From Bryobacterales bacterium (GTDB lineage Bacteria > Acidobacteriota > Terriglobia > Bryobacterales > Bryobacteraceae): 64,000 bases of DNA. The position numbers and the translations under genes were made by a program. The stretch's first letter is position 1. Every line of letters starts with the position of its first letter. Below are positions 1-64,000 of the stretch, one piece after another. Where the stretch lies: assembly GCA_016789745.1 (NCBI GenBank), contig JAEUQF010000461.1, forward strand, positions 1-64,000. The letters run 5' to 3'. The notes below the pieces were generated by a model. It did not search any database and was not told where the DNA came from. It worked only from the letters and a program-made list of their open reading frames with translations.

Positions 1-46
1 ATTTTCAAACTCGGCCCCGCCAGGGGGACAATGGAAGTGATCCTCC

Positions 47-1207
47 ATGGCATTCGACGCCTTTGGCGAGGGTCGCACGCGAAGGCCGGTTCGGTGCGTC
101 ATCTACACTCGCCAGTCGGTGGGTTCCTCGGACGAGCTTTCTTCCTGCGCGATTCAGCGTGAGGCGTGTGCGGTGTTCGCCGCCTCGCAGGGATGGATGG
201 TCGAGAACGGTCGTTTCGACGACGTCGGATTCTCGGGTGCAACACTCGACCGGCCAGGCCTGCAACGACTTCTTACCTTTCTCCGCGAGGACGGCGCCGA
301 CCACATCCTCGTCCACCGGCTCGATCGCCTTTCCCGGCGGGTCGCGGATTGCGTGAAGCTGTTTGATGAGTTCCGCCGCCTCCACGTCAACCTCGTTATC
401 GTGACAGCGCCCGAGTTGGGCAATGCAGCCCAGGACCACTTTCTACTGAACATCATGGCGTCGTTCGCCGAGTTTGAACGCGAGATGATCGCCGGACGGA
501 TCGCGGAGGCGAGGGCTCGATTGAAGTGGGAACGAAAGCGGTTGGCGGGAGCGGTCCCGTATGGTTACAACGCGAATCCCCGGACCAAGCAATTCGAACC
601 TGCGCCGACGGAGGCAGAGGTCGTGCGATGGAGGTTCGCGGAGGCGGCGACGGGAAAGCGGCCGTCAGAGATCGCTGGCGAGGCGAACACGAATCAGTAT
701 CGAACCAAGGCGAATGGACCCTGGAGCGCGCGTCAGGTTGTTGCGACTTTGCGCAACCCCGTCTATGCGGGCTATCTCGGGAATGGCGCGGGGATCCGCC
801 TTGGAGAGCATCCACCCATCATCGACATGGATCAGTTCGAAGCCGCGGGGCGAGCGCTGGATTCTCGAAGGACGGCTCGCCCGGAGCCCAGCGCTTACGG
901 AGACGTCTGGCCGCTGAAGGGCAAGATCCGCTGCGGGCGGTGTGGCCGGCCGTTGTCGCCGCACAGTTGCCGGCGGGGCAACAAGGTCTATCGCTACTAC
1001 CGGTGCCGGGCGACTGCCGGGGCCCGGGCGCCATGCGGGTATCTGATTCCCGCATGGGACATCGAGTCGATGATCTGGAAAAGGCAGCCGGATGTGCGCG
1101 AGGGGGAATCGATGGACGCCGGCCGACTGCGGCAATTGGTGGCGCGTGTCGTCTACAAACCCGATCAGAATCGCGTAGCGGTGACTTGGAAGAAGGGCCC
1201 GGAGTAA
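47..1207 (+). CDS. Large serine recombinase (resolvase/integrase family)
   Basis: A site-specific recombinase that would cut and rejoin DNA through a covalent serine intermediate. The N-terminal resolvase fold (about residues 15-150) has the motif YTRQS, placing the nucleophile at Ser24, and further conserved stretches HRLDRLSR and FAEFEREMI. A 'Recombinase' DNA-binding domain follows (about 165-265, PYGYNAN, LRNPVYAGYLGNG), then a zinc-ribbon (CGRCGRPL with later Cys residues, about 295-335). At 386 residues it is short for the large serine class because the C-terminal coiled-coil region is reduced to about 40 residues. The ATG start gives a complete catalytic domain. It stands at the edge of a region full of broken genes and toxin-antitoxin pairs, so it may have moved that island. 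Family assignment is firm; activity and target site are unknown. Confidence 0.9.
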   Translation: MAFDAFGEGRTRRPVRCVIYTRQSVGSSDELSSCAIQREACAVFAASQGWMVENGRFDDVGFSGATLDRPGLQRLLTFLREDGADHILVHRLDRLSRRVADCVKLFDEFRRLHVNLVIVTAPELGNAAQDHFLLNIMASFAEFEREMIAGRIAEARARLKWERKRLAGAVPYGYNANPRTKQFEPAPTEAEVVRWRFAEAATGKRPSEIAGEANTNQYRTKANGPWSARQVVATLRNPVYAGYLGNGAGIRLGEHPPIIDMDQFEAAGRALDSRRTARPEPSAYGDVWPLKGKIRCGRCGRPLSPHSCRRGNKVYRYYRCRATAGARAPCGYLIPAWDIESMIWKRQPDVREGESMDAGRLRQLVARVVYKPDQNRVAVTWKKGPE

Positions 1208-1212
1208 TGCGC

Positions 1213-1545
1213 TCAGCGGGGCGGATTGATCCCAATGCGAATCACTTGCCGAGGCTGAATGGTCTCCAGCGCCGCGAGGCATTCCGGGAGCAGCGGAAGC
1301 AGGTCGGCAATTCGATTCGAGTAGGCGTGAATGATCAGCACCGCGATTCGTACTGAGTCCAGATTCTGCTGGTAGGGAAGGTTCTTATCGAGCGTCAGTA
1401 GAACATCAAAGAGCGGATCGGCCACGGCGAGCAGGTCACCGTTTTTCTTCCCGGACCAACCGCATTGAACGACCGTGCGGCATTCGTGTCCTTCGAGATG
1501 TGCGACGAGTCTGCGCGGCAGGTTCTCGTCGATGAGAATCTTCAT
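1213..1545 (-). CDS. DUF5615 PIN-like toxin candidate
   Basis: A 110-residue protein beginning MKILIDENLPRRL, the hallmark of DUF5615 PIN-like proteins. It has an acidic residue in the first strand (Asp6, Glu7) and a second acidic cluster around VLLTLDKNLPYQQN, consistent with a PIN ribonuclease fold. It ends five bases beyond the recombinase stop and converges with it. Its ATG overlaps the stop of the upstream DUF433 gene by four bases (ATGA), the usual arrangement of this toxin-antitoxin pair. Toxicity is inferred from family and pairing. Confidence 0.8.
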   Translation of the reverse strand: MKILIDENLPRRLVAHLEGHECRTVVQCGWSGKKNGDLLAVADPLFDVLLTLDKNLPYQQNLDSVRIAVLIIHAYSNRIADLLPLLPECLAALETIQPRQVIRIGINPPR

Positions 1546-1754
1546 CGCGGGCTGGTGAGGAGGGCCTTGGCTTCTTCCAGTGCGGCGATGGCAGCCTCAC
1601 GGGTGACCGATGGGAAGTTGTCGAGGAACTCATCGAGCGTGTCACCGGCCTCGAGGTAGTCGATCAAAGAATCGACAGGCACGCGGGTTCCCCGGAAGCA
1701 CGGCGTGCCGCCCAGGATCTCCGGATCGCTTACGATGACAGATTTGCGTTCCAT
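1542..1754 (-). CDS. DUF433 antitoxin-like protein
   Basis: A 70-residue protein with the DUF433 signature: SDPEILGGTPCFRGTRVPV, then a short helical segment (LIDYLEAGDTLDEFLDNFP) and a C-terminal helix beginning TREAAIAALEEA. DUF433 proteins are winged-helix DNA-binding partners of DUF5615/PIN toxins. It is first in a two-gene operon with translational coupling to the toxin. It appears intact. Confidence 0.85.
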   Translation of the reverse strand: MERKSVIVSDPEILGGTPCFRGTRVPVDSLIDYLEAGDTLDEFLDNFPSVTREAAIAALEEAKALLTSPR

Positions 1755-2571
1755 GGAATGCCTCTCAGTCCTTAGTCTATCAGGGACGTGCGATTACACG
1801 AGCAGTTCGAGAGAGTTGTAGCGGTACCCCGGAATGGATGCGAACCGCTGCCAGATTATCTAACCCTCTTTGATTCAATAGCTTGCAATCTCGGAGCTGT
1901 CAACCTGCATGTCAGGGGCGATTTGAGCCAAAATTTTTACCCCCAAATCTCCTCCCCTATGGTTGACGTGAGGGTTCTGATTTTCTAGCCCTCCTTTTCG
2001 CGCGATATCCCAAGCAACTGCAAGACGTTGCTTGTGCGTCCGTCCTCTGCGGAGTCTCTGCAGAGAACCGCCCGGCCGCCCGTCTGCACCCCTTTCTCGT
2101 CTCTGGCGGCGTCTTTCTCGCCGGCCAGCTCTCCACCCGCCGAGACCGCACCCACAGATTGTATCCATCGCCCGCAAACCTACGAACTCCGCCGCCCCTT
2201 TACCAGGTGTGTTCGTCTCGCCCATCCTGGAACGCATGCCAGATGGGCATTCCCGCGTCGCGTTTCCTTCTCTGAGCGAGCACCTCGGGTTTACCGTTTT
2301 CGCGGCTCTCGCGTATGTTTACTTCGGAGGACAGCGACTGCGCTCCACGCACGTCCTCCGAGACCGGATAGACTGCGAGACGACCGGAGGGCGGACTCTC
2401 GCCGCGGTCGAAATCCACAGCGAGGTGAACCGTCTTGCCAATCCCAGTCGAGGAGCTCCAAACTATCGCGCGCATTCTCGCCGCCGGCTACCTCCGGTTG
2501 CGTTATCCGGGGCGCGGCAGATCTCCACTTGATACTCCCGAGAAGTCGAGCCCTCTTGGACACGAGGTTGA
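1755..2571. other. Intergenic stretch without recognisable gene
   Basis: About 800 bases with no coding region I can support on either strand. Several open frames exist, but none has a recognisable motif or a plausible ribosome site. Near 2040-2062 there is a run (CTCTGCGGAGTCTCTGCAGAG) loosely like the dispersed element at 12261 and 35729. The stretch is probably decayed accessory DNA. Confidence 0.4.
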
Positions 2572-2889
2572 CGCCTCCAAGAAAGGAGAACCACGTGGAA
2601 GAAACCCTCCTACATCTCGTATCGCCTTCTCTCCAGATTCAATCGAGAACGACTCTACGATGAGGTTTGGTCCGAGCCGATGTGGAATCTTACTTCAAAG
2701 TATGGCGTCTCCGATGTCGCACTCGCCAAGACGTGTCGAAAGCTCAAGGTGCCGCTGCCCGGGCGTGGGTACTGGGTAAAGGTCGCCGCCGGCAAGGTTA
2801 CTCGTACACGCCCGCCTCTGCCGGTCTTTCCACCACCCACTGCGCAGAATCGAAGGCGAGGCAATAGTGGTCTCGCGCGGCAGCGTTGA
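2572..2889 (+). pseudogene. Fragment of a small helix-turn-helix-like protein (RLYDEVW...GYW family)
   Basis: The frame reads RERLYDEVWSEPM, then SKYGVSDVALAKTCRKL and PLPGRGYWVKVAAGK. I recognise this arrangement from a family of bacterial hypothetical proteins in which a YGVSD-type helix-turn-helix is followed by P-x-x-GYW. The conserved part starts well before the only ATG (2680), and no start codon precedes it in frame after the stop near 2569. The protein ends after about 20 divergent residues. The family is normally longer, so this is a truncated remnant at both ends. No function is assigned. Confidence 0.5.
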
Positions 2890-2912
2890 CTGACACCGAA
2901 CGAGGCAACATG

Positions 2913-2935
2913 ATGGTTCACGAAAGTTGAACCAT
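2913..2935 (+). promoter_or_regulatory. Candidate AbiE-type operator: ATGGTTCA-N7-TGAACCAT
   Basis: A perfect 8-bp inverted repeat (2913-2920 and 2928-2935, spacer 2921-2927) ends one base before the ATG of the AbiEi-like remnant at 2937. AbiEi antitoxins are known to repress their own operons by binding inverted repeats just upstream. The position fits such an operator. Binding is inferred. Confidence 0.5.
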
Positions 2936-2936
2936 T

Positions 2937-3206
2937 ATGCGGACCGCCGAACGCCACCGCGAGTTCTTTGATGTCGCTCAACAGCAAGGCGGTTATTTCA
3001 CGGCAAAGCAGGCCGCTCGGCTTGGCTATACGGCGAACAAGCGAAACTACCACGTGGGTGCCGGGAACTGGGTTCGCGAGCACCGCTGAGCGCAGTCCGA
3101 TACTGAACACGCCAGATGGGCGGTCATCTCGTCCGCGGGACCACAGCCACCAAAGGATCAGATCCGGTCGATCCGGAGCGGGAAACAGAGCCAGCCGATA
3201 GATGCC
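2937..3206 (+). pseudogene. AbiEi-family antitoxin remnant with an inverted internal segment
   Basis: From the ATG at 2937 the plus strand codes for 50 residues typical of the N-terminal domain of AbiEi-family antitoxins (type IV toxin-antitoxin): RHREFFDVAQQQGGYFTAKQ, then GYTANKRNYHV and GAGNWVREHR, and a stop at 3087. In intact relatives the next words are R-G-I-Y-R-L. Here that text (GIYRLALFPAPDRPDLILWW and on to SGVFS) lies on the opposite strand, reading from 3206 down to 3102. The middle of the gene is therefore inverted next to its N-terminal part, with a shared ACCGC near the junction. The C-terminal half and any AbiEii toxin gene are absent. Confidence 0.65.
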
Positions 3207-3486
3207 GCGGTTGAGAGCACGGCCCGCTTTCGTCCGCAACCAGGATCATAATGTCATACGGTCGAGCATCAAGCATGCAGTGCGTGCAGTCCAGCCAGCA
3301 TTACTTCGCGTTTGAGACGATTTGGCCGGAAGTTGGCATGTCCATACGTTTCCAGCCCCAGTCCAGCGCGGTGCTGGGTGCAGTCCAGAGGCTACCCTTG
3401 TCCCGTCACTTACCGGGAAGGCGTGCTGCCGGTCGCGGAAAGCTCCGGCTGATAGCTTCCCGTGACCAGGAAGTTGCGTGCCCGGA
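3207..3486. other. Intergenic, no recognisable gene
   Basis: About 280 bases between the AbiEi remnant and the convergent end of the acyltransferase gene. I see no supported coding sequence. The expected continuation of the AbiEi gene (HETAL-type text after GVFS) is not found in any frame. Confidence 0.4.
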
Positions 3487-4158
3487 CTAATGCTCCTGAT
3501 GAAACATTCGGATGATATCAGCATCGGAGCGCAGTTCCGGCCGTTCGTGGCGAAACGATCGCCCGCTCAGGATATCACTAGTGATCAACTTTGCCGGTAC
3601 GCCGGCGATCACGGACCCAGCCGGATAGCTCTTGGTCACGACGGCACCGGCGCCCACCACGCAGCGGTCGCCCAGTGTAACGTCCTTGAGGATCACGACT
3701 CGCGCACCCAGCCAGCAGCCATCGCCAATCCTCACGGTACCGGAGTCCATGGGGCACTCCCATACCCAGCGGCTCGGATGGAGAGTATGGTTTGCATCAG
3801 TGATATACACTCCGGGTCCGAACATGTTATGGCTGCCGATCTCGATCCGATTCGTGGCCTCGATCATGACGCCGCGGTTGAAATAGTTGTGATCTCCAAT
3901 CTGGATCCGAACGTGATCGCTGTCAAGATCGGTGGGCCAGAGCCATGTTCCCTCTGTGAAGGCGTTCCAATCCCCAACTGCAATCTGGCGGGGTCTCCTG
4001 ATCCGCAGTTTCTCAAAACGGCAGCGCTCGCCGATGGTCATGCCGAAGGATCGCAACAGGGCGATACGCAAACGGCTGGCCAGCCCGTACCTACCGCGAA
4101 ACCAAAGGGACTCGATGTACGACATTTCGAAGCACATTGCTAGCGTAATGTTATTCAA
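3487..4158 (-). CDS. Left-handed beta-helix acyltransferase (WcaF/maltose acetyltransferase-like)
   Basis: A 223-residue hexapeptide-repeat protein. Repeats run through the middle and C-terminal half (IQIGDHNYFNRGVMIEA, IGSHNMFGPGVYI, VRIGDGCWLGARVVILKDV, VGAGAVVTKS). The family ending AGSVIAGVPAKLI is present. A His in the ITDANHTLHPS loop is the likely catalytic base of acetyl-CoA-dependent O-acetyltransferases. Such enzymes acetylate surface polysaccharide or its precursors in the cytoplasm. The start is uncertain: ATG at 4158 or 4125 (MSYIESLW). No other polysaccharide genes lie next to it, so the acceptor is unknown. Confidence 0.8.
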   Translation of the reverse strand: MNNITLAMCFEMSYIESLWFRGRYGLASRLRIALLRSFGMTIGERCRFEKLRIRRPRQIAVGDWNAFTEGTWLWPTDLDSDHVRIQIGDHNYFNRGVMIEATNRIEIGSHNMFGPGVYITDANHTLHPSRWVWECPMDSGTVRIGDGCWLGARVVILKDVTLGDRCVVGAGAVVTKSYPAGSVIAGVPAKLITSDILSGRSFRHERPELRSDADIIRMFHQEH

Positions 4159-4868
4159 GCATACGGATTTTGAACATCGTGGTAAAGCGTAAGTTGCTCA
4201 TCCCAAGGTTGATTTCTGTGGATATAAATACTCTTAAGAGGCGCGGCCTTCGCGGTTGGTGAGTTTTGACTCGGGAGACCGTGTGGGAGACGCAATGTGC
4301 ATCACGCTTTGCCGTTCGTTGTGGCCGCGAATGCCCTAGATGCTTCCGCGCGGTTGCGCTTCTGGCCGGATTTCCGGTTTGAGCGACGCTTAGTGGGCAC
4401 GAGAGTCTACAGCAATCGCCGCAGCGTAAGGGCACGGATTCCCGCGAACATTGCAGGTGGGCGCTGCTGCCGGCGCGTTGGGCACACTTCCGTTCCTGGG
4501 TCATCTCGATCTGGCTGTTGCCGTGAACTTCAACCGGGATGTTGTTGATCTTGTTCGCGGGTGAACATGAAGGCCACGTCCACCAAATCGCCGAGCAGGC
4601 CCGAAGGATACACGGACAGCGAGGTGCCGCTGAAGTCGGATGCAGGCAGCGACAGCGCCGCCAGCAGCCTGGTCAGCAGCAGCCGTTTCATGACTTCAAT
4701 ACACCTCACAGGGCCCGGTGCTGTCGGCGCATCGCTCCACCGGCGCGCCGATGCCCTCTCCCACGAAAACGTAGAGGTTGGAATCCTGGCTATCGACAAG
4801 GTGCTGGCCGGAGGCGGTCCGGGCTAGCGCTATGCGGCGGCAATGGGTAAGCCGGTACTCCACACCCC
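4159..4868. other. Gap with possible minus-strand secreted-protein remnants
   Basis: No intact gene. On the minus strand a short frame ends NLYVFVGEGIGAPVERCADS plus a few residues (stop near 4696). Five bases on, an ATG at 4691 opens a 53-residue frame with a signal-like start (MKRLLLTRLLAALSLPAS). After its stop at 4530 the neighbouring frame continues plausibly (KINNIPVEVHGNSQIEM). This looks like one or two decayed exported-protein genes. I do not recognise the family. Confidence 0.3.
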
Positions 4869-5330
4869 TTGTGGTCTCTGTCACGAGTGGCTGGCGTGGC
4901 GCTGGGGCAGGTGACCAAGACGATCGAGCCAAACCCGGATGGCGGGGCGGATTACGAGACGCCGTACAGCTATCAAGTGTCGGGGGCGTTGTCGCAAGTG
5001 AGCATCACGCGGGCGGGGGTGACGCAGGTGCGGAGTTGGAGCTATAACGCGACGACACCGCGGTTGGAATCGGAGACGCACCCGGATACCGGGACTACGA
5101 TGTACACCTACAATGCGGATGGGATCCCGCTGAGGATGACGCGGGCGAATGGGAAGCAGTTTTCCTATTCTTACGATGCACTTGGGCGCGTTTCGCAGGT
5201 GAGCGATAACGGGCAGGGCGATGATTGCGTGAAGCAGGTGTACAGCTACGATACCGGCAGTGAGAACGAGATGGGCCGGCCGTCGAGCGTGCAGGTTAGA
5301 TTCGGGATGATCGACTACATGGTGGGCGGG
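4869..5330 (+). pseudogene. RHS-repeat (YD-repeat) protein fragment
   Basis: About 150 codons of RHS/YD repeat text: SWSYNATTPRLESETHPDTG, MYTYNADGIPLRMTRANGKQ, FSYSYDALGRVSQVSDNG and VYSYDTGSENEMGRPSSV. RHS proteins are usually above 1000 residues and secreted, or tipped with toxins. This piece lacks a start, an export signal, the core cap and any C-terminal toxin. It runs straight into a different broken gene, so both ends were lost by rearrangement. Confidence 0.75.
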
Positions 5331-5367
5331 TTGGTTAACTACAATATTTATGCCCAGCCCGTAGCTG

Positions 5368-6841
5368 GTGGGGGAGGATCTGGTTCAGCCCCTGCGTCTG
5401 ACCACCGATCCGGCCCACGACCTGCGTCCGGCTTGGTCGCCCGCCGGAAAGCAGATCGCCTTCATCCGCCTCGCCCAGGGCTCCAAGGATGTACTGGTGG
5501 TTCCGGCCGAAGGTGGCGCGGCGCGGCACGTCACTGACCTTACCGGGTTGACTCCGGTCTGGAGCAACCATGCCTCGCAGATTCAGGTGTACCCCGGCCC
5601 GGTCTGGACCGCGGATGGGACGGGCCTCATTGCCGCCGTTCGCGACGAACAGGACGAGGCGATCTACCGGTTCTCCATCGACGGCCAGCGCAAACAGCGG
5701 CTGGCCGGTCTCAACTCCGCCAGTATGGTGGTGGACAGCCCCGCGCTGTCCCGCAATCGGAAACTGGCATTCATCCGCGTGTCCGCAACCGATTATCGGC
5801 GATATCTTCATCCAGGAAGGTGATCAGCCGGGACTTCAATTAACGCAACTACGGACTCTGATGACGGGGCTCGCCTGGTGCGATGGCAGTCTGTTGTTTG
5901 CGGGACAAATCCAGGCGGCCCGGGGACTCTGGGAATTGCCGTTCCCAGCAGGTAAGCCGGCGCTGGTGCCGGGCGCCGGCCGGTCCGCACTTAGTCCTTC
6001 CTGTTCATCGGACGGAAAGCGGATTGTGTACTCGGAACACAGCGTCGACCGCAACATCTGGGTGACCCGGAAGGATCCGCAGACGGGCAGGTTTGGGCAG
6101 TCGAGAAAACTCATTGCGTCATCGCAGCAGGAGCACAGTCCGTCGTTTTTCGCCGGATGGCCGCTTTATCGCATTCGTTTCGCAATCGTTTCGGACCGGA
6201 GCGGCGCCCAGGAAATCTGGATCTGCGGCAGCGATGGCCGCGCGGCGCACACCGCTTGACCACATTCGGCAAGGGCGTGACCGGCACTCCCCGCTGGTCG
6301 CCGGACGGCAGCCGCATCGTATTCGACGCGCATCCGGGCGCGTACTCGACGATCTACGTCGTTGCCACCTCCGGTGGGAATCCGCGGCCGTTGACTGACG
6401 GGAAAGCCGAAGACATGATGCCCAGTTGGTCGCACGACGGACGCTGGATCTATTTCGTCTCGCGGCGGAGCGGGGACGAACAGATCTGGAAGATGCCCTC
6501 CAACGGGGGAGCGGCGGTGCAGATCACGCGCCAGGTTGGACGTGAGGCGCTGGAGTCGCCGGATGGCCGCACGCTCTACTATCATGGCGGGCCGGAGCGC
6601 GGGATCTGGCGGGTGCCGGTCGACGACGGCGAGGAATCACCGGTCCCGGAACTGGCGCCCATGCCGCCGAGCCGCTATTGGACCGTCACCAGCAGGGGGA
6701 TCTACTTCGCGCCCCTCTCCACCGGATCGAGGGAGTTCCGGTTCTTCGATTTTCAAACACGGCTCCCCGGATCATGGAACAATCGTTCACGCCCAGATAG
6801 ACCAGCGCGGCAGCGACATCCTGATGATCGTGCGCCGGTGA
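5368..6841 (+). pseudogene. Decayed TolB-like (PD40) beta-propeller gene with several frameshifts
   Basis: The three forward frames in turn carry one continuous PD40 propeller: LTTDPAHDLRPAWSPAGKQI (frame of 5368), then FIQEGDQPGLQLTQL and ALSPSCSSDGKRIVYSEHS (frame of 5570). A short SPDGRFIAFVS piece near 6135 is in the third frame, then LTTFGKGVTGTPRWSPDG and MMPSWSHDGRWIYFV (frame of 6157). It ends QIDQRGSDILMIVRR in the 5570 frame, closing at 6841. At least four frame changes are needed (near 5800, 6140, 6170-6240 and 6760). The N-terminal DNA-binding domain usual for this family is missing. An intact relative lies at 35841. Confidence 0.8.
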
Positions 6842-7247
6842 CGGCGAACTGCGAGTTGGTAAACGGTGGAACAATGGACGAAACGCGCACCCACTCTGTA
6901 AGTGGCTGATTCCGTTACAGAGCCATGACCGCAAGGGAGCGGTTGCCTCAGAGTCTTATGCATTTCTGAGGGCTTCTTCCGCAGCCTCCGCGAGACGACT
7001 CTGAGCCCTAGATACGCAGCGAAAGCGTCGAAATCCCGGTCGCTGTGACGCAATTCGCGCCCGCTCTCCCAAGCAGGCGTCCGCTCGCCCCGGCAGGCGC
7101 AATTGCACTGGTAAACAGGCAAGATCTGTTCCGTGCTCGAAATCGGATCGCTCCTGAATAACGCGCCACTCTTGCACTTGACCAATCTGCCGCGCTTCAG
7201 GCAGAAGGCACCTCCCTGCCTTCCCACTGCCAGCTGGAGCGTAGAGT
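6842..7247. other. Gap without supported gene
   Basis: About 400 bases between the propeller pseudogene and the convergent Tat-exported protein gene. Short minus-strand frames exist but show no motif I recognise. Confidence 0.4.
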
Positions 7248-8570
7248 CTACTTGTCAAAACCCCTCAGGTAGGGCACGTCCGGTGGCCGTGCCCCCGTGC
7301 TAAATTGCGCTCCTCGTGTCGAGCGGTAGCTCATGTTCAAGGCTGCTGTCTCAATGCGGCGCCCCAAGGCAGAATAACGGCCATTCTCCCAGTTCGATTC
7401 CATGTAGTGGTTCGTGATACCCGTTGACAGAAGCAGACGCTCCGCGGGGAATGGTTCCTTCCTGGTAACCATCATTTCGGTGATCCAGTGCGGTTGGGCG
7501 TTTGAGGCGTGGTACTGGGCATAAGGACCGGGCCAGCCAAGCATCGAGATGATCGTCGGCTCCTTTTGTCCCTCGATTTCGCCCGCGTAGGTCCAGCCCA
7601 CACCCCGGCCCCCAACTACCGCCGCCTTCGTCCCATCGTTATACTCCACACTGCACACATTTGCCTGGGCGTTCTCCTGAAAACTTCCCTGCTTTAGGTT
7701 GAAACGTGCCGCTACCGAATCGAGCAGCTTGCCGGCCCAGGGATTGCGTTCCACCCACTTCGCTGTTTCCGGTCCCCGAATGGACTGCACCGCCTTGACG
7801 CCCGTCTCACCGCCCTTACGCCGTTCGACAAAGGCCTGGAGCACGTCGATGCAGTGGAAGATGGCTCCCTCATCCGAGGCGCCGCCAATCACGATCGAGT
7901 TCTTGATGGGAGTATCGGCCGGAATCTCTATCTCGGGTTTGCGGTAGTACACCGGTATGGAGGAACCTCCGGTCAACGGAAAGTTCAGCTCACGAGACTT
8001 GTCAAACATCCACTTGGCGTCGTCCCAACTGTAGGAGAGGTGCTTGTCATTAAAGACCGGCACCGAGCGTTTGCTTTGTTCAAAAACCCGAATGACCTGC
8101 TGATACATCCACCAACGCGGCAAGAGCCAGTGGCCCTTGAGATCGGTGGGATAGTTCCCGTGCTCGCCGACGATAACAACACCATCCACCGCGAGTTCCC
8201 TGCCACCAAGCGTGACAGCCTCTCCCACCGTCTTATAGATCGGGATGTTTTTCGCTTTGCACACTTTCTGGCCCAGCCCGCTTGTATCAAACTGATGAAT
8301 GTACACGGACACAATGTCTACCCTCGACGGAGTGTGGGCGCCCTGCCACCAGTAGCCGTCCATCAGCTTGCAAATGATCCAGTCCGCATGGGATCCCGGA
8401 GCACCCCAGAAGCTGACGCAACAGGCGATACGAGGCCGTGTTTGCTGAGCCTGTGGAACAGCAAACGCCGAACTGCCTGCCAAGCCGGTTAAGGCGGCCA
8501 TGCCGGTTCTCCCCAGCATTTCACGCCGGGTCACGAGTGGGTTGGACGTTACCGGGTGCTTCTCCGTCAT
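7248..8570 (-). CDS. Tat-exported protein of unknown function (possible Gfo/Idh/MocA relative)
   Basis: A 440-residue protein with a clear Tat signal (TRREMLGRTGMAALTGLAG, Arg15-Arg16, cleavage after about residue 37), so it is exported folded, often a sign of a cofactor. The mature part includes KNIPIYKTVGEAVTLGGREL and VDGVVIVGEHGNYP, which recall the nucleotide-binding part of Gfo/Idh/MocA oxidoreductases. It also has WWMYQQVIRVFEQSKRSVPV, GGSSIPVYYR and, near the end, ITEMMVTRKEPFPAERLLLS. I do not recognise a named family, and the oxidoreductase link is weak. The gene looks intact although its surroundings are decayed. Confidence 0.7.
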   Translation of the reverse strand: MTEKHPVTSNPLVTRREMLGRTGMAALTGLAGSSAFAVPQAQQTRPRIACCVSFWGAPGSHADWIICKLMDGYWWQGAHTPSRVDIVSVYIHQFDTSGLGQKVCKAKNIPIYKTVGEAVTLGGRELAVDGVVIVGEHGNYPTDLKGHWLLPRWWMYQQVIRVFEQSKRSVPVFNDKHLSYSWDDAKWMFDKSRELNFPLTGGSSIPVYYRKPEIEIPADTPIKNSIVIGGASDEGAIFHCIDVLQAFVERRKGGETGVKAVQSIRGPETAKWVERNPWAGKLLDSVAARFNLKQGSFQENAQANVCSVEYNDGTKAAVVGGRGVGWTYAGEIEGQKEPTIISMLGWPGPYAQYHASNAQPHWITEMMVTRKEPFPAERLLLSTGITNHYMESNWENGRYSALGRRIETAALNMSYRSTRGAQFSTGARPPDVPYLRGFDK

Positions 8571-8841
8571 GTGAACGCTCCTTGTTGCGGCTGGCTGCCG
8601 TGGAAGGCTGATTGTACCGCCTGAGGATGGCTTTGGTGAAATTCACTTGTCGGAGCAACGCCGCCGGCCTGATCGGCTCACGCGCTACTCGTCAACGGAA
8701 GGATCGCCGACGATCCGGAAGGAGTACATCGTAGGGGTGGTCCGGGTAAATCGCCGCGTCCTCTTATAGACTGACGTGGGGGCATCTTGACCTGTTGCCA
8801 CTCGGCCGGTCGACAGCACTTGACGTATGTACTTTGAAAGC

Positions 8842-9119
8842 ATGGGCTCGAATGGGATGAAGCGAACAAGGCCGCCGCGAACTTCCGAAAACATGGCGTC
8901 CGGATGCCCGAGGCGATCCCGGTGTTTGACGATCCGTACGCCTTGACGATCACCGATGATGAAGCCGATCCGGACGAACAAAGATTCGTCACCATGGGCA
9001 TCGGTGCAGTGGGGCGGCTGTTGGTAGTCGTTTACTCCTGGCGCGGTGAGAACATCCGCATCATTTCCGCGCGTCTGGCCGAATCCCATGAAGTCGAAGA
9101 ATATGAGGCGCAGCGATGA
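8842..9119 (+). pseudogene. brnT: BrnT toxin gene, start region frameshifted
   Basis: The reading frame LEWDEANKAAANFRKHGVR, PEAIPVFDDPYA, VVYSWRGENIRIISARLA is a typical BrnT ribonuclease toxin, including the FRKHG motif. No start codon exists in that frame: a TGA at 8835 is followed by AAG CAT GGG CTC GAA TGG. An ATG at 8842 lies one base out of frame, exactly where the start should be (ATG-GG-CTC-GAA), so one base appears lost from codon 2. The first in-frame ATG, at 8904, would drop the first beta strand and the KHG segment. The gene overlaps brnA by four bases. Either the toxin is inactivated or the indel is a sequencing error. Confidence 0.7.
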
Positions 9120-9385
9120 AACACAACTACGATTTCAGCAAAGGTAAGCGAGGCCGGGTTCTTCAACCCGAACCCGAAATTGAGGGCAAGGTTCGCATCA
9201 CGATCCGGTTGGATCAGGACGTTGTGGATCGCTTTTTGCAGCTGGCCGAAGCTTCTGGCGGAACCACGGGCTATCAGACGCTGATCAATGCAGCCCTGCG
9301 GGAATATCTGGACGGAAGGGCTCCGCGCTTTGAAGAAACCCTCAGAAGGATTATCCGTGAAGAACTGAAGTCCAACGCCGCCTGA
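9116..9385 (+). CDS. brnA: BrnA-family antitoxin
   Basis: An 89-residue protein with MKHNYDFSKGKRGRVLQPEP at the start and a ribbon-helix-helix-like C-terminal part: KVRITIRLDQDVVDRFLQLA, then TGYQTLINAALREYL. BrnA antitoxins bind BrnT and repress the shared promoter. It is coupled to brnT by an ATGA overlap and appears intact. Confidence 0.85.
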   Translation: MKHNYDFSKGKRGRVLQPEPEIEGKVRITIRLDQDVVDRFLQLAEASGGTTGYQTLINAALREYLDGRAPRFEETLRRIIREELKSNAA

Positions 9386-9689
9386 TTGGGCCGGCTTTGA
9401 TTGGCTGTTCGCATCACCACATACTCCAACAGTAACGACAACTGTCCTTTCCGCTTCCTCCCGCACGATGCGTGACTCGGGCAACTGACGGACTGCCGGA
9501 GTTTACCGGCCGGAGGAGGCCCTTCGCTGCCCAGATTGCCTTATGGTCAACTCGCAGCGGCAGGCACGTTCTCGCTAGGTTCGTGGTTTGATAAAGGATT
9601 AAGGACCACAACAGGTGGCAAAGGGGCTGATTTTGCAGCGGCGGCGGGTTTGTGCACGGTGTGCACGCCGTTAAGACGGATGCCGACTT
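9386..9689. other. Intergenic with a short direct repeat
   Basis: About 300 bases without a supported gene. TGTGCAC occurs twice close together (9651-9657 and 9660-9666), about 25 bases before the start at 9690. It might be an operator for the broken downstream gene, but the evidence is only position and repetition. Confidence 0.35.
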
Positions 9690-10250
9690 ATGACTAAGGC
9701 GAGCAGCCCATCATCGACAGGGCCCTCCGGCTCCCATTTCGAGGGGCAGGTGGGTGCGTCCTATTTGCTTTCGATGCTGGTGGGTGCCAACCCCCGTGGG
9801 CTGCCGGGAACGACCATCGACAAGATTGCGCTGCAGCGGGCGCCGGAAGGCAGTCCGCTCGACGACGTGATTGTTTTCGCCCACGATGCCCAGGGCAATC
9901 CGGCCAAGCTGGAGATACAGGTCAAGAAAGGCTTGACCTTCGCGCCGGGTGATAAGGTCTTTCGCGAAGTCGTGGGGCAGATCGTAAGAGCATCGCGCAA
10001 TGCCGACTTCAAGACCATCCGCTACGAACTCGGAATCGCAATATCGCGCACCTCCCACACTATCGACGGTCCGTACCAGACCGTATAGACTTGGGCTCGG
10101 CAGATCGGTGATGCCGCGACGTTCGTCAACCGCATTGACCGCCCGGCTCCGGCAATCCCTCGATGCGCAATTTTGTGGAGACCTTCAGGGCGCACATGAA
10201 GGATGAAGGCGCTTCTCACGATGATGAGGCCGTTTGGCAGATCCTTCGCC
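9690..10250 (+). pseudogene. Broken nuclease-domain gene (defence-type protein remnant)
   Basis: The N-terminal 132 residues (SGSHFEGQVGASYLLSML, RGLPGTTIDKIALQRA, PLDDVIVFAHDAQGNP, AKLEIQVKKGLTFAPGD) match, from memory, the start of long multi-domain proteins. Their first domain looks like a PD-(D/E)xK nuclease of the Mrr or DUF4297/Cap4 kind (Asp58-Asp59, then Gln77-x-Lys79). A TAG at 10086 stops the frame, yet the same frame continues with TWARQIGDAATFVNRIDRP. After a frame change near 10148 it goes on as MRNFVETFRAHMKDEGASHD and DEAVWQILRR. It ends at about 10250, inside a palindromic repeat. Everything after this domain is lost. The defence role is inferred. Confidence 0.55.
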
Positions 10251-10270
10251 GAAGCCTTGGCGAAGGTGGA
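10243..10270. repeat. Short palindromic element, copy 1
   Basis: A perfect 8-bp inverted repeat CCTTCGCC (10243-10250) and GGCGAAGG (10259-10266) with loop GAAGCCTT. Its core GAAGCCTTGGCGAAGGTGGA matches copy 2 at 11818 in 18 of 20 bases. It marks the exact end of the broken nuclease-like gene. From memory, similar GCCTTGGCGAAGG palindromes are scattered in many soil bacterial genomes. Confidence 0.7.
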
Positions 10271-10836
10271 AGATCCAGCGCGCCTTCCAGTCCATCGACG
10301 AAACCGGCGCTCTCGTCCTCGGCTACCGCTCGCTCGACGAGCACTCCACCTGGCACCGCAACATGGACCGCCACGTCGCCCGCCTATCCCGCGAGCGGGT
10401 GCGCGCCCTCGCCGCTCTCGAAAACGCCCAGGCCCGCCGTGCCCGCTGCGAAGCCGACGCGGAAACACAAAAATTTCAAGTCGAACCAACGCCCGAACAC
10501 GAAATCAACAACTTACAGGGGACCGAACCGCTATGTCCGGCTGCTTAGGTCCCGCCATGCTTCCCGCGCCGCTTCGTTCCGCGCACGGAAGTCTGTTCTC
10601 CGTTCCTTTGCCGCCCGTCCGAGCACGGGCTCGCGGGCTGCGCCTCTCACGGCCAGCCCGCCGCTTCCACCGGCCCCGGCCGCAACGCCCGGGCTGCGTC
10701 CCGCGACAAGGCGCCCGCCCCTAACGCGGAGGTCGAAGCCCTCCGCCGGGAACTCGCCGACAACGACAACTTCATCGCCAGCCTCCTCGCCAGGCTCCGC
10801 GACTTTCCGATGCCGCCGCTGCCATCTCGGAAATGA
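10271..10836 (+). pseudogene. Remnants of one or two small helical proteins upstream of the terminase-like gene
   Basis: From the palindrome onward one frame reads IQRAFQSIDETGALVLGYRS, LDEHSTWHRNMDRHVARLSR and on to a stop at 10546. It resembles the C-terminal helical part of the small protein family seen at 17026 and 37979, without its N-terminal motif. After that stop the same frame has a second plausible piece, NAEVEALRRELADNDNFIAS then LLARLRDFP, ending near 10836 and without a start codon. No function is known. Confidence 0.35.
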
Positions 10837-10884
10837 TCAAGCGCTCCGCCGCTCATCCCAAGAACCATCGGCCGGACGGCACTT

Positions 10885-12244
10885 ATGACTAAGGCCGACC
10901 TCCGCAACTACATCATTGACCCGGTCGCCTTCACCCGCGACCTCCTCGGCCTCCAGCCCGACCCGCTCCAGGCCGAAGTCCTCAACTCCCATGCCCGCCG
11001 CGGCATCCTCTGTTGCACCCGTCAGTGGGGTAACATCGCGGCCGCCAAGGCCGTGCACCAAGCCTTCCTCCACCCACGCAACACCATCCGTGTCTCTGGC
11101 CCGTGCGAACGTCAGTCCGCCTTGCTCGTCCGCAAGTGCGCCGACATGCTCCTCACTCTAGGTCTGCCCAAACGCGGCGACGGCCACAACCGCATCTCGC
11201 TCCAACTCCCCAACGGCTCCCGCATCATCGGCCTGCCGCACACCGAATCCAACATCCGCGGCTTCTCCGCGCCTTCCCTCATCCTCATCGATGAGGCCGC
11301 CGTCGTCCATGACAGCATCTACCATGCCCTCGTGCCCATGCAGGCCACCAACGACGGAGCCCTCTGGCTCCTCTCCACTCCCCGCGAAAAACGCGGCTTC
11401 TTCTACAACGAGTGGATTGCCTCGGACACCGATTGGCACAAGATCCGCGCCACCGCGCTCGATTGCCCGCGCATCTCGCCGGCCTGGCTCGAACGCCGCG
11501 CCCGCCGCCTCCCCAAGGCCGCCTTCGAACAGGAATTCCTCTGCGTCTTCCGCTCCTCCCAGCTCTCGCTGTTCCAGGACGAAGACCTCCAGGCCGCCCT
11601 CGCGCCGCCGCCCACACTCGACCGCCCCGTGCGCGTCTACCTCGGCCTCGACCTCGGCCAGCGCCACGACCACTCCGCCCTCGCGGTGCTCTACCTGCAG
11701 CAGTACTACACGGGCCGCATCGACCCGGGCACCCGTGTGCGCGAAGTCCGCCACATCCTCCAACTCAAAACCATCAAGCAGATCCCGCTGGAGACGCCGT
11801 ACCCCGGCTTGTCCGCCGTAGCCTTGGCGAAGGCGGAACGTAGCCCAAATCGTCCGCCACCAGCTCCAGCACTTCGAGATCGAAGGCAAAGCCACGGTCA
11901 TCATCGACGCCGGAGGCCCCGGCCTCCCCTTCATCGACTTCCTGACCGCGCTCCCGCTCCGTGCCAACTTGATCAAACTCAACATCACCGGCACCGGAGC
12001 CCCGCACCTCACCAAAGGCATCTATCAGGTCACCCGAGCCCAACTTCTCACCAAGCTGAAGCTACTCCTTGAAAACCGCACCCTCCACATCCCGGACGAC
12101 GACCTCCTCCTCACCGAGCTAAGAGGCATCCAGTCCAGCTTCCAATCCGAAGCCGACCACGACGACCTGGTCATGGCCCTCAGCCTCGCCGCATGGGAAG
12201 CCGCCAAAAACTGGCAAGCGGTGCTCACCCCGAAAACCGCCTGA
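10885..12244 (+). pseudogene. Terminase large subunit-like gene interrupted by a palindromic element
   Basis: Homologue of the phage terminase large subunit (Terminase_6 type). Residues 28-37 carry the adenine-binding-like QAEVLNSHAR. The Walker A position reads CTRQWGNIAAAK (44-55), where relatives have QWGKST, so the essential Lys-Ser/Thr is missing. Walker B is SLILIDEA (131-138). The RNase H-like nuclease begins YLGLDLGQRHDHSALA. After LETPYP (about 11805) a 26-bp palindrome shifts the frame and the annotated frame runs into nonsense to a stop at 12072. The true continuation, AQIVRHQLQHFEIEGK through DHDDLVMALSLAAWEAA, is in another frame to 12244. No other phage structural genes are nearby. 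Inactive on two counts. Confidence 0.8.
11812..11837. repeat. Short palindromic element, copy 2, inserted in the terminase-like gene
   Basis: The element has nested inverted repeats: TCCGCC (11812-11817) with GGCGGA (11832-11837), and GCCTT with AAGGC around GGCG. It shares the core of the copy at 10243. Text before it (LETPYP) and after it (AQIVRHQ) is good terminase sequence in two different frames, so the element plus a few flanking bases was inserted and caused the frameshift. Confidence 0.75.
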
Positions 12245-12260
12245 AACTCTCGGTTCGTTT

Positions 12261-12288
12261 TCTCTGCGCTCTCTGCGGCTCTGCGCGC
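12261..12288 (+). repeat. Dispersed 28-bp intergenic element, copy 1
   Basis: The stretch TCTCTGCGCTCTCTGCGGCT plus CTGCGCGC lies between the terminase remnant and the Rid gene. A second copy at 35729-35756 differs at only three of 28 positions (three T/C changes). Both copies are outside intact coding regions and on the same strand. Confidence 0.65.
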
Positions 12289-12312
12289 GAAGAAATGGAA
12301 ACAACCGCGATA

Positions 12313-13431
12313 ATGACAAACATGCTTCCCCTAACCCTAACCACCCTCGCCCTCCTCCTATCCCTCACCCCAGCCCAAGCCGAAAAGAAAGCCATCCGCC
12401 CCCCCTCCGGCCCTTCCTCCGGCCCCTACAGCGCCGGCATCCTCGCCGGCGATTTCCTCTACGTCTCCGGCCACGTCGGCCCGGAGCCCACCGGCGGCTT
12501 CGCCCCGGGCGACGTCAAAACCCAGACCCGCCGCTCCCTCGACCTCGTCGGCAAGGTCCTCCGCGAGGCCGGCCTCGACTTCTCCCACGTGGTCTCCGCC
12601 ACCCTCTACCTCACCGACATCCGTACCCTCGACGCCGCCGACGCCGCATGGCGCGAAGTCTTCCCCGGCCCCGTCTACCCCGCCCGCATCGACATCGAGT
12701 CCCCCCTCCTCATCCCCGAAGCCCTCTCCGAAGTCAGCGTCATCGCCGTCCGCGCCCCTAATCCCGCCCAGGCCATCCGCGTCATCAACCCAACCGGCTG
12801 GACCGCCCCCAAACGCCCCATCAGCCACGCCATCCTCGCCGCCAATACCCTCTTCTTCTCCACCCTCCGCCCCGTCGACCCCACCACCGGAACCCTCGCC
12901 GGCACCACCCTCGCCGACCAGACCGCCCAGATCGTCCGCAACCAGCAGGCTCTCCTCCAAACTGCCGGCCTCGCCCCCAATGACCTCGCCGCCGTCCGCA
13001 TCTTCACCTCCGACCCGCGCCTCCCCATCCGCTATCCCGGTCCCCCTTCCCTCGCCCGCTCCACCGCCGTCGCCGGCCCCCTCGAACTCGGCCACCTCCT
13101 CCACGTCCAGGCCGTCGCCCACGCCCCCAACCGCAATGCCCCCGTCTATGTCCCCGGTATGGCCGGCCAGGGCGCCACCATCGCCGACCAGACACGCGAC
13201 GCCCTCCAACGCCTCGACGCCGCCTTCCGCCGCCGCGGCTGCTCCCTCGCCGACAGCATCGAAGCCGTCGTCTGGCTCCGCGACCCCCGCGATGCCGCCG
13301 CTATGAACGCCGTCTACCGCGACATCGTCAAACCCAACCCCGCCGCCCGCGCCACCGTCCGCCTTTCCCCCATCGACCTCGACAGCCGTATCACCATCAA
13401 CATGACCGCACACTGCACCCCGCCCCGCTAA
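12313..13431 (+). CDS. Exported multi-domain Rid (YjgF/UK114) family protein
   Basis: A 372-residue protein with a signal peptide (MTNMLPLTLTTLALLLSLTP, then AQA) followed by Rid/YjgF-like units. Unit 1 (about 30-145) is canonical: GPYSAGILAGDFLYVSGHVG, LREAGLDFSHVVSATLYLTD, then PARIDIES with the Arg of the Rid active site. Unit 2 (about 155-265) has ISHAILAANTLFFSTLRPVD. Unit 3 (about 270-365) has GATIADQTRDALQRLDAAF, SIEAVVWLRD and PAARATVRL. Rid proteins hydrolyse reactive imines in the cytoplasm; an exported multi-copy form must act elsewhere and its substrate is unknown. ATG 12295 is an alternative start, but 12313 gives the better signal peptide. Codon use is strikingly C-ending. Confidence 0.8.
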   Translation: MTNMLPLTLTTLALLLSLTPAQAEKKAIRPPSGPSSGPYSAGILAGDFLYVSGHVGPEPTGGFAPGDVKTQTRRSLDLVGKVLREAGLDFSHVVSATLYLTDIRTLDAADAAWREVFPGPVYPARIDIESPLLIPEALSEVSVIAVRAPNPAQAIRVINPTGWTAPKRPISHAILAANTLFFSTLRPVDPTTGTLAGTTLADQTAQIVRNQQALLQTAGLAPNDLAAVRIFTSDPRLPIRYPGPPSLARSTAVAGPLELGHLLHVQAVAHAPNRNAPVYVPGMAGQGATIADQTRDALQRLDAAFRRRGCSLADSIEAVVWLRDPRDAAAMNAVYRDIVKPNPAARATVRLSPIDLDSRITINMTAHCTPPR

Positions 13432-13487
13432 GCGGCCGAGCACCCGGGGCATCACTTCGATATACTTGCCCCCAAACCTCGCTGCTT

Positions 13488-16400
13488 ATGACTCTCCTGC
13501 TGCCACTGCTCCTGCTCCTGACCGCCGCCCCCGGCAACGCCCAGATCCTTTATGGAAGCCTCGTCGGCAACGTCACCGACTCCAGCGACGCCGCCGTTCC
13601 CGGCGCCAAAGTCACCATCCTCCACACTGCCACCGGCACCTCCCGCGACGTCATCACCACCGATGCCGGCCTCTACCGTTTCCCCACCATCGCTCCCGGC
13701 CAGTACACCGTCACCGTCGTCGCCAACGGCTTCCGCACCTTCTCCCAGCAGAGCGTCGAAGTCGCCGTCAACTCCACCACCCGCGTCGATGCACGCCTGG
13801 CCTTAGGCGAAGTCAGCGAGCAAGTCACCGTCGAAGCCAACGCCGCTACCCTCCAGGCCGACCGCGCCGAAGTCCGCCACGAAGTCGACAAGTCCACTCT
13901 CGAGAACATTCCCGTCCCCATCGGCCGCAATTACCAGATGCTGCTCGGCACACTCCCCGGCTTCTCCCCTCCTCGCAACGCCCACTCGGTCCCCGCCAAT
14001 CCCACCCGCTCGGTGCGCTACTCCGTAAACGGCACCAGCGACATGAACAACAACGTCCGCATCGACGGCACCACCAGCTACAACCCCAACCTGCCGCACA
14101 TGACGGGCATCAACCCATCGCTCGAGTCCATCGAAGTCGTCAACGTGGTCACCAACTCGTTCGACGCCGAACAGGGCCTTGCCGGCGGCGCCGCCATCAA
14201 CCTCCAGATCAAGTCCGGCTCCAATGATCTGCACGGATCCGCCTTCCTTCATCACTTCAACCAGAAGCTCTCGGCTTATCCCTACTTCAGTGACCGCAAC
14301 GCCCCACAGCCCAAGTACATCTACAACCAGGGCGGCGGCACCATCGGCGGCCCTATCAAGAAGAACAAGGCGTTCTACTTCGTCAGTTACGAACGCACCG
14401 CCGAACGCCAGAACGCCCAGTCCTATTTGGACGTCCCTACCGCCGCCATGCGTGCCGGCGACTTCTCGGCGTCCCCCACGCCCATGTATGACCCGTTCTC
14501 CGGCGCCGCCTTCAATCCGGCCAACGCCAACGCCTATGCCCGTGACCGTGTTCCCTTCCCCGGCAATCGCATCCCCCAGGCCCGTTTCTCCGCCCCCAGT
14601 CGCAAGATCCTTGCCCTGCCCGATTGGCCGCTGCCCAACGCACCCGGCCAAGGAGCCCTGGGCATCAACCTGAACTACCTGGCCGCGGTGAACTACGAAT
14701 ACGACCGGACCCAGCTCGACACTAAGACCAACTTCAACCTCAGCGACAAGTGGACTGCCTTCGCCCGCCTCAGCTACCTCGACTACGCCACCAATAACCC
14801 GCCGCCCTTCGGCATCCTCGCCGGACCCGCCGCCCATCCCACCGACAACCGCCCTGGACGCGGCTTCGGCAACACCTATTCAGGCACGCTATCCACCACT
14901 TACGTCATAACGCCGAACCTGGTCTTTGATGGTTACTACGGGGCCATGCTGCTGGACACCAACGCGCTGTTCCCGGACCTGGATAAGAACATAGCCCGCG
15001 ACGTGCTCGGCATCCCGGGCACCAACGGCGCCACCACCTTCGCCGGCGGCATGGTGCGTATGCCCATCGACGGCTATTCCCTGCTGGGCAACGCCAACAA
15101 CAGCCCCTTCTTCGGCCGCGACTACCAATACCAGTACGTGGCCAACGGCAACTGGACCCGCGGCCGCCATGAGATCCGCTTCGGCGGCGACATGTACCAA
15201 CTGCACCTGAACCAGGGCGTCGCCAACGCTGCCGGTGCGGTCGGCGGCCCTTCGGGCGGCTTCACCATCCGCAACGCCACCACCACCCTGCGCGGCGGCG
15301 CGGCGGCCAACGACTACAACTCCATCGCCTCCTTCCTCCTCGGCCTTTCCCGCGAGTCGGGACGCAACGTGCTCTCGTCCGACGAGTATCAGGTGCGCGC
15401 CACCTTCTATAGCCTCTATCTGCGCGACCGCTGGCAGGTGAATCCGCGCCTCACGCTCACCTATGGCCTGCGCTGGGAATACTATCCCTATCCCGGCCGC
15501 CCCGACCGCGGTCTGGAGCGCTATGACTTCAACACCAACGAGTCCATGCTCTGCGGGCTCGGCTCCATCCCCCGCGACTGCGGCCTGCCGCAATCCAAGC
15601 GCTTATTTGCGCCGCGCGTGGGTCTGGCTTGGCGCGCCACCAATACGATGGTGTTCCGCGCCGGCTACGGCATCACCTACGATCCGTTCAGCCTCGCCCG
15701 CGACCTGCGCGCCAACTATCCCGTCCAGTTCGTCCAGAACCTCGCCTTCGACACCACCTGGTCCTGGTCCGCCACGCTCGACGGCGGCTTGCCCGCCAGC
15801 CCCGTGGTCGCAGAGCGCGAACGCCTGCCGCTGCCCACCACTGCGGCTTTCATCACCGCCGATCCGAACTTCCGCCGCGGCTATGTCCAGAGTTGGAATG
15901 CCACGCTCGAAAAGCAGTTCGGCAACTGGATCGGCTCAGCCGGCTACGTTGCCACCCGCTCCATCCGCCAGACATCCTTTCTGGACGCCAACTGGGCCGA
16001 CCTCGGCACCGGACAGGCCGGACAGCAACTGGTGCGGCGCTTCGGCCGCAACGCCGCCACCACCTTCATCGGCCACCTGGGGACGGCCAAGTACGATTCC
16101 CTGCAGACGCGCGTGCAGCGGCGCTTCCGCGGCGGTTATCAACTCCAAATGTCCTATACCTGGGGCAAGTCGCTGGGCTTCACGGCCGAGAACTCCACTT
16201 CCTCTCCCCGCGTCAACCATCCGCAGTATTGGGGCAAGAACTACGGCCCGCTGTCGCAGGATATCCGCCACAACGCCGTGATCAGCGGTGTCATCCAGTT
16301 GCCCTTCGGCAAAGGCGCGCGCTGGGTACAGACGGGCGTGGGGGCGGCACTGCTCGGCGGTTGGCAGGTGAACGTACTGAACAGCATGCAGACGGGTTCC

Positions 16401-16823
16401 CCGGTCACGCCGACCGCGCCGGGCACTACGCTCAACGCACCAGGCTCGGGACAATTCGCCGATTGCCTTGGCCCGGTGGAGACTATCGGCGAACGAACGC
16501 GCTGGTGGGATCGCAGCAACCTGGCCGACCCCAATGCCATAAGCCCGAATGTCGCCCGGTTCGGAACCTGCGGCACCGGCGTGCTGCGTGGCCCCGGGCT
16601 CATCAACGTGGATATGGGCATCTTCCGCCGCATCCAGATCAATGAGCGGATCAACATGCAGATCCGCGGCGAGGCGTTCAATGTCTCCAACACCCCACAC
16701 TTCGCCAACCCCAACGCCGACATCTCTTCCAGCAACTTCGGGCTTATCGGCGCTACCCAGAACACGGGTAGGGAAGGCAACGACCAGCGGTTCTTCCGCA
16801 TCGGCATACGAATCGGCTTCTGA
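13488..16823 (+). CDS. Oar-like TonB-dependent receptor 1 with carboxypeptidase-regulatory domain
   Basis: A 1111-residue outer-membrane receptor. A signal peptide is followed by a CarboxypepD_reg-like domain (about 20-105: GSLVGNVTDSSDAAVPGAKV, FPTIAPGQYTVTVVANGF). A plug domain comes next (about 115-225, VPIGRNYQMLLGTLPGF, SLESIEVVNVVTNSF, GGAAINLQIKSGSNDLHGSA). The rest is a long beta-barrel ending RIGIRIGF with a C-terminal Phe, as outer-membrane barrels need. Such receptors take up oligosaccharides, peptides or metal chelates with TonB energy. No SusD-like partner or degradative enzyme lies beside it, so the ligand cannot be guessed. It starts 56 bases after the Rid gene and may share its transcript. 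Confidence 0.88.
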   Translation: MTLLLPLLLLLTAAPGNAQILYGSLVGNVTDSSDAAVPGAKVTILHTATGTSRDVITTDAGLYRFPTIAPGQYTVTVVANGFRTFSQQSVEVAVNSTTRVDARLALGEVSEQVTVEANAATLQADRAEVRHEVDKSTLENIPVPIGRNYQMLLGTLPGFSPPRNAHSVPANPTRSVRYSVNGTSDMNNNVRIDGTTSYNPNLPHMTGINPSLESIEVVNVVTNSFDAEQGLAGGAAINLQIKSGSNDLHGSAFLHHFNQKLSAYPYFSDRNAPQPKYIYNQGGGTIGGPIKKNKAFYFVSYERTAERQNAQSYLDVPTAAMRAGDFSASPTPMYDPFSGAAFNPANANAYARDRVPFPGNRIPQARFSAPSRKILALPDWPLPNAPGQGALGINLNYLAAVNYEYDRTQLDTKTNFNLSDKWTAFARLSYLDYATNNPPPFGILAGPAAHPTDNRPGRGFGNTYSGTLSTTYVITPNLVFDGYYGAMLLDTNALFPDLDKNIARDVLGIPGTNGATTFAGGMVRMPIDGYSLLGNANNSPFFGRDYQYQYVANGNWTRGRHEIRFGGDMYQLHLNQGVANAAGAVGGPSGGFTIRNATTTLRGGAAANDYNSIASFLLGLSRESGRNVLSSDEYQVRATFYSLYLRDRWQVNPRLTLTYGLRWEYYPYPGRPDRGLERYDFNTNESMLCGLGSIPRDCGLPQSKRLFAPRVGLAWRATNTMVFRAGYGITYDPFSLARDLRANYPVQFVQNLAFDTTWSWSATLDGGLPASPVVAERERLPLPTTAAFITADPNFRRGYVQSWNATLEKQFGNWIGSAGYVATRSIRQTSFLDANWADLGTGQAGQQLVRRFGRNAATTFIGHLGTAKYDSLQTRVQRRFRGGYQLQMSYTWGKSLGFTAENSTSSPRVNHPQYWGKNYGPLSQDIRHNAVISGVIQLPFGKGARWVQTGVGAALLGGWQVNVLNSMQTGSPVTPTAPGTTLNAPGSGQFADCLGPVETIGERTRWWDRSNLADPNAISPNVARFGTCGTGVLRGPGLINVDMGIFRRIQINERINMQIRGEAFNVSNTPHFANPNADISSSNFGLIGATQNTGREGNDQRFFRIGIRIGF

Positions 16824-17025
16824 AACGTGGCAGGCCGGTTCCGCCGTTCACAGCCGTTCGCACTTTTTTCAGACAACAGGCAAGTCTCCCCGCTGCTAGC
16901 AGATACAAAGCTTGAGGCATGCGGACAACCGGCTGATTCTCGTAGACGGTCTGTTACGCTTCGATTGGGATAAGAAATGCCCCGCATTCCTCCCCAAATT
17001 GGCCCGAAAGGAACAGCGATTCACC

Positions 17026-17499
17026 ATGTCTGAAAAACTCACCCGCGCCGAGGCGGCCCGCCGCAATGGCGCCAAGTCACATGGCCCCGTGTCGGTGGAA
17101 GGGAAAGCGCAATCCCGCCGCAATGCTTTAAAACACGGCCTCAGCGCTCGAAAAGTCTTGCTCACGCAGTCCGAGCAGGATAGCTTTGAACGCCAGTTGG
17201 CGGTGCATTCGGCGTTCTGGAGTCCGCAGTCGCTACAACAGGTGGAGTTGGTGGCGAGCCTCGCCCGCGCCTCGCACCGCCAGGACCGTGCCGAGGCCAT
17301 GCTTCTCAATTTACTGGACGGGGAGATCGAGCGAATGTCGGCACTGGAAAACGCGCCTGCGGCGGATCCGGTAGCCCCATCCCCGTTCGAAGACACGTAC
17401 CGGCACCTGGAGATGCACCTGTCGCGCATCTTCTACGAACGCCTCGACACGCAGCAGCAGTTGAAAAGTTGGATCACCGCCCCAGTTGCGGGGGCGTAA
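17026..17499 (+). CDS. Small protein of the 'RRNGAKSHGP...GK...NALKHGL' family
   Basis: A 157-residue protein. The start at 17026 is preceded by GAAAGGAAC and gives MSEKLTRAEAARRNGAKSHG. Then comes a basic motif, VEGKAQSRRNALKHGL, and a helical C-terminal part (LQQVELVASLARASHRQDRA, MLLNLLDGEIERM, FEDTYRHLEMHLSRIFYERL). I know this family only as hypothetical proteins common in Acidobacteria and Planctomycetes, often found near terminase-like genes. The basic N-terminus could bind nucleic acid. A frameshifted relative lies at 37979. Function unknown. Confidence 0.75.
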   Translation: MSEKLTRAEAARRNGAKSHGPVSVEGKAQSRRNALKHGLSARKVLLTQSEQDSFERQLAVHSAFWSPQSLQQVELVASLARASHRQDRAEAMLLNLLDGEIERMSALENAPAADPVAPSPFEDTYRHLEMHLSRIFYERLDTQQQLKSWITAPVAGA

Positions 17500-17518
17500 C
17501 GTTCAAAATAGGGAGACC

Positions 17519-18625
17519 ATGGCAAAGTTTGATCTGGTATTTGAAGGCGGAGGCGCCAAGGGCGTCGCCTTCATCGGCGCGCTGGGCGCCTTCTATGATG
17601 CGGGGCACCAGGCAGCCCGGGTGGTAGGAACGTCGGCTGGCGCGATCACAGCAACACTGCTGGCGGCGGGCTTGCAACCGACAGCGATGAAAGCCGCACT
17701 GACGGAAGTGGATGCCAAGGGCAAGCCCCGCTTTGCCACTTTCCTCGATCCGCCCGCCGGCGCCGAACTCGACGCCTACCTGGAAAAGTGGGATATCAGC
17801 CGGTTCATGCCGGGTGCCGGAATGGGCGCGAATCCGTTGGAGAAGCTCGCCCGAAACACCATGAAGAACATGCTCAAATCGAACGAAGCCGCGGCCTGTG
17901 GGTTCTCGTTCCTGGAACGGGGCGGTGTCTACGCCGGCCATGCGTTCCTGGTGTGGCTTAAAGAGCAGTTGGGAAAGGCGGGCGTGAACCCGGAGAGCAC
18001 CTTCGCCCAGTTGCACGCCGAGCGCAAGTGCGACCTGTCCCTGGTAGCCACCGATACCACCGCGGCCGAAATGCTGGTCCTGAACCACCGCACCGCGCCG
18101 CAATTGCCGGTGGCGATGGGCGTCCGGATGTCGATGAGTATTCCGTTTCTGTGGACGGAAGTGATCTGGGAATCGAAGTGGGGGCTCTATCGCGGACGCA
18201 CCGGAGATAGAGCCATTGAGGGACATGCCATCGTCGACGGCGGCGTGCTCTCCAACTTTCCTCTTCATCTGGTGGCGGAAGATTCGCCGCGGGTCAAGGA
18301 AGTGATGGGAGTGGAGGCAGACGCCGCGGCGGCCGGCACGCTGGGCCTCCTGATCGACGAGTCGCTCGAAGTGGAAGGGGTGAGTCCCCGTGGCCGCCGG
18401 CTGCAACTTCCCGCCACCGAGCGTGTGATGCGGCTCTACGACACTGTCACCTGCGCCCACGATAGGGTCACCATGGAACGATATGCCGATCTCATCTGCC
18501 ATCTCCCTGCAAAACACTTCGATACCCTCGAGTTCGGGGCAACGGAAGCGCGGCTGCAGGCTATGGTCGATGGCGGGCGCAAGGCGATGGAGGCGTACCT
18601 AGCTAAACGCAAACTGTCCGAGTAA
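17519..18625 (+). CDS. Patatin-like phospholipase
   Basis: A 368-residue serine hydrolase expected to cleave acyl chains from phospholipids. The oxyanion-hole motif GGGAKG is at residues 10-15, the nucleophile motif GTSAG at 37-41 (Ser39), and the catalytic Asp in VDGGVLSNFP about 200 residues later. The patatin Ser-Asp dyad is therefore complete. There is no signal peptide or membrane segment, so it is probably cytoplasmic. The ATG at 17519 follows GGGAG. It starts 20 bases after the small protein gene and 48 bases before the M3 peptidase, so they may be co-transcribed. Confidence 0.88.
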   Translation: MAKFDLVFEGGGAKGVAFIGALGAFYDAGHQAARVVGTSAGAITATLLAAGLQPTAMKAALTEVDAKGKPRFATFLDPPAGAELDAYLEKWDISRFMPGAGMGANPLEKLARNTMKNMLKSNEAAACGFSFLERGGVYAGHAFLVWLKEQLGKAGVNPESTFAQLHAERKCDLSLVATDTTAAEMLVLNHRTAPQLPVAMGVRMSMSIPFLWTEVIWESKWGLYRGRTGDRAIEGHAIVDGGVLSNFPLHLVAEDSPRVKEVMGVEADAAAAGTLGLLIDESLEVEGVSPRGRRLQLPATERVMRLYDTVTCAHDRVTMERYADLICHLPAKHFDTLEFGATEARLQAMVDGGRKAMEAYLAKRKLSE

Positions 18626-18673
18626 GCAGCGGCACAGCCATCAACGATATTCTTTACCACTGAGGCATTCATT

Positions 18674-20698
18674 TTGACCGAGAGCAATCCTTTACTCATC
18701 GACAGCCCGCTGCCCTATCAGTTTCCACCGTTCGACAAGATCCGCAATCAGCATTTCGGCCCCGCCATCGAGCAGGGCATGCGGGAACAGTTGGCCGAAG
18801 TGGATGCCATCGCCGGCAATCCGGAGCCCCCGACCTTCGAGAACACCGTCGTGGCATTGGAGCGCTGTGGCCGCCTGCTGGGACGCACGCTGCGCGTCTT
18901 CATGAACCTCGCCAGCGCGCATACCAGCGCCGATATCCAAGCCCTGGAGCGCGACCTGGCGCCCAAGCTCGCCGCGCACTCCGATGCAATCTCGTTAAAC
19001 CCGGCGTTGTTTGCCCGCATCGACGGGGTGTATCAACAGCGGGGTTCATTGGCGCTGGATCCGGAGTCGGACTACCTGCTCCAGAAACTGCACAAGGAGT
19101 TCACCCGGGCCGGTGCCAATCTGAATGAGGCCGGCAAGAACAAGCTGAAGGAACTGAATGCGCGAATCGCCACGCTCCGGACAACCTTCGAACAGAATGT
19201 TCTCAAGGAGCAGAACGCTTGTGGAGTGCGGGTATCTGACCGGGCTGAGTTGGCGGGCATGTCGGACGCCGAGATTGCGGCTTCCATGGATGGAGACGGA
19301 TACCTGATCCGGCTGAAGAATACGACCAGTCATCCCTCGTTTACCTACCTGCAGAACCGCGGCCTACGGGAGCGCATCCAGAAGGTCTCGCTGGCCCGCG
19401 GCTCCAGCGGCGGCGAGTTCGACAATCGCGACGTGGTGCTGCTCCTGGTGCGGCTGCGCGCCGAACGGGCCCGCTTGCTGGGCTATGCCAACCATGCCGA
19501 GTATCAGACCGAAGAGCAGACCGCCCGCACGGTGGAGGCCGTCGATCGCATGCTGGCCGATATAGCCGAACGTTCGGTGCGCAATGCGCGGCGGGAAGCC
19601 GCCGAGTTGCAGGAGCAGATGAGCGCGGAGTTGCCGGGCGCAACACTCGAAACCTGGGACTGGCTCTACTATGCCGAAAGGGTCCGCCAAGCCAAGTACG
19701 CCTTCGACGAATCGGAACTGCGCCCCTATCTGGAGCTGAACCGCGTGCTGGTGGACGGCGTGTTCTACGCGGCCGAGCGGCAGTTCGGAATCACGTTCCG
19801 TGAGCGGCACGATCTGCCGGTGTATCTGCCGGACGTGCAGGTATACGAAGTCTTCGATGCCGATGGCAAGCCGCTGGCCATCTTCCTGGCGGACAACTAC
19901 GCGCGCCCGTCCAAGCAGGGCGGGGCCTGGAACAGCGCCTATATCAAGCAGTCGCGACTGTTGGGCACGCTGCCCGTCGTGGCGAATCATATGAACGTGC
20001 AGAAGCCACCCGAAGGCGAGCCGACACTGCTGACCTGGGACGAGGTGGTGACGCTGTTCCATGAGTTCGGCCATGCGCTACACACCATGTTGAGCGACGT
20101 GCAGTATCCGAAGTTCAGCGGCACCAGCGTGCCACGGGATTTCGTGGAATTCCCGTCGCAGGTGAACGAGATGTGGACCGACTGGCCGGAAGTGCTGCGG
20201 AACTACGCCAGGCATTACGAAACCGGCGAGCCGATGCCCGCCGCCATGCTGGAGAAGATGGAGGCTGCGGCGAAGTTCAACCAGGGCTATAAGACCACTG
20301 AGTATGTTGCCGCGGCGCTGCTCGATCAGGCCTGGCACAAGCTGACGCCGGAGCAGGTGCCGGACGATGCCGTGGCATTCGAGCAGCAGGCCTTGGAGAA
20401 GGCCGGTGTGGCTCTGCCGTATCTGCCGCCGCGCTATCGCAGCTTCTACTTCACACACGTGTTCTCCGGCGGTTACTCGGCCGGGTACTACTCGTACATC
20501 TGGGCCGAGGTGCTGGATGCAGATGCGGTAGCGTGGTTTGAAGAGAATGGCGGATTGACGCGGGCCAATGGCGACCGTCTGCGCACCCATGTGCTTTCGC
20601 GCGGGGGCAGCGCGGATTCCATGACGTTGTACCGCGCCTTTGCCGGACGCGATCCCGATAGCCGGGCACTGTTGGCACGAAGGGGGTTGGACGCATGA
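18674..20698 (+). CDS. M3-family metallopeptidase (oligopeptidase A / Dcp-like)
   Basis: A 674-residue zinc peptidase of the thimet oligopeptidase family, which cuts short peptides. The zinc motif HEFGHALH is near residue 463, and FHEFGHALHTMLSDVQYPKF plus PRDFVEFPSQVNEMW supply the third ligand Glu region. The C-terminal PPRYRSFYFTHVFSGGYSAG and WAEVLDADAVAWF carry the substrate-binding Tyr residues. The length is normal for the family. The start is TTG at 18674, because no ATG precedes the conserved N-terminus (LPYQFPPFDKI). There is no signal peptide. The stop overlaps the sulfatase ATG by four bases (ATGA), so the two are translationally coupled, an unusual pairing. Confidence 0.92.
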   Translation: MTESNPLLIDSPLPYQFPPFDKIRNQHFGPAIEQGMREQLAEVDAIAGNPEPPTFENTVVALERCGRLLGRTLRVFMNLASAHTSADIQALERDLAPKLAAHSDAISLNPALFARIDGVYQQRGSLALDPESDYLLQKLHKEFTRAGANLNEAGKNKLKELNARIATLRTTFEQNVLKEQNACGVRVSDRAELAGMSDAEIAASMDGDGYLIRLKNTTSHPSFTYLQNRGLRERIQKVSLARGSSGGEFDNRDVVLLLVRLRAERARLLGYANHAEYQTEEQTARTVEAVDRMLADIAERSVRNARREAAELQEQMSAELPGATLETWDWLYYAERVRQAKYAFDESELRPYLELNRVLVDGVFYAAERQFGITFRERHDLPVYLPDVQVYEVFDADGKPLAIFLADNYARPSKQGGAWNSAYIKQSRLLGTLPVVANHMNVQKPPEGEPTLLTWDEVVTLFHEFGHALHTMLSDVQYPKFSGTSVPRDFVEFPSQVNEMWTDWPEVLRNYARHYETGEPMPAAMLEKMEAAAKFNQGYKTTEYVAAALLDQAWHKLTPEQVPDDAVAFEQQALEKAGVALPYLPPRYRSFYFTHVFSGGYSAGYYSYIWAEVLDADAVAWFEENGGLTRANGDRLRTHVLSRGGSADSMTLYRAFAGRDPDSRALLARRGLDA

Positions 20699-22062
20699 AC
20701 CGGAGAGCTTTCTTGGGAGCGGGCTTTGGCGCCGCGGCATGCCAGGCGCAGCAACAGTCGGCGGGAGGCGATCCGCCGAACGTGTTGCTGATCATCTTCG
20801 ACAAGTGCCGCACCGACGCGATCGGCACCTATGCCCGGCGCGATGACCTGACGCCGCGGCTGGATCGGATGGCCGCGCAGGGCGTGACGTTCGTGAACGC
20901 CTTCACGCCGCAGGCGCTCTGCGGCCCGGCACGGGCCTCGATCCTGACGGGCAAGTATCCGCATGCGCATGGGCTGCGGCGCAACGTGTATCCCGCCGCG
21001 GCCGGCAAGCTGAACACGAACTACCAGGACCCGATTCCTGACCCGTTTCGTGACCCGCGCTTCAACCTCTGGGACAACTTCGTCTTCTTCCTGAGCAATG
21101 CCGGCTATGCGACGGGCGCGATCGGCAAGTGGCATCTGGGGCCTGGCAACCCGGGCTTCTTCGATACGTTCCACTCGTTCAATTCGCTGCTGCGGCATTG
21201 GATTGGAGAGCCGCATCAGTCGCGCTACCGGCCCGATGTGCAGACCGACGACGCCATCCGCTTCATGGAGCAGCATCGCGGGCGACCGTGGTTCCTGCAG
21301 CAGTCCTTCTATGCCCCGCATGAACCGCTGGATCCGCCGAAGCAGTGGATGGCGAAGTTCGCAGGCAGGGAGCATGCCGACTACCACGCCACCGTGGCGA
21401 ACTTGGATTGGAACGTCGGCCGTATGCTGGATTCGCTGGAGAAAACCGGGCAGTTGGAGAACACGCTGGTGATCTTCACGGCCGACCATGGCCGGACCTG
21501 GATCGACAGGCCGGGGTCGGCGGAGTCGATTGCGCTGTCCTATGAAGAAGTAGCCAAGGTGCCGCTCATCCTGCGCTATCCGAAGGCCCTGGGTCAGGGC
21601 AAGCGATGGAACGCCGGAGTGACCACGGCGGACATCATGCCAACGGTGCTGGAGGCCTGCGGCGTCACGCTGGCGCAGGGCGCGCACGGCACGGGCTTGA
21701 CGCCGGTGATCCAATCGCGCAGCCTGATCAGCGAGGTGAAGGGCGGGCAGGACCGCTGGACACGGCCCATCATCATCGAGAACATCCCGCAGAAGGGGAT
21801 CGATGGGTCGTACTACGATGAGCGGGCGGTGCGCACGGAGCGCTACAAGCTCATCCTGCGGAAGTTCGAAGTGCGGCCGGAGTTGCGGGCTGGGGAGTTG
21901 TACGACTTGCAGGCCGATCCGGGAGAAGCAAAGAACCTGTGGAGCGCGGAGAAGGCGCGGGCTCGCGAGTTGGTGGGGATTCTGGAGAAGTGGGGAGTGG
22001 ACACCAACGATGCGCTCGCCCTGGAGTTGACCAGGGGAGCGCTTGCGGCGGTGCAGGGTTAG
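20695..22062 (+). CDS. Type I sulfatase, Tat- or lipoprotein-exported
   Basis: A 455-residue sulfatase/phosphohydrolase of the alkaline-phosphatase superfamily. The start MNRRAFLGAGFGAAACQAQ reads both as a Tat signal (RRAFLG) and as a lipobox (Cys16). Metal-site text is PNVLLIIFDKCRTDAIG. The formylglycine motif C-x-P-x-R is LCGPARASILTGKYPH with Cys76. A second metal patch is VIFTADHGRTW. GKWHLGPGN holds the conserved Lys-x-x-His. The Cys must be oxidised to formylglycine by a maturase, which is not in this window. Substrate unknown (sulfated glycan is usual for this group). It is coupled to the M3 peptidase and converges with mddA with a four-base overlap. Confidence 0.9.
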   Translation: MNRRAFLGAGFGAAACQAQQQSAGGDPPNVLLIIFDKCRTDAIGTYARRDDLTPRLDRMAAQGVTFVNAFTPQALCGPARASILTGKYPHAHGLRRNVYPAAAGKLNTNYQDPIPDPFRDPRFNLWDNFVFFLSNAGYATGAIGKWHLGPGNPGFFDTFHSFNSLLRHWIGEPHQSRYRPDVQTDDAIRFMEQHRGRPWFLQQSFYAPHEPLDPPKQWMAKFAGREHADYHATVANLDWNVGRMLDSLEKTGQLENTLVIFTADHGRTWIDRPGSAESIALSYEEVAKVPLILRYPKALGQGKRWNAGVTTADIMPTVLEACGVTLAQGAHGTGLTPVIQSRSLISEVKGGQDRWTRPIIIENIPQKGIDGSYYDERAVRTERYKLILRKFEVRPELRAGELYDLQADPGEAKNLWSAEKARARELVGILEKWGVDTNDALALELTRGALAAVQG

Positions 22063-22784
22063 CGGGGCAGGCCCGGAACAAGCATCGGCACCTGTTCGCG
22101 GTAGCGCGCATATTCGGGGTGTTCGCGCAGCAGGTCGGCTTCTTCGAATTGGATGGCAATGAGGATGTACGCCGTGGTCATGACCGCGAACAGCAGGTGC
22201 GTCATGGTCATGCGCGGCGTCGACCAGAAGACGAACAGCCAGCCGACATAGAGCGGGTGCCGCACCACGCGATAGAGCACGGGCATGACGAAGCGCAGCT
22301 TGGTTTGCGGCTGCCCTTGCAGTTCGCGCCAGACCTGGCGCAGACCGAACAGATCGAAGTGGTTGATGACGAAGGTGGTGACGAACACCAGCAGCCAGCC
22401 AAAGGCGTACGCGCCGTAAAGCATGGCTTGTGCGGGCATGGCTTCGAGGTTCCAGATGACGCCGCCGAGCGGGCGCCATTGCCAGAACAGTAGCAGCAGC
22501 GCGAGGCTGCTGGCCAGAACGTAGGTGCTGCGTTCGGCGGCGACAGGAATCACCCGCGTCAGCAGTTTCTTGAAGCCCTGGCGCGCCATGATGCTGTGCT
22601 GCAGGGCGAATAGGGATAGCAGGCAGAGGTCAACGTAGACGGCGGTGAGCCAGTCACCGGAGGCTGGCGAGTCCATTGTCTTCGGCACGGCGAAGTTGCC
22701 AATGAAGCCAATGGCATAGAGGAAGGTGACGAGGAACACGGCGTAGCTGAACACGCCGTAGAGGAAGATCGCGATTCGTTTCAT
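22059..22784 (-). CDS. mddA: Methanethiol S-methyltransferase-like membrane protein (MddA type)
   Basis: A 241-residue protein with about five membrane segments (residues 5-27, 48-63, 86-100, 118-136, 190-210). It ends with the isoprenylcysteine-methyltransferase-like core VLYRVVRHPLYVGWLFVFWS, then LIAIQFEEADLLREHPEYAR. The RHPLYVGWL motif and C-terminal E-x-x-L-x-x-x-x-P-x-Y-x-x-Y bind S-adenosylmethionine. The overall pattern and length match MddA, which methylates methanethiol to dimethyl sulfide, better than NnrU or ICMT. Assignment is by recalled similarity. It is a single gene, 56 bases after the kinase gene on the same strand. Confidence 0.7.
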   Translation of the reverse strand: MKRIAIFLYGVFSYAVFLVTFLYAIGFIGNFAVPKTMDSPASGDWLTAVYVDLCLLSLFALQHSIMARQGFKKLLTRVIPVAAERSTYVLASSLALLLLFWQWRPLGGVIWNLEAMPAQAMLYGAYAFGWLLVFVTTFVINHFDLFGLRQVWRELQGQPQTKLRFVMPVLYRVVRHPLYVGWLFVFWSTPRMTMTHLLFAVMTTAYILIAIQFEEADLLREHPEYARYREQVPMLVPGLPR

Positions 22785-22840
22785 TTCAGGTTCTCACTTT
22801 CTGTTTAGTAAGCGAGAGCCAGAGCAAGAATTCGCAGGGC

Positions 22841-25399
22841 TTAGCGTGCGGCGAGCAGTTGGCGTTCGACGAACGGATTGCCGGGGAGCTTCTGTTGCCA
22901 GTGCAGCCAGAGGTCGCGGCGGCGCTGGTGCCAGCGGGCGGCTTGGGCGGTATCGCCAGAGCGCGTGTGGAGTTCGTCCAGGGCCTGGTAGAAGCGGGAG
23001 AACCAGTTGGCTTGCCGGAGCGTGCGATGAGGGTCGGCTTTCGCGGCAAGCGCCTTGTCGTGCAGTTCCTGATAGGTGCGAATGGCGCCGGCAGTATCGC
23101 CCGTATCGGTCTGATGGTCGGCGAAGGCGCGCAGGACGCCATGGGCCGCGTCGCCGAGTTCTACCTTGTCCGAGGGGTAGAGCCGCAGGTCGCGAAGACG
23201 GGCGAAGGCATCGTCTAAACGCAGGCGGGCCTCGGCGGTGCGATGCAGTCTGCGCAGTGGATAGGAGGAGCCAGCCAGCAGCACGATCTCTTCCCGGCGG
23301 AACTTGGAGTTATTGATCTCGGCTACGCGCTGGCGCGCCTGATCGAAGATGCGGAGGGATGTGCTGGGGTCGGTGGGATCCAGCAGGTCACCGAGTTGCA
23401 TGGCGTTCATGGAGACATAGGAGCGGCTGCGGTAGTCCTGCTTGTCTTTTGCGGCGAGCGATTCGGCAATGTCAAAGGCGCGATAAAGGAGCGGGATCGC
23501 CTGCTGAGGCCGGTTGAGACTGATGGCGCCGGACTCTCCAAGGATAAGCGCTTCGCGCCAGAGGGAGGCCGCGAGTTGTACGGCTTTGTCGGTGTCCGAA
23601 AGATCGAAGCCCCTCTCGGCGATGACGCGGCTTTCGTGAGCAGCGGCGAGGGCGCGGTCGAGATCGCCGGAGTAGCGGGCCGTATTGGCGAGGATACTGA
23701 GGGACTTGCCAAGGGAGGCTTGGTGGCGCGAGTCGCGGGCCACCTGGACGGCGCGCGCCGCATAGCGGGCAGCTTCGTCCACCTGCGAATCGTTGGAGAA
23801 GTTGAGGGCGATGTTCGAATAAAGGCGGCAGGACGAGATGAGTTCCTCCGCACTGGCGGGCCCGAGGGCGAAGCGCTGGTCAAGATAGGAGACGGCGCGT
23901 GTGCGAAGGGCTTGCATATCGGGGTGGCGGTACTCGGTATCGGCAATGATCATGAGGTCATGGGCGATATCGGCGGCCGTGAGCAGAGCCTTGCCTTGGA
24001 GTTGTGTATCGGCGGCGGCGAGAGCGCGGCCGATGAGCGCTTCGGCTTGAGACAGGCTCTGCTTGGCGTCGGCCAGGCGGCCGAGGTTGGAGGTGATGGG
24101 CACCCCCTGCACGCGAGCGACCTGCAGGTAGGCGGCGGCGAGTTCGAGAGCAAGCTCCGGATCACGGGCTTCGGCGCGAAGCTTATCGAGGTACTCGAGC
24201 GAGGAAGTAACGATACGGGCACGCGCCTTTGTGGAGCCTGGCAGCTTGCTGATGTCGCCATCGAGATCGAGCATTTGCTTCGACAGCCGGCGGACCTGGG
24301 CGAAGCGGTTCTCGGCGATGCCGCGTTCGCGCTGCACGACGACAAAGCCGCCGGCGATGGCGACGAGTACGGCCAGCGCCGCGGCGACGGGCAGCCAGCG
24401 GCGGCGGATGAACTTGCGGACCTGGTAGAGCGTGTCGCCACGGCGGGCGTCGACGGGACGGTGGTCGAGCCAGGCCTGCAGGTCGGCGCTGAGCAGATCG
24501 ACCGAGGCGTAGCGTTCTTCGGGCTCGTGACGGGTGGCTTTGCCGATGATGGCGGCAAGGTCTTTGTCGAGGCCGATGGTTGGTCCCTTGCCGCAGAGCA
24601 GGCGGCGGAGCACGGTGCCGAGCGAATAGATGTCGGTGGTGGTGGCCTGCGTTTCGCCGCGGATCTGTTCGGGGCTGGCGTAATCGGGCGTGAGGGCGCG
24701 TTCGACGGTGCGTGTTTGTTCGGTTTCGTCGAGCAGTTTGGCGATGCCGAAATCGAGGAGCTTGGGTTGGCCGGCGGCATCGATGAGGATGTTGGAAGGT
24801 TTGAGGTCGCGATGGATGATGAGGTTGCGGTGGGCATAGGCCACGGCTTCGGCCATACGGAGGAAGAGGGAGACTATAGTGCGTGGATCGCGGCCGGCCA
24901 GATAGCGGTCGATGGTGGTGCCCTCGACATACTCCATCACGAGGTAAGGCTGGCCTTGGCTGTGGCCGGCGTCGAGCAGTCGGGCAATGCCGGGATGTTG
25001 GAGCGAGGCGAGGATCTGACGTTCGCGCAGAAAGCGTCCGCGGAAGGCGGGCAGGTCGGCATCGGCATGGAGGAACTTGATGGCCACCTGCTGTTCGATC
25101 TCGCCATCGGCACGCTCGGCGAGATAGACGGAACCCATGCCGCCGTTGCCGATCAGGCGGATCAGGCGGTAGGAACCGCAGCGACCCTCCGAAGAGGGCG
25201 CGCGGGAGAGCAGGTAGTGTTCGGTGGCGGCGCCGACGGCTTCGGTGAGGACGCTGGCCTGCGTGTCGTCGTAGGCAAGGAGCGATTCCACGCGTTGGCG
25301 AACGCCGGTTGCGACGCGATGGCGTGCGTAGTGGGCTTCGCGTTCGGCGGTGGAACGGCCCGCGAGCTCGCGGAACAGCACTCGGATGTCATCGCTCAT
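22841..25399 (-). CDS. Membrane Ser/Thr protein kinase with C-terminal TPR-like domain
   Basis: An 852-residue Hanks-type kinase. The N-terminal about 70 residues are helical. The kinase domain (about 77-315) has a glycine loop GNGGMGSVYLA, VAIKFL (Lys108), IIHRDLKPSN (Asp198), LDFGIA (Asp216) and SPEQIRG, so it should be active. After KFIRRRWLPVAAALAVLVAI a membrane helix spans about 336-355. About 490 external residues of paired helices follow (LALELAAAYLQVARVQGV, DAKQSLSQAEALIGRAL, GDLDRALAAAHESRVIAE, GDTAGAIRTYQEL), which read as TPR repeats. In Acidobacteria such kinases are commonly paired with ECF-like sigma factors; one lies 750 bases away, divergently. Partners and signal are unknown. 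Confidence 0.9.
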   Translation of the reverse strand: MSDDIRVLFRELAGRSTAEREAHYARHRVATGVRQRVESLLAYDDTQASVLTEAVGAATEHYLLSRAPSSEGRCGSYRLIRLIGNGGMGSVYLAERADGEIEQQVAIKFLHADADLPAFRGRFLRERQILASLQHPGIARLLDAGHSQGQPYLVMEYVEGTTIDRYLAGRDPRTIVSLFLRMAEAVAYAHRNLIIHRDLKPSNILIDAAGQPKLLDFGIAKLLDETEQTRTVERALTPDYASPEQIRGETQATTTDIYSLGTVLRRLLCGKGPTIGLDKDLAAIIGKATRHEPEERYASVDLLSADLQAWLDHRPVDARRGDTLYQVRKFIRRRWLPVAAALAVLVAIAGGFVVVQRERGIAENRFAQVRRLSKQMLDLDGDISKLPGSTKARARIVTSSLEYLDKLRAEARDPELALELAAAYLQVARVQGVPITSNLGRLADAKQSLSQAEALIGRALAAADTQLQGKALLTAADIAHDLMIIADTEYRHPDMQALRTRAVSYLDQRFALGPASAEELISSCRLYSNIALNFSNDSQVDEAARYAARAVQVARDSRHQASLGKSLSILANTARYSGDLDRALAAAHESRVIAERGFDLSDTDKAVQLAASLWREALILGESGAISLNRPQQAIPLLYRAFDIAESLAAKDKQDYRSRSYVSMNAMQLGDLLDPTDPSTSLRIFDQARQRVAEINNSKFRREEIVLLAGSSYPLRRLHRTAEARLRLDDAFARLRDLRLYPSDKVELGDAAHGVLRAFADHQTDTGDTAGAIRTYQELHDKALAAKADPHRTLRQANWFSRFYQALDELHTRSGDTAQAARWHQRRRDLWLHWQQKLPGNPFVERQLLAAR

Positions 25400-25467
25400 G
25401 AAGAAGGATCTTCCTTATGAGCAGACGCGAGCCGCGGGCCGAAATCGGATCATGGGACTTGTGAATT

Positions 25468-26064
25468 TTACGGCCGGCCGGTGGGGCGGTAAAAGATATA
25501 GTCGGTGGTGTAGGGGACGAACTCGATCGCGCCAGCATCGGTGCAGGGCGTCGTAGGCGTTATGCCGCCGGTGGTGCGGACGCGCTGGATGTAGCTGGTC
25601 ATGCCCAGGGCACTGCCGCCCATAGGCCCGGGACGCGAGCCGGTGACTTCGAGCAGGAGCCAGGGAATGGCGTTGGGGGCCACGTAGGCAGGGTCGCTGG
25701 ACTCCTGGATTTTCTTGGCCCAGACGGTGCTGGTATCGAGCGAGCTTTGCCAGGTGGCGCGGGCGGGCATGCCGGGCTCGGTGGGATTGGCGCTGAGGTA
25801 GTGCGTGGTGACCTGCTGCTGCACTTCGGTGCCGAGGAACCGGAACTTGAGGAACAGCGTGGCTTGTGGCCCCTGGAACTTCCAGGCAAGGCCGCTTGCG
25901 GAAGGCAGGCAGACGTAGTTCTGGCTTCCGGTGGCAGAGGCCTGCAGGAAGGCGACATGGCCGGAGGGGACGTGCAGGTTGGCAGGCACGGCGATAGGTT
26001 GGGTGCTCTGGGACAGCGCCGGCAGTGCCAGCGCGAGTGTGAAGGCGAAGAGGGTTCTAAACAT
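25468..26064 (-). CDS. Secreted DUF3455 protein
   Basis: A 198-residue protein starting at ATG 26064, behind a good AGGAG site. It has a signal peptide (MFRTLFAFTLALALPALSQS). DUF3455 features follow in order: LHVPSGHVAFLQASATGSQN, YVCLPSASGLAWKFQGPQAT, THYLSANPTEPG, AIPWLLLEVTG, YIQRVRTTGGI, and a C-terminal VPYTTDYIFYRP. The biochemical role of DUF3455 is unknown to me. It sits between the kinase and the divergent sigma factor, so it may be a target of that signalling pair. Confidence 0.82.
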   Translation of the reverse strand: MFRTLFAFTLALALPALSQSTQPIAVPANLHVPSGHVAFLQASATGSQNYVCLPSASGLAWKFQGPQATLFLKFRFLGTEVQQQVTTHYLSANPTEPGMPARATWQSSLDTSTVWAKKIQESSDPAYVAPNAIPWLLLEVTGSRPGPMGGSALGMTSYIQRVRTTGGITPTTPCTDAGAIEFVPYTTDYIFYRPTGRP

Positions 26065-26146
26065 CGGATGCTCCTGTTGTTTTGGCGTTTCCAATCAAGG
26101 AAGCGGGATCGGCAAACAGAGTTCGCAAAGTATTACGCTGAGTGGC

Positions 26147-26713
26147 ATGGATGCATCGATGGAGCGGCTTTTCGAGAGACTACGGACTGGAGATGATTCG
26201 GCGCTGGGCGAATTGACACCGACGTTGTATAAGGAACTGCACCGGATTGCGTCGCGGCATCTGAGTGCAGAGCGGCAGGGGCACACACTGCAGCCGACCG
26301 CGCTGGTGCATGAGGCGTACCTGAAGATGGTTGACGGCAGCAGCCGCGACTATGCCGACCGGGTGCACTTTCTGGCGGTGGCGTCGCGGGTGATGCGGCA
26401 AGTGCTGGTGGATTACGCGCGGGCGAAGGCGAGTCTGAAGCGATCGGCGCCGGATGCGGGGGCTGCGGGACGTACGACAAGCCTGGAGGTACAGGCGGGC
26501 GAAGGGTTGGATATGAATGAGTTGCTGGCATTGGATGCGGCGCTGGATGCGCTGGCGGAGGAGAATGCCGAGTTGGCGCAGTTGATCGAGTTCAAGTACT
26601 TTGGCGGATTGACAGCCGAAGAGACGGCCGAGGCGTTGGGCAAGTCAGTTCATGTGGTGCGGCATGACCTGCGATTCGCCCAGGCCTGGTTGCGGGAGAG
26701 GCTGTCGCGGTAA
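26147..26713 (+). CDS. ECF-like sigma factor (RNA polymerase sigma-70, TIGR02999-type)
   Basis: A 188-residue sigma factor. Region 2 covers about residues 25-100 (LYKELHRIASRHLSAERQGH, TLQPTALVHEAYLKMVDG, VHFLAVASRVMRQVLVDYAR). The linker is charged. Region 4 begins near 130 (DAALDALAEENAELAQLIEF, KYFGGLTAEETAEALG), with the HTH running into VHVVRHDLRFAQAWLRERL. The motif QPTALVHEAYLK is typical of the acidobacterial/planctomycete ECF group linked to Ser/Thr kinases. No anti-sigma gene is adjacent. The start is MDASMERL at 26147, and the neighbouring DUF3455 gene is divergent. Confidence 0.88.
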   Translation: MDASMERLFERLRTGDDSALGELTPTLYKELHRIASRHLSAERQGHTLQPTALVHEAYLKMVDGSSRDYADRVHFLAVASRVMRQVLVDYARAKASLKRSAPDAGAAGRTTSLEVQAGEGLDMNELLALDAALDALAEENAELAQLIEFKYFGGLTAEETAEALGKSVHVVRHDLRFAQAWLRERLSR

Positions 26714-26769
26714 GGGGATTGACGCCGGGATGAGTTGGGGGTTAGGTAGAGGCAGGGAGGTTGGCGAGT

Positions 26770-27720
26770 ATGGCAGCAATGATGCCGGGTCCGCAGCGGC
26801 GTAAGCAGAGTGCGCCGGTGTTGATTTTCGAGTTACAGCGGACATTGGACTTTCTGAGTTCGGCGGCGCTGACTCGGACGATGGCGGAAGCCAGCAGCGG
26901 GGTATGGAACACCCATGATGACGACTTGTTTCTGATGCCGGTGATGGGGATGGGAGCGAAGGCGCAACACGTGGACCAGGCTGCGTTGGGAGAGCGCTAT
27001 GACCGCATTTACAGGCGCATGGCGGAGATGTGGCAGGAGACGATGAAGGCTGGTCCGGAGGAGTGCGTACGGTTCCTAAGCCGGCTGGAAGAGAACCGCC
27101 AGCAGGAGCGGCAGGTGTTGGAGACGGCGGCACGGGCTGGTGTCGACCAGGACCAGGACATGAAGGCGAATCTGGCGGGAGCGATTCACTCCTGCGAGCG
27201 CGTGCGGTTGGAGGCTGCGATTGAGGTGGCCGCGGCGACCGCGGGCGCATCGTTGTTGACTGCGGCGAATGTCGAGGCGGTGGGCACGTTGACCCCGCAG
27301 GCGGCTGCCAAGGAGAATGCGGGGCGGACGCTCGCGAGTAACGTGATCACGCGCTGGCAGGACGCGGCGAAGGCGAAGGTTGTGGCGGTGTCGGGTGAGC
27401 ACGACAAGTTCGCCGGTAAGGAACTGGCGGAGCATGATGCGAGCCGGTGGGTGATGGACACGGCCGAGGCGGCGCATGACCAGGTGCGGCAGCAGTGCGT
27501 GGCGAAGATGAAGCAGGCGCAGCACGAGTTTCTGGAGGCGGTGGGACGGCGCGGCGTTGCCAATGCCGAGAGGGTGGGGAAGCCGGAACCGTTAGGCGGC
27601 GCGGCGGTGACGCAGTCGCATGAAGCGATGCTGCGGGCACTGAAGCCGAAGATTGGGGCGGCGGTATTTTATGCGTCGCAGGAGGTGTTGCAGCGATTCG
27701 ATGACTTCGTGGAGGAGTAG
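26770..27720 (+). CDS. Unknown helical protein downstream of the sigma factor
   Basis: A 316-residue protein that I do not recognise. ATG 26770 lies nine bases after GGGAGG; a TTG at 26761 is too close to that site. There is no signal peptide or membrane segment. The sequence is Ala-rich and charged: FELQRTLDFLSSAALTRTMA, then KAGPEECVRFLSRLEENRQQ and ERQVLETAARAGVDQDQDMK. It is probably mostly alpha-helical. The central part (AIEVAAATAGASLLTAANVE) is mildly hydrophobic. It follows the sigma gene on the same strand by 56 bases and may be in its operon. Confidence 0.6.
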   Translation: MAAMMPGPQRRKQSAPVLIFELQRTLDFLSSAALTRTMAEASSGVWNTHDDDLFLMPVMGMGAKAQHVDQAALGERYDRIYRRMAEMWQETMKAGPEECVRFLSRLEENRQQERQVLETAARAGVDQDQDMKANLAGAIHSCERVRLEAAIEVAAATAGASLLTAANVEAVGTLTPQAAAKENAGRTLASNVITRWQDAAKAKVVAVSGEHDKFAGKELAEHDASRWVMDTAEAAHDQVRQQCVAKMKQAQHEFLEAVGRRGVANAERVGKPEPLGGAAVTQSHEAMLRALKPKIGAAVFYASQEVLQRFDDFVEE

Positions 27721-27944
27721 AGATCGAACAGACCCAGATGTCGAAAGGCTTGGAGAATTCGAACGCGGTGATGACCATCGAGCATGGTGCCGTCCGGCCT
27801 GACCTTCAAACAATGCTCGTGTCCCGGTGCAAGAGACTTTGCGAGCACATCGGAAGATAGCTTATCGGAGGGTGGTGAGTCTGACCCTATTCAGAGAGCT
27901 TCGCGGCTGTAAAGGTTTTAATGGTGGGGGATGCTTGGCATTGC

Positions 27945-28453
27945 TCATCGGCGGTGCGTCAAGGTGAAAGCGAAGCGGTCGATCCACTGGCGCTGCTCAG
28001 GGGTTTCCGGCAACGGGATGCCCCTGACGTCGCTTAGGCGGGAGACGGCAACCTCAGGATCCAGGCTCTTGGTGACAAGCAAACAACCGGCAACCAATCC
28101 CGTACGCCCGATGCCCTGGCGGCAATGCATGACTACGTTGCGGCCGGCCGAAAGCTCTGCGTCAAGTTTAGCGAGGAATCGGGCTAAGTCGCTTTCCGAG
28201 ATAGGTACTTGGCGATCGGGAATGGGGTACGAGAGGAAGTTCATACCCTGGCCGTGAGCTTGCGCCGCTTCCTGCAGCAGGTCCAGGTCCCGCTCCTCCT
28301 CCCGAGTAAGAAAGGAGAGAACTGTATCGACGCCCGACCGCTTCCAGGCAGTCATCTCGTCTTCGAGCCAGTCACCGCCACGTGGACGCGCAGCCAGGGC
28401 AAGTTTGCCCGGCCAGGGTCCTCTACCCAATGGAGCGCGGTCCCTCCACCCAT
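27945..28453 (-). CDS. Dual-specificity/tyrosine phosphatase-like protein, 5' frameshift
   Basis: A cysteine phosphatase with the P-loop HCRQGIGRTG (C-x5-R), a likely general-acid Asp in YPIPDRQVP, and N-terminal family text PWPGKLALAARPRGGDWL then GVDTVLSFLTREEE. The natural start is an ATG at 28453 overlapping the glnS stop as TAATG, with GGGTGGAGGG nearby. From that ATG the frame reads [11 protein letters not shown] and then must move back one base (at 28421) to reach GPWPGKLALAARP. One G is missing, or the ribosome slips. Without it the nearest in-frame start is an ATG at MTAWKRSG. It is third in the gltX-glnS operon; its substrate is unknown. Confidence 0.75.
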
Positions 28454-30129
28454 TAACCCTTCTTCTGCACCTTCGCCCAGGTGTCGCGCAGTTCGACGGT
28501 ACGGTTGAAGACGAGCTTTTCGGGGGTGCTGGTCTTATCGGCGCAGAAGTAGGCGAGGCGCTCGAACTGGTAGCGGTCACCAGGTTTGGCTTTAGCGAGG
28601 TCGGGCTCGGCCCAGGCCTGAACGGTTGTCAGCGAGTTGGGGTTGAGGTGGACGGTGAAGTCCTGGCCTTCGGGAGTGACGTTCGGGTTCTCGACGTTGA
28701 AGAGCTTGTCGTAGAGGTTGACCTGCACGGGCACGGCTTGGGCTGCGGAGACCCAGTGAATGGTCGACTTGACCTTGCGCGATTCGCCGCCGCTGCGGGT
28801 GGCGGCGTCGTAGGTGCAGTGGATCTCGGTGACTTCGCCGGTGACCGGGTCCTTGATCACGTCGTTGCACTTGATGATGTAGCCGTAGCGGAGGCGGGCC
28901 TCGTTGCCGGGATAGAGCCGGTGGTAGCCCTTGGGCGGCACTTCGCGGAAATCGTCCTGTTCGATCCAGAGTTCGCGGCTGAAGGGCACGGTGCGTTTGC
29001 CGGCGGAGGGATCTTCGGGATTGTTGATGGCCTCGAGTTGTTCCACCTGACCTTCGGGGTAGTTGGTGAGGACGAGCTTCAACGGCTTCAACACCGTCAT
29101 CACGCGGAGGGCGGTTTTGTTGAGGTCTTCGCGGATGTAGTATTCGAGCTTTTCGAATTCGGTGATGCCGTTCGTCTTGCCGACGCCGAGGTTGCGGGCG
29201 AAGTTGCGGAGGCCTTGCGGAGAGTAGCCGCGGCGGCGCATACCGCTGAGCGTAGGCATGCGCGGGTCATCCCAGCCCTGCACCAGTCCGTCCTGCACGA
29301 GCTTGAGCAGTTTGCGTTTGCTCATCACCGTATAGGTCAGGTTCAGGCGATCGAATTCGATCTGCTGTGGGTGGAAGATGCCGAGGTTTTCGACAAACCA
29401 GTCGTAGAGGGGGCGATGGTCTTCAAACTCGAGGGTGCAGATGGAGTGGGTGATGCCTTCGATGGAATCGCACTGGCCATGGGCCCAATCGTACATCGGG
29501 TAGATGCACCAGTCGTTGCCGGTGCGGTGGTGTTCGGCGCGGAGGATGCGGTACATCACGGGGTCGCGCATGTTGAGGTTGGGCGACGCCATGTCGATCT
29601 TGGCGCGGAGCGTGCGGGAGCCGTCGGGGAACTCACCGTTCTTCATGCGGGTGAACAGATCGAGGTTCTCTTCGACGCTACGGTCGCGGTAGGGGCTGTT
29701 CGTGCCGGCGTCGGTGAGGGTACCGCGGGTTTCGCGCACCTGTTCGCTGGTGAGGTCGCAGACGTAGGCCTTGCCCTTTTTGATGAGGTCAACGGCCCAG
29801 TCGTAGATCTGCTGGAAGTAATCGGAGGCGTAGAAGATGCGGTTGCCGAAGTCGCCACCGAGCCACTTGACGTCTTCGATGATGGCGTCGACGTACTCCT
29901 GCTCTTCCTTGCTGGGATTGGTGTCATCGAAGCGCAGGTTGCACTTGCCGCCGAACTCTTCGGCAAGGCCGAAATTGATATGGATGCTCTTGGCGTGACC
30001 GACGTGCAGGTAGCCGTTAGGCTCCGGAGGGAAGCGCGTATGCACGCGGCCTCCGTGCTTGCCGCTGGCCTTGTCCGCCAGCATGATTTCGCGAATAAAG
30101 TGAGTGGGTGTCGAGTCAGTTTCGGCCAT
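28453..30129 (-). CDS. glnS: Glutaminyl-tRNA synthetase
   Basis: A 558-residue class I synthetase that charges tRNA-Gln in the cytoplasm. The ATP site HIGH motif appears as [16 protein letters not shown] (HVGH at 42-45), and the KMSKS loop as VMSKRKLL. GlnRS-specific text includes [18 protein letters not shown] and [20 protein letters not shown]. The C-terminal anticodon-binding barrels ([32 protein letters not shown]) are complete. Its ATG directly abuts the gltX stop (TAAATG), so the two are coupled. Having GlnRS means the cell need not make Gln-tRNA by transamidation. No accessory YqeY domain is evident. Confidence 0.97.
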
Positions 30130-31560
30130 TTAGAGAATTCCTAGAGCGGCGTCGAGACGGGGGAGCACGGTCTCTTTGCCAAGCACTTCCAGAGTTTCAA
30201 ACAGCGGCGGGGCGTTCTTGCGGCCGCAGGCCGCGACGCGGATGGGCTGGAACATCTGGCCGGCTTTGATCTTGAGTTCTTCGGCGGCGCCACGGAGGGC
30301 CGCGTCGAGGCTGTCATGGTTGAAGGCGGGGACATCGGCGAGGACTTCGCGGGCTTTGGTGAGCACGCGTTTGGCCATGGCGGCATCGCCTTTCTGGGGG
30401 ATCAACTCGGCGGGGTCATAGGGTGCGAGCTGATCGAGGAAGAAGAAGTCGGCCACAGTGTTGACTTCGCGGAGAAGGCGGATGCGTTCGCGGATGAGCG
30501 GGGTGACGGCGCGGATCTTTTCCGGCGTGGCGTTAGGGAACTGCTGGGTGACGAAGGGACCGAGTTGGGCGGCGAGGTCGTCGAGTTCCAGGGAGCGGAG
30601 ATGCTCGGCGTTTAGCCAAACGGCTTTGGGGTCGAAGGGGTCTTCGTCGGTGAAGTTGATAGTGGCGTTGGCGCGGTTTATGCCTTCGAGCGAGAAGAGC
30701 TCAATCATCTGCTCACGGGTCATCTTTTCGATGTCGTTCTTGGGGGACCAGCCGAGCAGGGAGACGAAGTTGACGAAGGCGTGGGGCAGGAAGCCGGCGT
30801 CGCGATAGGTGGTGACGCTGACGACGGGGCCGTGCTTGCGTTTGGAGAGCTTGGCGCCATCGGGGGCCATGAGGAGCGGGAGGTGTGCCGTCTTCGGCAC
30901 GTCGACGCCGAGGGCTTCGAAGATGAGGACGTGTTTGAAGGTGTTGGCGAGGTGCTCCTGGCCGCGGAGGATGTGCGTGATGCGGAGGTCGGCGTCGTCG
31001 GCGCAGGAGGCCATGTGGTAGGTGGGGACGCCGGTGGAGCGGAGCAGGGCAAAGTCTTCGAGGTCGGCGGTGGCTTTGGTGACGTTGCCGTAGACGAGGT
31101 CTGGGACGACGACGTCGGCGCGGGTTTCGCGGGGAACGCGGTAGCGGAGGACGAAGGGCTCGCCTGCGGCGGCGCGGCGGTCGCTCTCTTCGCGCGACAG
31201 TTCGCGCATGCCAGGGTTGAAGAGCCAGCCGCCCGGAGAGTCTTCCGCTGGGGCGGCGGAGGCGGGGGTGAAGTCGCGGTAGGCCATGCCCTTTTCAAAG
31301 ATGGCCCAGGCGGACTTGGTGTGGAGGTCAAGGCGATCGGACTGGCGGTAGAACTCGTCCCAGCCGAGGTCGAGCCAGTTGAGGCCGTCGAAGATCGAAT
31401 CAAGGGAGGTTTGGGTGTTGCGTTCGATGTCGGTGTCGTCGATACGCAGGACCATGGTGCCGCCGTGGCGGCGGGCATACAACCAGTTGAAGATGAACGT
31501 GCGCGCCCCGCCGATGTGGAGATAACCCGTAGGCGAGGGCGCAAACCGGACTCGCATCAT
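30130..31560 (-). CDS. gltX: Glutamyl-tRNA synthetase
   Basis: A 476-residue class I synthetase attaching glutamate to tRNA-Glu. The N-terminus [18 protein letters not shown] contains the HIGH-like HIGG, and [10 protein letters not shown] is the KMSKS loop. The catalytic core ([31 protein letters not shown]) and C-terminal anticodon-binding helices are complete. It is first gene of the gltX-glnS-phosphatase operon. Two ATG codons in tandem offer the start, and the first is used here. The pairing of gltX with glnS suggests coordinated supply of the two related tRNAs. Confidence 0.97.
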
Positions 31561-31652
31561 AGGGGTAATCTTTTAGGATAGCGTGGATTGGCGGGCGTGG
31601 GATGAAGGATGCTGCGAGCGCGCTGGTCTGGACCCGCGAGTGCGGCCCTGGA

Positions 31653-32039
31653 TCAGGCCTTGAGTTGCTCCCAAGTGTTCCATTCCTCCACAATTTTCCC
31701 ATCGACAATGCGCGCAATATTGATCCCTATCAACGTAATAGGTTCCCCGGTTTCGCGCATTTTCACATTCGCAGTCATGCGGGTAACCACTTTCTCGCCG
31801 TCCACCAGCTGATCTTCAATCCGAAACGAGTCCTCACGATAGACAAACAGATTGTGGAAGAATCGGACGCTCCGGATGAATCCCTCCCGGTCACGGTCAC
31901 CAGCGGCAACATGCCCGACATAATCAGGTGGAATCACCTCCTCCAGCCGCGAAACGTCCCCCGCGGCATAGAGATCGACCAGCCTTCGGAATACCGCCTT
32001 CCGAGCCTCTGGGGAGTTCAAATTTGATTCGTCTGCCAT
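31653..32039 (-). CDS. SnoaL-like / NTF2-fold protein
   Basis: A 128-residue protein with the SnoaL-like polyketide-cyclase/ester-cyclase pattern: VFRRLVDLYAAGDVSRLEEV, IPPDYVGH, REGFIRSVRFFHNLFVYRED, EDQLVDGEKVVTRMT, and ending NIARIVDGKIVEEWNTWEQL. These small alpha+beta barrels bind hydrophobic ligands or act as simple enzymes. Ligand unknown. It is a single gene upstream of gltX on the same strand, separated by 92 bases. Confidence 0.8.
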   Translation of the reverse strand: MADESNLNSPEARKAVFRRLVDLYAAGDVSRLEEVIPPDYVGHVAAGDRDREGFIRSVRFFHNLFVYREDSFRIEDQLVDGEKVVTRMTANVKMRETGEPITLIGINIARIVDGKIVEEWNTWEQLKA

Positions 32040-32271
32040 AAGCCTCTCTTTTCACAGGTGCCTCCCAGCCTGCGCGACTCCGCTGGAGATACTGTGCATC
32101 AGGTTACCAAATCAGCGGGAAAGGGAGTCTATCGTGCGATGGTGCCCCTGGACGCACTCGCTGAGTGAGATCATCGGCTTAGGTGTGCGCGTCGATACAG
32201 ATGCACGCATCTGAAAGGGGGATCGTGGAAACGGGTCAGCCCCAAAGCGGATACCGCGCCACACCTAACCA

Positions 32272-33123
32272 ATGCGCAGAACGAAATCGGAGTATTTGCC
32301 AATGGCCGTGTTGGCGGCCGGCTGCATTCTGTTGCCCAGCCAGGCAGGAGGCCAGGACATCGACGACACGGACGAATCCGGGACCGCGCTCTTGCGAAGC
32401 GACCGAGTCTGGAAAGTTGTCGAGGCTGTGGGGAACGAACGGTGGGAGGCTACCTGGACGCTTCGCTCTGACGGGAAGACCTTCGATGCACACTGGGTAC
32501 ATCTGCCGGGCGGGGACTCCGGCCACCTGAGAGCCTTCGCAAGAGTGACGTCTCTGCGCGGGCAGAACATCGTGGTGGAGCGGCCAGGGCTGGGAAGCTA
32601 CACGGGCGTGATTTCTGCGGACCGCACGCGGATTCGGGGGCGCATGAGTTGGTCCGCCGGCACGTGGGACGTTCGCCTGGAACCAGGAGCGCTGCCCGGC
32701 GGGTCTCCACCTCCGCCAGCCAGTGGCAGGCAGAGCCCGGCCACCGCTGGCGACTCCCGGAGTTCGCCGGGGAAAGGGAGTGGCGGCGGACCCGCACACG
32801 TCTCGCTGGCCGGGCACAAGTGGCAGGTGGTGGAGTCCTCCGGAAGCGAGCGATGGACCGCGGAGTGGACGCTACGCAGCGACGGGAGGTCGTTTGACGG
32901 AACGTGGACGCACACTCCGGGCGGCGACAAGGGCTCACTCACGAACTTCGCCCGGATCGTCTCCATTTCCGGCAACCAGATCAAGATCGAACGCCCTGGC
33001 TTGGGCACATACACCGGGGTGATCTCCGCGGACCGGCGCCGCATTCAGGGCAAAAACAGTTGGTCGGGCGCCACCTGGATCGTCAGTTCCACCGGCGCCC
33101 CTCTGCCCGAAACCATTCGGTGA
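32272..33123 (+). CDS. Secreted protein with a tandem duplicated ~90-residue domain
   Basis: A 283-residue protein with a signal peptide (MAVLAAGCILLPSQAGGQ after a short basic start). Two homologous units, at about residues 45-135 and 182-272, share ERW-x-A-x-WTLRSDG, F-x-x-x-W-x-H-x-PGGD, the strand IERPGLGTYTGVISADR and a final WSG-x-TW. A Pro/Ser/Gly-rich linker (SPPPPASGRQSPATAG) joins them. The spacing of Trp and Gly suggests a small beta-sandwich or barrel. I do not recognise the domain. It ends in a region with a strong hairpin shared with the convergent gene. Confidence 0.7.
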   Translation: MRRTKSEYLPMAVLAAGCILLPSQAGGQDIDDTDESGTALLRSDRVWKVVEAVGNERWEATWTLRSDGKTFDAHWVHLPGGDSGHLRAFARVTSLRGQNIVVERPGLGSYTGVISADRTRIRGRMSWSAGTWDVRLEPGALPGGSPPPPASGRQSPATAGDSRSSPGKGSGGGPAHVSLAGHKWQVVESSGSERWTAEWTLRSDGRSFDGTWTHTPGGDKGSLTNFARIVSISGNQIKIERPGLGTYTGVISADRRRIQGKNSWSGATWIVSSTGAPLPETIR

Positions 33124-33336
33124 CACAGAGCCCCGGAGCGCGCCCAGCCTGGAGTATGCGAGGGCTCGGGAGTCGCCAGCAACCGGAACAGCGGCAACCC
33201 CAGGCGGGGGAGACCGCGAAGCCTCCGATGCGTGCAATGTGCCACGGACCCGAAGCTGTTGCCGAAACAACCACAGCCGGCAGCGGCTTTGGAGGGGCTG
33301 ACCGCTTCGCGGTAAACCCGGAATCAGGAAGGCGCC

Positions 33337-33368
33337 TGGGTGGCAGCCCTCTCTCGAACTGCCACCCA
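33337..33368. terminator. Bidirectional terminator-like hairpin
   Basis: A perfect 10-bp inverted repeat TGGGTGGCAG (33337-33346) and CTGCCACCCA (33359-33368) with a 12-base loop. It extends to 13 bp (GCC/GGC) with one bulged base. It lies between the convergent genes ending at 33123 and 33384. No T-run follows on either strand, so termination is inferred from position and stem strength. Confidence 0.55.
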
Positions 33369-33383
33369 AGGCCGGGCGTACCT

Positions 33384-33947
33384 CTACTTGCCCTTGAGTT
33401 CCAAATACCGGCCCTTCAGCGTGGGTGGCTTCGTCGTCCAGTCCTCAAAGAGCGCCTCGGCCATCAGCGTGCTCTTCTCAAACGAGCCGGTTCCAATGCC
33501 CACAATGCGGTAGACCATCTGGATGCCCACCGTCTCTCCCCACACCCAGCCTTCCCACGTCCCTTTTCCCGGAACATCCAGCAGGAACGAGCCCCACCAA
33601 TCCCCGGCGAAGGTAGCCGAATCGACTTCGAAATTGAGATACCAGCGCATGGTGCCGCTCACGTTGGAATCCGGGCTTACCCATTTGCCCACCACCACCC
33701 GCGCCTTAACCGCAGTGCGGGTGCCGGGAGGGCACCACGGCGGCCAATCCTTGTCCGCGGGCGCTGGGTTGCTGCCTCCCACGCACCGCACCATTCCTCG
33801 CACCGGGTTACTGGTGTTCGGGTTGGCGGGATCGGTGGCCATCTCGGCTACCCCGGTGAACTCAACTACCTTCCTGTCCTGTCCAAAGGCCGCGGCCGCC
33901 ATCACCAGCGCCAGGCTCGTCGCGAGGCACGTCGTTTTTCGAATCAC
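33384..33947 (-). CDS. Secreted protein of unknown function
   Basis: A 187-residue protein. The GTG start at 33947 is chosen because AAAGGAG lies eight bases before it and it opens a signal peptide (IRKTTCLATSLALVMAAAAF, then GQ). The mature part has DRKVVEFTGVAEM, VRCVGGSNPAP, a DWPPWCPPGTRT loop with a Cys pair possible, then beta-rich text (GTMRWYLNFEVDSATFAGDW, GSFLLDVPGKGTWEGWVWGE). No family is recognised. Confidence 0.6.
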   Translation of the reverse strand: MIRKTTCLATSLALVMAAAAFGQDRKVVEFTGVAEMATDPANPNTSNPVRGMVRCVGGSNPAPADKDWPPWCPPGTRTAVKARVVVGKWVSPDSNVSGTMRWYLNFEVDSATFAGDWWGSFLLDVPGKGTWEGWVWGETVGIQMVYRIVGIGTGSFEKSTLMAEALFEDWTTKPPTLKGRYLELKGK

Positions 33948-34101
33948 GTCAGACTCCTTTCCACCTCGCCGGGCGCACCGGGAGGCTGACCCAAGAGTCA
34001 CGCCAGTCCACCCGTTCGGAAAGAGGCATCCCGGGGGCAAATGGGGACACGGGGGTGCTTGTCCCCAACCGCCCTCTCCCAGTCCCTCCGTGCGCACATC
34101 C

Positions 34102-35622
34102 CTACTTCGCCGTAGTAGTCTCAGGCAGGACCGCCACTACCATCTCGGTAAGCGGACCGCTGTAGACGATGCGAAGCTTTTGGGATTCGATGACGCCTTT
34201 GTCGAAAGCCGAATGCACCACGTAGATCGTACAGTTTGCTGGGTACGGCGGTCCGTTGGAGACCGTCTCGAAGAACGGATCGCCGTACATCTGGCGGTAG
34301 AAGTTCAACGCTGTCGCATAGTGCCAACTGCTGGCGACTTTGGCTGGCGAATGCCGCTTTGCCTGTGCCGCGACAACGGCATAAGCACGCTGCACTTCGG
34401 CGCCCCACTCCCACTCCTTGAAGTGGGACAGGCGAACGCACGTCAGAAAGTAGACCGAGGTAATGGCCAGCGCAGCGATAAGGCCTTTGCGCGTGAGGTC
34501 ACCGGCACGAGAGCTGGCCTGGATCGATGCGATCACGCTTCCAAACAAAGCGAGCACAACGGGAATATACAAGGCCGTGCGTTCCTGCGGCAGTAGAACC
34601 TGGGCGAGACGAAAGAGGATCCAGTGGAGGAACACGGTAATCGCCAAGCTGCCGAGCAGCACCGTACCAAACTCCTCGCGCCAGTCCGTGACCGGAGAGG
34701 TCCGGCGTTCCCGGATCCACACCAGGACGCGCGCGAACAAACTGCCGCAGAGCACCGGCAAAACCAGCGGCCGCAGGAAGAGAACCGCTCGCAGCAGCAG
34801 CGGGTTCAGAACGTACGGATTGGGCTGGTAAAGCGAGGCTTCGGCAACGGTCTGCAGCATGGTCCTTGTCGAGGTTGCCCCCCACCACAACTGGCCGGCT
34901 GGCCAATGGGTGACCGCATGCCCAGCGAAGAGCACCAGAACCAATGCCGCCGGCCCGGCACCGGCGAGCAACGTTACCCCCCAATGCCGCCACCGGTTTG
35001 CACCGTCCCGCCCGCGCCGATGCGTCCACCACATCGTCAGCAACAGCGAGACGACGGCCATGATCGCGAAGGAGAAGTTGGCGGCAATGCAAAGCCCTGC
35101 TGCCAGAGAAGAGAGCAGCACCGAGCGGAATTGGGCCGAAACGTGATCCCCGCGGCGCTGCCGCAATCGGGCAGGGATGAGAAACAGCCAAACCAGGAAG
35201 GCCATCGCTAAACTGTACCCACGCGCGGCAACCAGGTAATCCAGGATCAGCGGATTGGAGCCGGCAAACACAAAGAAGATCCATTGCAGACCGCGATGCG
35301 GGGTCAGCAGGTGCGCCAGATAACAGATCCCGGCATAGAACAACGCCCCGCCCAGGCAGGCAGCTGCCCGCATCGTGAGATGCGAAAGACCAAACACCGA
35401 CGTGAAGAGCTTAATCAGGACGGAATTCAGAATATGGTTGTTCGATGCGCCGTCCCAGTAAGCAGGCGTTGCGGGCAGAACCCATAGCTCAAAGGTGGTT
35501 GCCTCATCAATCGTTATCGCTTGCAGCGCCGCCCGGCATACCAGAAAGCCCACGCTCAATGCCGCCGCTGCGATCAACCACCAGTTTGGAGAGCAGTCAG
35601 GCCGGGTGGTCGTTGATGGCAT
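34102..35622 (-). CDS. GT39-like membrane glycosyltransferase candidate
   Basis: A 506-residue protein with about eleven hydrophobic segments and a soluble C-terminal tail of about 95 residues. After the first membrane helix comes ITIDEATTFELW, whose Asp-Glu in the first outer loop is the hallmark of lipid-dependent GT-C enzymes such as the PMT/ArnT (GT39) families. It is followed by SNNHILNSVLIKLFTSVFGL and LTMRAAACLGGALFY, also typical. Such enzymes move a sugar from a polyprenyl phosphate to protein or lipid outside the membrane. Donor and acceptor are unknown. Divergent from the propeller gene at 35841. Confidence 0.7.
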   Translation of the reverse strand: MPSTTTRPDCSPNWWLIAAAALSVGFLVCRAALQAITIDEATTFELWVLPATPAYWDGASNNHILNSVLIKLFTSVFGLSHLTMRAAACLGGALFYAGICYLAHLLTPHRGLQWIFFVFAGSNPLILDYLVAARGYSLAMAFLVWLFLIPARLRQRRGDHVSAQFRSVLLSSLAAGLCIAANFSFAIMAVVSLLLTMWWTHRRGRDGANRWRHWGVTLLAGAGPAALVLVLFAGHAVTHWPAGQLWWGATSTRTMLQTVAEASLYQPNPYVLNPLLLRAVLFLRPLVLPVLCGSLFARVLVWIRERRTSPVTDWREEFGTVLLGSLAITVFLHWILFRLAQVLLPQERTALYIPVVLALFGSVIASIQASSRAGDLTRKGLIAALAITSVYFLTCVRLSHFKEWEWGAEVQRAYAVVAAQAKRHSPAKVASSWHYATALNFYRQMYGDPFFETVSNGPPYPANCTIYVVHSAFDKGVIESQKLRIVYSGPLTEMVVAVLPETTTAK

Positions 35623-35728
35623 GTGATTCCCAGAATAGACGAGCCCTACCGTAGCGAGTCAACCGATATATGTGTGAACCCCATTAACCTCGACTATTTC
35701 CAAGCGGTCATCCCTCCACCGTCGTATT

Positions 35729-35756
35729 TCTCTGCGCCCCCCGCGGCTCTGCGCGC
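35729..35756 (+). repeat. Dispersed 28-bp intergenic element, copy 2
   Basis: TCTCTGCGCCCCCCGCGGCT plus CTGCGCGC, differing from the copy at 12261 in three of 28 positions. It lies in the divergent promoter region between the GT39-like gene and the DNA-binding/propeller gene. Confidence 0.65.
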
Positions 35757-35770
35757 AATCTTCCGGGCAA

Positions 35771-35805
35771 GCGGGTCGGGGGAACCCTATCATTCCCCAG
35801 CCCGC
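35771..35805. promoter_or_regulatory. Imperfect hairpin upstream of the propeller gene
   Basis: GCGGGTCGGGGGAA pairs imperfectly with TTCCCCAGCCCGC (arms 35771-35784 and 35793-35805). It ends about 35 bases before the start at 35841. It could be a leader structure or an operator. Only symmetry and position support it. Confidence 0.3.
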
Positions 35806-35840
35806 GGGTCTAGACTTTAGTTGGAAAGGACACATGTCCT

Positions 35841-37856
35841 ATGTCTGGCGCGTCCAGGCCGGAGTCTCCGCCGCTCCCACCCGCCAATAGCGGCGCTGGC
35901 GACCGGCTCGACACCTGGAAGGAGATTGCTGCCTACCTGGGACGGGACGTTCGTACGGCGAAGCGTTGGGAACGCACCCGCGGCATGCCGGTTCATCGAC
36001 TGCCGGGAGGGCCCAAAGCAGCTGTCTACGCGATACGGACCGAACTGGAACTTTGGAGGCAGGGCGCCGGGGACGACCCAACGGCGGAGAGCCCGCAACC
36101 TGCCCCTGCTCCATCCAGGCGCGCGCTGTGGGCCGGCGCAGCAGCGGTCCTCCTTTCCGTCTGTGCCGTGGTCTTCTTCTTCCGCGATCCACCCACCAGG
36201 CTCCGCGTAACCCCGTTGACCAGTTATCGCGGCGTCGAATGGTTCCCTTCCCTCTCGCCCGATGGCAAGCTGGTGGCATTCTCCTGGAACGGGGAACAGC
36301 AGGGCAACTACGATCTCTATGTCAATGTGATCGACGCCGGCACACCGCTCCGCATCACCACAGACCCTGAGATGGAGATAGCCCCGGTTTGGTCTCCGGA
36401 TGGAAGAAGGATCGCGTTTCTTCGCTGGGGGCTTGGTGCGCCCACCTTCCAGCACGTCGTCATCCCGGCGCTGGGCGGCCAGGAACGGATCGTCGCCCGC
36501 GGGCGGGTCACCACCCAGGCGTTGGGCATTCCGTTTCCCGCCTCCTCCTGGACACCGGACGGAACCCGCTTGATCTTTGCCGAAGCTCGGACCTCGGACG
36601 GCGCGTACGCCTTAACCCTGGCGCCGATTGCTGGCGGAGAAACCACGCCATTGACCGCGCCGCCGCCCAACTCGCCTGGCGATTGCTGCACCGTCGTGTC
36701 CCCTGACGGCCGCCTGCTGGCCTTTCTTCGCGGCTCCCCCACCCGCGAGCGGCGGGTCTTCGTGCTCAATATCAACCGGCGCGGCGAAGCAGCCGGCGAG
36801 CCACGGCCCATCGGTCCTCCATCCTGCCTCAATCCCTTCTGGTCGGCAGATGGGAACGAAGTATTGTGCGTCGCCGGCGACACCGTCGATCGCCGCATCT
36901 GGCGCCTTCCGGTCCGCCCCGGCTGGCGCGGCCCACGGGAAGTCTCCTCCACTTTTGGGTTAACCGGCCGGCATCTGACGTCGCGCGGCAACCTGCTGGT
37001 CTACTCCAACTTCGCCTGGCAGGAAGATATCTGGGAGTGGAGTGCAGAGAAGGGGCACCCGCAGCGCCGCCTCCTTGACTCCACCGGCGACGATCAGGCG
37101 CCGGACATCTCGCCGGATGGCAAACGGATCGCGTTTGTCTCCACACGGTCCGGACATCTCGCCGTGTGGACCAGCCAACGGGATGGCGCCAACCCCGCCG
37201 AACTGGCTCCGGCGGCGGCACCGCACACGCCGCGCTGGTCTCCCACCGGGGAGGAGATCGCCTTCACGTGCCGCACCGGTACCGGCCCGGAGCAGATCTG
37301 CCGGATCAGCGCCAATGGAGGACAACCGCTGCCGTTCACCCGCGCCAACGCGAGACATTCCCTCCCCAGTTGGTCTCGCGACGGCAAGTGGGTCTACTAC
37401 GCCTGCGACGCCAGTGGGAGCTTTCAAACTTGGAAGGCGCCGCTCGACGCCTCCAGCCCACCGGTTCGCGTGAGTCGCGACGGCGGTTATGGCGTCCTCG
37501 AATCCGCTGATGGGCGAACCCTGTTCTTTGCCAAGCCGCTCCTGTCCAGCCCGCTCTATCGTATGCCTGCGCAAGGAGGCGGCGAGACCGCCCTCGGGGA
37601 GGAGATCCGATCGCTGCGCCTGCCCATGAACTTCGCCGTAGGCCCCGAAGCCGTGTACTTTGCCTGGTCCCGGAACCCGGCGCAGTGGTTCGAGCTTCGC
37701 TCCTACTCCCTCGCCACCGGGGAAGCGAGGGTCATCCAGCGGATTGACCGCGGCCTCGGCAACGGAATCGCGATCGCCCCGGACGGGCACAGCCTGCTGT
37801 TCACCACAACGGAGCTCAACGCCGGAGATCTGTTCCTGGTCGACAACTTCCGCTGA
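35841..37856 (+). CDS. DNA-binding domain-TM-TolB-like propeller protein
   Basis: A 671-residue protein. Residues 22-72 form a MerR/excisionase-like helix-turn-helix with text common in Acidobacteria (RLDTWKEIAAYLGRDVRTAK, RWERTRGMPVHRLPGG, AVYAIRTELELW). A Pro-rich linker precedes a membrane helix at about 96-114 (WAGAAAVLLSVCAVVFFF). The rest is a PD40/TolB-type propeller with repeated W/F-SPDG-x-x-I-AF units: PSLSPDGKLVAFSW, PVWSPDGRRIAFLR, APDISPDGKRIAFVSTRS, PRWSPTGEEIAFTC, PSWSRDGKWVYYAC. It resembles a membrane-bound regulator sensing something outside. A terminator-like hairpin follows. The decayed gene at 5368 is a relative. Confidence 0.85.
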   Translation: MSGASRPESPPLPPANSGAGDRLDTWKEIAAYLGRDVRTAKRWERTRGMPVHRLPGGPKAAVYAIRTELELWRQGAGDDPTAESPQPAPAPSRRALWAGAAAVLLSVCAVVFFFRDPPTRLRVTPLTSYRGVEWFPSLSPDGKLVAFSWNGEQQGNYDLYVNVIDAGTPLRITTDPEMEIAPVWSPDGRRIAFLRWGLGAPTFQHVVIPALGGQERIVARGRVTTQALGIPFPASSWTPDGTRLIFAEARTSDGAYALTLAPIAGGETTPLTAPPPNSPGDCCTVVSPDGRLLAFLRGSPTRERRVFVLNINRRGEAAGEPRPIGPPSCLNPFWSADGNEVLCVAGDTVDRRIWRLPVRPGWRGPREVSSTFGLTGRHLTSRGNLLVYSNFAWQEDIWEWSAEKGHPQRRLLDSTGDDQAPDISPDGKRIAFVSTRSGHLAVWTSQRDGANPAELAPAAAPHTPRWSPTGEEIAFTCRTGTGPEQICRISANGGQPLPFTRANARHSLPSWSRDGKWVYYACDASGSFQTWKAPLDASSPPVRVSRDGGYGVLESADGRTLFFAKPLLSSPLYRMPAQGGGETALGEEIRSLRLPMNFAVGPEAVYFAWSRNPAQWFELRSYSLATGEARVIQRIDRGLGNGIAIAPDGHSLLFTTTELNAGDLFLVDNFR

Positions 37857-37872
37857 GGGACCAGCCGGGCAG

Positions 37873-37910
37873 GTGTCGGATTTTGTGCAGCCCCAGCCGC
37901 GATCCGACAC
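37873..37910 (+). terminator. Terminator-like hairpin after the propeller gene
   Basis: A perfect 9-bp inverted repeat GTGTCGGAT (37873-37881) and ATCCGACAC (37902-37910), followed by TATTTCC. It begins 17 bases after the stop. The loop is 20 bases, long for an intrinsic terminator. Confidence 0.5.
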
Positions 37911-37978
37911 TATTTCCTCCATCGAATCAACGACCTGACCCGAGAATCACACCCGCCACATGGCACGCTGATACCGCC

Positions 37979-38643
37979 ATGATCGACGAACATATCCCTA
38001 CGGCTGCTCCCGATCCCGGCCCGCCACCACCGCCCCCACAGCACGACCGGCGCGCCGAAACCTCTCGAATCAATGGCGCCAGATCCCGAGGCCCGAAAAC
38101 CGCCGCCGGCAAGCGCCGCTCCGCCGCTAACGCCGTTCGTCACGGCTTCACTGCCAGGAGCGCGACCTCGTCCAGGACATCATCGACTCGGTCTGGGGCA
38201 TACGCCGCATCAAGCGCCACGAGCAGAAGCTGATGAACCTCGAAATGGTCCGCGCTCGCCCGGACGCCGAAGACGAGTTCGAACGCTTCGACTGCGGCAC
38301 GCTCGAGGCCCTCGCCTTCCAGAACCGCACTATCAGCCGCGATCACGAAAACCTCGACCGCTACGCCCGCCGTTATCACAAGTCAATTGATATGTTGCTC
38401 AAACTGCGCGGCTTGCGCAGCTTCACCGACCCGGTTCGTAACATCGGGCTGCACCGATTCCGGGCCCGCTCCCCGGGCGGACGAACCTATTTCTGCCGAG
38501 CCCGGCGGAGCTGCCCGTTCGCTCCGTCGCACCTGCCCTGCAGCAGTGGCTCTCGCCGCTCCGGGTCTTGTGCCTCAGCCTGGTACCGCCACTTCTCGCC
38601 GCACTCCCGGCGGGCAGGCTATTTGGGGCAGAGCGTGATCTGA
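37979..38643 (+). pseudogene. Frameshifted member of the 'INGARSRGP...GK...NAVRHG' family
   Basis: From ATG 37979 the frame gives the family N-terminal motif (AETSRINGARSRGPKTAAGK, then RRSAANAVRHGFTA). At about 38152 the frame must change by one to reach QERDLVQDIIDSVWGIRRIK, then RHEQKLMNLEMVRARPDAED and DHENLDRYARRYHKSIDMLL. Relatives have additional residues between HG(L/F)TA and the helical part, so a deletion with frameshift is likely. The tail after LLKLRG is not family-like and overlaps the end of the convergent gene. It is a paralogue of the intact gene at 17026. Confidence 0.65.
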
Positions 38644-39512
38644 AGCGTACTGAGGAACTCCTCGTTCTGCTCGGGCGGGGGCGGTTTCTGGTAGCCGCCC
38701 TTCCACAGGTCGAACATCTCGGCGTAGCGCAGGTACTGGGCACGGCAGTAGCCTTCGTCTTCAGGAAGGCGATACAGAGCCAGACCGCTCTTGAAACGCA
38801 CCGAAGGCCAGACGCGGTCGTGGTAGACCGTGAATTCCGCCTTCTCCAGGAAGACGCCCAGAATGACGGCGTTCGGGTGGCGGCGCAGCAGTTCGCCTCT
38901 AGCCATGCGGTTGAGGTCCGGCGGGGCCGCCACCGGCAGCACGGGGGGTGCCTTGGCCGCCTGCTTAGCGGCTTCCCAGAGAGGAAGAATCTCGGGACGA
39001 AGGGGTTCGAAGATCTCGGCGGGCACGCTCACCCCGAGTTCGGGGACATGAAAGGAACGGTCGGCCTCTAGGTCGAAGCGGATTCGCCATTGCAGGTACC
39101 GCTGGGCGAAGCGGTCGAACCGGATCCCGGGTCCGTATTCGGTAACGCGCCCTTCACGGAGGTCGCGCATGCGCTGCACCATTGATGCCACACTGCCGCG
39201 AGCCTGCTTGGTGAGGGCGCGAGCCACGGTCTGCCTCGGGTTGGCTGCGGCGGCGCACCATGCGGCGATCTGCGGGTGGAACTGTGCGGGGGCTTGCAGG
39301 AAGCCTCCAGGGGCGCAGTCGCGTGCGAGTTCACCCAGATCCCGCAGCACGTTCTCCCGCTGCGCCGGAACGTTCGGGAAGGAACTGCCCCGAACGAGAT
39401 AGGCCAACTCTAGGTTGCCGCGGTACTTCGCTTCGAAGGCTGTTTGCCCAGCCAGTCCGAAGACAATGGCCATCCCGGCAAGCGGCGGAACCAGGATCTG
39501 GCGAGTGCGCAT
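38619..39512 (-). CDS. Exported protein of unknown function, third gene of esterase operon
   Basis: A 297-residue protein starting at ATG 39512, which overlaps the preceding stop as TAATG. It has an N-terminal hydrophobic signal (ILVPPLAGMAIVFGLAG). The mature sequence has YRGNLELAYLVRGSSFPNVP, then AWCAAAANPRQTVARALTKQ, LQWRIRFDLEADRSFHVPEL and RHPNAVILGVFLEKAEF. It ends EEFLSTLQITLCPK. No recognised domain. The tight coupling to a transglutaminase-like protein and an esterase suggests it belongs to the same extracytoplasmic process. Confidence 0.7.
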   Translation of the reverse strand: MRTRQILVPPLAGMAIVFGLAGQTAFEAKYRGNLELAYLVRGSSFPNVPAQRENVLRDLGELARDCAPGGFLQAPAQFHPQIAAWCAAAANPRQTVARALTKQARGSVASMVQRMRDLREGRVTEYGPGIRFDRFAQRYLQWRIRFDLEADRSFHVPELGVSVPAEIFEPLRPEILPLWEAAKQAAKAPPVLPVAAPPDLNRMARGELLRRHPNAVILGVFLEKAEFTVYHDRVWPSVRFKSGLALYRLPEDEGYCRAQYLRYAEMFDLWKGGYQKPPPPEQNEEFLSTLQITLCPK

Positions 39513-41038
39513 TAATACATTATGGCGACCGATTCGCAACGCAGCAGGCCCGGTGCGTTCGCCTGGTACACCGCTTCGTTCCCGCGGAAATCGCTGACCT
39601 GGAGTACCTGCCGGTGCTGGCGCTGGCCGCCGGCCGTCTGGTAGCGATACGTCACCGTCACCTGGCGGCGGAGAGCCGCCGGATCGGCTACGCGCAGGCG
39701 CACGGTGTTGGCACCAGCAAACAGCGGCGGAATCGACGTCATGCTGTTTTCGAAATACACCAGCAGTTTCACCTGCTGGCGCCCGGGACCAGACAGGCGC
39801 ACTTGAAAACGATACTTGCCATGGATCTGGAGCGCGGCTTTGCCACTGAGTGGCGACCATTCCGACCAGCGGTCCGGTTCGGCCGCGTGGCGAGGTTTCG
39901 GTTCGAGCGTTCGGATCTCGGCCGTCGTGCCGGGCGGTATGTCGACGGTCCCATCTACCAGCACGTAAGGGCTGCGCAGATCGAGCACCGGCGGCACGGG
40001 GGTCTTGTTGCCAGGGGCGTATTCGATGACGCCGTAGGCCTGGCCGATCGAGCGGCTGCCGGCCAGATCCGGCGGGTAGCCTTCGTTCGTCGGGATGGTG
40101 CCCAGGTATGGCTTCATCCGTTGGTAGTTGGGATCGTGAGCCGGCCAGTTGCCGTTGTGGGAGGTTTCGGCAACGCGATAGAAGCGGCCACTCGGCAGGA
40201 ACGGCCATTCGCGTTTTGTATGCTGGCCGGAGGGAACGTAGAACTTGCGCGCGGAGTTGTCCCAGTAGCGGGTGACCGTCGTGCCCGGCGGAAGCGAGAA
40301 GCTCATGTCGTGGAATGCCGTGCCCATGCGGTATTGCCCGTTGCCGAAGACATGTTCCTTCGGAGCGCCCGCGGCGCGCCAGGCCGATTCGGACACGAAG
40401 TAGGCCGGATGCAGCAACAGGGCGCGCTCCCACTCGATACCGGCGATTTCGAAGAACGGCCGGGAGCGGTGGCGATAAGCACGGTTAGTCTCGAACTTGC
40501 CGTGTAGTTCCGCCCAGTCCAGCACGCGGGCATCGGGCTTGTCCCGGTCGACCAGGTAGTAGCCGTAGCGGGGATCGAAGGCACCGTAGGCGTTGTCCAT
40601 GCGGAGCCGGTACATGGTGTGATAGCCGCCGTCTTCGTGCTGCGTGATGACGCGTTCGGCCGAGCGCGGGTCGCCTTTGTACTCCTGCCAGGCGGCCTCG
40701 GCAATGCGGCTGGTGGTATCGCAGAAGCCCCAACCGTAGACGAATAACTGCTTGTGCGCATCGAGCACGGAGGCTTCCTTACCCGGAGTGCCTTCGAAGG
40801 ACTGGATCATGCCGCCCACCGCCATGCGGGAGAACAGGCGCAGCCATTCGAAGAATGTCTTGCCCTGCGCGGTCTCGCTGGCGTTGGCGTTCCCGGAGAT
40901 GCGCATGACGTCGGCCGTCCACTCTTTGAGAGTGGTCGCCCGCGGCCAGGCGTCGTTGCTGAGTACGACGCCGTCGATGGACTGCGAAGAGGCTGCGGAG
41001 AGGAATGCGGTGAGAAGGAGAAGAAGAATGCGTATCAT
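39512..41038 (-). CDS. Exported transglutaminase-like protein
   Basis: A 508-residue protein with a signal peptide (MIRILLLLLTAFLSAASS). The core LFVYGWGFCDTTSRIAEAAW (Cys106), then DGGYHTMYRL (His140) and AYGAFDPRYGYYLVD (Asp155) has the order and spacing of a Cys-His-Asp transglutaminase/peptidase fold. The C-terminal half (about 330-508) is beta-rich (TAEIRTLEPKP, ALQIHGKYRFQVRLSGPGRQ), like carbohydrate-binding or Ig-type modules. Family members often act as cysteine peptidases or amidases. ATG at 41038 overlaps the esterase stop by four bases. Assignment rests on motif spacing, not on a search. Confidence 0.65.
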   Translation of the reverse strand: MIRILLLLLTAFLSAASSQSIDGVVLSNDAWPRATTLKEWTADVMRISGNANASETAQGKTFFEWLRLFSRMAVGGMIQSFEGTPGKEASVLDAHKQLFVYGWGFCDTTSRIAEAAWQEYKGDPRSAERVITQHEDGGYHTMYRLRMDNAYGAFDPRYGYYLVDRDKPDARVLDWAELHGKFETNRAYRHRSRPFFEIAGIEWERALLLHPAYFVSESAWRAAGAPKEHVFGNGQYRMGTAFHDMSFSLPPGTTVTRYWDNSARKFYVPSGQHTKREWPFLPSGRFYRVAETSHNGNWPAHDPNYQRMKPYLGTIPTNEGYPPDLAGSRSIGQAYGVIEYAPGNKTPVPPVLDLRSPYVLVDGTVDIPPGTTAEIRTLEPKPRHAAEPDRWSEWSPLSGKAALQIHGKYRFQVRLSGPGRQQVKLLVYFENSMTSIPPLFAGANTVRLRVADPAALRRQVTVTYRYQTAGGQRQHRQVLQVSDFRGNEAVYQANAPGLLRCESVAIMY

Positions 41039-43011
41039 TTGGGCACCTTGAGGGTCCAGCCGAACAGATGCTGCTGATGCAGTTGGAAGGCCTGGTAGAG
41101 AGGCTCGCGGCCGTAACGGACATCGGGCGTAAAGTGGAAGCTCCAGGAATCGCGGTGCAGCAGCAGCGGGATCTCCTGCCCGGCGGCTTCGGGCGACAGG
41201 CGGACCAGGCTGGTGCGGTTGCGGGCGCCCGTCCATTCCCGCTGCTTCTCTTCCTGGAGGTCGGCGATCTCGGTCAGGAGCGGCGAATCGGAGTAGACCT
41301 TGGCGCGGTGCCAGTTGTCCTTGTCGAAGGGATCCAAGCCTTGCTTCAGGCGCACCCATAGCGTGGCATCCTCGCCCGGCTCTAGGATGCCGTTGCCGTT
41401 GCCCTTACCTTCGGTCACGGTGCGTTCGAGAGAGGCGCCGCCGCCCTGATTGCCCTTCTGGCGGAAGGTACGGAAGGTGTGGGTACGGCCATCGAGGATG
41501 ATGACCTCGGCGGGTGGTTCCAGGGGGTCCGGGGCCACCAGGACATCGATGGCTTCGGTGCGGCTGATGTAGCCGTCGTAGGTGATTTTGACGTGCAGAC
41601 GGACACGGGCAAAGTCACCGGCGCCGGAGGTGAAGCGGACACGGAAGGAGGTGCGAAGATCGGCGATAGCGCCTGCGGCGAGGTTGGCAACCGTGGCGGA
41701 TTTGGCGAGAATTTCAGCGGTGGGGTATTCGGTGCTGAGATCGACTTTGACCTTGTCGAGCGCGGCGCCGCGCGGGTTATAGATGCGCAGTGGTAGTTGG
41801 ATGGCGGTGTTGGGGCGCACCCGGAGGACATCGCGCCCGGTCACCGGCAGCAGGATGGGCGGCTGTGCACCGGTTCCCTGCCCCGCGAAGCTGAAGACGT
41901 GCCCGTCGCAGTTCGTACGGATGGTGAGGCGGCCGTCGGCGCTGGCGATGACTTCGCTCCGCTGCAGCATGCCACCGTGGAGCGCGAGGTCCTGCACCTG
42001 GTAGCGGGCGCCGGCCCGGTAAACCGGCGCGGTGATGACCTGGAGCGCGTTGCAGGCGGCCGGTGGGCCATCGGGGGTCCAGCGGCGGGTCGTCACCGTG
42101 AAGCCGCCCTGCCGGACGTTGGCCAGCGTCACGGCGGCTGGTCCGGGTGCGTCGTGCGAGAGCGAATAGCCGCGGGTCTCAAAGGCCCGGTAGGCGGTGG
42201 AGTACGTCCACTCTTCCGGAGTGTTGTCCAGTGTGGGGTTGGCGAAGGCACGGAGGTGAAAGGCGAAGGTTTCGCCGATGGAGGTGGCCCAGTGGCGATG
42301 GTACTCGTCCTGGCGGAATTCGAAGTCCACCTGCGGCGTCGCGGCATAGGCGGCACGTAGTTCTTCGTGGTACTGGCTGATGTAGTCGCCGCTGGCGCGG
42401 ATGAGGCGGACCATGGTGGCCGAGTGATTCAGAAGCTGGTCGCGGGTACGCCACAGAAGCCGGCGGCCCTTTCCGCCGGCGAAGAACTCATGGCTGGGGT
42501 TGAAGGCCGACGCGCTGCCGACCAGGTCCGGGTAACGGGCACTCAGCGAGAGGCTTGTGTAGCCGCCCATGCTGAGGCCGGAAGTGGCGCGGTGGCGCCG
42601 GGTGGGGATGGTGCGGAAAGTGGAGTCGATGTGGCTGACGAGTTCGCGGAAGTAGACCCCGAAGTCGTAGGTGCCGCCGTCGCTCATCACGTCGTACGGG
42701 GCGCCGCCGTAGAAGCCGGTGTAGTGCTCGGCAACATAGCCGTCCATGGCGACGACGATAACGGGGTTGTCCCTCACGAAGGCGGCGATCTTCGGGACCG
42801 TGTCCTTCCCGTCGTCGTACTTTTCGAGGGTGTAGCGGTCGCTGTGGCCGTGAAAGTAATAGATGACCGGATAGCGCTGCTGGCCTTGTTCGTAGCCAGT
42901 GGGCAGGAAGAGGCGGTAATTTCGCGGCTGCTGGAAAACGCGGCTGGGAAAGGAGCGGTCCTGGTAGGGCTGGGCAAAGGCGAGAAAGCAGAGGAGGGTG
43001 GGCAGAAACAT
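41035..43011 (-). CDS. Exported esterase-D-type alpha/beta hydrolase with C-terminal beta domains
   Basis: A 658-residue protein with a short signal (MFLPTLLCFLAFAQ). Residues about 20-260 are an esterase D / enterochelin-esterase-like hydrolase: LFLPTGYEQGQQRYPVIYYF, HGHSD, VIVVAMDGY, then the nucleophile elbow ATSGLSMGGYTS (Ser147). A likely catalytic His is in DEYHRHWATSI. The remaining about 400 residues are beta-rich modules of unknown type (VTGRDVLRVRPNTAIQLPLR, GDFARVRLHVKITYDGY, GILEPGEDATLWVRL). First gene of a three-gene coupled operon, divergent from the ROK operon. Members often deacylate plant or microbial polysaccharide esters, but the substrate here is unknown. Confidence 0.8.
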   Translation of the reverse strand: MFLPTLLCFLAFAQPYQDRSFPSRVFQQPRNYRLFLPTGYEQGQQRYPVIYYFHGHSDRYTLEKYDDGKDTVPKIAAFVRDNPVIVVAMDGYVAEHYTGFYGGAPYDVMSDGGTYDFGVYFRELVSHIDSTFRTIPTRRHRATSGLSMGGYTSLSLSARYPDLVGSASAFNPSHEFFAGGKGRRLLWRTRDQLLNHSATMVRLIRASGDYISQYHEELRAAYAATPQVDFEFRQDEYHRHWATSIGETFAFHLRAFANPTLDNTPEEWTYSTAYRAFETRGYSLSHDAPGPAAVTLANVRQGGFTVTTRRWTPDGPPAACNALQVITAPVYRAGARYQVQDLALHGGMLQRSEVIASADGRLTIRTNCDGHVFSFAGQGTGAQPPILLPVTGRDVLRVRPNTAIQLPLRIYNPRGAALDKVKVDLSTEYPTAEILAKSATVANLAAGAIADLRTSFRVRFTSGAGDFARVRLHVKITYDGYISRTEAIDVLVAPDPLEPPAEVIILDGRTHTFRTFRQKGNQGGGASLERTVTEGKGNGNGILEPGEDATLWVRLKQGLDPFDKDNWHRAKVYSDSPLLTEIADLQEEKQREWTGARNRTSLVRLSPEAAGQEIPLLLHRDSWSFHFTPDVRYGREPLYQAFQLHQQHLFGWTLKVPK

Positions 43012-43022
43012 TAAGGCGTCCG

Positions 43023-43045
43023 GTTAGGCAACAAGTTTGACTAAC
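43023..43045. promoter_or_regulatory. Candidate ROK operator GTTAG-N13-CTAAC
   Basis: An inverted repeat (43023-43027 and 43041-43045) 12 bases before the esterase start, in the divergent region facing the ROK gene. The inner GTTTGA-CTA (43035-43043) recurs as GTTTGAATCTA at 43125-43135. A TTGACG at 43104 could be a -35 element. ROK repressors bind such palindromes and often control divergent operons. Binding is inferred. Confidence 0.35.
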
Positions 43046-43122
43046 ATGCTACGCGCAAAGCAGGAGTGAGGCAAGCAGACCGAAAAGGAGGCACTTTTTT
43101 GGCTTGACGCTCCGGAGGATCA

Positions 43123-44412
43123 GTGTTTGAATCTAGTAAGGTTATTTTCCAAACTTACCCGGCTATGCCCGCCACAGATGCCAAACCCGACTCGGGAAGA
43201 ATGGGTGCCGCGGCCATGCGCAAGCTCAATAGCGCGCTGCTGCTGGACCTCATTCGCAGCAAGGGGCCGGTGTCGCGCGCCGACTTGTCCCGGCTGAGCG
43301 GGCTTACCAAGCCCACCGTTTCCAGCCAGGTGGCGGATCTGCTGCGCCGGGGCCTGGTGGTGGAAGCCGGCGAAGGAGAACCCGATGAACGCGGCGGAAA
43401 ACCTTCCCGGCTGATCAAGTTCGATCCGGGCTGCGGGTTTGTCGTCGGCGTCGAAATCGGATCCGCTAAAGTGCGCGTGCGGCTCGCCGAAATGGACGGC
43501 GGGATCTTGGATCGCGAGGACGTACGCATCCGGCCGGAACGCGGCGCGGACTACATTCTGGAGACGGTGGCGGAGACCTGCCGCACTGTCTTGGGAAGAG
43601 GACGCGGACGGAAGCGGAAACTGCTGACCATGGCCATCGCCGCGCCCGGACGGGTGGATGTCCGGTCCGGCACGGTGCTGGAGGCAGGCAACCTGTTTCA
43701 TTGGAAAAATGTCGCGGTGGGCGAGTTTCTCCAGCGGGCCTTTCGGGTGCCCGTGCAGGTGGAGAACGACGTCAACCTGGCAACGCTCGGCGAGATGCAC
43801 TACGGCATCTGCCGCGGTGGTGTGAAGAACTTCGTGCTGATCCGCCTGACCACAGGCGTCGGCGCCGGGCTGGTGATCGACGGTCACCTGTTCCAGGGCA
43901 ATCACTGGGCGGCGGGCGAGATCGGGCACATGGTGTTCGGACGCGAAGGTGTTCGCGGAGAAGTGAAGGAACGCGGCTACCTGGAATCGACGGTTGGCAG
44001 CGACCGCCTGCTGGAGCGGGTGCGGCTGGCACGTGCCAACAAGTCGGTGAAGGCAGCCCTTTCCAACGGTGTGGAACCCTCGGGCGAGAACGAGACCCTG
44101 AGTCTCAACGACCCGGCGGCGGCGGAGATTGTCGAGGATCTAGCGAGCCATTTGGGCCTTACCGCGGCACATCTGGCTGCCGTTCTGGATCCGGAGTTGA
44201 TCGTGTTGAACGGGGAACTGTTCGACCTTGTCACCGATCAGATCCGGGAGGTTGTGGAGCGCATCATCCCCTGGCCCGTGCGAATAGAGCGGTCCGCACT
44301 GGGCGAAGAAGGTGCATTGCTTGGAGCCATCGGTTCGGCCAGGGTGCTGGCCCACGAACTGATTTGCAACGCGGACCCTCCCATGGGCCGGGTTCACGAG
44401 AAAGAGGGATAG
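43123..44412 (+). CDS. ROK-family transcriptional regulator
   Basis: A 429-residue regulator. A winged helix-turn-helix covers about 28-80 (LNSALLLDLIRSKGPVSRAD, LSRLSGLTKPTVSSQVADLL). A ROK sugar-kinase-like domain follows (VVGVEIGSAKVRVRLAEM, AIAAPGRVDVRSGTV, VQVENDVNLATLGEM, GVGAGLVIDGHLFQGNHWAA, GEIGHMVF, ELIVLNGELF). The zinc-binding Cys cluster C-x-C-G-x-x-G-C-x-E of ROK kinases is absent, so it is a sugar-sensing repressor rather than an enzyme. GTG 43123 has GGAGG four bases before it; ATG 43165 is the alternative. It is first gene of the operon leading to TonB receptor 2. Confidence 0.88.
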   Translation: MFESSKVIFQTYPAMPATDAKPDSGRMGAAAMRKLNSALLLDLIRSKGPVSRADLSRLSGLTKPTVSSQVADLLRRGLVVEAGEGEPDERGGKPSRLIKFDPGCGFVVGVEIGSAKVRVRLAEMDGGILDREDVRIRPERGADYILETVAETCRTVLGRGRGRKRKLLTMAIAAPGRVDVRSGTVLEAGNLFHWKNVAVGEFLQRAFRVPVQVENDVNLATLGEMHYGICRGGVKNFVLIRLTTGVGAGLVIDGHLFQGNHWAAGEIGHMVFGREGVRGEVKERGYLESTVGSDRLLERVRLARANKSVKAALSNGVEPSGENETLSLNDPAAAEIVEDLASHLGLTAAHLAAVLDPELIVLNGELFDLVTDQIREVVERIIPWPVRIERSALGEEGALLGAIGSARVLAHELICNADPPMGRVHEKEG

Positions 44413-44417
44413 CTGTG

Positions 44418-47400
44418 ATGACAGCATGGACGTATCGCCGGACGTTGCTGGCGGCAACGCTCTTGGTGTGTTTCCTGACGGCGGCCTTTGGCCAGACCGG
44501 TGGCACTGGTGTCCTACGCGGCACGGTTTATGATCCGGCGCGGGCGACGGTTCCGCAAGCGAAGGTGGTGCTTACGCAGGTGGCGACGAACATTGTGCGC
44601 GAGGTGCCGGCCAATGAGGTCGGCTTCTTCCTGTTCGCCGGACTGGCGCCGGGCGAGTACACGCTTACCGTCGAGTTCAGCGGCTTCAAGAAATGGACGG
44701 GCCGGCTGCAGATGGTGGCCGGGCAGACCGCCGTGGCGGAACCGGTGCTGGAAGTGGGCAGTGTGGAGGCGGCCGTGGAGGTAACCAGCGCGGCGCCGAT
44801 CATTACGACCGAGAGCGCCGAAGTGGGTACGGTGAAGGATAACGTCCGCATCCAGCAATTGCCGCTCAACGGCCGCTCGGTGACGAACCTCTTCGACCTG
44901 ACGCCGGGCGTGGAAGGCGGCGCGAATCCGCGTGTGAATGGCATGAAGGTGGGTGCGGCCGAGATGACGCTGGATGGCGTATCGCTGGTCGACCGCTTCG
45001 GCGGCGGCATGGCCCGCGTGCAGCCGGGCCTGGACACGGTGCAGGAGTTCCGCATCGAGACCGTGGGCTCCGGCGCGCAGTTCGCCCGGCCGGCGACGGT
45101 GACGCTGGTCACCAAGGGCGGCACGAACGAATTTCACGGCAGCATGTTCGAGACTTTCCGCAACAACGGCGGCGGACTGTTGGCACGCAAGCGCCAGGAC
45201 GGCAACAGCGCGGCCTTTCTGGCTCGCAACGAGTTTGGCATTTCGGGCGGCGGGCCGGTTCTGATTCCCAAGCTATACAACGGGCGGAATAAGTCGTTCT
45301 GGTTTGTAGCCTACGAGGGACTGCGGCAGCGGCAGAAGACCTACTACGAAGACACGGTGCCGACCGAAGCGTTGTGGGCGGGAGACTTTTCGGGCGTGAT
45401 GGACCCGAACCTGAACAAGTACACCATCTACGATCCGCTGACCACCGGCGCCAATGGAACGCGGACACCATTTGCCAACAACCGGATTCCGACCAACCGG
45501 ATCAATCCCTTCTTCAACACGATGAAGGGCGTGACGCATGCGCCGACCAACGACACGAACGTGTTTCTCGGCCCGAACATGCAGACGTACTATCCGCTGC
45601 GGACGAATGCCGACAACCTGACGATTCGCGGCGATCACAACTTCAATGACAAGAACATCCTTACGGGACGCCTGACGCACTCCAAGCGGCGGTTCCAGCA
45701 ACTCGGCGGCTTGTACGGCGCGCCGCGAGAGGATATCACTAACGGCTACGGCACCAGCCGCAATGACGCCGATGTCTACAACGCGGCCATCCGTTATACA
45801 AAGACGTTCACGCCCACGCTGTTCAGCGAGACGCTGTTCGCCGTCAACCGGGCGCCGAAGAGTTCCGGCACGCTGGCCGACAACACCGACTGGGCGAATA
45901 AGCTGGGGTTGCCCAATCCATTCGGCGCCGGCGGATGGCCCACGATGTATGCCGGGTCCGCCGACTGGAACACGGCCTTCTCTTACGACGCGGACAACCG
46001 CAAGGACGAGATGCTGACGGCCTACATCGTGCAGCCCAACATGACCTGGGTGAAGGGCAACCACACCATCATGTTCGGCGGGCAGTATCGCAAGGAGCAG
46101 AACAACATTCGCGAACTGCAGCAGGCGCAGGGCGAACACGATTTCAGCGGCGCCTGGACAACGCAGTATGACCCGGCCAGCGACAGCGCACGGGCATTCA
46201 CGGGCGATGGCTTCGCATCGATGGCGCTGGGCTTAGGCGATTACTACTCGGCACAATACAATCGCGGCTATTTCTACTTCCGGCAGCAGGAGATCGGCGC
46301 CTATATACAGGACACCTGGAAGGTCACCCCGCGGCTGACCTTGAGCCTGGGCCTGCGCTACGACTTATGGACGCCGTACAAGGAGAAGTACGACCGGCTG
46401 GTAAACGTCGATATGAGTTCGCTGGCCAATACCTTCCAGGTGGTGACGCCGTTCAACACGTCGATGGAGCAGATCCCTGGATTGCCGCCATCGATGCTGG
46501 CGAGTTGGGCTGCGCGCGGGCTGACGTGGAAGACCGCCGATCAGGTGGGCATGCCCGGGAACCTGATTCCCGGCGACCATAACAACTTCGGGCCGCGGTT
46601 GGGCGTAGCGTACAAGCTGTCGTCGCGGATGGTGATTCGCGCCAGCTACGGCGAGTATTTCTGGACCATGCCGTTGTCCCAGATCCTGCAGGCCTCGCGG
46701 ACGAATCCGCCATTGAACCTGCGGTATGAGAATCCGACGGCATCGCTGGATGGTACCGGCAGCTACGGCGCGCGGTCGACACCGGCGTCGGACCTGTTCA
46801 TCGGCAAGACGACGATCAATACGAACGGGCTGGTGACTTTGCCGGCGTCGGCGCGGCCCTTTGTACCGCTCGATCCGAACAACTGGCGCGATGGGCGGGC
46901 GCAGAGCTGGCACATCACGATCGAGCGCGAGTTGATGGCGCAAACCGCAATCCGGTTGAGCTATATCGGCACGCACTCGTCGGGGATGGAGCAGAAGTAC
47001 AGCATCAATTCCCGCGAGGCGGAGTTCAACTATGTGGGACGGACGCGGCTGGCGCCTCCGGCCAATCGCGATCTGCTGCGCGTGAACAAAGATTGGAACT
47101 TCAGCAACGCGACGAATAAGACGGGCTTCGCCAACAGCAACTCCGCGCAGATCGACATCGAGCGGCGCTTTACCCGGGGCTTGGCGGCCCAGTGGTTCTA
47201 TGTCTTCAGCCGGACGTTGACCACGTCGGATGCGGGCGGATTCACCTCCGGCGGCGGAGCCATCAACTCCACCAACGGCGTGTTCCAGGTTCCGGAGAAC
47301 ATCCAACTGCTGGGCGGCGGCAACCTCTCGTACGACCAGCGGCTGCGGCTGGGATATCAGAACTCGACCAACATTCCGGCGCACCACATGCGGTGGAACG

Positions 47401-48035
47401 GCATCTACGATCTACCGTTTGGCAAGGGCAAACGCTTCGGTAATGGCGCCGGTCGCGCGCTGGATGCCCTCATCGGCGGCTGGCAGACGGCAGCCATCGG
47501 CGAATGGCGGAGCGGCTTCTGGATGGGCGTGAATCCGGCTGAGTATCTGTTCGGCAATCCGTCCTTGGATGCCGACCAGAGGCTGACCATGTTCTACGCC
47601 GGACGGCAGCGGCGGCTGTGGTTTGCCGGCGACTTCAATCCGACGCTGGCGACGAACGTGGACCAGAGCGCACTGCAGAAGTTGATTCCGCTCGATCGCG
47701 GGCAACGTGTGATGCATCCGGTAGGCGCCAGCTTCAACAACCAGTTGCAGCAGGTGCTGTCGAACGGGACCGTACGCAACACGCCGATCACCGAAACGGT
47801 GAGTTGGAACTCGCGGGCGTTCTTCAAAGGGCCTGGCGCCTGGGGCACCGACATTTCGGTGTTCAAGAACTTCAGCGTGACCGAACGCGTACGGGTGCGC
47901 TTCACGGCGGACTTCTTCAATGCTTTCAACCATCCGAACGATGCAACGCCTGACGCGACGACGGGGTTGCAGGATTTGACGGTACAGACTAACGATCCAC
48001 GGACGATCCAGTTCTCCTTGCGGTTGACCTGGTAG
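44418..48035 (+). CDS. Oar-like TonB-dependent receptor 2
   Basis: A 1205-residue outer-membrane receptor with a signal peptide (LLAATLLVCFLTAAFGQT). The CarboxypepD_reg domain is at about 28-115 (GVLRGTVYDPARATVPQAKV, FAGLAPGEYTLTVEFSGFKK). The plug is at about 125-245 (IQQLPLNGRSVTNLFDLTPG, LDTVQEFRIETVGSGAQFAR, VTLVTKGGTNEFHGSMFE). The barrel ends IQFSLRLTW with a C-terminal Trp. It begins five bases after the ROK stop, and the permease GTG follows three bases after its own stop. The operon therefore links uptake across the outer membrane to inner-membrane transport and hydrolases. Likely ligand: glycopeptide or amino-sugar fragments (inferred from context). Confidence 0.88.
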   Translation: MTAWTYRRTLLAATLLVCFLTAAFGQTGGTGVLRGTVYDPARATVPQAKVVLTQVATNIVREVPANEVGFFLFAGLAPGEYTLTVEFSGFKKWTGRLQMVAGQTAVAEPVLEVGSVEAAVEVTSAAPIITTESAEVGTVKDNVRIQQLPLNGRSVTNLFDLTPGVEGGANPRVNGMKVGAAEMTLDGVSLVDRFGGGMARVQPGLDTVQEFRIETVGSGAQFARPATVTLVTKGGTNEFHGSMFETFRNNGGGLLARKRQDGNSAAFLARNEFGISGGGPVLIPKLYNGRNKSFWFVAYEGLRQRQKTYYEDTVPTEALWAGDFSGVMDPNLNKYTIYDPLTTGANGTRTPFANNRIPTNRINPFFNTMKGVTHAPTNDTNVFLGPNMQTYYPLRTNADNLTIRGDHNFNDKNILTGRLTHSKRRFQQLGGLYGAPREDITNGYGTSRNDADVYNAAIRYTKTFTPTLFSETLFAVNRAPKSSGTLADNTDWANKLGLPNPFGAGGWPTMYAGSADWNTAFSYDADNRKDEMLTAYIVQPNMTWVKGNHTIMFGGQYRKEQNNIRELQQAQGEHDFSGAWTTQYDPASDSARAFTGDGFASMALGLGDYYSAQYNRGYFYFRQQEIGAYIQDTWKVTPRLTLSLGLRYDLWTPYKEKYDRLVNVDMSSLANTFQVVTPFNTSMEQIPGLPPSMLASWAARGLTWKTADQVGMPGNLIPGDHNNFGPRLGVAYKLSSRMVIRASYGEYFWTMPLSQILQASRTNPPLNLRYENPTASLDGTGSYGARSTPASDLFIGKTTINTNGLVTLPASARPFVPLDPNNWRDGRAQSWHITIERELMAQTAIRLSYIGTHSSGMEQKYSINSREAEFNYVGRTRLAPPANRDLLRVNKDWNFSNATNKTGFANSNSAQIDIERRFTRGLAAQWFYVFSRTLTTSDAGGFTSGGGAINSTNGVFQVPENIQLLGGGNLSYDQRLRLGYQNSTNIPAHHMRWNGIYDLPFGKGKRFGNGAGRALDALIGGWQTAAIGEWRSGFWMGVNPAEYLFGNPSLDADQRLTMFYAGRQRRLWFAGDFNPTLATNVDQSALQKLIPLDRGQRVMHPVGASFNNQLQQVLSNGTVRNTPITETVSWNSRAFFKGPGAWGTDISVFKNFSVTERVRVRFTADFFNAFNHPNDATPDATTGLQDLTVQTNDPRTIQFSLRLTW

Positions 48036-48038
48036 ACC

Positions 48039-49409
48039 GTGGCAGCCGCTGAACAAGCATCAGGAAGACCGGGATTGCGGCGCGTACTTTCGCGCCGCGA
48101 TCTTGTTTTGTACGGCCTGGTGATCCTGACGCCGACGGCGCCGTATCCGGTGTTCGGCATCATCCAGCAGGAATCGCAAGGGCAGGCCGCGGCGGGATAC
48201 CTGGTGGCCATGGTGGCGATGTTCTTCACCGCGGCCAGCTACGGTAAGATGGCCGCGGTGTTTCCTTCGGCCGGATCCACCTATACGTACGCGCAGAAGG
48301 GCTTGAACCCGCACGTCGGCTTTCTGGCGGGCTGGGCGATGATCCTCGACTACTTTCTGATTCCGCTGCTCAGCGTGATCTATGCGTCGCTGACGGCCGA
48401 AAGGCTGCTGCCGCAGGTTCCGCAGTGGATGTGGGCCATCATGTTCAACGGGGCCATCACGGCCGTGAACCTGCGCGGCATCCGGATGACGGCGCGGGCC
48501 AGCAGTTGGTTGATGGCAGTGATGACGGGAAGCGCCGTTCTGTTTGCGGCTCTGGCGGTGCGATACATCGTGGCGACGCAAGGCGTGCCGGGCCTGTTTT
48601 CGTGGCGGAGCATTCAACCCGCCGAGGGCTTCTCGATGAGCCCGCTGCTGCTGGGTGCGGGTATCGCGACGCTATCCTATATCGGATTTGACGCCATCTC
48701 GACACTGGCCGAGGACACAGTGGATCCGAGGCGTGATATCGGCTGGGCGACCGTGGCGGTGTGCATCGTGCAGGGGCTGATCTGCTTTGGGACGGCGTAC
48801 CTGGCGGCGATCGTGGCGCCGGACTACAAGGCCTTCCAGCAGCCGGACACGGCGATTCTGGATATCGGCCTGACGATCGGCGGGCAGGCGATGTTCGGGT
48901 TGTTGACGTTGGTGCTGTTGGTGGCGGGGCTGGCGAGCGCGCTCACCGGGCAGGCGGGTGCTTCGCGGCTGCTGCTGGGGATGGGTCGCGACGGGCTGCT
49001 GCCGCGACGCATCTTCGCGGACATCGATGAGCGTACGGCAACACCCGTGCGCAGCATTCTGTTGATGGGAGCGGTATCGCTGCTCGGGTCGATGGTGATG
49101 CGGTTTCAACTCGCGGTGGAGCTGTTGAACTTTGGCGCATTGACAGGATTCATCCTGGTGAACCTGAGCGTGGTGAATCATTATTACGTGCGCGCTCGCG
49201 AGCGGCGCGTCTGGGGACACCTGGTGTTCCCGCTTGTGGGCGCCGCGGTGTGCGGACTACTATGGCTGAACCTGTCGGGTAAGGCGCAACTGGCCGGCTG
49301 CGGCTGGCTGTTGTTGGGCACCGCGTATCTGGCGCTGTTGACGCGCGGATTCCAGAGTGCGCCGGCAGCGTTGGAAAGTCTGGAGGAGTTCGATGCAGAC
49401 AGTGGTTGA
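48039..49409 (+). CDS. APC-superfamily amino acid permease
   Basis: A 456-residue inner-membrane transporter with about twelve helices. The first discontinuous helix and substrate loop are RRDLVLYGLVILTPTAPYPV, then YTYAQKGLNPHVGFLAGWAM and the conserved LLGAGIATLSYIGFDAISTL plus AEDTVDPRRDIGWA in helix 6-loop. These are hallmarks of amino-acid/polyamine/organocation carriers. The start is GTG at 48039, three bases after the receptor stop. It overlaps the M20 peptidase gene by 17 bases. It probably imports amino acids or small peptides freed outside. Confidence 0.88.
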   Translation: MAAAEQASGRPGLRRVLSRRDLVLYGLVILTPTAPYPVFGIIQQESQGQAAAGYLVAMVAMFFTAASYGKMAAVFPSAGSTYTYAQKGLNPHVGFLAGWAMILDYFLIPLLSVIYASLTAERLLPQVPQWMWAIMFNGAITAVNLRGIRMTARASSWLMAVMTGSAVLFAALAVRYIVATQGVPGLFSWRSIQPAEGFSMSPLLLGAGIATLSYIGFDAISTLAEDTVDPRRDIGWATVAVCIVQGLICFGTAYLAAIVAPDYKAFQQPDTAILDIGLTIGGQAMFGLLTLVLLVAGLASALTGQAGASRLLLGMGRDGLLPRRIFADIDERTATPVRSILLMGAVSLLGSMVMRFQLAVELLNFGALTGFILVNLSVVNHYYVRARERRVWGHLVFPLVGAAVCGLLWLNLSGKAQLAGCGWLLLGTAYLALLTRGFQSAPAALESLEEFDADSG

Positions 49410-50691
49410 GACGCGGACAGAGAAGGATCTGCTGCGGTATGTGGACCAGAATCGGGACGTGCTGATCGGGATGCTGCGCGACCTGGTGCGCATGCCGTCG
49501 GAGAATACGCCGCCGGTGGGGAAAGAGGCGGGTTGCCAGGAGTACTGCGCGGCGCGGTTGCGCGAGTGGGGCTATGAGACCGAGCTGTATGCGCTGGCGG
49601 ACGTGGCCGGACTGGAACAGCATCCGCTGTACTGGCCCGGGCGCGACTATCGCGATCGGCCTAACGTTGCGGGCAGGCTGCGGGGGACCGGCGGAGGACG
49701 GTCGCTGATCCTGTCGGGACATATCGACACGGTGCCGGCCGGGACGCTGCGGTGGACGCGCGATCCGTTTGGCGCCGAGGTGGAAGGGAATCGGCTGTAC
49801 GGGCGCGGGTCGAACGATATGAAGGCGGGGGTGGCGACGAATCTGTTTGTGGCGCGTGCGGTTCGGGAGTTGGGGTTGGCCCTGCGCGGAGATCTGACAG
49901 TGGAGAGTGTGGTGGATGAGGAGTTCGGCGGCGTGAATGGGACGCTGGCCGGAAGGCTGCACGGATATGTGGCGGATGCCGCGGTGATCTCGGAGCCTTC
50001 GTTTCTGCGGGTGTGTCCGGCACAGCGCGGCGGGCTGACGGCACACATCACGTTCGAAGTGCCGAATGGCGGCATTCTCGCCGCGTCGATGGAAGATGGC
50101 GTGGCGGGGCAACTGGCGTGGTTCCTGTCGCAGGTGCCGGTGTTTGCAGCCGAGCGGCGGAAGGCGGCGCCGGCACATCCGCTGTACGGGCATCTGACGA
50201 ATCCGGTGCCGGTGTCGGTGTTGAAGATTCATTCGGGGCCGTGGGGTTCGGGCGAGCCGATGGCAACCGCGTCCTGCTGCAAAGTGGAGTTGTTCTGGCA
50301 GGCGATGCCGGGCGAGACGTTGGATGCGGTGAAGGGACAGTTCTGGCGTTGGCTGGAGGGATTGGTCGAGGCGCGGCCGGACCTGTTTGCCCAGATGCCG
50401 GCGGTGGAGTTTCCGATCCGCTGGCTGCCGGGCGCGGCGACGCCGGTGGAGAACGAGTTTGTGCAGACGATGGCGGCGTGCGCGGAAAGAGCGCTGGACG
50501 CGCGGCCGGCGATTGCAGGAATTGAAGGGCCTTGCGACATGTTTGTGTTTTCGCAGGCGTTTGGGATTCCGGTGGTGCTGTGGGGGGCTCGCGGGGGCAA
50601 CACTCACCAGGCGGATGAGTACGTGGAGATCGACACGGTAGTGGATGCGGCGAAGGCGCTGCTGCTGCTGGTGCACAGGTGGTGCGGATAG
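49393..50691 (+). CDS. M20-family metallopeptidase / N-acyl amino acid deacylase
   Basis: A 432-residue cytoplasmic zinc hydrolase (no signal). Metal ligands in order: ILSGHIDTVPAG (His, Asp), GRGSNDMKAGVA (bridging Asp), VDEEFGG (catalytic Glu-Glu), VISEPS (Glu), and GNTHQADEYVEI (His). The dimerisation domain lies between (about 200-310). M20 enzymes split dipeptides, acetylornithine-type N-acyl amino acids or succinyl-diaminopimelate. Its place after an amino-acid permease and before exported hydrolases suggests it finishes breakdown of imported peptides. The start at 49393 lies inside the permease gene. Confidence 0.88.
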   Translation: MQTVVETRTEKDLLRYVDQNRDVLIGMLRDLVRMPSENTPPVGKEAGCQEYCAARLREWGYETELYALADVAGLEQHPLYWPGRDYRDRPNVAGRLRGTGGGRSLILSGHIDTVPAGTLRWTRDPFGAEVEGNRLYGRGSNDMKAGVATNLFVARAVRELGLALRGDLTVESVVDEEFGGVNGTLAGRLHGYVADAAVISEPSFLRVCPAQRGGLTAHITFEVPNGGILAASMEDGVAGQLAWFLSQVPVFAAERRKAAPAHPLYGHLTNPVPVSVLKIHSGPWGSGEPMATASCCKVELFWQAMPGETLDAVKGQFWRWLEGLVEARPDLFAQMPAVEFPIRWLPGAATPVENEFVQTMAACAERALDARPAIAGIEGPCDMFVFSQAFGIPVVLWGARGGNTHQADEYVEIDTVVDAAKALLLLVHRWCG

Positions 50692-50693
50692 TT

Positions 50694-52271
50694 ATGAAGT
50701 ATCTCAGCCGGAGGGTTTTCTTGGGGGCATCGGCGGGGGCCGTTTACGGCACCGAGGGCGAGGTGCTGGTTGAGTTGGACGCGCGCGCCTTGTATGAAGG
50801 CCTGGAGGCGTCGCGCGTGCTGCTGGATGGCAACGCGTTGGTGTGGGATGGGCGGAATGCGAAGGCCGGCGGCACGGGGGTAGTGGTGACCGATGTGTTG
50901 GATCTTGGCGGGAATGCGCTGCTGTCCGGTGCGGCGGCAGTAGGCGCGGCGCGGGTGGCCGTGGACGCAGCCAAGGGTGTGCGGGTACAGGTGCGAAGTG
51001 GCGGCACCTACTTTGAAGGCAAGGAGTGGAGTGGGTGGCAGGAGGCGCGATCGGGCTTTTCGCCGGTGGGCCGCTACTGCCAGCTACGGATGGAGCTTGG
51101 TCCGGAGGCACCCTCGATTCGCGGCGTGCGGATGGTCGGCAGCGTGAAACGGCGGGCGTTTGCTGGTCGTATAGAGATGGTGCAGAACCGGATGCAGCAG
51201 TTGGTCCGGTCGCCGCTGGTGTTCGGCTATGAACGCGCGGACCAGGCGGATCTGGTGTGGCTGCGGAAGACGTTCGCGTTGGACACGATCATCGCGCCGC
51301 ATGCGGGTGAGTTGGAGCAATTGCGGGCAGTGCTGCATTGGGTGGCAAGCCGGAAGAACCTGCGGCCGGGGCCCTGGGAAGCGGCTGGGCAGGCGTATCC
51401 GTGGCACGTGCGGCAGGTGATGAGCGAGCGCGAGGGCGGTGCCATCCTCGGACACTGCATGAGCTACTGCGAGGTTTTTCTGGCGGCGGCCGCGGCGTTG
51501 GGCTGGCACGGACGGCACTGGGCGATGGAGGGTGTGCGGGATACCGGGCACGAGGTGCCGGAGATCTGGCTGAACTCGCTGGGTAAGTGGGTATACTTCG
51601 ATCCTTCGCTGGATACCTATTACACGGATAAGCAAACGGGCAGGCCGTTTAGCATTTTGGAGTTGCACCGGAGGTATCTGGCTACGGTGCTGAAGCCGGG
51701 GGAGCAGTTGGCGCATGGGCGGCATCTACATGAGGACCGGCTGAAGGCGCTGCGTGGCAAGCATCCGGTGCGCTGCGAGACGGGCGGGTATGTGTACGGC
51801 GAGAAAGGCGCGTGGGATTGGGAATGGGATCACGGCTATATGAGCGCGGGCTGGCTGCAGTTGACGCCGCGCAATGATTTCCATTCGCAAGTGGCGCCAC
51901 GGTTCTCGAATTTCGGGAAGGGCGCGGTGGGGTTCGAAGGCTATCCGATTTATGTGGATGCACAGACACCGCTACCGGAAGAGGCGACCCGCTGGTATAC
52001 GCGGGAGCGCGACTTGTGGTGGACGCTGAACCAGGCGGCGTTCCGCATGGTGCGCACGGCGGAGGATACGGTGCAGTTGGAGTGCGGGCACACGCAGCCG
52101 CATTTTCGACGGTTTGTGCGGCGGGTGGATGATGGGGCGGCGCAGCCGGTGGAGTCGCGGTTTTCCTGGCGGCTACGGGCTGGTGACAATCGGCTGGAAG
52201 TGACGCCGGAGGATGCGTTCGGGCGGCGCGGATTGGCGAGTTCGGTGGTGGTGCGATACGAGAGGGGGTGA
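50694..52271 (+). CDS. Tat-exported transglutaminase-like protein
   Basis: A 525-residue protein with a Tat signal (SRRVFLGASAGAVYG). A beta-rich region (about 20-150) precedes a transglutaminase core: GHCMSYCEVFLAAAAALGW (Cys259), DTGHEVPEIWLNSLGKW (His286), VYFDPSLD (Asp303). This triad and spacing match the transglut_core fold, often an amidase or peptidase in bacteria. The C-terminal part (about 420-525) is beta-rich (FSWRLRAGDNRLEVTPEDAF). Three bases separate it from the M20 stop, and its TGA overlaps the GH20 GTG. It may cut peptide stems on the glycan that the GH20 enzyme trims. Confidence 0.75.
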   Translation: MKYLSRRVFLGASAGAVYGTEGEVLVELDARALYEGLEASRVLLDGNALVWDGRNAKAGGTGVVVTDVLDLGGNALLSGAAAVGAARVAVDAAKGVRVQVRSGGTYFEGKEWSGWQEARSGFSPVGRYCQLRMELGPEAPSIRGVRMVGSVKRRAFAGRIEMVQNRMQQLVRSPLVFGYERADQADLVWLRKTFALDTIIAPHAGELEQLRAVLHWVASRKNLRPGPWEAAGQAYPWHVRQVMSEREGGAILGHCMSYCEVFLAAAAALGWHGRHWAMEGVRDTGHEVPEIWLNSLGKWVYFDPSLDTYYTDKQTGRPFSILELHRRYLATVLKPGEQLAHGRHLHEDRLKALRGKHPVRCETGGYVYGEKGAWDWEWDHGYMSAGWLQLTPRNDFHSQVAPRFSNFGKGAVGFEGYPIYVDAQTPLPEEATRWYTRERDLWWTLNQAAFRMVRTAEDTVQLECGHTQPHFRRFVRRVDDGAAQPVESRFSWRLRAGDNRLEVTPEDAFGRRGLASSVVVRYERG

Positions 52272-54511
52272 CGATGCTGTGCGAGCTGGTTGCGATGGTT
52301 GTGACGGCGCTGCTGGCGGCCGAGGTGGGACCGACGCCGCTGCTGCTGCGGGGACACGCAGTAGTGCCGACGCCGCAGCGGGTGACGTTGGGCTCGGCGG
52401 ATGTGACGGTGGATGGAACGTGGACGATTGACGCCGGCGATACGGCGGCGGCGCGCTGGCTGGCGTCGGATTTCGAGAGCTTTCACGGAGTGGGGTTGCA
52501 GCGCGCGGCGGGAGCGACGCGCAACGCGATCCGGCTGCGGGTGGCGGCGGGCGCGGTGAGCGGCATGCCGCAGGAAGTAGCGGCTCAGGCGTACCGGCTG
52601 CGGGTGGCGGCGGGATTGATCGAGATCACGGGTAATGGTGAGGCCGGGCTCTTCTACGGCGTGCAGACGCTGGTGCAACTGGCAAAAGCAGCGCGCGGGA
52701 AGATCGTGGTGCCGGCGTGTGAGGTGGAGGATTGGCCGCAACTGGCGCTGCGCTTCCTCCATTGGGACAGCAAGCATCACCAGGACCGCATGCCTGCATT
52801 GAAGCGCTATTTGGATTGGGCGGCGCGGTTCAAGGCGAACATGATTGGCTTCGAGATTGAGGATAAGTTCGCGTATCCTTCGCATCCGGAGATTGGCGCG
52901 CCGGGCGCGTTCACGCCGGCGGAGTTACAGGAGATTGTGAACTACGGGCTGGAGCGGCACATCCAAGTGGTTCCGGTGTTGCAGGCGCCCGCGCACTTCG
53001 CGTACGTACTGAAGCATCCGAAGTTCGCGCATTTGAAAGCCGATGGGAATAACTACCAGGCGTGCCTGTGCCTGGAGGAAACCTACAAGCTGATCTTTGA
53101 AATGTTCGATGACCTGATCGCGGCGACCAAGGGCGTGGACTACTTCTTTGTGTCGACGGATGAGGTTTACTATGCCGGGATCGGGAAGAACTGCAAGCAG
53201 CCTTATACGCCGGAGAACCGGAGCGCGATTCTGGCGGAGTTCGACCGACGGGCGCATGATCACCTGGCATCGAAGGGGCGGCGCATGCTGGCGTGGTTGG
53301 AGTATCCGCTGCTGGCGAAGGATCTGGAGAAGATCCCGGCGGGTGTGATTGATGGCGTGGTGGGGGAAGAGGAGTTCGTGGAGATCGAGCGGCGCAAGGG
53401 GATGCGGCAGCTGATATACAGCTCGACGCAGGGCGCGGAGTTTCTCTTTCCCGATCATTTCGCGATTCAGGCCATACCGCCGGGCACGCCGTTGGGCGAG
53501 TACGAATCGGTGTACACGTCGGGCAGGTTGGGGCAGGTGTACCGCACGTTCGCGGCGGGCACGCGGGCCTCGCGGATCAATCCGATTGGGGCATTCGCGG
53601 CGGCGTGGGGCGATTCGGGACTGCACAGCGAGACGTTCTGGATGGGATGGAGCGCGGTGGCGCGATGGGCCTGGCACGCGGGCACGCCCGGACCCGAACA
53701 GCATGCGGCGGAGTTCCTGCAGGTCTACTATGGCGCGGGGGCGAAGGGGATGGTGGACGTGTACCGCGGGTTGCAGCAGCAGGCGCGGCATTGGCAGCGC
53801 AGTTGGGACCGGGTGGTGTCGCGGACGAGGGCTTCGGGCTATGGGAATTCCGATGGTCCGAAGATTGGCACGGCGCGGCACGATCTGACGCTGCCGCCGC
53901 CGGCCTTACCGGATGCGGTGACGCTGGCCGTGCAGCCGCGGTATGGAGCGCGGAGCCGCACGTTCCTGGAGAGCGTGCCGGCGTGGCGGCTGGAGAATGA
54001 CCGGCTGCAACACGCGCTGCTGGAGAACATGCTGGCAGCGGACCGGAATCAGCATAGCTTGGAGGTGTTTCATGCACTGGCACGGTTGATTGGGCATCAC
54101 TGGCAGTTACTGTCGGCGATGACTGCGGCCGAGCAGGCGCTGCAAAGGGCCGAGCGGGCGGCGATGCGGGACCAGGCCGCGGAGGCGGTGGCGCATCTGG
54201 TGGAGGCGCATCGCTTGACAGGTGCGACACAGCAGGAGGCCGAGGCGGTTTGGAAGAACGTGCAGGGGGTGTTCGAAAAGAGTTGGTGGCCGAAGGGCAT
54301 GTCGGTGGGGGGAAGGAAGTTCGTGCACGTTTTGGACGACACGAAAGATCACTGGGCCGATCGCACGCCGGATCTGGGCTATATGTTTGCGCCGGAGCGG
54401 AGCATTGGGCTGCCGGCGTGGCGGGAGTCGCTGGCGGGTATTATTCGAGGCTATGCCAAGCGGCACAATGTGCCGGTGCGCGGGTTGGGTGAGAAGCGGT
54501 TGGAAGAATAG
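52268..54511 (+). CDS. GH20 beta-N-acetylhexosaminidase, exported
   Basis: A 747-residue glycoside hydrolase. The hydrophobic N-terminus (LCELVAMVVTALLAAEVG) is signal-like. A GH20b-like domain (about 30-150: VVPTPQRVTLGSADVTVDG, AYRLRVAAGLIEITGNGEAG, LFYGVQTLVQL) precedes the catalytic barrel (WDSKHHQDRMPALKRYLDWA, VDYFFVSTDEVYYAG). The GH20 Asp-Glu pair is Asp298-Glu299, but the usual H-x-G-G before DE is replaced by FVST. Such enzymes remove terminal GlcNAc or GalNAc using the substrate acetamido group. About 150 C-terminal residues are helical. The start GTG overlaps the previous stop (GTGA). It converges with the sialidase gene, three bases apart. Confidence 0.85.
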   Translation: MTMLCELVAMVVTALLAAEVGPTPLLLRGHAVVPTPQRVTLGSADVTVDGTWTIDAGDTAAARWLASDFESFHGVGLQRAAGATRNAIRLRVAAGAVSGMPQEVAAQAYRLRVAAGLIEITGNGEAGLFYGVQTLVQLAKAARGKIVVPACEVEDWPQLALRFLHWDSKHHQDRMPALKRYLDWAARFKANMIGFEIEDKFAYPSHPEIGAPGAFTPAELQEIVNYGLERHIQVVPVLQAPAHFAYVLKHPKFAHLKADGNNYQACLCLEETYKLIFEMFDDLIAATKGVDYFFVSTDEVYYAGIGKNCKQPYTPENRSAILAEFDRRAHDHLASKGRRMLAWLEYPLLAKDLEKIPAGVIDGVVGEEEFVEIERRKGMRQLIYSSTQGAEFLFPDHFAIQAIPPGTPLGEYESVYTSGRLGQVYRTFAAGTRASRINPIGAFAAAWGDSGLHSETFWMGWSAVARWAWHAGTPGPEQHAAEFLQVYYGAGAKGMVDVYRGLQQQARHWQRSWDRVVSRTRASGYGNSDGPKIGTARHDLTLPPPALPDAVTLAVQPRYGARSRTFLESVPAWRLENDRLQHALLENMLAADRNQHSLEVFHALARLIGHHWQLLSAMTAAEQALQRAERAAMRDQAAEAVAHLVEAHRLTGATQQEAEAVWKNVQGVFEKSWWPKGMSVGGRKFVHVLDDTKDHWADRTPDLGYMFAPERSIGLPAWRESLAGIIRGYAKRHNVPVRGLGEKRLEE

Positions 54512-54514
54512 CGG

Positions 54515-55603
54515 CTATTTGCCGAGTGCCCAATCGCGATCGAAGCGGGCCCAGCGGATGTCGCGGCCGCCGTCTTCGCGTTGGGCCTGCCAGACGGCTA
54601 CAAACTGGCCGTCGGCGGCCTGGACAATGTTTGGGTACGAGACCTGCGGGCCGTTGGAAGTGGCGACGGCGCGAGGAGTGCTCCAGGTGTGGCCGCCATC
54701 GGCGGAGAGGGCGACGCTGAGCGGATAGCGGGTGAGCGGCGAGTGGTTGAAGATGGCGATGATTTCGTTGGGGCGATCATCCAGGCGCCAGAGGCCGGCG
54801 GGCGTGTTGTGGCTGACTAGGGCACTGGGTTTCGGTGTGTCCCAGGTGACGCCGTTGTCTTTGCTGCGCGTTTCGTAAAGGTGGTTAGTGCCGGAGCGCA
54901 GCAGCATATAGAGTTCGCCGGACTGGAGTTCGACGAGGGCGGGTTCGCAGAGGCCGCCGGTGGAAGAGGGGAGCACTTTGGGGTCCGTGGTGTGGATCCA
55001 GCCAAAGGCGCGCCAGTTGATGCCGTCCTTTGATTTGAAGACGCCGGAAGCGAGGTTCATCTCGCCTTCGGTGCGGGCGGGCGTGCCGCGCTCCGCCCAA
55101 AGGTCCCAGGAGATGGGCATGATCAGGGAACCGTCGAGCAGGGTGAAGGAGCGGTGCCGTTTGCCGACCGAATACTTCCAGGGCATGGGGATTTCGGCGG
55201 GTTTGGACCAAGCCTTGCCATCGGCGCTGGTGGTGTAGAACATCTGGCTGGAGGCAATCAGGGTGCGCTTGAGCGGGACGGTGGTGGAGTAGACGAAAAG
55301 CTTTTGGCCGTCCCAGAGGAGGGTGGGGTCGGCATCGTTCATGGCGGGGATGTCGAGGGCTTTGACGGGTGGGGACCAGGTGCGGCCATTGTCGTCGGAG
55401 ATGCTGGCGGCGATGTAGGGATCGGGGCCATCCTTAGGCATCACGGCGAAGGCGGTGACAAGGCGGCCTTTGGCGATGCGGGTGATGACGGGGTAGGCGC
55501 TCTGGCGGTGGGCGCCGCCGTCGCCGGTGATGACCGCGCCGGTGTCGAAGGAAGCGGCGGAGCAGGTGGCAGCGAGAGCAAGGAGGAGAGCGTGGCGAAG
55601 CAT
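54515..55603 (-). CDS. Exported BNR-repeat sialidase-like protein 1
   Basis: A 362-residue protein starting at ATG 55603 with a signal peptide (MLRHALLLALAATCSA). It has five Asp-box motifs S-x-D-x-G-x-x-W: SISDDNGRTWS, TTSADGKAWS, FKSKDGINWR, TRSKDNGVTWD, ALSADGGHTWS. These mark a six-bladed sialidase-type propeller. Further active-site-like text is GGLCEPALVELQSGELYMLL (Glu) and YPNIVQ near the end (Tyr). Such proteins release terminal sialic acids or related sugars. The arginine triad is only partly recognisable by eye. It is transcribed away from the DapA-like gene across a shared 75-base promoter region. Confidence 0.82.
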   Translation of the reverse strand: MLRHALLLALAATCSAASFDTGAVITGDGGAHRQSAYPVITRIAKGRLVTAFAVMPKDGPDPYIAASISDDNGRTWSPPVKALDIPAMNDADPTLLWDGQKLFVYSTTVPLKRTLIASSQMFYTTSADGKAWSKPAEIPMPWKYSVGKRHRSFTLLDGSLIMPISWDLWAERGTPARTEGEMNLASGVFKSKDGINWRAFGWIHTTDPKVLPSSTGGLCEPALVELQSGELYMLLRSGTNHLYETRSKDNGVTWDTPKPSALVSHNTPAGLWRLDDRPNEIIAIFNHSPLTRYPLSVALSADGGHTWSTPRAVATSNGPQVSYPNIVQAADGQFVAVWQAQREDGGRDIRWARFDRDWALGK

Positions 55604-55617
55604 GATGGTGGAAGAAA

Positions 55618-55646
55618 TGAGTATACGCAAACTGTCGACAGAATGC
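55618..55646. promoter_or_regulatory. Shared operator A (AACTGTCGACAGAATGC) with GTATAC
   Basis: The palindrome CTGTCGACAG sits in the 75-base region between the divergent sialidase 1 and DapA-like genes. The 17 bases 55630-55646 are the exact reverse complement of 56658-56674 before TonB receptor 3. GTATAC at 55621-55626, palindromic, could supply a -10 element for either direction. The regulator is unknown and not obviously encoded in the cluster. Confidence 0.6.
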
Positions 55647-55678
55647 ACTCTGCGGGTCTATCCTGGTGTCACCTCTTT

Positions 55679-56608
55679 ATGCAACGCCGAAGCTTCGTTC
55701 CCCTTTCGATTGGTGCCCTCCTTGCCCCGCGCAGTGCGCGGGCAGCGGTGGCGCCCGCTGCGTTTCGCGAGAAGATGATCGGGCCCGTGTGTTCCGTTCC
55801 CACGGTTTACAACAGCGATTATTCGATCGACTACGCCGCAATCCGGCGCATTGTCGATTGCGGGTTGAAAGCCGGGTCGCCGGTGTTCGCGCTGACGGCG
55901 GGCAACAGCCAGTACGACCGGTTGACGTACACGGAGATCCGCGAACTGACAAGCGGGTTGGTGAAGGCCGTGAACGGGCGTGGGATGGTGATCGCGGCGA
56001 CGGGGCAGTGGTGGACGGGCCAGTGCGTCGATTACGCCAAGCATGCCGAAGCCGCCGGCGCCGATGCGCTGCAGGTGTTTCTGCCGGCGTTTGGCAATGA
56101 CGAGACTGTGTATGCGCACTTCACGGCGATCGCGAAGGCGACACGGTTGGGGATTGTGCTGCATGGGCAGGTGCCCCTGCCGCTATTGAAGAGATTGGTG
56201 GGAATCGAGAGCGTCGTGGCCTATAAGGAGGAGTACCCGCCGATGTATTCGGCGGAGGTCTACTCGCTGTACCGCGACCGGCTGAACATTTTTGGGGGTG
56301 GACAGAAATCGCGGTACCTGATGTTCCGCGACTTGGGGATGAAGGCGTATTACAGCACCTTTTCGACGTTTGCACCCGAGGTGCCACGGCGGTTCTGGTC
56401 GGCTTGCGGGAAGGGGGATCTGTCGGCGGCACGGGATGTGATGAACCGGCAGGACATCCCGTTTTTCGCTCGGTTTTCGCATGGATTCTGGCGAGCGACG
56501 ATGGCGCATTTCGGGACGGCGCAGCGGTATCTGCGTCCGCCGGAGCCGTACTGGACGGAGACGCAGGTGGGTGGGTTGAAGGAATTCTACAAGACGCTCG
56601 GGGTGTAG
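55679..56608 (+). CDS. Tat-exported DapA/NanA-like aldolase-fold protein
   Basis: A 309-residue TIM-barrel protein of the dihydrodipicolinate synthase/N-acetylneuraminate lyase family. The ATG at 55679 opens a Tat-like signal (QRRSFVPLSIGALLAPRSAR). The Schiff-base lysine is Lys183 in SVVAYKEEYPP. Other barrel signatures fit: GPVCSVPTVYNSDYSIDYAA, MVIAATGQWWTGQCVDYAKH, AGADALQVFLPAF. Two catalytic motifs differ from the standard: G-T-T-G-E is ALTAGNSQYDRL, and the Tyr of Y-N-x-P is replaced in GIVLHGQVPLPLL. Location outside the cytoplasm plus these changes mean its reaction is uncertain; context suggests cleavage or binding of a sialic-acid-like sugar. Confidence 0.8.
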   Translation: MQRRSFVPLSIGALLAPRSARAAVAPAAFREKMIGPVCSVPTVYNSDYSIDYAAIRRIVDCGLKAGSPVFALTAGNSQYDRLTYTEIRELTSGLVKAVNGRGMVIAATGQWWTGQCVDYAKHAEAAGADALQVFLPAFGNDETVYAHFTAIAKATRLGIVLHGQVPLPLLKRLVGIESVVAYKEEYPPMYSAEVYSLYRDRLNIFGGGQKSRYLMFRDLGMKAYYSTFSTFAPEVPRRFWSACGKGDLSAARDVMNRQDIPFFARFSHGFWRATMAHFGTAQRYLRPPEPYWTETQVGGLKEFYKTLGV

Positions 56609-56640
56609 GACAGGGGCATTGACGGGCTGTAACGGGTAGT

Positions 56641-56674
56641 GTATAACGGACCAAACCGCATTCTGTCGACAGTT
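56641..56674 (+). promoter_or_regulatory. Promoter with operator B (GCATTCTGTCGACAGTT) before TonB receptor 3
   Basis: TATAAC at 56642-56647 could be a -10 element. Ten bases on lies the 17-base sequence 56658-56674, identical in inverted orientation to operator A. The palindromic core is CTGTCGACAG. The ribosome site (AGGGAG) and ATG at 56699 follow. A repressor bound here would block early transcription. Confidence 0.6.
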
Positions 56675-56698
56675 GGCAGGCGGTACCAGGGAGAAAAG

Positions 56699-59600
56699 AT
56701 GACTCGCTTTGTGTGCTGCGGTTTCCTATTTCTGCTCGCGGCGACGGGCTTCGGCCAGACCACCGCGTCGATCCGAGGTATTGTGACGGACCCCACCAGC
56801 GCGGCCGTGCCGAATGCAAAGGTGGACGCAACGAATACGAATACGGGCTTGACAGTGACGGTGCAGACCGGCGGCGACGGGGCCTACGCAATCAACCTGC
56901 TGCCGATTGGCGTGTACCGGCTGACGGTGGAATCGGCGGGGTTCAAGAAGTTCGAGTTGTCGAACATCACGCTGGCGAATCAGCAGGTGGCGGGCATCAA
57001 CGTGAGCCTGGAAGTAGGTGCCGCGGCGGAGCGAATCGAGGTAACGTCGGGCGCGCCGCTGGTGAACACGCAGACGACCGAAGTCGGGCAGTTGATCACG
57101 GAGCGGCCGATTGTGGAATTGCCGCTGAACGGACGGAATCCGCTGCAGTTGGCAACGCTGGTGGCGGGCGTGAGCGGCGAACGCGTGCACACGACAATGG
57201 TGGGCAATGACGAACGCGATGCGACGCGGATGAGCGTGAATGGCAATCGGTTGAAGATGACGCAGTACAACCTGGACGGGGGCGAGTATTCCGGGATGCG
57301 CATGAACACGGGCTTGAACTACCCGAATCCGGATGCGATCGCGGAGTTCCGGTTTATCACGAACAACTACAGCGCGGAGTTCGGCAAGAATCCGGGCGGC
57401 GTAATGAACGTGATTACAAAGTCGGGGACGAATGAGTTTCATGGGACGGCGTTTGCGTTCAATCGGAATAGCGCGTTCGCGGCGCGGAGTTTCTTCCTGC
57501 CGACGGTGGCGCCGCTCAATCAGAACCAGTTTGGTTTCAGTGGTGGCGGCCCGGTGGTGAAGAACAAGGTCTTCTTCTTCGGGACGGCGCAGTGGATGAA
57601 GGTGCGGCAGGGACGGGCGACGACCTCGGCAACGCCGCCGACCGCGCTGGAACGTGTGGGCGATTACTCGCGCAATCCGCGGGCGTTGACCGACCCGCTG
57701 GCGCGGGCGCCGTTTCCGGGCAACATCGTGCCGCGGAACCGGCTGGACCCGGTGGCATCGAAAGCGATTGAGCTACTGCCGTTGCCGAACAGCGCCGACG
57801 GACGGTTTCTGGGCGCATTCTCCGAGCCGGTGAACAATCACCAGTATCTGTTTAAGACGGACTACAACCAGAACGACAAGAGCCGGTTCACGTTCAGCTA
57901 TTTCCGGGATAAGACGCTGGCGACGTCGCTGCTGGATTTCGGAAGGCTGGCGGTGCCGTTCGTGGGCGCGACGGGGCGCGAAGGCAAAGATAGCGACGTG
58001 AATACGCACTCGGCGATTGGCAACCATACGTACACCATTCGGCCCAACCTCCTGAACCAGTTCCGGTTCGGGTATGTGCGGGTGGATTGGAACGTGACGA
58101 ACGAGGGTCGTGGGCCGACGATGATCGATTTGGGCGCCGTGTATCCGAAGCAGCGCTACATGGACATTCCGCACATGGGGATCACGGGACGGTTGACGAA
58201 CTCGGGTGGAAACAACATCCTGTCGTCATCGCACGATTTTCAGTTTTCCGATTTGATGACGCTGGTGAAGGGGCGCCACAGCTTGAAGTTCGGGGGCGAG
58301 TATAAGTATTCGCAACTGTTTTCAGCGCAGAGCGGCAATTCGCACGGCGCGTTCATTGCAAGCGGCGTGATCACCGGCGATGCGCTGTTGGACTTTCACC
58401 TCGGCCGCAACAACATGTTTGTGTCGAACCTGCTGGGCGGCGACTACCGGCAGAAGTATTTCGCGGCGTTTGTGCAGGACGACTTCCGTCTGACGCGGAA
58501 CCTGATGCTGAACCTGGGACTGCGCTATCAGGTGGCGACTCCCTTCAAGGCCTTGCCGACGATCCCGCTGGTAGAGGGCGGGATGGTGGCACCGGCATCC
58601 ACGTTCGAGGTGGGGCGGCAATCGCAGGTGTTCACGACAGCGCCGACAGGGCTGCTGTATCCCGGCGATCAAGGGGTGCCCGACACGGTCATTCGGGTAG
58701 ATAAGAACGATTGGGGTCCGCGCATCGGGTTTGCGTGGGATGTGTTTGGGAACGGCAAGACGAGTATCCGCGGGGCGTACGGGCTGTTCTACGCTTCGGC
58801 GACGGGGGATGCGACAGTGCCGACCGCATACAGCGCGCCCTTCTTCATCAACTTCAACGTGCCGGATACGCCGAGCATGGTGCAGCCGATTCCGGCGACG
58901 CTGGCGACGGCGTTCCCGGTGCCCACAAGCAAGACGATGAACTTCCGGCCCTACCAGCCGTTAACGATCCAGGGCATTAATCCGGCGCTGGTGAATCCGA
59001 CGGTGCAGCAGTTCAACTTCACGATCCAGCAGCAACTGCCGGGCAAAATTGCGTTGCAGGTGGCCTGGGTTGGAAACATGACGCACCACCTGGAGTACTA
59101 CCAGCAGTTGAATCCGGCGACGTACATTCCGGGGAATGATGCCGCGGGCAATCCACTGTCGACAGTTGGGAACACGAACAACCGCAGGAGGCTGAACCTG
59201 GCGAATCCGCCTGCGGCCGGCGAGCCGCTGCGGTACGGGCCGGTGTCGGTTGGGAACTCGATCGCCAATAGCAACTATCATTCGCTGCAGTCGGAGATCC
59301 GGAAAACCTTCGGCTCGGGGATCACGCTGTTGAACTCCTATACATGGGCGAAGGCGATCGACGTTGCGAGTGTGTATCTTTCAAACGGACTGGCGACGGA
59401 TGTCCCGCAGGACGCAGAGAACATGCGCGGCAGCCGCGGCATGGCGAGCTTCAGCCAGGCCCATCGCAATGTGACCAGCCTGGTATACGCGACGCCCTCG
59501 ATTTCGAGCGCGTTGGGTACGAACAATATCGTGGTGCGGCAATTGCTGGACACGTGGGACCTGGGCACGATTGTGACGCTGGGTAGCGGGTTGCCGTTCA

Positions 59601-60004
59601 ACGTGCTGAGCGGGATCGACAACTCGCGGACGGCGTATGGGCAGGACCGGCCGAACCTAGTAGGGGATCCGTTTCTTTCGAGCGGCCGCAGCCGGGCCGA
59701 ACAGATCGCGCGGTACTTCAACCCCGCCGCGTTTGTACAGAACCCGGTGGGCACGTTCGGCAACTTCGGACGCAACGTGATGGTGGGTCCGGGGACGGCG
59801 AACGTGGACTTCAGCGCGAACAAGCGGTTTCCGATCTCCGAACGTTGGGGGAGTTTCCAGTTGCGATTTGAGTTCTTCAATTTCCTGAACCGGCCGGGCT
59901 TCTCGAATCCGGCGTCGAGTTTGGCGGCCCCTGCTGTTGTGGGCCGCATCCAAAGTGCGGGGCCGGGACGCATCATCCAGTTCGGCGCGAAGTATCAATT
60001 CTAA
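56699..60004 (+). CDS. Oar-like TonB-dependent receptor 3
   Basis: A 1101-residue outer-membrane receptor. The signal peptide is TRFVCCGFLFLLAATGFGQ. The CarboxypepD_reg domain (about 22-105) includes ASIRGIVTDPTSAAVPNAKV and LLPIGVYRLTVESAGFKKFE. The plug (about 115-235) has IVELPLNGRNPLQLATLVAG, then AEFRFITNNYSAEFGKNPGG and MNVITKSGTNEFHGTAFAFN. The barrel ends IIQFGAKYQF with a C-terminal Phe. Its stop overlaps the next sialidase ATG as TAATG, so receptor and sialidase 2 are coupled. It carries a third CTGTCGACAG at 59156. The expected ligand is the sugar or oligosaccharide released by the neighbouring sialidase-like enzymes. Confidence 0.9.
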   Translation: MTRFVCCGFLFLLAATGFGQTTASIRGIVTDPTSAAVPNAKVDATNTNTGLTVTVQTGGDGAYAINLLPIGVYRLTVESAGFKKFELSNITLANQQVAGINVSLEVGAAAERIEVTSGAPLVNTQTTEVGQLITERPIVELPLNGRNPLQLATLVAGVSGERVHTTMVGNDERDATRMSVNGNRLKMTQYNLDGGEYSGMRMNTGLNYPNPDAIAEFRFITNNYSAEFGKNPGGVMNVITKSGTNEFHGTAFAFNRNSAFAARSFFLPTVAPLNQNQFGFSGGGPVVKNKVFFFGTAQWMKVRQGRATTSATPPTALERVGDYSRNPRALTDPLARAPFPGNIVPRNRLDPVASKAIELLPLPNSADGRFLGAFSEPVNNHQYLFKTDYNQNDKSRFTFSYFRDKTLATSLLDFGRLAVPFVGATGREGKDSDVNTHSAIGNHTYTIRPNLLNQFRFGYVRVDWNVTNEGRGPTMIDLGAVYPKQRYMDIPHMGITGRLTNSGGNNILSSSHDFQFSDLMTLVKGRHSLKFGGEYKYSQLFSAQSGNSHGAFIASGVITGDALLDFHLGRNNMFVSNLLGGDYRQKYFAAFVQDDFRLTRNLMLNLGLRYQVATPFKALPTIPLVEGGMVAPASTFEVGRQSQVFTTAPTGLLYPGDQGVPDTVIRVDKNDWGPRIGFAWDVFGNGKTSIRGAYGLFYASATGDATVPTAYSAPFFINFNVPDTPSMVQPIPATLATAFPVPTSKTMNFRPYQPLTIQGINPALVNPTVQQFNFTIQQQLPGKIALQVAWVGNMTHHLEYYQQLNPATYIPGNDAAGNPLSTVGNTNNRRRLNLANPPAAGEPLRYGPVSVGNSIANSNYHSLQSEIRKTFGSGITLLNSYTWAKAIDVASVYLSNGLATDVPQDAENMRGSRGMASFSQAHRNVTSLVYATPSISSALGTNNIVVRQLLDTWDLGTIVTLGSGLPFNVLSGIDNSRTAYGQDRPNLVGDPFLSSGRSRAEQIARYFNPAAFVQNPVGTFGNFGRNVMVGPGTANVDFSANKRFPISERWGSFQLRFEFFNFLNRPGFSNPASSLAAPAVVGRIQSAGPGRIIQFGAKYQF

Positions 60005-61140
60005 TGCGGTGCGCGGGGCTGGTTCTGTTATGCGCGGCGGCGCTCATGGCCGAGGGGCGGCCGCCGCGTGAGATTGCGTTTGAAGGACGGCTGAGCATGC
60101 CGGCGCGATTGGCCGATGGGCGGCTGATCAGCTTGTATGCGGAGATGCGGCCGTTCACGGAGATGGAAAAGGAGAACGCGGTAACTCCGGTGTACCGTCG
60201 CTTGTCTTCCGATCATGGTGCGACTTGGTCGGCACCAGAGCGGGTGTTTTCATTCGCGGCGGGCAAGGGAGTCTTTGCGTTCCAGGTGTTCCCGGTAGTG
60301 GATCGCAAAGGGGCGGTACATGCGTTCGCAGTGCGGTACTTCGCCTTGGCGAACAAGGAGCGGTCCCAGGGGCACAGCGAGTTGTTTCATGCAGTGTCAA
60401 AGGATGGGGGCAGTACGTGGACAGAGCCGGCGCGGGCGAACTTCGGACACAATTACACGGGGGCTATCAACTCGATCATTGAACTGAAGTCGGGGCGGCT
60501 GTTGGGGGCGCTGTCGTATACCAGCGATAACTTCATCGAGGCTGTAGGGCAGCGCGAGTTTCGCGTGGTGAGTTTCTACTCCGATGATTCGGGCGCGACG
60601 TGGAAGGTGGGTCAGGACGACATGCAGGTGCCGTTCGGGCCGCAGGTGGTGCATCCGGGAGCCATTGAGCCTGTACTGGTGGAATCGGCTCCGAACCAGG
60701 TACGGATGCTGATTCGTACGCAGACGCTGCGGTTCTGGGAGTCGGTGTCGGGTGATGGCGGGGCGACGTTTTCGAAACCAGTGGCGAGCCGTTTCATGGC
60801 GCCGGATTCGCCGGGCGCGATTGCCCGGTTGAAGAACGGCGATCTGCTGCTGGTATGGAACGATATCCAGGCCTATCCGAATGGAGTGACCGGACACTAC
60901 CGGCAGTATCTGTATGGCGCGTTGTCGCGGGACAACGGCAAGACATGGACGGCATCGAAGCGCGTGGGCCCGCTAGAGCAGCCGGATGCGCCGCGAAGCC
61001 GCGGGGATTATCCGATGCTTTGCGAAGCGGCCGATGGCAGCGTGCTGCTCTACTACACGCGGTTCGGGCTGCGTCCGGCGGCCAGCTATGTGGACCAGCA
61101 CAACGAATTGGTCCGGCTTGATCCATCATGGTGGAGATGA
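60004..61140 (+). CDS. Exported BNR-repeat sialidase-like protein 2
   Basis: A 378-residue propeller protein with a signal peptide (MRCAGLVLLCAAALMAEG). Asp-boxes are RLSSDHGATWS, AVSKDGGSTWT, FYSDDSGATWK, SVSGDGGATFS and ALSRDNGKTWT. An active-site-like Glu occurs in VHPGAIEPVLVESAPNQVRM, with nearby Arg in MLIRTQTLRFWES. YPMLCEAADGSVLLYYTRFG near the end holds candidate catalytic Tyr residues. The start overlaps the TonB receptor stop, and the stop overlaps the SGNH hydrolase ATG. Family is clear; whether it cleaves sialic acid or another alpha-keto sugar is not. Confidence 0.82.
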   Translation: MRCAGLVLLCAAALMAEGRPPREIAFEGRLSMPARLADGRLISLYAEMRPFTEMEKENAVTPVYRRLSSDHGATWSAPERVFSFAAGKGVFAFQVFPVVDRKGAVHAFAVRYFALANKERSQGHSELFHAVSKDGGSTWTEPARANFGHNYTGAINSIIELKSGRLLGALSYTSDNFIEAVGQREFRVVSFYSDDSGATWKVGQDDMQVPFGPQVVHPGAIEPVLVESAPNQVRMLIRTQTLRFWESVSGDGGATFSKPVASRFMAPDSPGAIARLKNGDLLLVWNDIQAYPNGVTGHYRQYLYGALSRDNGKTWTASKRVGPLEQPDAPRSRGDYPMLCEAADGSVLLYYTRFGLRPAASYVDQHNELVRLDPSWWR

Positions 61141-61859
61141 CGCGACGAACGGCGATCGGGACAGGGATGGCAGCGGCGCTACTACAGGCGGCCGGAGTGA
61201 CGGATGGAATCAAGGCGCTGCTGGATACGAAGAAGCCGCTGACGTGGGTGTTCACCGGCGATAGTATTACGCACGGGGCGTCGCACACGTTGGGGTGGCG
61301 GAGCTATCCGGAGCATCTGGCGGAGCGCATTCGCTGGGAGATGCGGCGGGTGCGCGACATGGTAATCAACACGGGCATCAGCGGGGACCGGTTGCACCGG
61401 ATGCTGCCGGAGTTCGAGGCGCGGGTGGGGCGTTTTCAACCGCAGATCGTGTCGGTGAACTTCGGGATGAATGATTGCGTGGCGGGCGCGGAGGGGCGCG
61501 AGGTGTTTCGCAAATCGCTGGGGGAATGCCGCGAGAGGGTGCAGGCATTAGGGGCGCAGATGGTGCTGCATGCGCCGAACCTGATTCACTATCCGGCGGA
61601 CGCTGCACGCAAGGATCTGGCGGCATATGTGGAGATTGTGCGCGAGTTCGCGGCGATGCACCGGTTGGTGCTGGTGGATCATTACGCGGAGTGGAGCGTG
61701 CCGGCACGGTCGCAACCGGCGCACCGGCTGCTGATGCTGTTGAACGATGGTGCGATCCATCCGAACCAGTACGGGCACATTCTGATGGCGCATACGACGA
61801 TGCGGGCATTGGGAATCTTTGATGCACAGAGCGCGACCGGGCGCCTGTTTGTACCTTAG
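61137..61859 (+). CDS. Tat-exported SGNH/GDSL esterase
   Basis: A 240-residue hydrolase. ATG 61137 overlaps the previous stop (ATGA) and gives a Tat-like start MTRRTAIGTGMAAALLQAAG; ATG 61128 is an alternative. SGNH blocks are complete: I, VFTGDSITHGASHTLGW (Ser43); II, INTGISGDR (Gly); III, VSVNFGMNDCV (Asn); V, NDGAIHPNQYGH (Asp and His). In this sialidase-like operon the natural guess is removal of O-acetyl groups that would block sialidase action. That is inferred from context, as the SGNH family also includes many lipases and xylan esterases. Confidence 0.85.
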   Translation: MTRRTAIGTGMAAALLQAAGVTDGIKALLDTKKPLTWVFTGDSITHGASHTLGWRSYPEHLAERIRWEMRRVRDMVINTGISGDRLHRMLPEFEARVGRFQPQIVSVNFGMNDCVAGAEGREVFRKSLGECRERVQALGAQMVLHAPNLIHYPADAARKDLAAYVEIVREFAAMHRLVLVDHYAEWSVPARSQPAHRLLMLLNDGAIHPNQYGHILMAHTTMRALGIFDAQSATGRLFVP

Positions 61860-61868
61860 GAACGGGAC

Positions 61869-63899
61869 ATGAGAACACTGCTGGTGTTGTTGGCGGCGGC
61901 GATGATCGCGGCTGGAGAGACGCATCCGCCGCTAGCGGGCGCGACGGTGCTGCGGCTGTTGCCGCCGGGTCCGGGGAATCCGCGGAATACGGAAGGCTCG
62001 TTTGTCACGTTGAAGGATGGGCGGGTGCTGTTCGCCTACACGAAATTCACCGGCGGCGGCGGGGATCACGATGCGGCGTCGATTGTGGGGCGGTATTCGT
62101 CCGATGGCGGGAAAACATGGAGCACGACGGATGTTCCGATGGTGGACAGAGAAGGCACGATGAACGCGATGAGCGTATCGCTGCTGCGGCTGAAGGATGG
62201 TCGCATCGGGCTGTTCTATCTGCGCAAGAACAACCTGGTGGATTGCCGGGTGTACGTGCGGTTTTCGACAGATGAAGCGAAGACGTGGAGTGAGGCGTCA
62301 TTGGCGATTCCGGATGAAGGCTATTTTGTGTTGAACAATGACCGCGTGGTGCAACTGCGGAGCGGCCGGATTCTGCTGCCGGTGGCGCAGCACATGGGCA
62401 AGGCGACGGAATGGTCCGGGCGCGGGATAGCGATGGTGTATTACTCGGACGATGCGGGTAAGACGTGGAAGCGCAGCAAGAGCAAGTTGGAGTGCCCGGT
62501 GGAGAATCGCTCGGGGTTTCAGGAGCCAGGCGTGGTGGAGTTGAAGGACGGGCGGGTGATGATGTTCATCCGGACTCAGTTGGGGAGCCAGTACCTTGCG
62601 TATTCCTCCGATGGTGGGGATACGTGGGGCGAGGCGAAGGCCTCGGATCTACTGGCGCCGCTGTCGCCGGCGTCGATCAAGCGATTGCCGAAGACGGGTG
62701 ATTTGCTGGCGGTGTGGAATGATCACACGGGGATGGACGCAAGCTTCCGGTCCAATGAGAAGAGTGGTGGGAAGCGGACGCCATTGACGGTGGCGGTGTC
62801 CAGGGATGAAGGGCGCACTTGGATTCGGCGGCGAAACGTGCTGGCGGCGCCCGATGGGTGGTATTGCTACATTGCGATTCACTTTGTGGGGTCGCGAGTG
62901 TTGCTGGGGTTTGTGTCGGGAGGTGAGGGATTGCCGGGTTTGAGCCGGACATCGCTGGCGTGGTTCGAGACGAAGGATTTGTATCGCGACGGGGGGAAGA
63001 TGGCGCAGAAGCCTGTGGAGTGGACGGAGTTGGCGGCGTTGCCGGTGTCGGTGGCGGGCGGTGTGACAGGGATGGTGAACGGGCAGTGGATCTATGCGGG
63101 CGGTACGACCTGGGACGGTGGGGTGAAGCGGTGGTTGAAGGATGTTTATCGTTTCGACGGGCGCCGGTGGAGTCCGGGTCCGGCGCTGCCGGTGCCGTTG
63201 GCGTATGGCGCGGTGGTGCAGTCGCGAGGCGGGCTGGAGGTGTTGGGCGGCACGGGAGAGACGGCCGTGTCACGGGGCGTGTGGCGGTTAGAGGGCGGTG
63301 CTTGGAAGGCTGCTGGCGAGACGCCGGTGGATCCTGTGTTTGGACGGGCGGCGGAGGTGGCGGGTAGCGTTTATCTGTTCGGCGGATGCGCGAGCCAGAC
63401 AGATTTGACGCAGTGCGCGGATGGTGTTTGGCGGCGCGATGGTGCGGGGCAATGGACGGCGGTATCGAAGCTGCCGCATGGACGCGTGGCGATGCCGGCA
63501 TCGGCGGTGGCGGGCGGACGCGTGTTTCTGTTTGGCGGATGTTCGATGGATGCGGGAGCGCCGCTGCTCAATCGCGCCGATGCGGTGTCTTATGATGCGG
63601 CGAAGAATGAGTGGCGCAAGCTGCGTCCGCTGCCGGAGCCGGTGCGCGGGATGGCGGCAGTGGCGCTGGATGAGCGGACGATTTTGTTGGCGGGCGGGTA
63701 TACGACGGGCTTCAGCGAAGCGTTGTACCTGTACGATATCGCGGCCGATAGCTATAGGCGGGTGGGCGATGCGCCGATGGCGTCGTCAGGCTTCGAACTG
63801 CTGTTGGACAAAGGCGATGTGATTGCGATGGGCGGCGAGCCGAAGATGAAGGAACGGTCGGCGCGGGTGTTTCGCGGGAAGGTGAGCCGTCAGCCCTAG
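61869..63899 (+). CDS. Fusion of BNR sialidase-like domain and NanM-like kelch propeller
   Basis: A 676-residue exported protein (signal [17 protein letters not shown]). Residues about 25-375 form a sialidase propeller with Asp-boxes [44 protein letters not shown] and [11 protein letters not shown]. After a hinge ([20 protein letters not shown]) residues about 385-676 form a kelch propeller with Gly-Gly blades: [46 protein letters not shown] and [10 protein letters not shown]. The kelch part resembles NanM, the periplasmic N-acetylneuraminate mutarotase. A single protein could then release a sialic acid and convert its anomer for uptake. The fusion reads through with no internal stop. It ends convergently with the SDR gene. 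Confidence 0.82.
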
Positions 63900-64000
63900 C
63901 AGGTGTAACCGCCGTCGATGACGATGTTCTGGCCGGTGATGTAGGCGGAGGCTTCCGAGGCAAGGAAGACGACGGCGCCTTTGATGTCGTCATGGCGTGC
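63896..64000 (-). CDS. C-terminal end of an SDR-family oxidoreductase (partial)
   Basis: The last 34 codons of a minus-strand gene running off the window. The text [20 protein letters not shown] then [11 protein letters not shown] is the standard C-terminus of classical short-chain dehydrogenases (FLASxxSxYITGxxxxVDGG). Its stop overlaps that of the fusion gene by four bases. Many such enzymes act on sugars or sugar acids, which would suit the cluster. Confidence 0.85.

Follow-up and report, generated by a model that had tools for sequence, protein, structure and literature searches.

The window, i.e. the whole 64,000-nt stretch of DNA that was analysed (positions 1 to 64,000 of contig JAEUQF010000461.1, assembly GCA_016789745.1, from a member of the Bryobacterales), contains a 26-nt hairpin twice on the forward strand, at 10245-10270 and 11812-11837. 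The extended core reads TCCGCC-GWA-GCCTTGGC-GAA-GGYGGA, and the copy at 10245-10270 has one mismatch to it. Its part GWAGCCTTGGCGAAGGYGGA matches at 10251-10270 and 11818-11837 (both +), and these remain the only two places in the whole window if up to three mismatches are allowed, compared to 0.02 places expected from 100 shuffles. The full unit has a length of 30 nt and consists of a 5' tag, C(T/C)TG, followed by the hairpin. The two copies lie among the following features:

9690..10250, + strand: N-terminus of a large nuclease/defence-like protein, truncated and frame-broken, ending at copy 1
10245..10270, + strand: element copy 1, hairpin part, TTCGCC-GAA-GCCTTGGC-GAA-GGTGGA
10271..10548, + strand: remnant of the gene located upstream of the terminase-like gene in paralogous units (..SIDETGALVLGYRSLDEHS..)
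10885..11801, + strand: terminase-like large subunit, N-terminal part (Terminase_6N; phrog_7579)
11802..11807, + strand: CCCCGG, in place of TCAAG in empty paralogues (alignment with C253, C382 and C143)
11808..11837, + strand: element copy 2, complete 30-nt unit, with the tag CTTG at 11808-11811 and the hairpin TCCGCC-GTA-GCCTTGGC-GAA-GGCGGA at 11812-11837
11838..12244, + strand: terminase-like gene, C-terminal part, in another frame

Copy 1 is without its own 5' tag and first bases, and the sequence CTTCGCCG of the nuclease gene is found there instead. The frames of 9690-10250 match the N-terminus of a Rhizobium plasmid-borne protein (1475 of its residues used) up to ..VWQILRR and stop matching at the element, and the sequence to the right of copy 1 is homologous to a separate unit, which is found on contigs C382, C253, C308 and C143. 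Since the left flank in the window differs while the normal left side survives in C382, copy 1 is read as a rearrangement joint at a pre-existing copy, i.e. a later rearrangement had its joint within an element that was already in place. The nuclease/defence-like protein showed weak PADLOC matches to PDC-M54A, and its plasmid relative a weak match to Avs4. A BrnT/BrnA type II toxin-antitoxin pair is located directly upstream (window 8904-9385), and the DNA of window 9600-12300 had no match in phage records.

Copy 2 has a predicted DNA fold of -7.8 kcal/mol (z -2.65). Its site reads CCGTATCAAGACGTAG in C253 and CCGTA-CCCCGG-[30 nt]-ACGTAG in the window, a net gain of 31 nt, and the 3' half of the terminase-like gene is out of frame because the altered target (CCCCGG for TCAAG) carries one extra nucleotide. 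Judged from this alignment, copy 2 was inserted into a terminase-like gene that is decaying, and a small change of the target would have followed or accompanied the entry of the 30-nt unit.

The original prediction had placed two matching palindromic elements at gene breaks, and both are indeed present there as the sole pair in the window at up to three mismatches. It had also described copy 1 as the end of the broken nuclease-like gene and its junction with other sequence, which agrees with the point where the nuclease homology stops and with the paralogous-unit remnant on the right side. Its suggestion that both copies are insertions or recombination points can now be divided, copy 2 being the insertion and copy 1 a rearrangement joint that did not arise by insertion into the nuclease gene. 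Copy 2 does split the terminase-like gene, the element being absent at the respective codon in the uninterrupted homologues on C253, C382 and C143; the proposed frame shift is real, but the 30-nt unit by itself is in frame.

The genome of the window (10.06 Mb, 499 contigs, 98.9% complete) contains the element at nine places with up to two mismatches, namely on C8 (two), C382 (three), C143, C447, C23 and C493, so it is not absent elsewhere in the genome; a reversed control pattern matched nowhere. All except those on C23 and C493, i.e. seven of the nine, are located in or beside members of the terminase-like family. The 3' copy on C382 is a clean 30-nt insert, which is in frame and adds ten residues (GCATG^GGAAGCC in the window, GCATG[CCTG+26 nt]GGAGGC in C382). 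It is the only clean insert in this genome, the other copies being accompanied by target changes of 5 to about 75 nt: the middle copy on C382, which is common to the more distant C143, stands for about 45 nt of C308 sequence, and the first copy, whose right flank is shared with copy 1 of the window, stands for about 75 nt. A remnant on C335 agrees with the C382 3' copy in its right flank and is unrelated to it on the left. In addition, a second sub-family was seen on C237, C375, C418 and C493, with the form CCCGCC..GGAGGG after GAGCTTGCCTTG or similar, which possibly represents the element inside another repeat.

The terminase-like units are themselves multicopy in this genome, with 17 matches on 12 contigs and many broken members (window 10271-12244; C253, C382, C143, C308, C347, C428, C50, C446, C21, C447, C443), and they occur in 44 of 121 genomes searched, the own genome included. 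We considered whether the element is a standard part of these units and rejected this, as none of 29 loci of relatives (one per genome) holds it at up to four mismatches. This particular terminase-like protein was encoded in none of the 181 foreign element loci searched.

The predicted hairpin comprises a 6-bp stem, an internal loop GNA/GNA, a 3-bp GCY/RGC stem and a TT loop. Its conservation was analysed in 255 distinct copies with zero to five mismatches, representing 81 distinct 26-mers; the reversed pattern matched once. Among all 325 position pairs, the strongest mutual information was obtained for 1-26, 12-15 and 4-23, all of which are predicted base pairs, and none of 2000 shuffles reached any of these three values. 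Compensated variants include CCCGCC..GGCGGG, ACCGCC..GGCGGT, TCCTCC..GGAGGA and GCTTTAGC. Seven of the 17 distinct 26-mers with exactly two changes alter both sides of one predicted pair, compared to 0.5 expected, and six of these seven keep the pairing. The positions G7, A9, G18 and A20 are kept in 247-253 of the 255 copies, though they are unable to form Watson-Crick pairs; a folded single strand is therefore favoured over a duplex binding site. T occurs at position 23 in 50 of the 255 copies, A at position 4 in only two, and this tolerance of a G-T pair points to the CTTG strand as the one that is likely to fold. Predicted fold energies are modest (DNA z from -0.9 to -2.7 for the consensus strands and copy 2, and -3.8 for the changed copy 1; RNA z from -1.6 to -2.2). 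From the covariation pattern we conclude that the element is conserved as a folded strand, and in this it corresponds to a REP, an imperfect palindrome of 20-40 nt with a conserved fold. An inner GTAG was considered as a REP tag and discarded, because its second base, at position 8, is A or T about equally often (130 and 113 of the 255 copies). Searches against Rfam at E up to 1 returned no match overlapping the element and one chance match elsewhere in 9500-12500 (E 0.18); at gathering scores, five element loci yielded only a cobalamin riboswitch, located away from the element.

In 105 of 118 copies a G directly precedes the hairpin. Among the 151 copies with distinct flanks, the tetranucleotide 5' of the hairpin was CTTG 54 times and CCTG 21 times (75/151). 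Exact lengths of the unit were obtained from empty and filled sites. In G125, a closed genome of one contig from the phylum of the window, the palindrome CCGTCGACCT-(loop)-AGGTCGACGG was found at 97 sites when loops of 2-32 nt were allowed; among the 52 sites listed, 34 had a 2-nt loop and 18 a loop of 32 nt, with none between (counted by eye). This palindrome is GTAG-tagged on the other strand, since CTAC often comes next after it. The filled copies in G125 may stem from one insertion that was later amplified together with its REP. Similarly, the Bradyrhizobium repeat CATTGCGAGCGMAGCGA^AGCAATCC, which fits the CGTC type, carries an insert of 0 nt in four and of 30 nt in ten cases and of no other length under a strict pattern, while a looser pattern gave seven empty sites, 13 with 30 nt and four of other lengths. 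Empty and filled sites of a GTAG-type palindrome, a CGTC-type palindrome and a paralogue within the own genome thus all differ by exactly 30 nt, without deletion or clear target duplication. Where the target is GA^AG, the ends of the insert are uncertain by 2 nt, so that a 28-nt unit which duplicates 2 nt would fit such sites equally well; at C382 the two readings are not equivalent.

The element was also found within itself. Locus L086 (Tantalella) contains it inserted at GA^AG several levels deep, and single self-nestings occur in L269, L279 and L291, the sites being GA^AG or GT^AG overall. As a statistic, self-nesting is not significant (3/151 compared to 0.87, maximum 4, on re-pairing of flanks), so the observation rests on the individual cases. 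A position at the tip of a longer palindrome (score of at least 7) was seen for 12 of 91 copies with distinct flanks, compared to 0.6 after re-pairing of the flanks; the flanks of the other 79 scored below 7 and are not palindromic. At five loci (L050, L157, L171, L178, L266) the left half of the element (CTTGTCMGCCGA or similar) is located directly 5' of a full copy, with no matching right half, and these half-copies do not fit a simple insertion.

The element is widely distributed. In the phylum of the window, Acidobacteriota, the element was found in 32 of 396 genomes if two mismatches were allowed; a reversed pattern matched none, and the highest copy numbers were found in G125 (111), G355 (52), G192 (47) and G285 (35); at up to three mismatches, G125 contains 145 copies. 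In the Patescibacteria, the phylum of G396, 41 of 286 genomes match (reversed control 0). A scan of genome contigs with the exact 26-mer returned at least 116 stretches, and the record names of the matches listed cover about ten phyla, among them Pseudomonadota, Acidobacteria, Verrucomicrobia with Kiritimatiellae and Lentisphaeria, Planctomycetota, Elusimicrobia, Omnitrophota, several Patescibacteria lineages, Bdellovibrio, Bacteroidota (Niastella, Phaeodactylibacter), Marinimicrobia and Zipacnadia. Many of the carriers are metagenome bins; isolates include about two dozen Bradyrhizobium records, one of them the complete chromosome of Bradyrhizobium barranii NZ_CP096255.1, and Niastella soli MAH-29. 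The 28 named carriers that were counted contain between 1 and 132 copies each if three mismatches are allowed (maximum in G423; control 0). Many dispersed copies per genome, as expected of a REP, are seen in G125 (145) and G423 (132), with few (nine) in the genome of the window. Eight IMG/VR contigs hold the element, and a 32-mer had no match at E 0.01 in the phage and plasmid record sets. Since the scans used exact or near-exact patterns, these numbers refer to close copies, and diverged ones were missed.

Long open frames contain fewer copies than random placement would give: 59 of 125 copies lie in them, compared to 98 of 124 points chosen at random in these loci. The unit corresponds to ten codons and is open in five or six frames. 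Pfam was run on ten of the 59 frame-spanning copies, and domains of one protein flank or surround the insert in ValRS-like, LeuRS-like, ArgRS and PheT tRNA synthetases as well as in an MgsA-type ATPase, an LptC/LptA protein, a glycosyltransferase and a DsbH-like protein; in the primase DnaG the insert directly follows the Toprim domain, and in a Tad protein it is located 5' of the matched domain. The element peptides include SAEALAKA(E), SAFAKASAD and VRRSLGEGG. PDB relatives aligned for three insert-bearing proteins showed the domain context and are too divergent to prove a ten-residue gap. In the ArgRS of a Levybacteria genome (L178:133-2025, -), the element peptide is accompanied by another stretch like it, TFAKASAGK, which looks as though the gene had been entered twice by a variant element. 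Rickettsia palindromic elements (RPE) are in-frame inserts in protein genes and are longer than 30 nt. The present element resembles RPE as a palindromic insert translated within conserved proteins, and differs from them by its length of 30 nt and by not being limited to one genus.

Concerning a mobilising enzyme, Y1_Tnp (PF01797) was detected, for the phylum of the window, in 28 of the 32 carriers as against 230 of the 364 non-carriers (Fisher p 0.006). The respective numbers for the phylum of G396 were 26 of 41 and 111 of 245 (p 0.04), and 26 of the 28 named carriers have it as well; the excess in carriers may reflect genome size or general repeat load. No Y1 was detected in four of the 32 and 15 of the 41 carriers, and G668, which has the most copies in the scan of the G396 phylum (12), is among them. 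None of 30 Y1 loci from nine carrier genomes had an element copy within 1.5 kb if three mismatches were allowed (two had one at four mismatches), none of 20 further Y1 loci had one nearby at up to three, and only one of 231 element loci contained a Y1 gene, 1.8 kb away. A Y1 gene as partner in cis was consequently rejected for the Y1 loci examined, none of which is flanked by the element as in a REPtron mobilised by a RAYT. A strand bias by half-genome was not seen in G125 (17/42 and 17/41). The small genomes of the Patescibacteria G396-G401 (0.6-1.0 Mb; L294-L309) have up to 11 Y1 transposase genes each, mostly with private palindromes on either side (e.g. L298, L299, L300), and these resemble the TIRtrons in the accessible text of PMC3733652.

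The suggested search for a REP-associated tyrosine transposase gave one weak Y1_Tnp match in the own genome, and the examined Y1 loci had no close element copy beside them. The initial description as a small mobile palindrome of REP/MITE type stands in its REP-like part, the 5' tetranucleotide with an imperfect palindrome. The MITE-like part does not, as target duplication is not clear and neither a transposon with such ends nor an autonomous partner was found among the sequences searched.

We favour, with a probability of roughly 0.6, a dispersed non-coding REP-like element of 30 nt, which would be recognised as a folded single strand and enter DNA as a 30-nt unit, preferably at the tips of hairpins. 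Insertion would favour another hairpin, at its tip or at the edge of its loop, the site often being ..GA^AG.., with GCGAAGC or CCTGAAGG as candidate hairpin-loop targets. Insertion would proceed through single-stranded DNA and might be carried out by an HUH-type transposase (Y1, RAYT/IS200-like) acting in trans. A more far-reaching version, to which we give somewhat less than even odds, would make the element a third tag class (CTTG) of bacterial hairpin elements, nearly identical over about ten phyla, which inserts itself as a 30-nt single strand into hairpin loops, those of REPs included, by means of a new enzyme, and which enters essential genes as a peptide insert.

The strongest competitor, unlikely in our view, is template switching during replication, in which a polymerase stalled at a hairpin would copy the element hairpin from elsewhere and return, with no dedicated enzyme. 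The palindromic sites, the target losses at three copies of the own genome, the left-arm half-copies next to full copies and the carriers without Y1 genes would all be accounted for in this way; however, random switching should not yield units of exactly 30 nt with an identical 5' tag at unrelated sites of unrelated hosts, and the same sequence recurs in distant phyla. It is less probable still that the element is a passenger, i.e. a loop variant of REP or CGTC palindromes that is spread by their machinery alone and has no mobility of its own. Many copies in G125 and Bradyrhizobium indeed reside within GTAG- or CGTC-type palindromes, but the flanks are non-palindromic in most loci (79/91 below score 7), and copies stand alone in genes and within the element itself.

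A functional binding site or RNA signal under selection, such as a terminator, an mRNA stabiliser or a protein site, in place of a mobile element would agree with the lower number of copies in long open frames (59/125 compared to 98/124) and with the G-T pairing tolerated on one strand at positions 4-23. We consider it very improbable, because the G/A positions, which are conserved though non-complementary, speak against a duplex site, the occurrence is patchy with 364 of 396 genomes being without the element, and Rfam gave no match over it at E up to 1. Finally, an assembly or library artefact or contamination between bins might be suspected where carriers are metagenome bins and copies are often near contig ends. 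It is hardly credible as an explanation, given the isolates that carry the element, including the complete chromosome NZ_CP096255.1, the 145 copies on the one contig of G125 and the pairs of empty and filled sites within one genome.

Returning to the REP-like reading, in the accessible text of Di Nocera et al. (2013; PMC3733652) the REPs that carry a GTAG or CGTC tag are imperfect palindromes of 20-40 nt with a fixed unpaired tetranucleotide at one end, which are dispersed, mostly intergenic, sometimes in genes and in some cases within other palindromes. According to the same text, GTAG repeats are divided into 24 families on the basis of their stems and loops, and a number of these families are common to distant species, CGTC repeats have no partner transposase and are mostly dimers, and RPE-4 and RPE-6 are equated with CGTC repeats. 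As compared with this description, our element is likewise a tagged short palindrome, dispersed and mostly between genes, with a partner transposase not found. It differs in its C(T/C)TG tag, the fixed internal GNA/GNA and the near-same sequence in about ten phyla, in occurring mostly as single units and in its insertion, with exactly 30 nt, into the loops of GTAG and CGTC palindromes themselves. The element thus behaves like a REP, but the tetranucleotide at its foot is that of neither described class (GTAG, CGTC). The loops of Bradyrhizobium GTAG-14 repeats have palindromic interiors of up to 27 bp (PMC3733652), and these might include the element. The repeats Br-REP1 and Br-REP2 of Bradyrhizobium japonicum, as given in the accessible part of PMC5082802, are palindromic and from the same genus, but have a consensus unrelated to the element. 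With the Y1 single-strand transposition of RAYT and IS200-IS605 elements, as far as covered by the accessible text of PMC6006769, it shares the hairpin with a 5' tetranucleotide and the lack of clear target duplication; unlike these, it flanks no Y1 gene found, some of its carriers are without Y1, and no half-genome strand bias was seen in G125. Literature searches, whose coverage mostly excludes subscription journals, returned no description of the element, and a search of 5.39 million papers with sequence terms returned only an unrelated paper on a human protein.

The smallest bacterial repeats are usually lineage-bound and are thought to be moved by a cognate RAYT enzyme. Here, a near-single sequence with a different tag extends from Bradyrhizobium to Patescibacteria with genomes of 0.6 Mb, and exact empty and filled sites occur in the same genome. 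The movement of repeats without a cognate transposase and the use of hairpin loops as insertion targets could now be tested with short oligonucleotides. In its carriers, the element also accounts for short foreign-looking peptides in conserved proteins (SAEALAKAE, SAFAKASAD) as well as for some pseudogene breaks and contig ends.

Follow-up and report, generated by a model that had tools for sequence, protein, structure and literature searches.

The window analysed here (64,000 nt from a Bryobacterales bacterium, GCA_016789745.1, contig JAEUQF010000461.1, positions 1-64,000 of the forward strand) raises the question of what material is handled by a tight gene cluster that joins a sugar-type repressor and a hexosaminidase to an outer-membrane receptor, an amino acid permease and amide-type hydrolases. 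The original prediction described six + strand genes separated by 5, 3, -17, 2 and -4 bases, and the open reading frames are indeed found there, with family labels (ROK with a winged HTH, OMP_b-brl_4/TonB receptor, amino acid permease, M20, GH20) that agree with Pfam. These genes encode a ROK-family repressor with a winged HTH and a ROK domain (43165-44412; Pfam), a TonB-dependent outer-membrane receptor (TBDR, 44418-48035; OMP_b-brl_4 and CarboxypepD_reg in Pfam), an APC-family amino acid permease-like inner-membrane transporter with 11 hydrophobic segments (48039-49409; Pfam), a cytoplasmic M20 (ArgE/DapE-like) metallohydrolase that has no signal peptide (49393-50691; Pfam), an exported transglutaminase-like protein with a Tat-like RR signal (TG, 50694-52271), and an exported GH20 beta-N-acetylhexosaminidase (52268-54511). 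A hairpin followed by a T-rich stretch (48070-48105), considered as an attenuator between the TBDR and APC genes, was rejected: it lies within the APC coding start and is not clearly kept in relatives.

The proposed extent of the unit, 43123-54511, holds for the six-gene operon, but the functional unit also takes in a divergent pair of genes on the - strand (39512-43011). The first of these, EST (41035-43011), encodes an exported CE1-like putative esterase (Pfam PF00756, with the serine in GLSMGG), and the second, TG2 (39512-41038, with a 4-base overlap with the EST stop), encodes another exported transglutaminase-like protein, with a Sec-like signal and conserved C-H-D residues. On the favoured reading, the locus would be a single ROK-controlled nutrient regulon, in which ROK-TBDR-APC-M20-TG-GH20 forms one operon and EST-TG2 the divergent other.

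The two operons are connected by an operator-like motif, which was revealed only through comparison of ROK upstream regions and was missed both by a general inverted-repeat scan and by an exact TAAG-N-CTTA search. The motif is a 23 bp palindrome, GTWAGT-N11-CCTWAC, and is represented in the window by predicted operator 1 (GTTAGGCAACAAGTTTGACTAAC, 43023-43045), which adjoins the EST start, and predicted operator 2 (GTAAGGTTATTTTCCAAACTTAC, 43136-43158), which adjoins the ROK start. In the 10-Mb genome, GTWAGTN11CCTWAC has two matches, both within the EST/ROK gap, and the reversed control pattern has six. The strict form yields nine matches across 151 genomes, six of them at regulon promoters and three (G004, G044, G090) without an evident tie to regulon genes. 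Having first been noticed upstream of ROK, the motif was then seen at DUF5060/EST (G022), DUF5060-GH20-GH123-c176 (G018) and DUF5060/EST-TG2 (G079). Operator 2 falls inside the ROK frame as originally delimited (43123-44412), whereas in relatives (G079, G022, G037) the motif lies at a similar position just upstream of the ROK start; the ATG at 43165 is therefore the more likely start, and the coordinates of the other five genes are unchanged.

The window ROK protein shares the winged HTH and the ROK sugar-binding domain with the NagC/Mlc-type repressors of E. coli, Vibrio and Listeria and is likewise presumed to be a sugar-induced repressor of an uptake system. The cluster ROK proteins differ, however, in the predicted operator, GTTAG-N13-CTAAC, and in the loss of the zinc motif CxCGxxGCxE, which is replaced by REGVRGEVKERGYLE in the window protein and is missing from the cluster orthologs but present in paralogs (L106, L110). 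The window protein scores below the NCBIfam cut-offs for NagC and Mlc. ROK is predicted to bind the candidate operator at its own promoter; the palindrome is also conserved at EST and DUF5060 promoters.

Conservation in relatives was assessed in 150 genomes, with linkage counted outside the window. The gene set is clustered beyond chance: M20 orthologs lie within 15 kb of GH20 in 13 of 30 places against 0.19 expected, usually with an adjoining APC gene; M20 is linked to a transglutaminase-like gene in 6 of 30 places against 0.14 expected; and EST is found within 5 kb of a transglutaminase-like gene in 5 of 22 against 0.04 expected. An exported transglutaminase-like gene is located no more than 15 kb from M20 in 7 of 31 places. 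The order ROK-TBDR-APC-M20 is kept in G079, G022 and G037, where a GH123-like gene and c176 replace TG; G010 and G003 have TBDR-GH20-APC-M20; the TBDR orthologs in these five clusters match the window protein at 63-74%. Transglutaminase-like, M20, APC, GH20, GH42-like, ROK, TBDR, EST and GH123-like genes occur together in G039, and GH123-like, GH42-like, transglutaminase-like and EST genes in G019. Synteny, the absence of which from all relatives had been named as refuting the original prediction, is thus conserved.

This linkage bears on the simplest alternative, that the APC-M20 pair serves general amino acid or dipeptide salvage under ROK and the glycosidases are mere neighbours in gene-rich catabolic islands. 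Paralogous ROK-APC-M20 triples without glycosidases, carrying the zinc-type ROK (L106, L110), are compatible with such salvage, but GH20 and GH123 are linked to M20 far above chance and one operator-like motif precedes the ROK-TBDR-APC-M20, EST-TG2 and DUF5060-GH20 operons, so that we regard it as quite improbable. M20-APC pairs are nevertheless also found without GH20 or transglutaminase-like genes, some of them beside 3-keto-glycoside genes (L090, L105), and may therefore have a wider substrate range or another substrate altogether.

The GH20 protein carries GH20b (PF02838, E 2e-22) and GH20 (PF00728, E 4.5e-12) catalytic domains, and its active site, including the intact Asp-Glu catalytic pair (D298-E299) together with R162 and H243, aligns with that of 1hp4; R162 and E299 are invariant, and D298 and H243 are present in 24 of 25 sequences. 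The N-acetylhexosaminidases at the M20-APC loci of relatives are of the GH20 or GH123 type, the partner of about 600 aa being, by sequence, a distant member of GH123 and related beta-N-acetylgalactosaminidases (PMC11087588, PDB 8K2F). This protein appears in relatives where the window has TG, and the window itself encodes none. In the M20 protein, all metal-site residues (HxD, D, EE, E, H) are invariant in 25 sequences, but the protein falls below every NCBIfam cut-off listed for characterised enzymes (ArgE, DapE), and its nearest solved relative, 3pfo, is itself annotated merely as "putative". The ligand of the APC permease cannot be read from its sequence.

HexNAc aldonic acids are formally N-acetyl alpha-amino acids, and in principle GH20 could free such acids, APC carry them inward and M20 remove the acetyl group. 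The division of labour would then resemble that of the ong cluster for oxidative chitin use in Pseudoalteromonas prydzensis ACAM 620 (PMC9537276), which likewise combines a TonB receptor, an exported periplasmic GH20, an inner-membrane importer, a cytoplasmic deacetylase-type step and a repressor of the uptake genes; the GH20 and GH123 neighbours also indicate HexNAc. However, the window has APC, M20 and ROK where ong has an SSS transporter, the D-aminoacylase-type OngB and a MurR/RpiR regulator. OngB is a subtype V amidohydrolase with a D-aminoacylase fold (PMC12017989), not an M20 enzyme, which is why the M20 protein was rejected as its equivalent. No OngC, KdgK or RidA was recognised here, nor is an aldonate deaminase or KDG kinase linked among the annotated neighbours, the D-ser_dehydrat-type genes of this genome all being on other contigs. 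Moreover, the transglutaminase-like and esterase genes are not part of ong as described and would be left unexplained. We regard this route as unlikely.

The label "Cys-His-Asp enzyme" for the fifth gene of the operon rests on the motif GHC...GHEVPE...FDPSLD (C255-H286-D303 in the protein's own numbering), which is conserved in the single close homolog and aligned with another transglutaminase-like family; the protein has no Pfam match at E 10 and no NCBIfam match. Alignments show the same Cys-His-Asp order in a GxC...H...D context in the transglutaminase-like proteins, and in profile comparison the triads of families A1 and A2 are aligned (76%). TG2 has no Pfam match at E 0.01; its alignment, A3, is homologous to A2 (hhalign 98%), and it matches L084_9 and L091_10 at 50-55%. 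Searches of solved structures with TG, A2 and A3 returned nothing relevant, and an AlphaFold model of TG from a two-row alignment has a pLDDT of 33. In the collections searched, TG has a single close homolog, located on a short contig that belongs to another genome; given this rarity, TG is an accessory in its own operon. The nearest solved structure to EST is the ferulic acid esterase 7xrt (E 7e-19). The Ser and His of EST do not vary across 11 sequences, and in G079 EST and TG2 are fused in a single 1156-aa frame.

Eukaryotic PNG1-type peptide:N-glycanases have a transglutaminase fold, which suggests that the exported transglutaminase-like enzymes accompanying HexNAc-ases might act as amidases of this type on sialylated or N-linked glycoproteins, with GH20 trimming the glycan, APC-M20 using the peptides, and desialylation by the adjacent downstream cluster (54515-63899), which contains BNR, BNR-Kelch/NanM-like, GDSL and DHDPS-family genes and a second TonB receptor. 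Yet at the loci examined in relatives nothing equivalent to the BNR, GDSL and BNR-Kelch genes lies near M20, the cluster contains no operator motif, and none of its proteins passes an NCBIfam sialidase model. Since conservation of the regulon does not extend to this cluster, we did not retain a linked sialic-acid function. Glycoprotein breakdown is rather improbable.

The original prediction favoured material with both amino sugar and peptide. As one unit with an amino-sugar link, a sugar-type repressor and probably amide bonds, this reading survives; peptidoglycan in particular, its first suggestion, finds no support among the genes tested. Scavenging of peptidoglycan or muropeptides would account for the co-occurrence of amino-sugar and peptide-type enzymes, and both peptides and amino acids are possible substrates of M20 enzymes and APC permeases, but a Pfam scan of about 50 proteins found no muramidase, N-acetylmuramyl amidase, NlpC/P60 or muropeptide-recycling gene (AmpG, MurQ, AnmK or NamZ type), and neither the GH123-, DUF5060- and GH42-like partners nor the CE1-like esterase fit it, rendering it very unlikely. 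Given the CE1-like esterase and the DUF5060 and GH42-like glycosidases of relatives, a decorated heteroglycan or glycoconjugate suits better; glycopeptide-like material is possible.

Gene content, intact catalytic residues, exported or cytoplasmic placement as judged from N-termini, conserved linkage and the common operator-like motif, all computed here, are best compatible with a ROK-controlled regulon for the uptake and dismantling of beta-N-acetylhexosamine glycoconjugates with amide- and ester-linked groups, a reading whose chances we put at about even. The regulon itself is well supported by comparative genomics; its substrate, and what M20 and the transglutaminase-like proteins do, are inferred. 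When substrate is absent, ROK would occupy the two operators between EST and ROK and keep both promoters closed, and a sugar freed from the substrate could relieve this repression. The TonB receptor would import an oligosaccharide-sized glycoconjugate through the outer membrane, and from this, in the periplasm, GH20 would trim beta-linked N-acetylhexosamine and EST would remove ester groups. Given their C-H-D motif, TG and TG2 may cleave amide bonds there and so free an amino acid, with or without an N-acyl group, that APC might bring inward for deacylation or hydrolysis by M20 in the cytoplasm.

At Bacteroidota polysaccharide utilisation loci of the SusC/SusD type, a TonB receptor and surface or periplasmic glycosidases are encoded side by side with a regulator of their own. 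The same components are together here, but with ROK instead of HTCS or anti-sigma regulation, an OMP_b-brl_4 receptor and the APC-M20 pair; a Pfam search of the annotated genes of the window locus found no SusD. As originally claimed, no described locus with this set was found in the open-access literature searched. Tentatively, and with considerable doubt, it might represent an undescribed Acidobacteriota glycan-utilisation regulon with exported transglutaminase-fold glycoconjugate amidases (fused to the CE1-like esterase in one relative), import of N-acyl amino (sugar) acids via APC-M20, a zinc-less ROK and a new operator. Soils are rich in Acidobacteriota, but we understand few of the systems with which these bacteria take up glycans. 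In this case sequence alone links the regulator and the predicted operator to the gene set, which makes the regulon directly testable, and the exported transglutaminase-like proteins, missed by Pfam, may constitute a new group of enzymes for glycoconjugate amide bonds.

The six-gene forward-strand operon at 43123-54511 is present in the sequence with the gene positions and short gaps originally predicted. Its first gene encodes a ROK family protein with a winged HTH and its second a TonB receptor (TBDR; OMP_b-brl_4) with a carboxypeptidase-regulatory domain, and Pfam/NCBIfam scans assign the third, fourth and sixth products to the APC permease (11 hydrophobic segments), M20 and GH20 families, respectively. 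The fifth product, TG, has no match in Pfam or NCBIfam; its residue order GHC...GHEVPE...FDPSLD is typical of transglutaminase-like enzymes, and its N-terminus carries a twin-arginine-like signal. Upstream of ROK, on the opposite strand, two genes overlapping by 4 bases (39512-43011) encode EST, a CE1-like esterase by sequence, and TG2, a second transglutaminase-like protein. The catalytic D-E of GH20, the metal ligands of M20 and the Ser/His of EST are kept across orthologs. Hydrophobic N-terminal signals are found in GH20, EST and TG2, and none in M20 or ROK. At the APC coding start, a strong GC hairpin followed by TTTTGT (48070-48105) could be an attenuator or a chance feature of a GC-rich gene.

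Synteny, proposed as a check on the operon, is indeed kept. A search of 150 relatives (draft, MAG-type assemblies) for GH20 and M20 orthologs led to 40 regions, in which genes were called with a simple caller and compared. The order ROK-TBDR-APC-M20 is retained in three other genera (genomes G079, G022 and G037; TBDR identity 72-74%), the order in G010 and G003 is TBDR-GH20-APC-M20, and APC adjoins M20 in most M20 loci. GH20 lies within 15 kb of M20 orthologs in 14 of 31 places (13/30 without the window, vs 0.19 expected), a TG-like gene is equally near M20 in 6/30 (vs 0.14) and EST in 6/31, window counted (vs 0.12), and a TG-like gene is within 5 kb of EST in 5/22 (vs 0.04); the expectations assume random placement and independent genomes, so that certainty is overstated, but the margins are wide. 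EST and TG2 are side by side in G015 and fused into a single 1156-aa ORF in G079 (locus L151, 3879-7349).

Comparison of the ROK upstream regions reveals GTTAG-N13-CTAAC-like sites in G079, G022 and G037 and two in the window. The refined form, GTWAGT-N11-CCTWAC, defined without the EST and DUF5060 sites of relatives, matches the 10-Mb genome (499 contigs, the window lying on contig 8) at exactly two positions, both within the EST/ROK gap; a reversed control pattern has six, and if six random matches are expected, the chance of two in this gap is about 3e-9. Among 151 genomes, a strict form of the motif has nine matches, found in the window, at ROK in G079 and G022, at DUF5060/EST in G022, at DUF5060/EST-TG2 in G079 and at a DUF5060-GH20-GH123-c176 operon in G018 (c176 being a family of ~176 aa). 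Three matches have no evident regulon link: G004 (L163 6289, C198), G044 (L150 8056, C11) and G090, the last 2.4 kb from an M20 paralog. Through these matches, the predicted operator ties the EST-TG2 and GH20 operons to the ROK gene. The ROK gene stands as predicted, but not its start: ATG 43165 is more likely, since the longer ORF would take in an operator-like motif (43136-43158), and relatives carry this motif ahead of ROK.

The collections searched yielded a single close homolog (56-57%) of the window's TG (family A1), in G049, from the same family as the window's genome, where it adjoins a DUF5107-TPR gene with relatives in these loci. Such proteins recur in L159 (8265-11489), L076, L078 and L093. 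A2 is a different exported TG-like family at other loci, with invariant C92, H118 and D133, and adjoins EST in G018 and G019; TG2 belongs to a third, A3 (members in G003, G018 and the window). Profile comparison indicates that A2 and A3 are homologous (98%), and the A1-A2 alignment spans the triad (76%). In G079, G022 and G037, the slot after M20 holds ~600-aa and ~176-aa proteins instead of TG. By sequence comparison with GH123-type beta-N-acetylgalactosaminidases (PMC11087588), the ~600-aa family is a predicted distant member of this type. The ~176-aa family (e.g., L073 5732-6262) has no Pfam match; at least six loci have it after the GH123-like gene.

Adjoining the operon, 54515-63899 is a sialidase-like cluster, not conserved along with the regulon: a reverse-strand BNR gene is followed by a DHDPS-family protein whose N-terminus is signal-like, a second TonB receptor, BNR, a GDSL hydrolase and a BNR-Kelch/NanM-like protein. 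Elsewhere (L090, L091, L092 and L105), M20, mostly with APC, adjoins genes for 3-keto-disaccharide hydrolase (PF06439) and xylose-isomerase-like proteins, with Gfo/Idh-type genes close by, which suggests a link to 3-keto-glycoside cleavage. Paralogous ROK-APC-M20 triples without glycosidases occur in L106 and L110, their ROK retaining the zinc cysteine motif. The window ROK lacks this motif, whereas paralogous ROKs adjoining other M20 genes retain it.

The closest described working analogue found in the open-access literature is the ong oxidative chitin-use cluster of Pseudoalteromonas prydzensis (PMC9537276). The locus is not counted among ong clusters because the ong deacetylase belongs to another family than M20 (PMC12017989) and, unlike in ong, neither a deaminase nor a KDG kinase was recognised with it. 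The peptidoglycan substrate originally proposed, alongside glycopeptides, finds nothing specific in its support among the genes tested. The best-supported reading is repressor-controlled import and dismantling of amino-sugar glycoconjugates, for which we infer both the substrate and the order of steps: the glycoconjugates would be imported under repressor control, HexNAc would be trimmed from them, ester and amide substituents would be taken off, and an amino-acid-like product would be salvaged via APC and M20.
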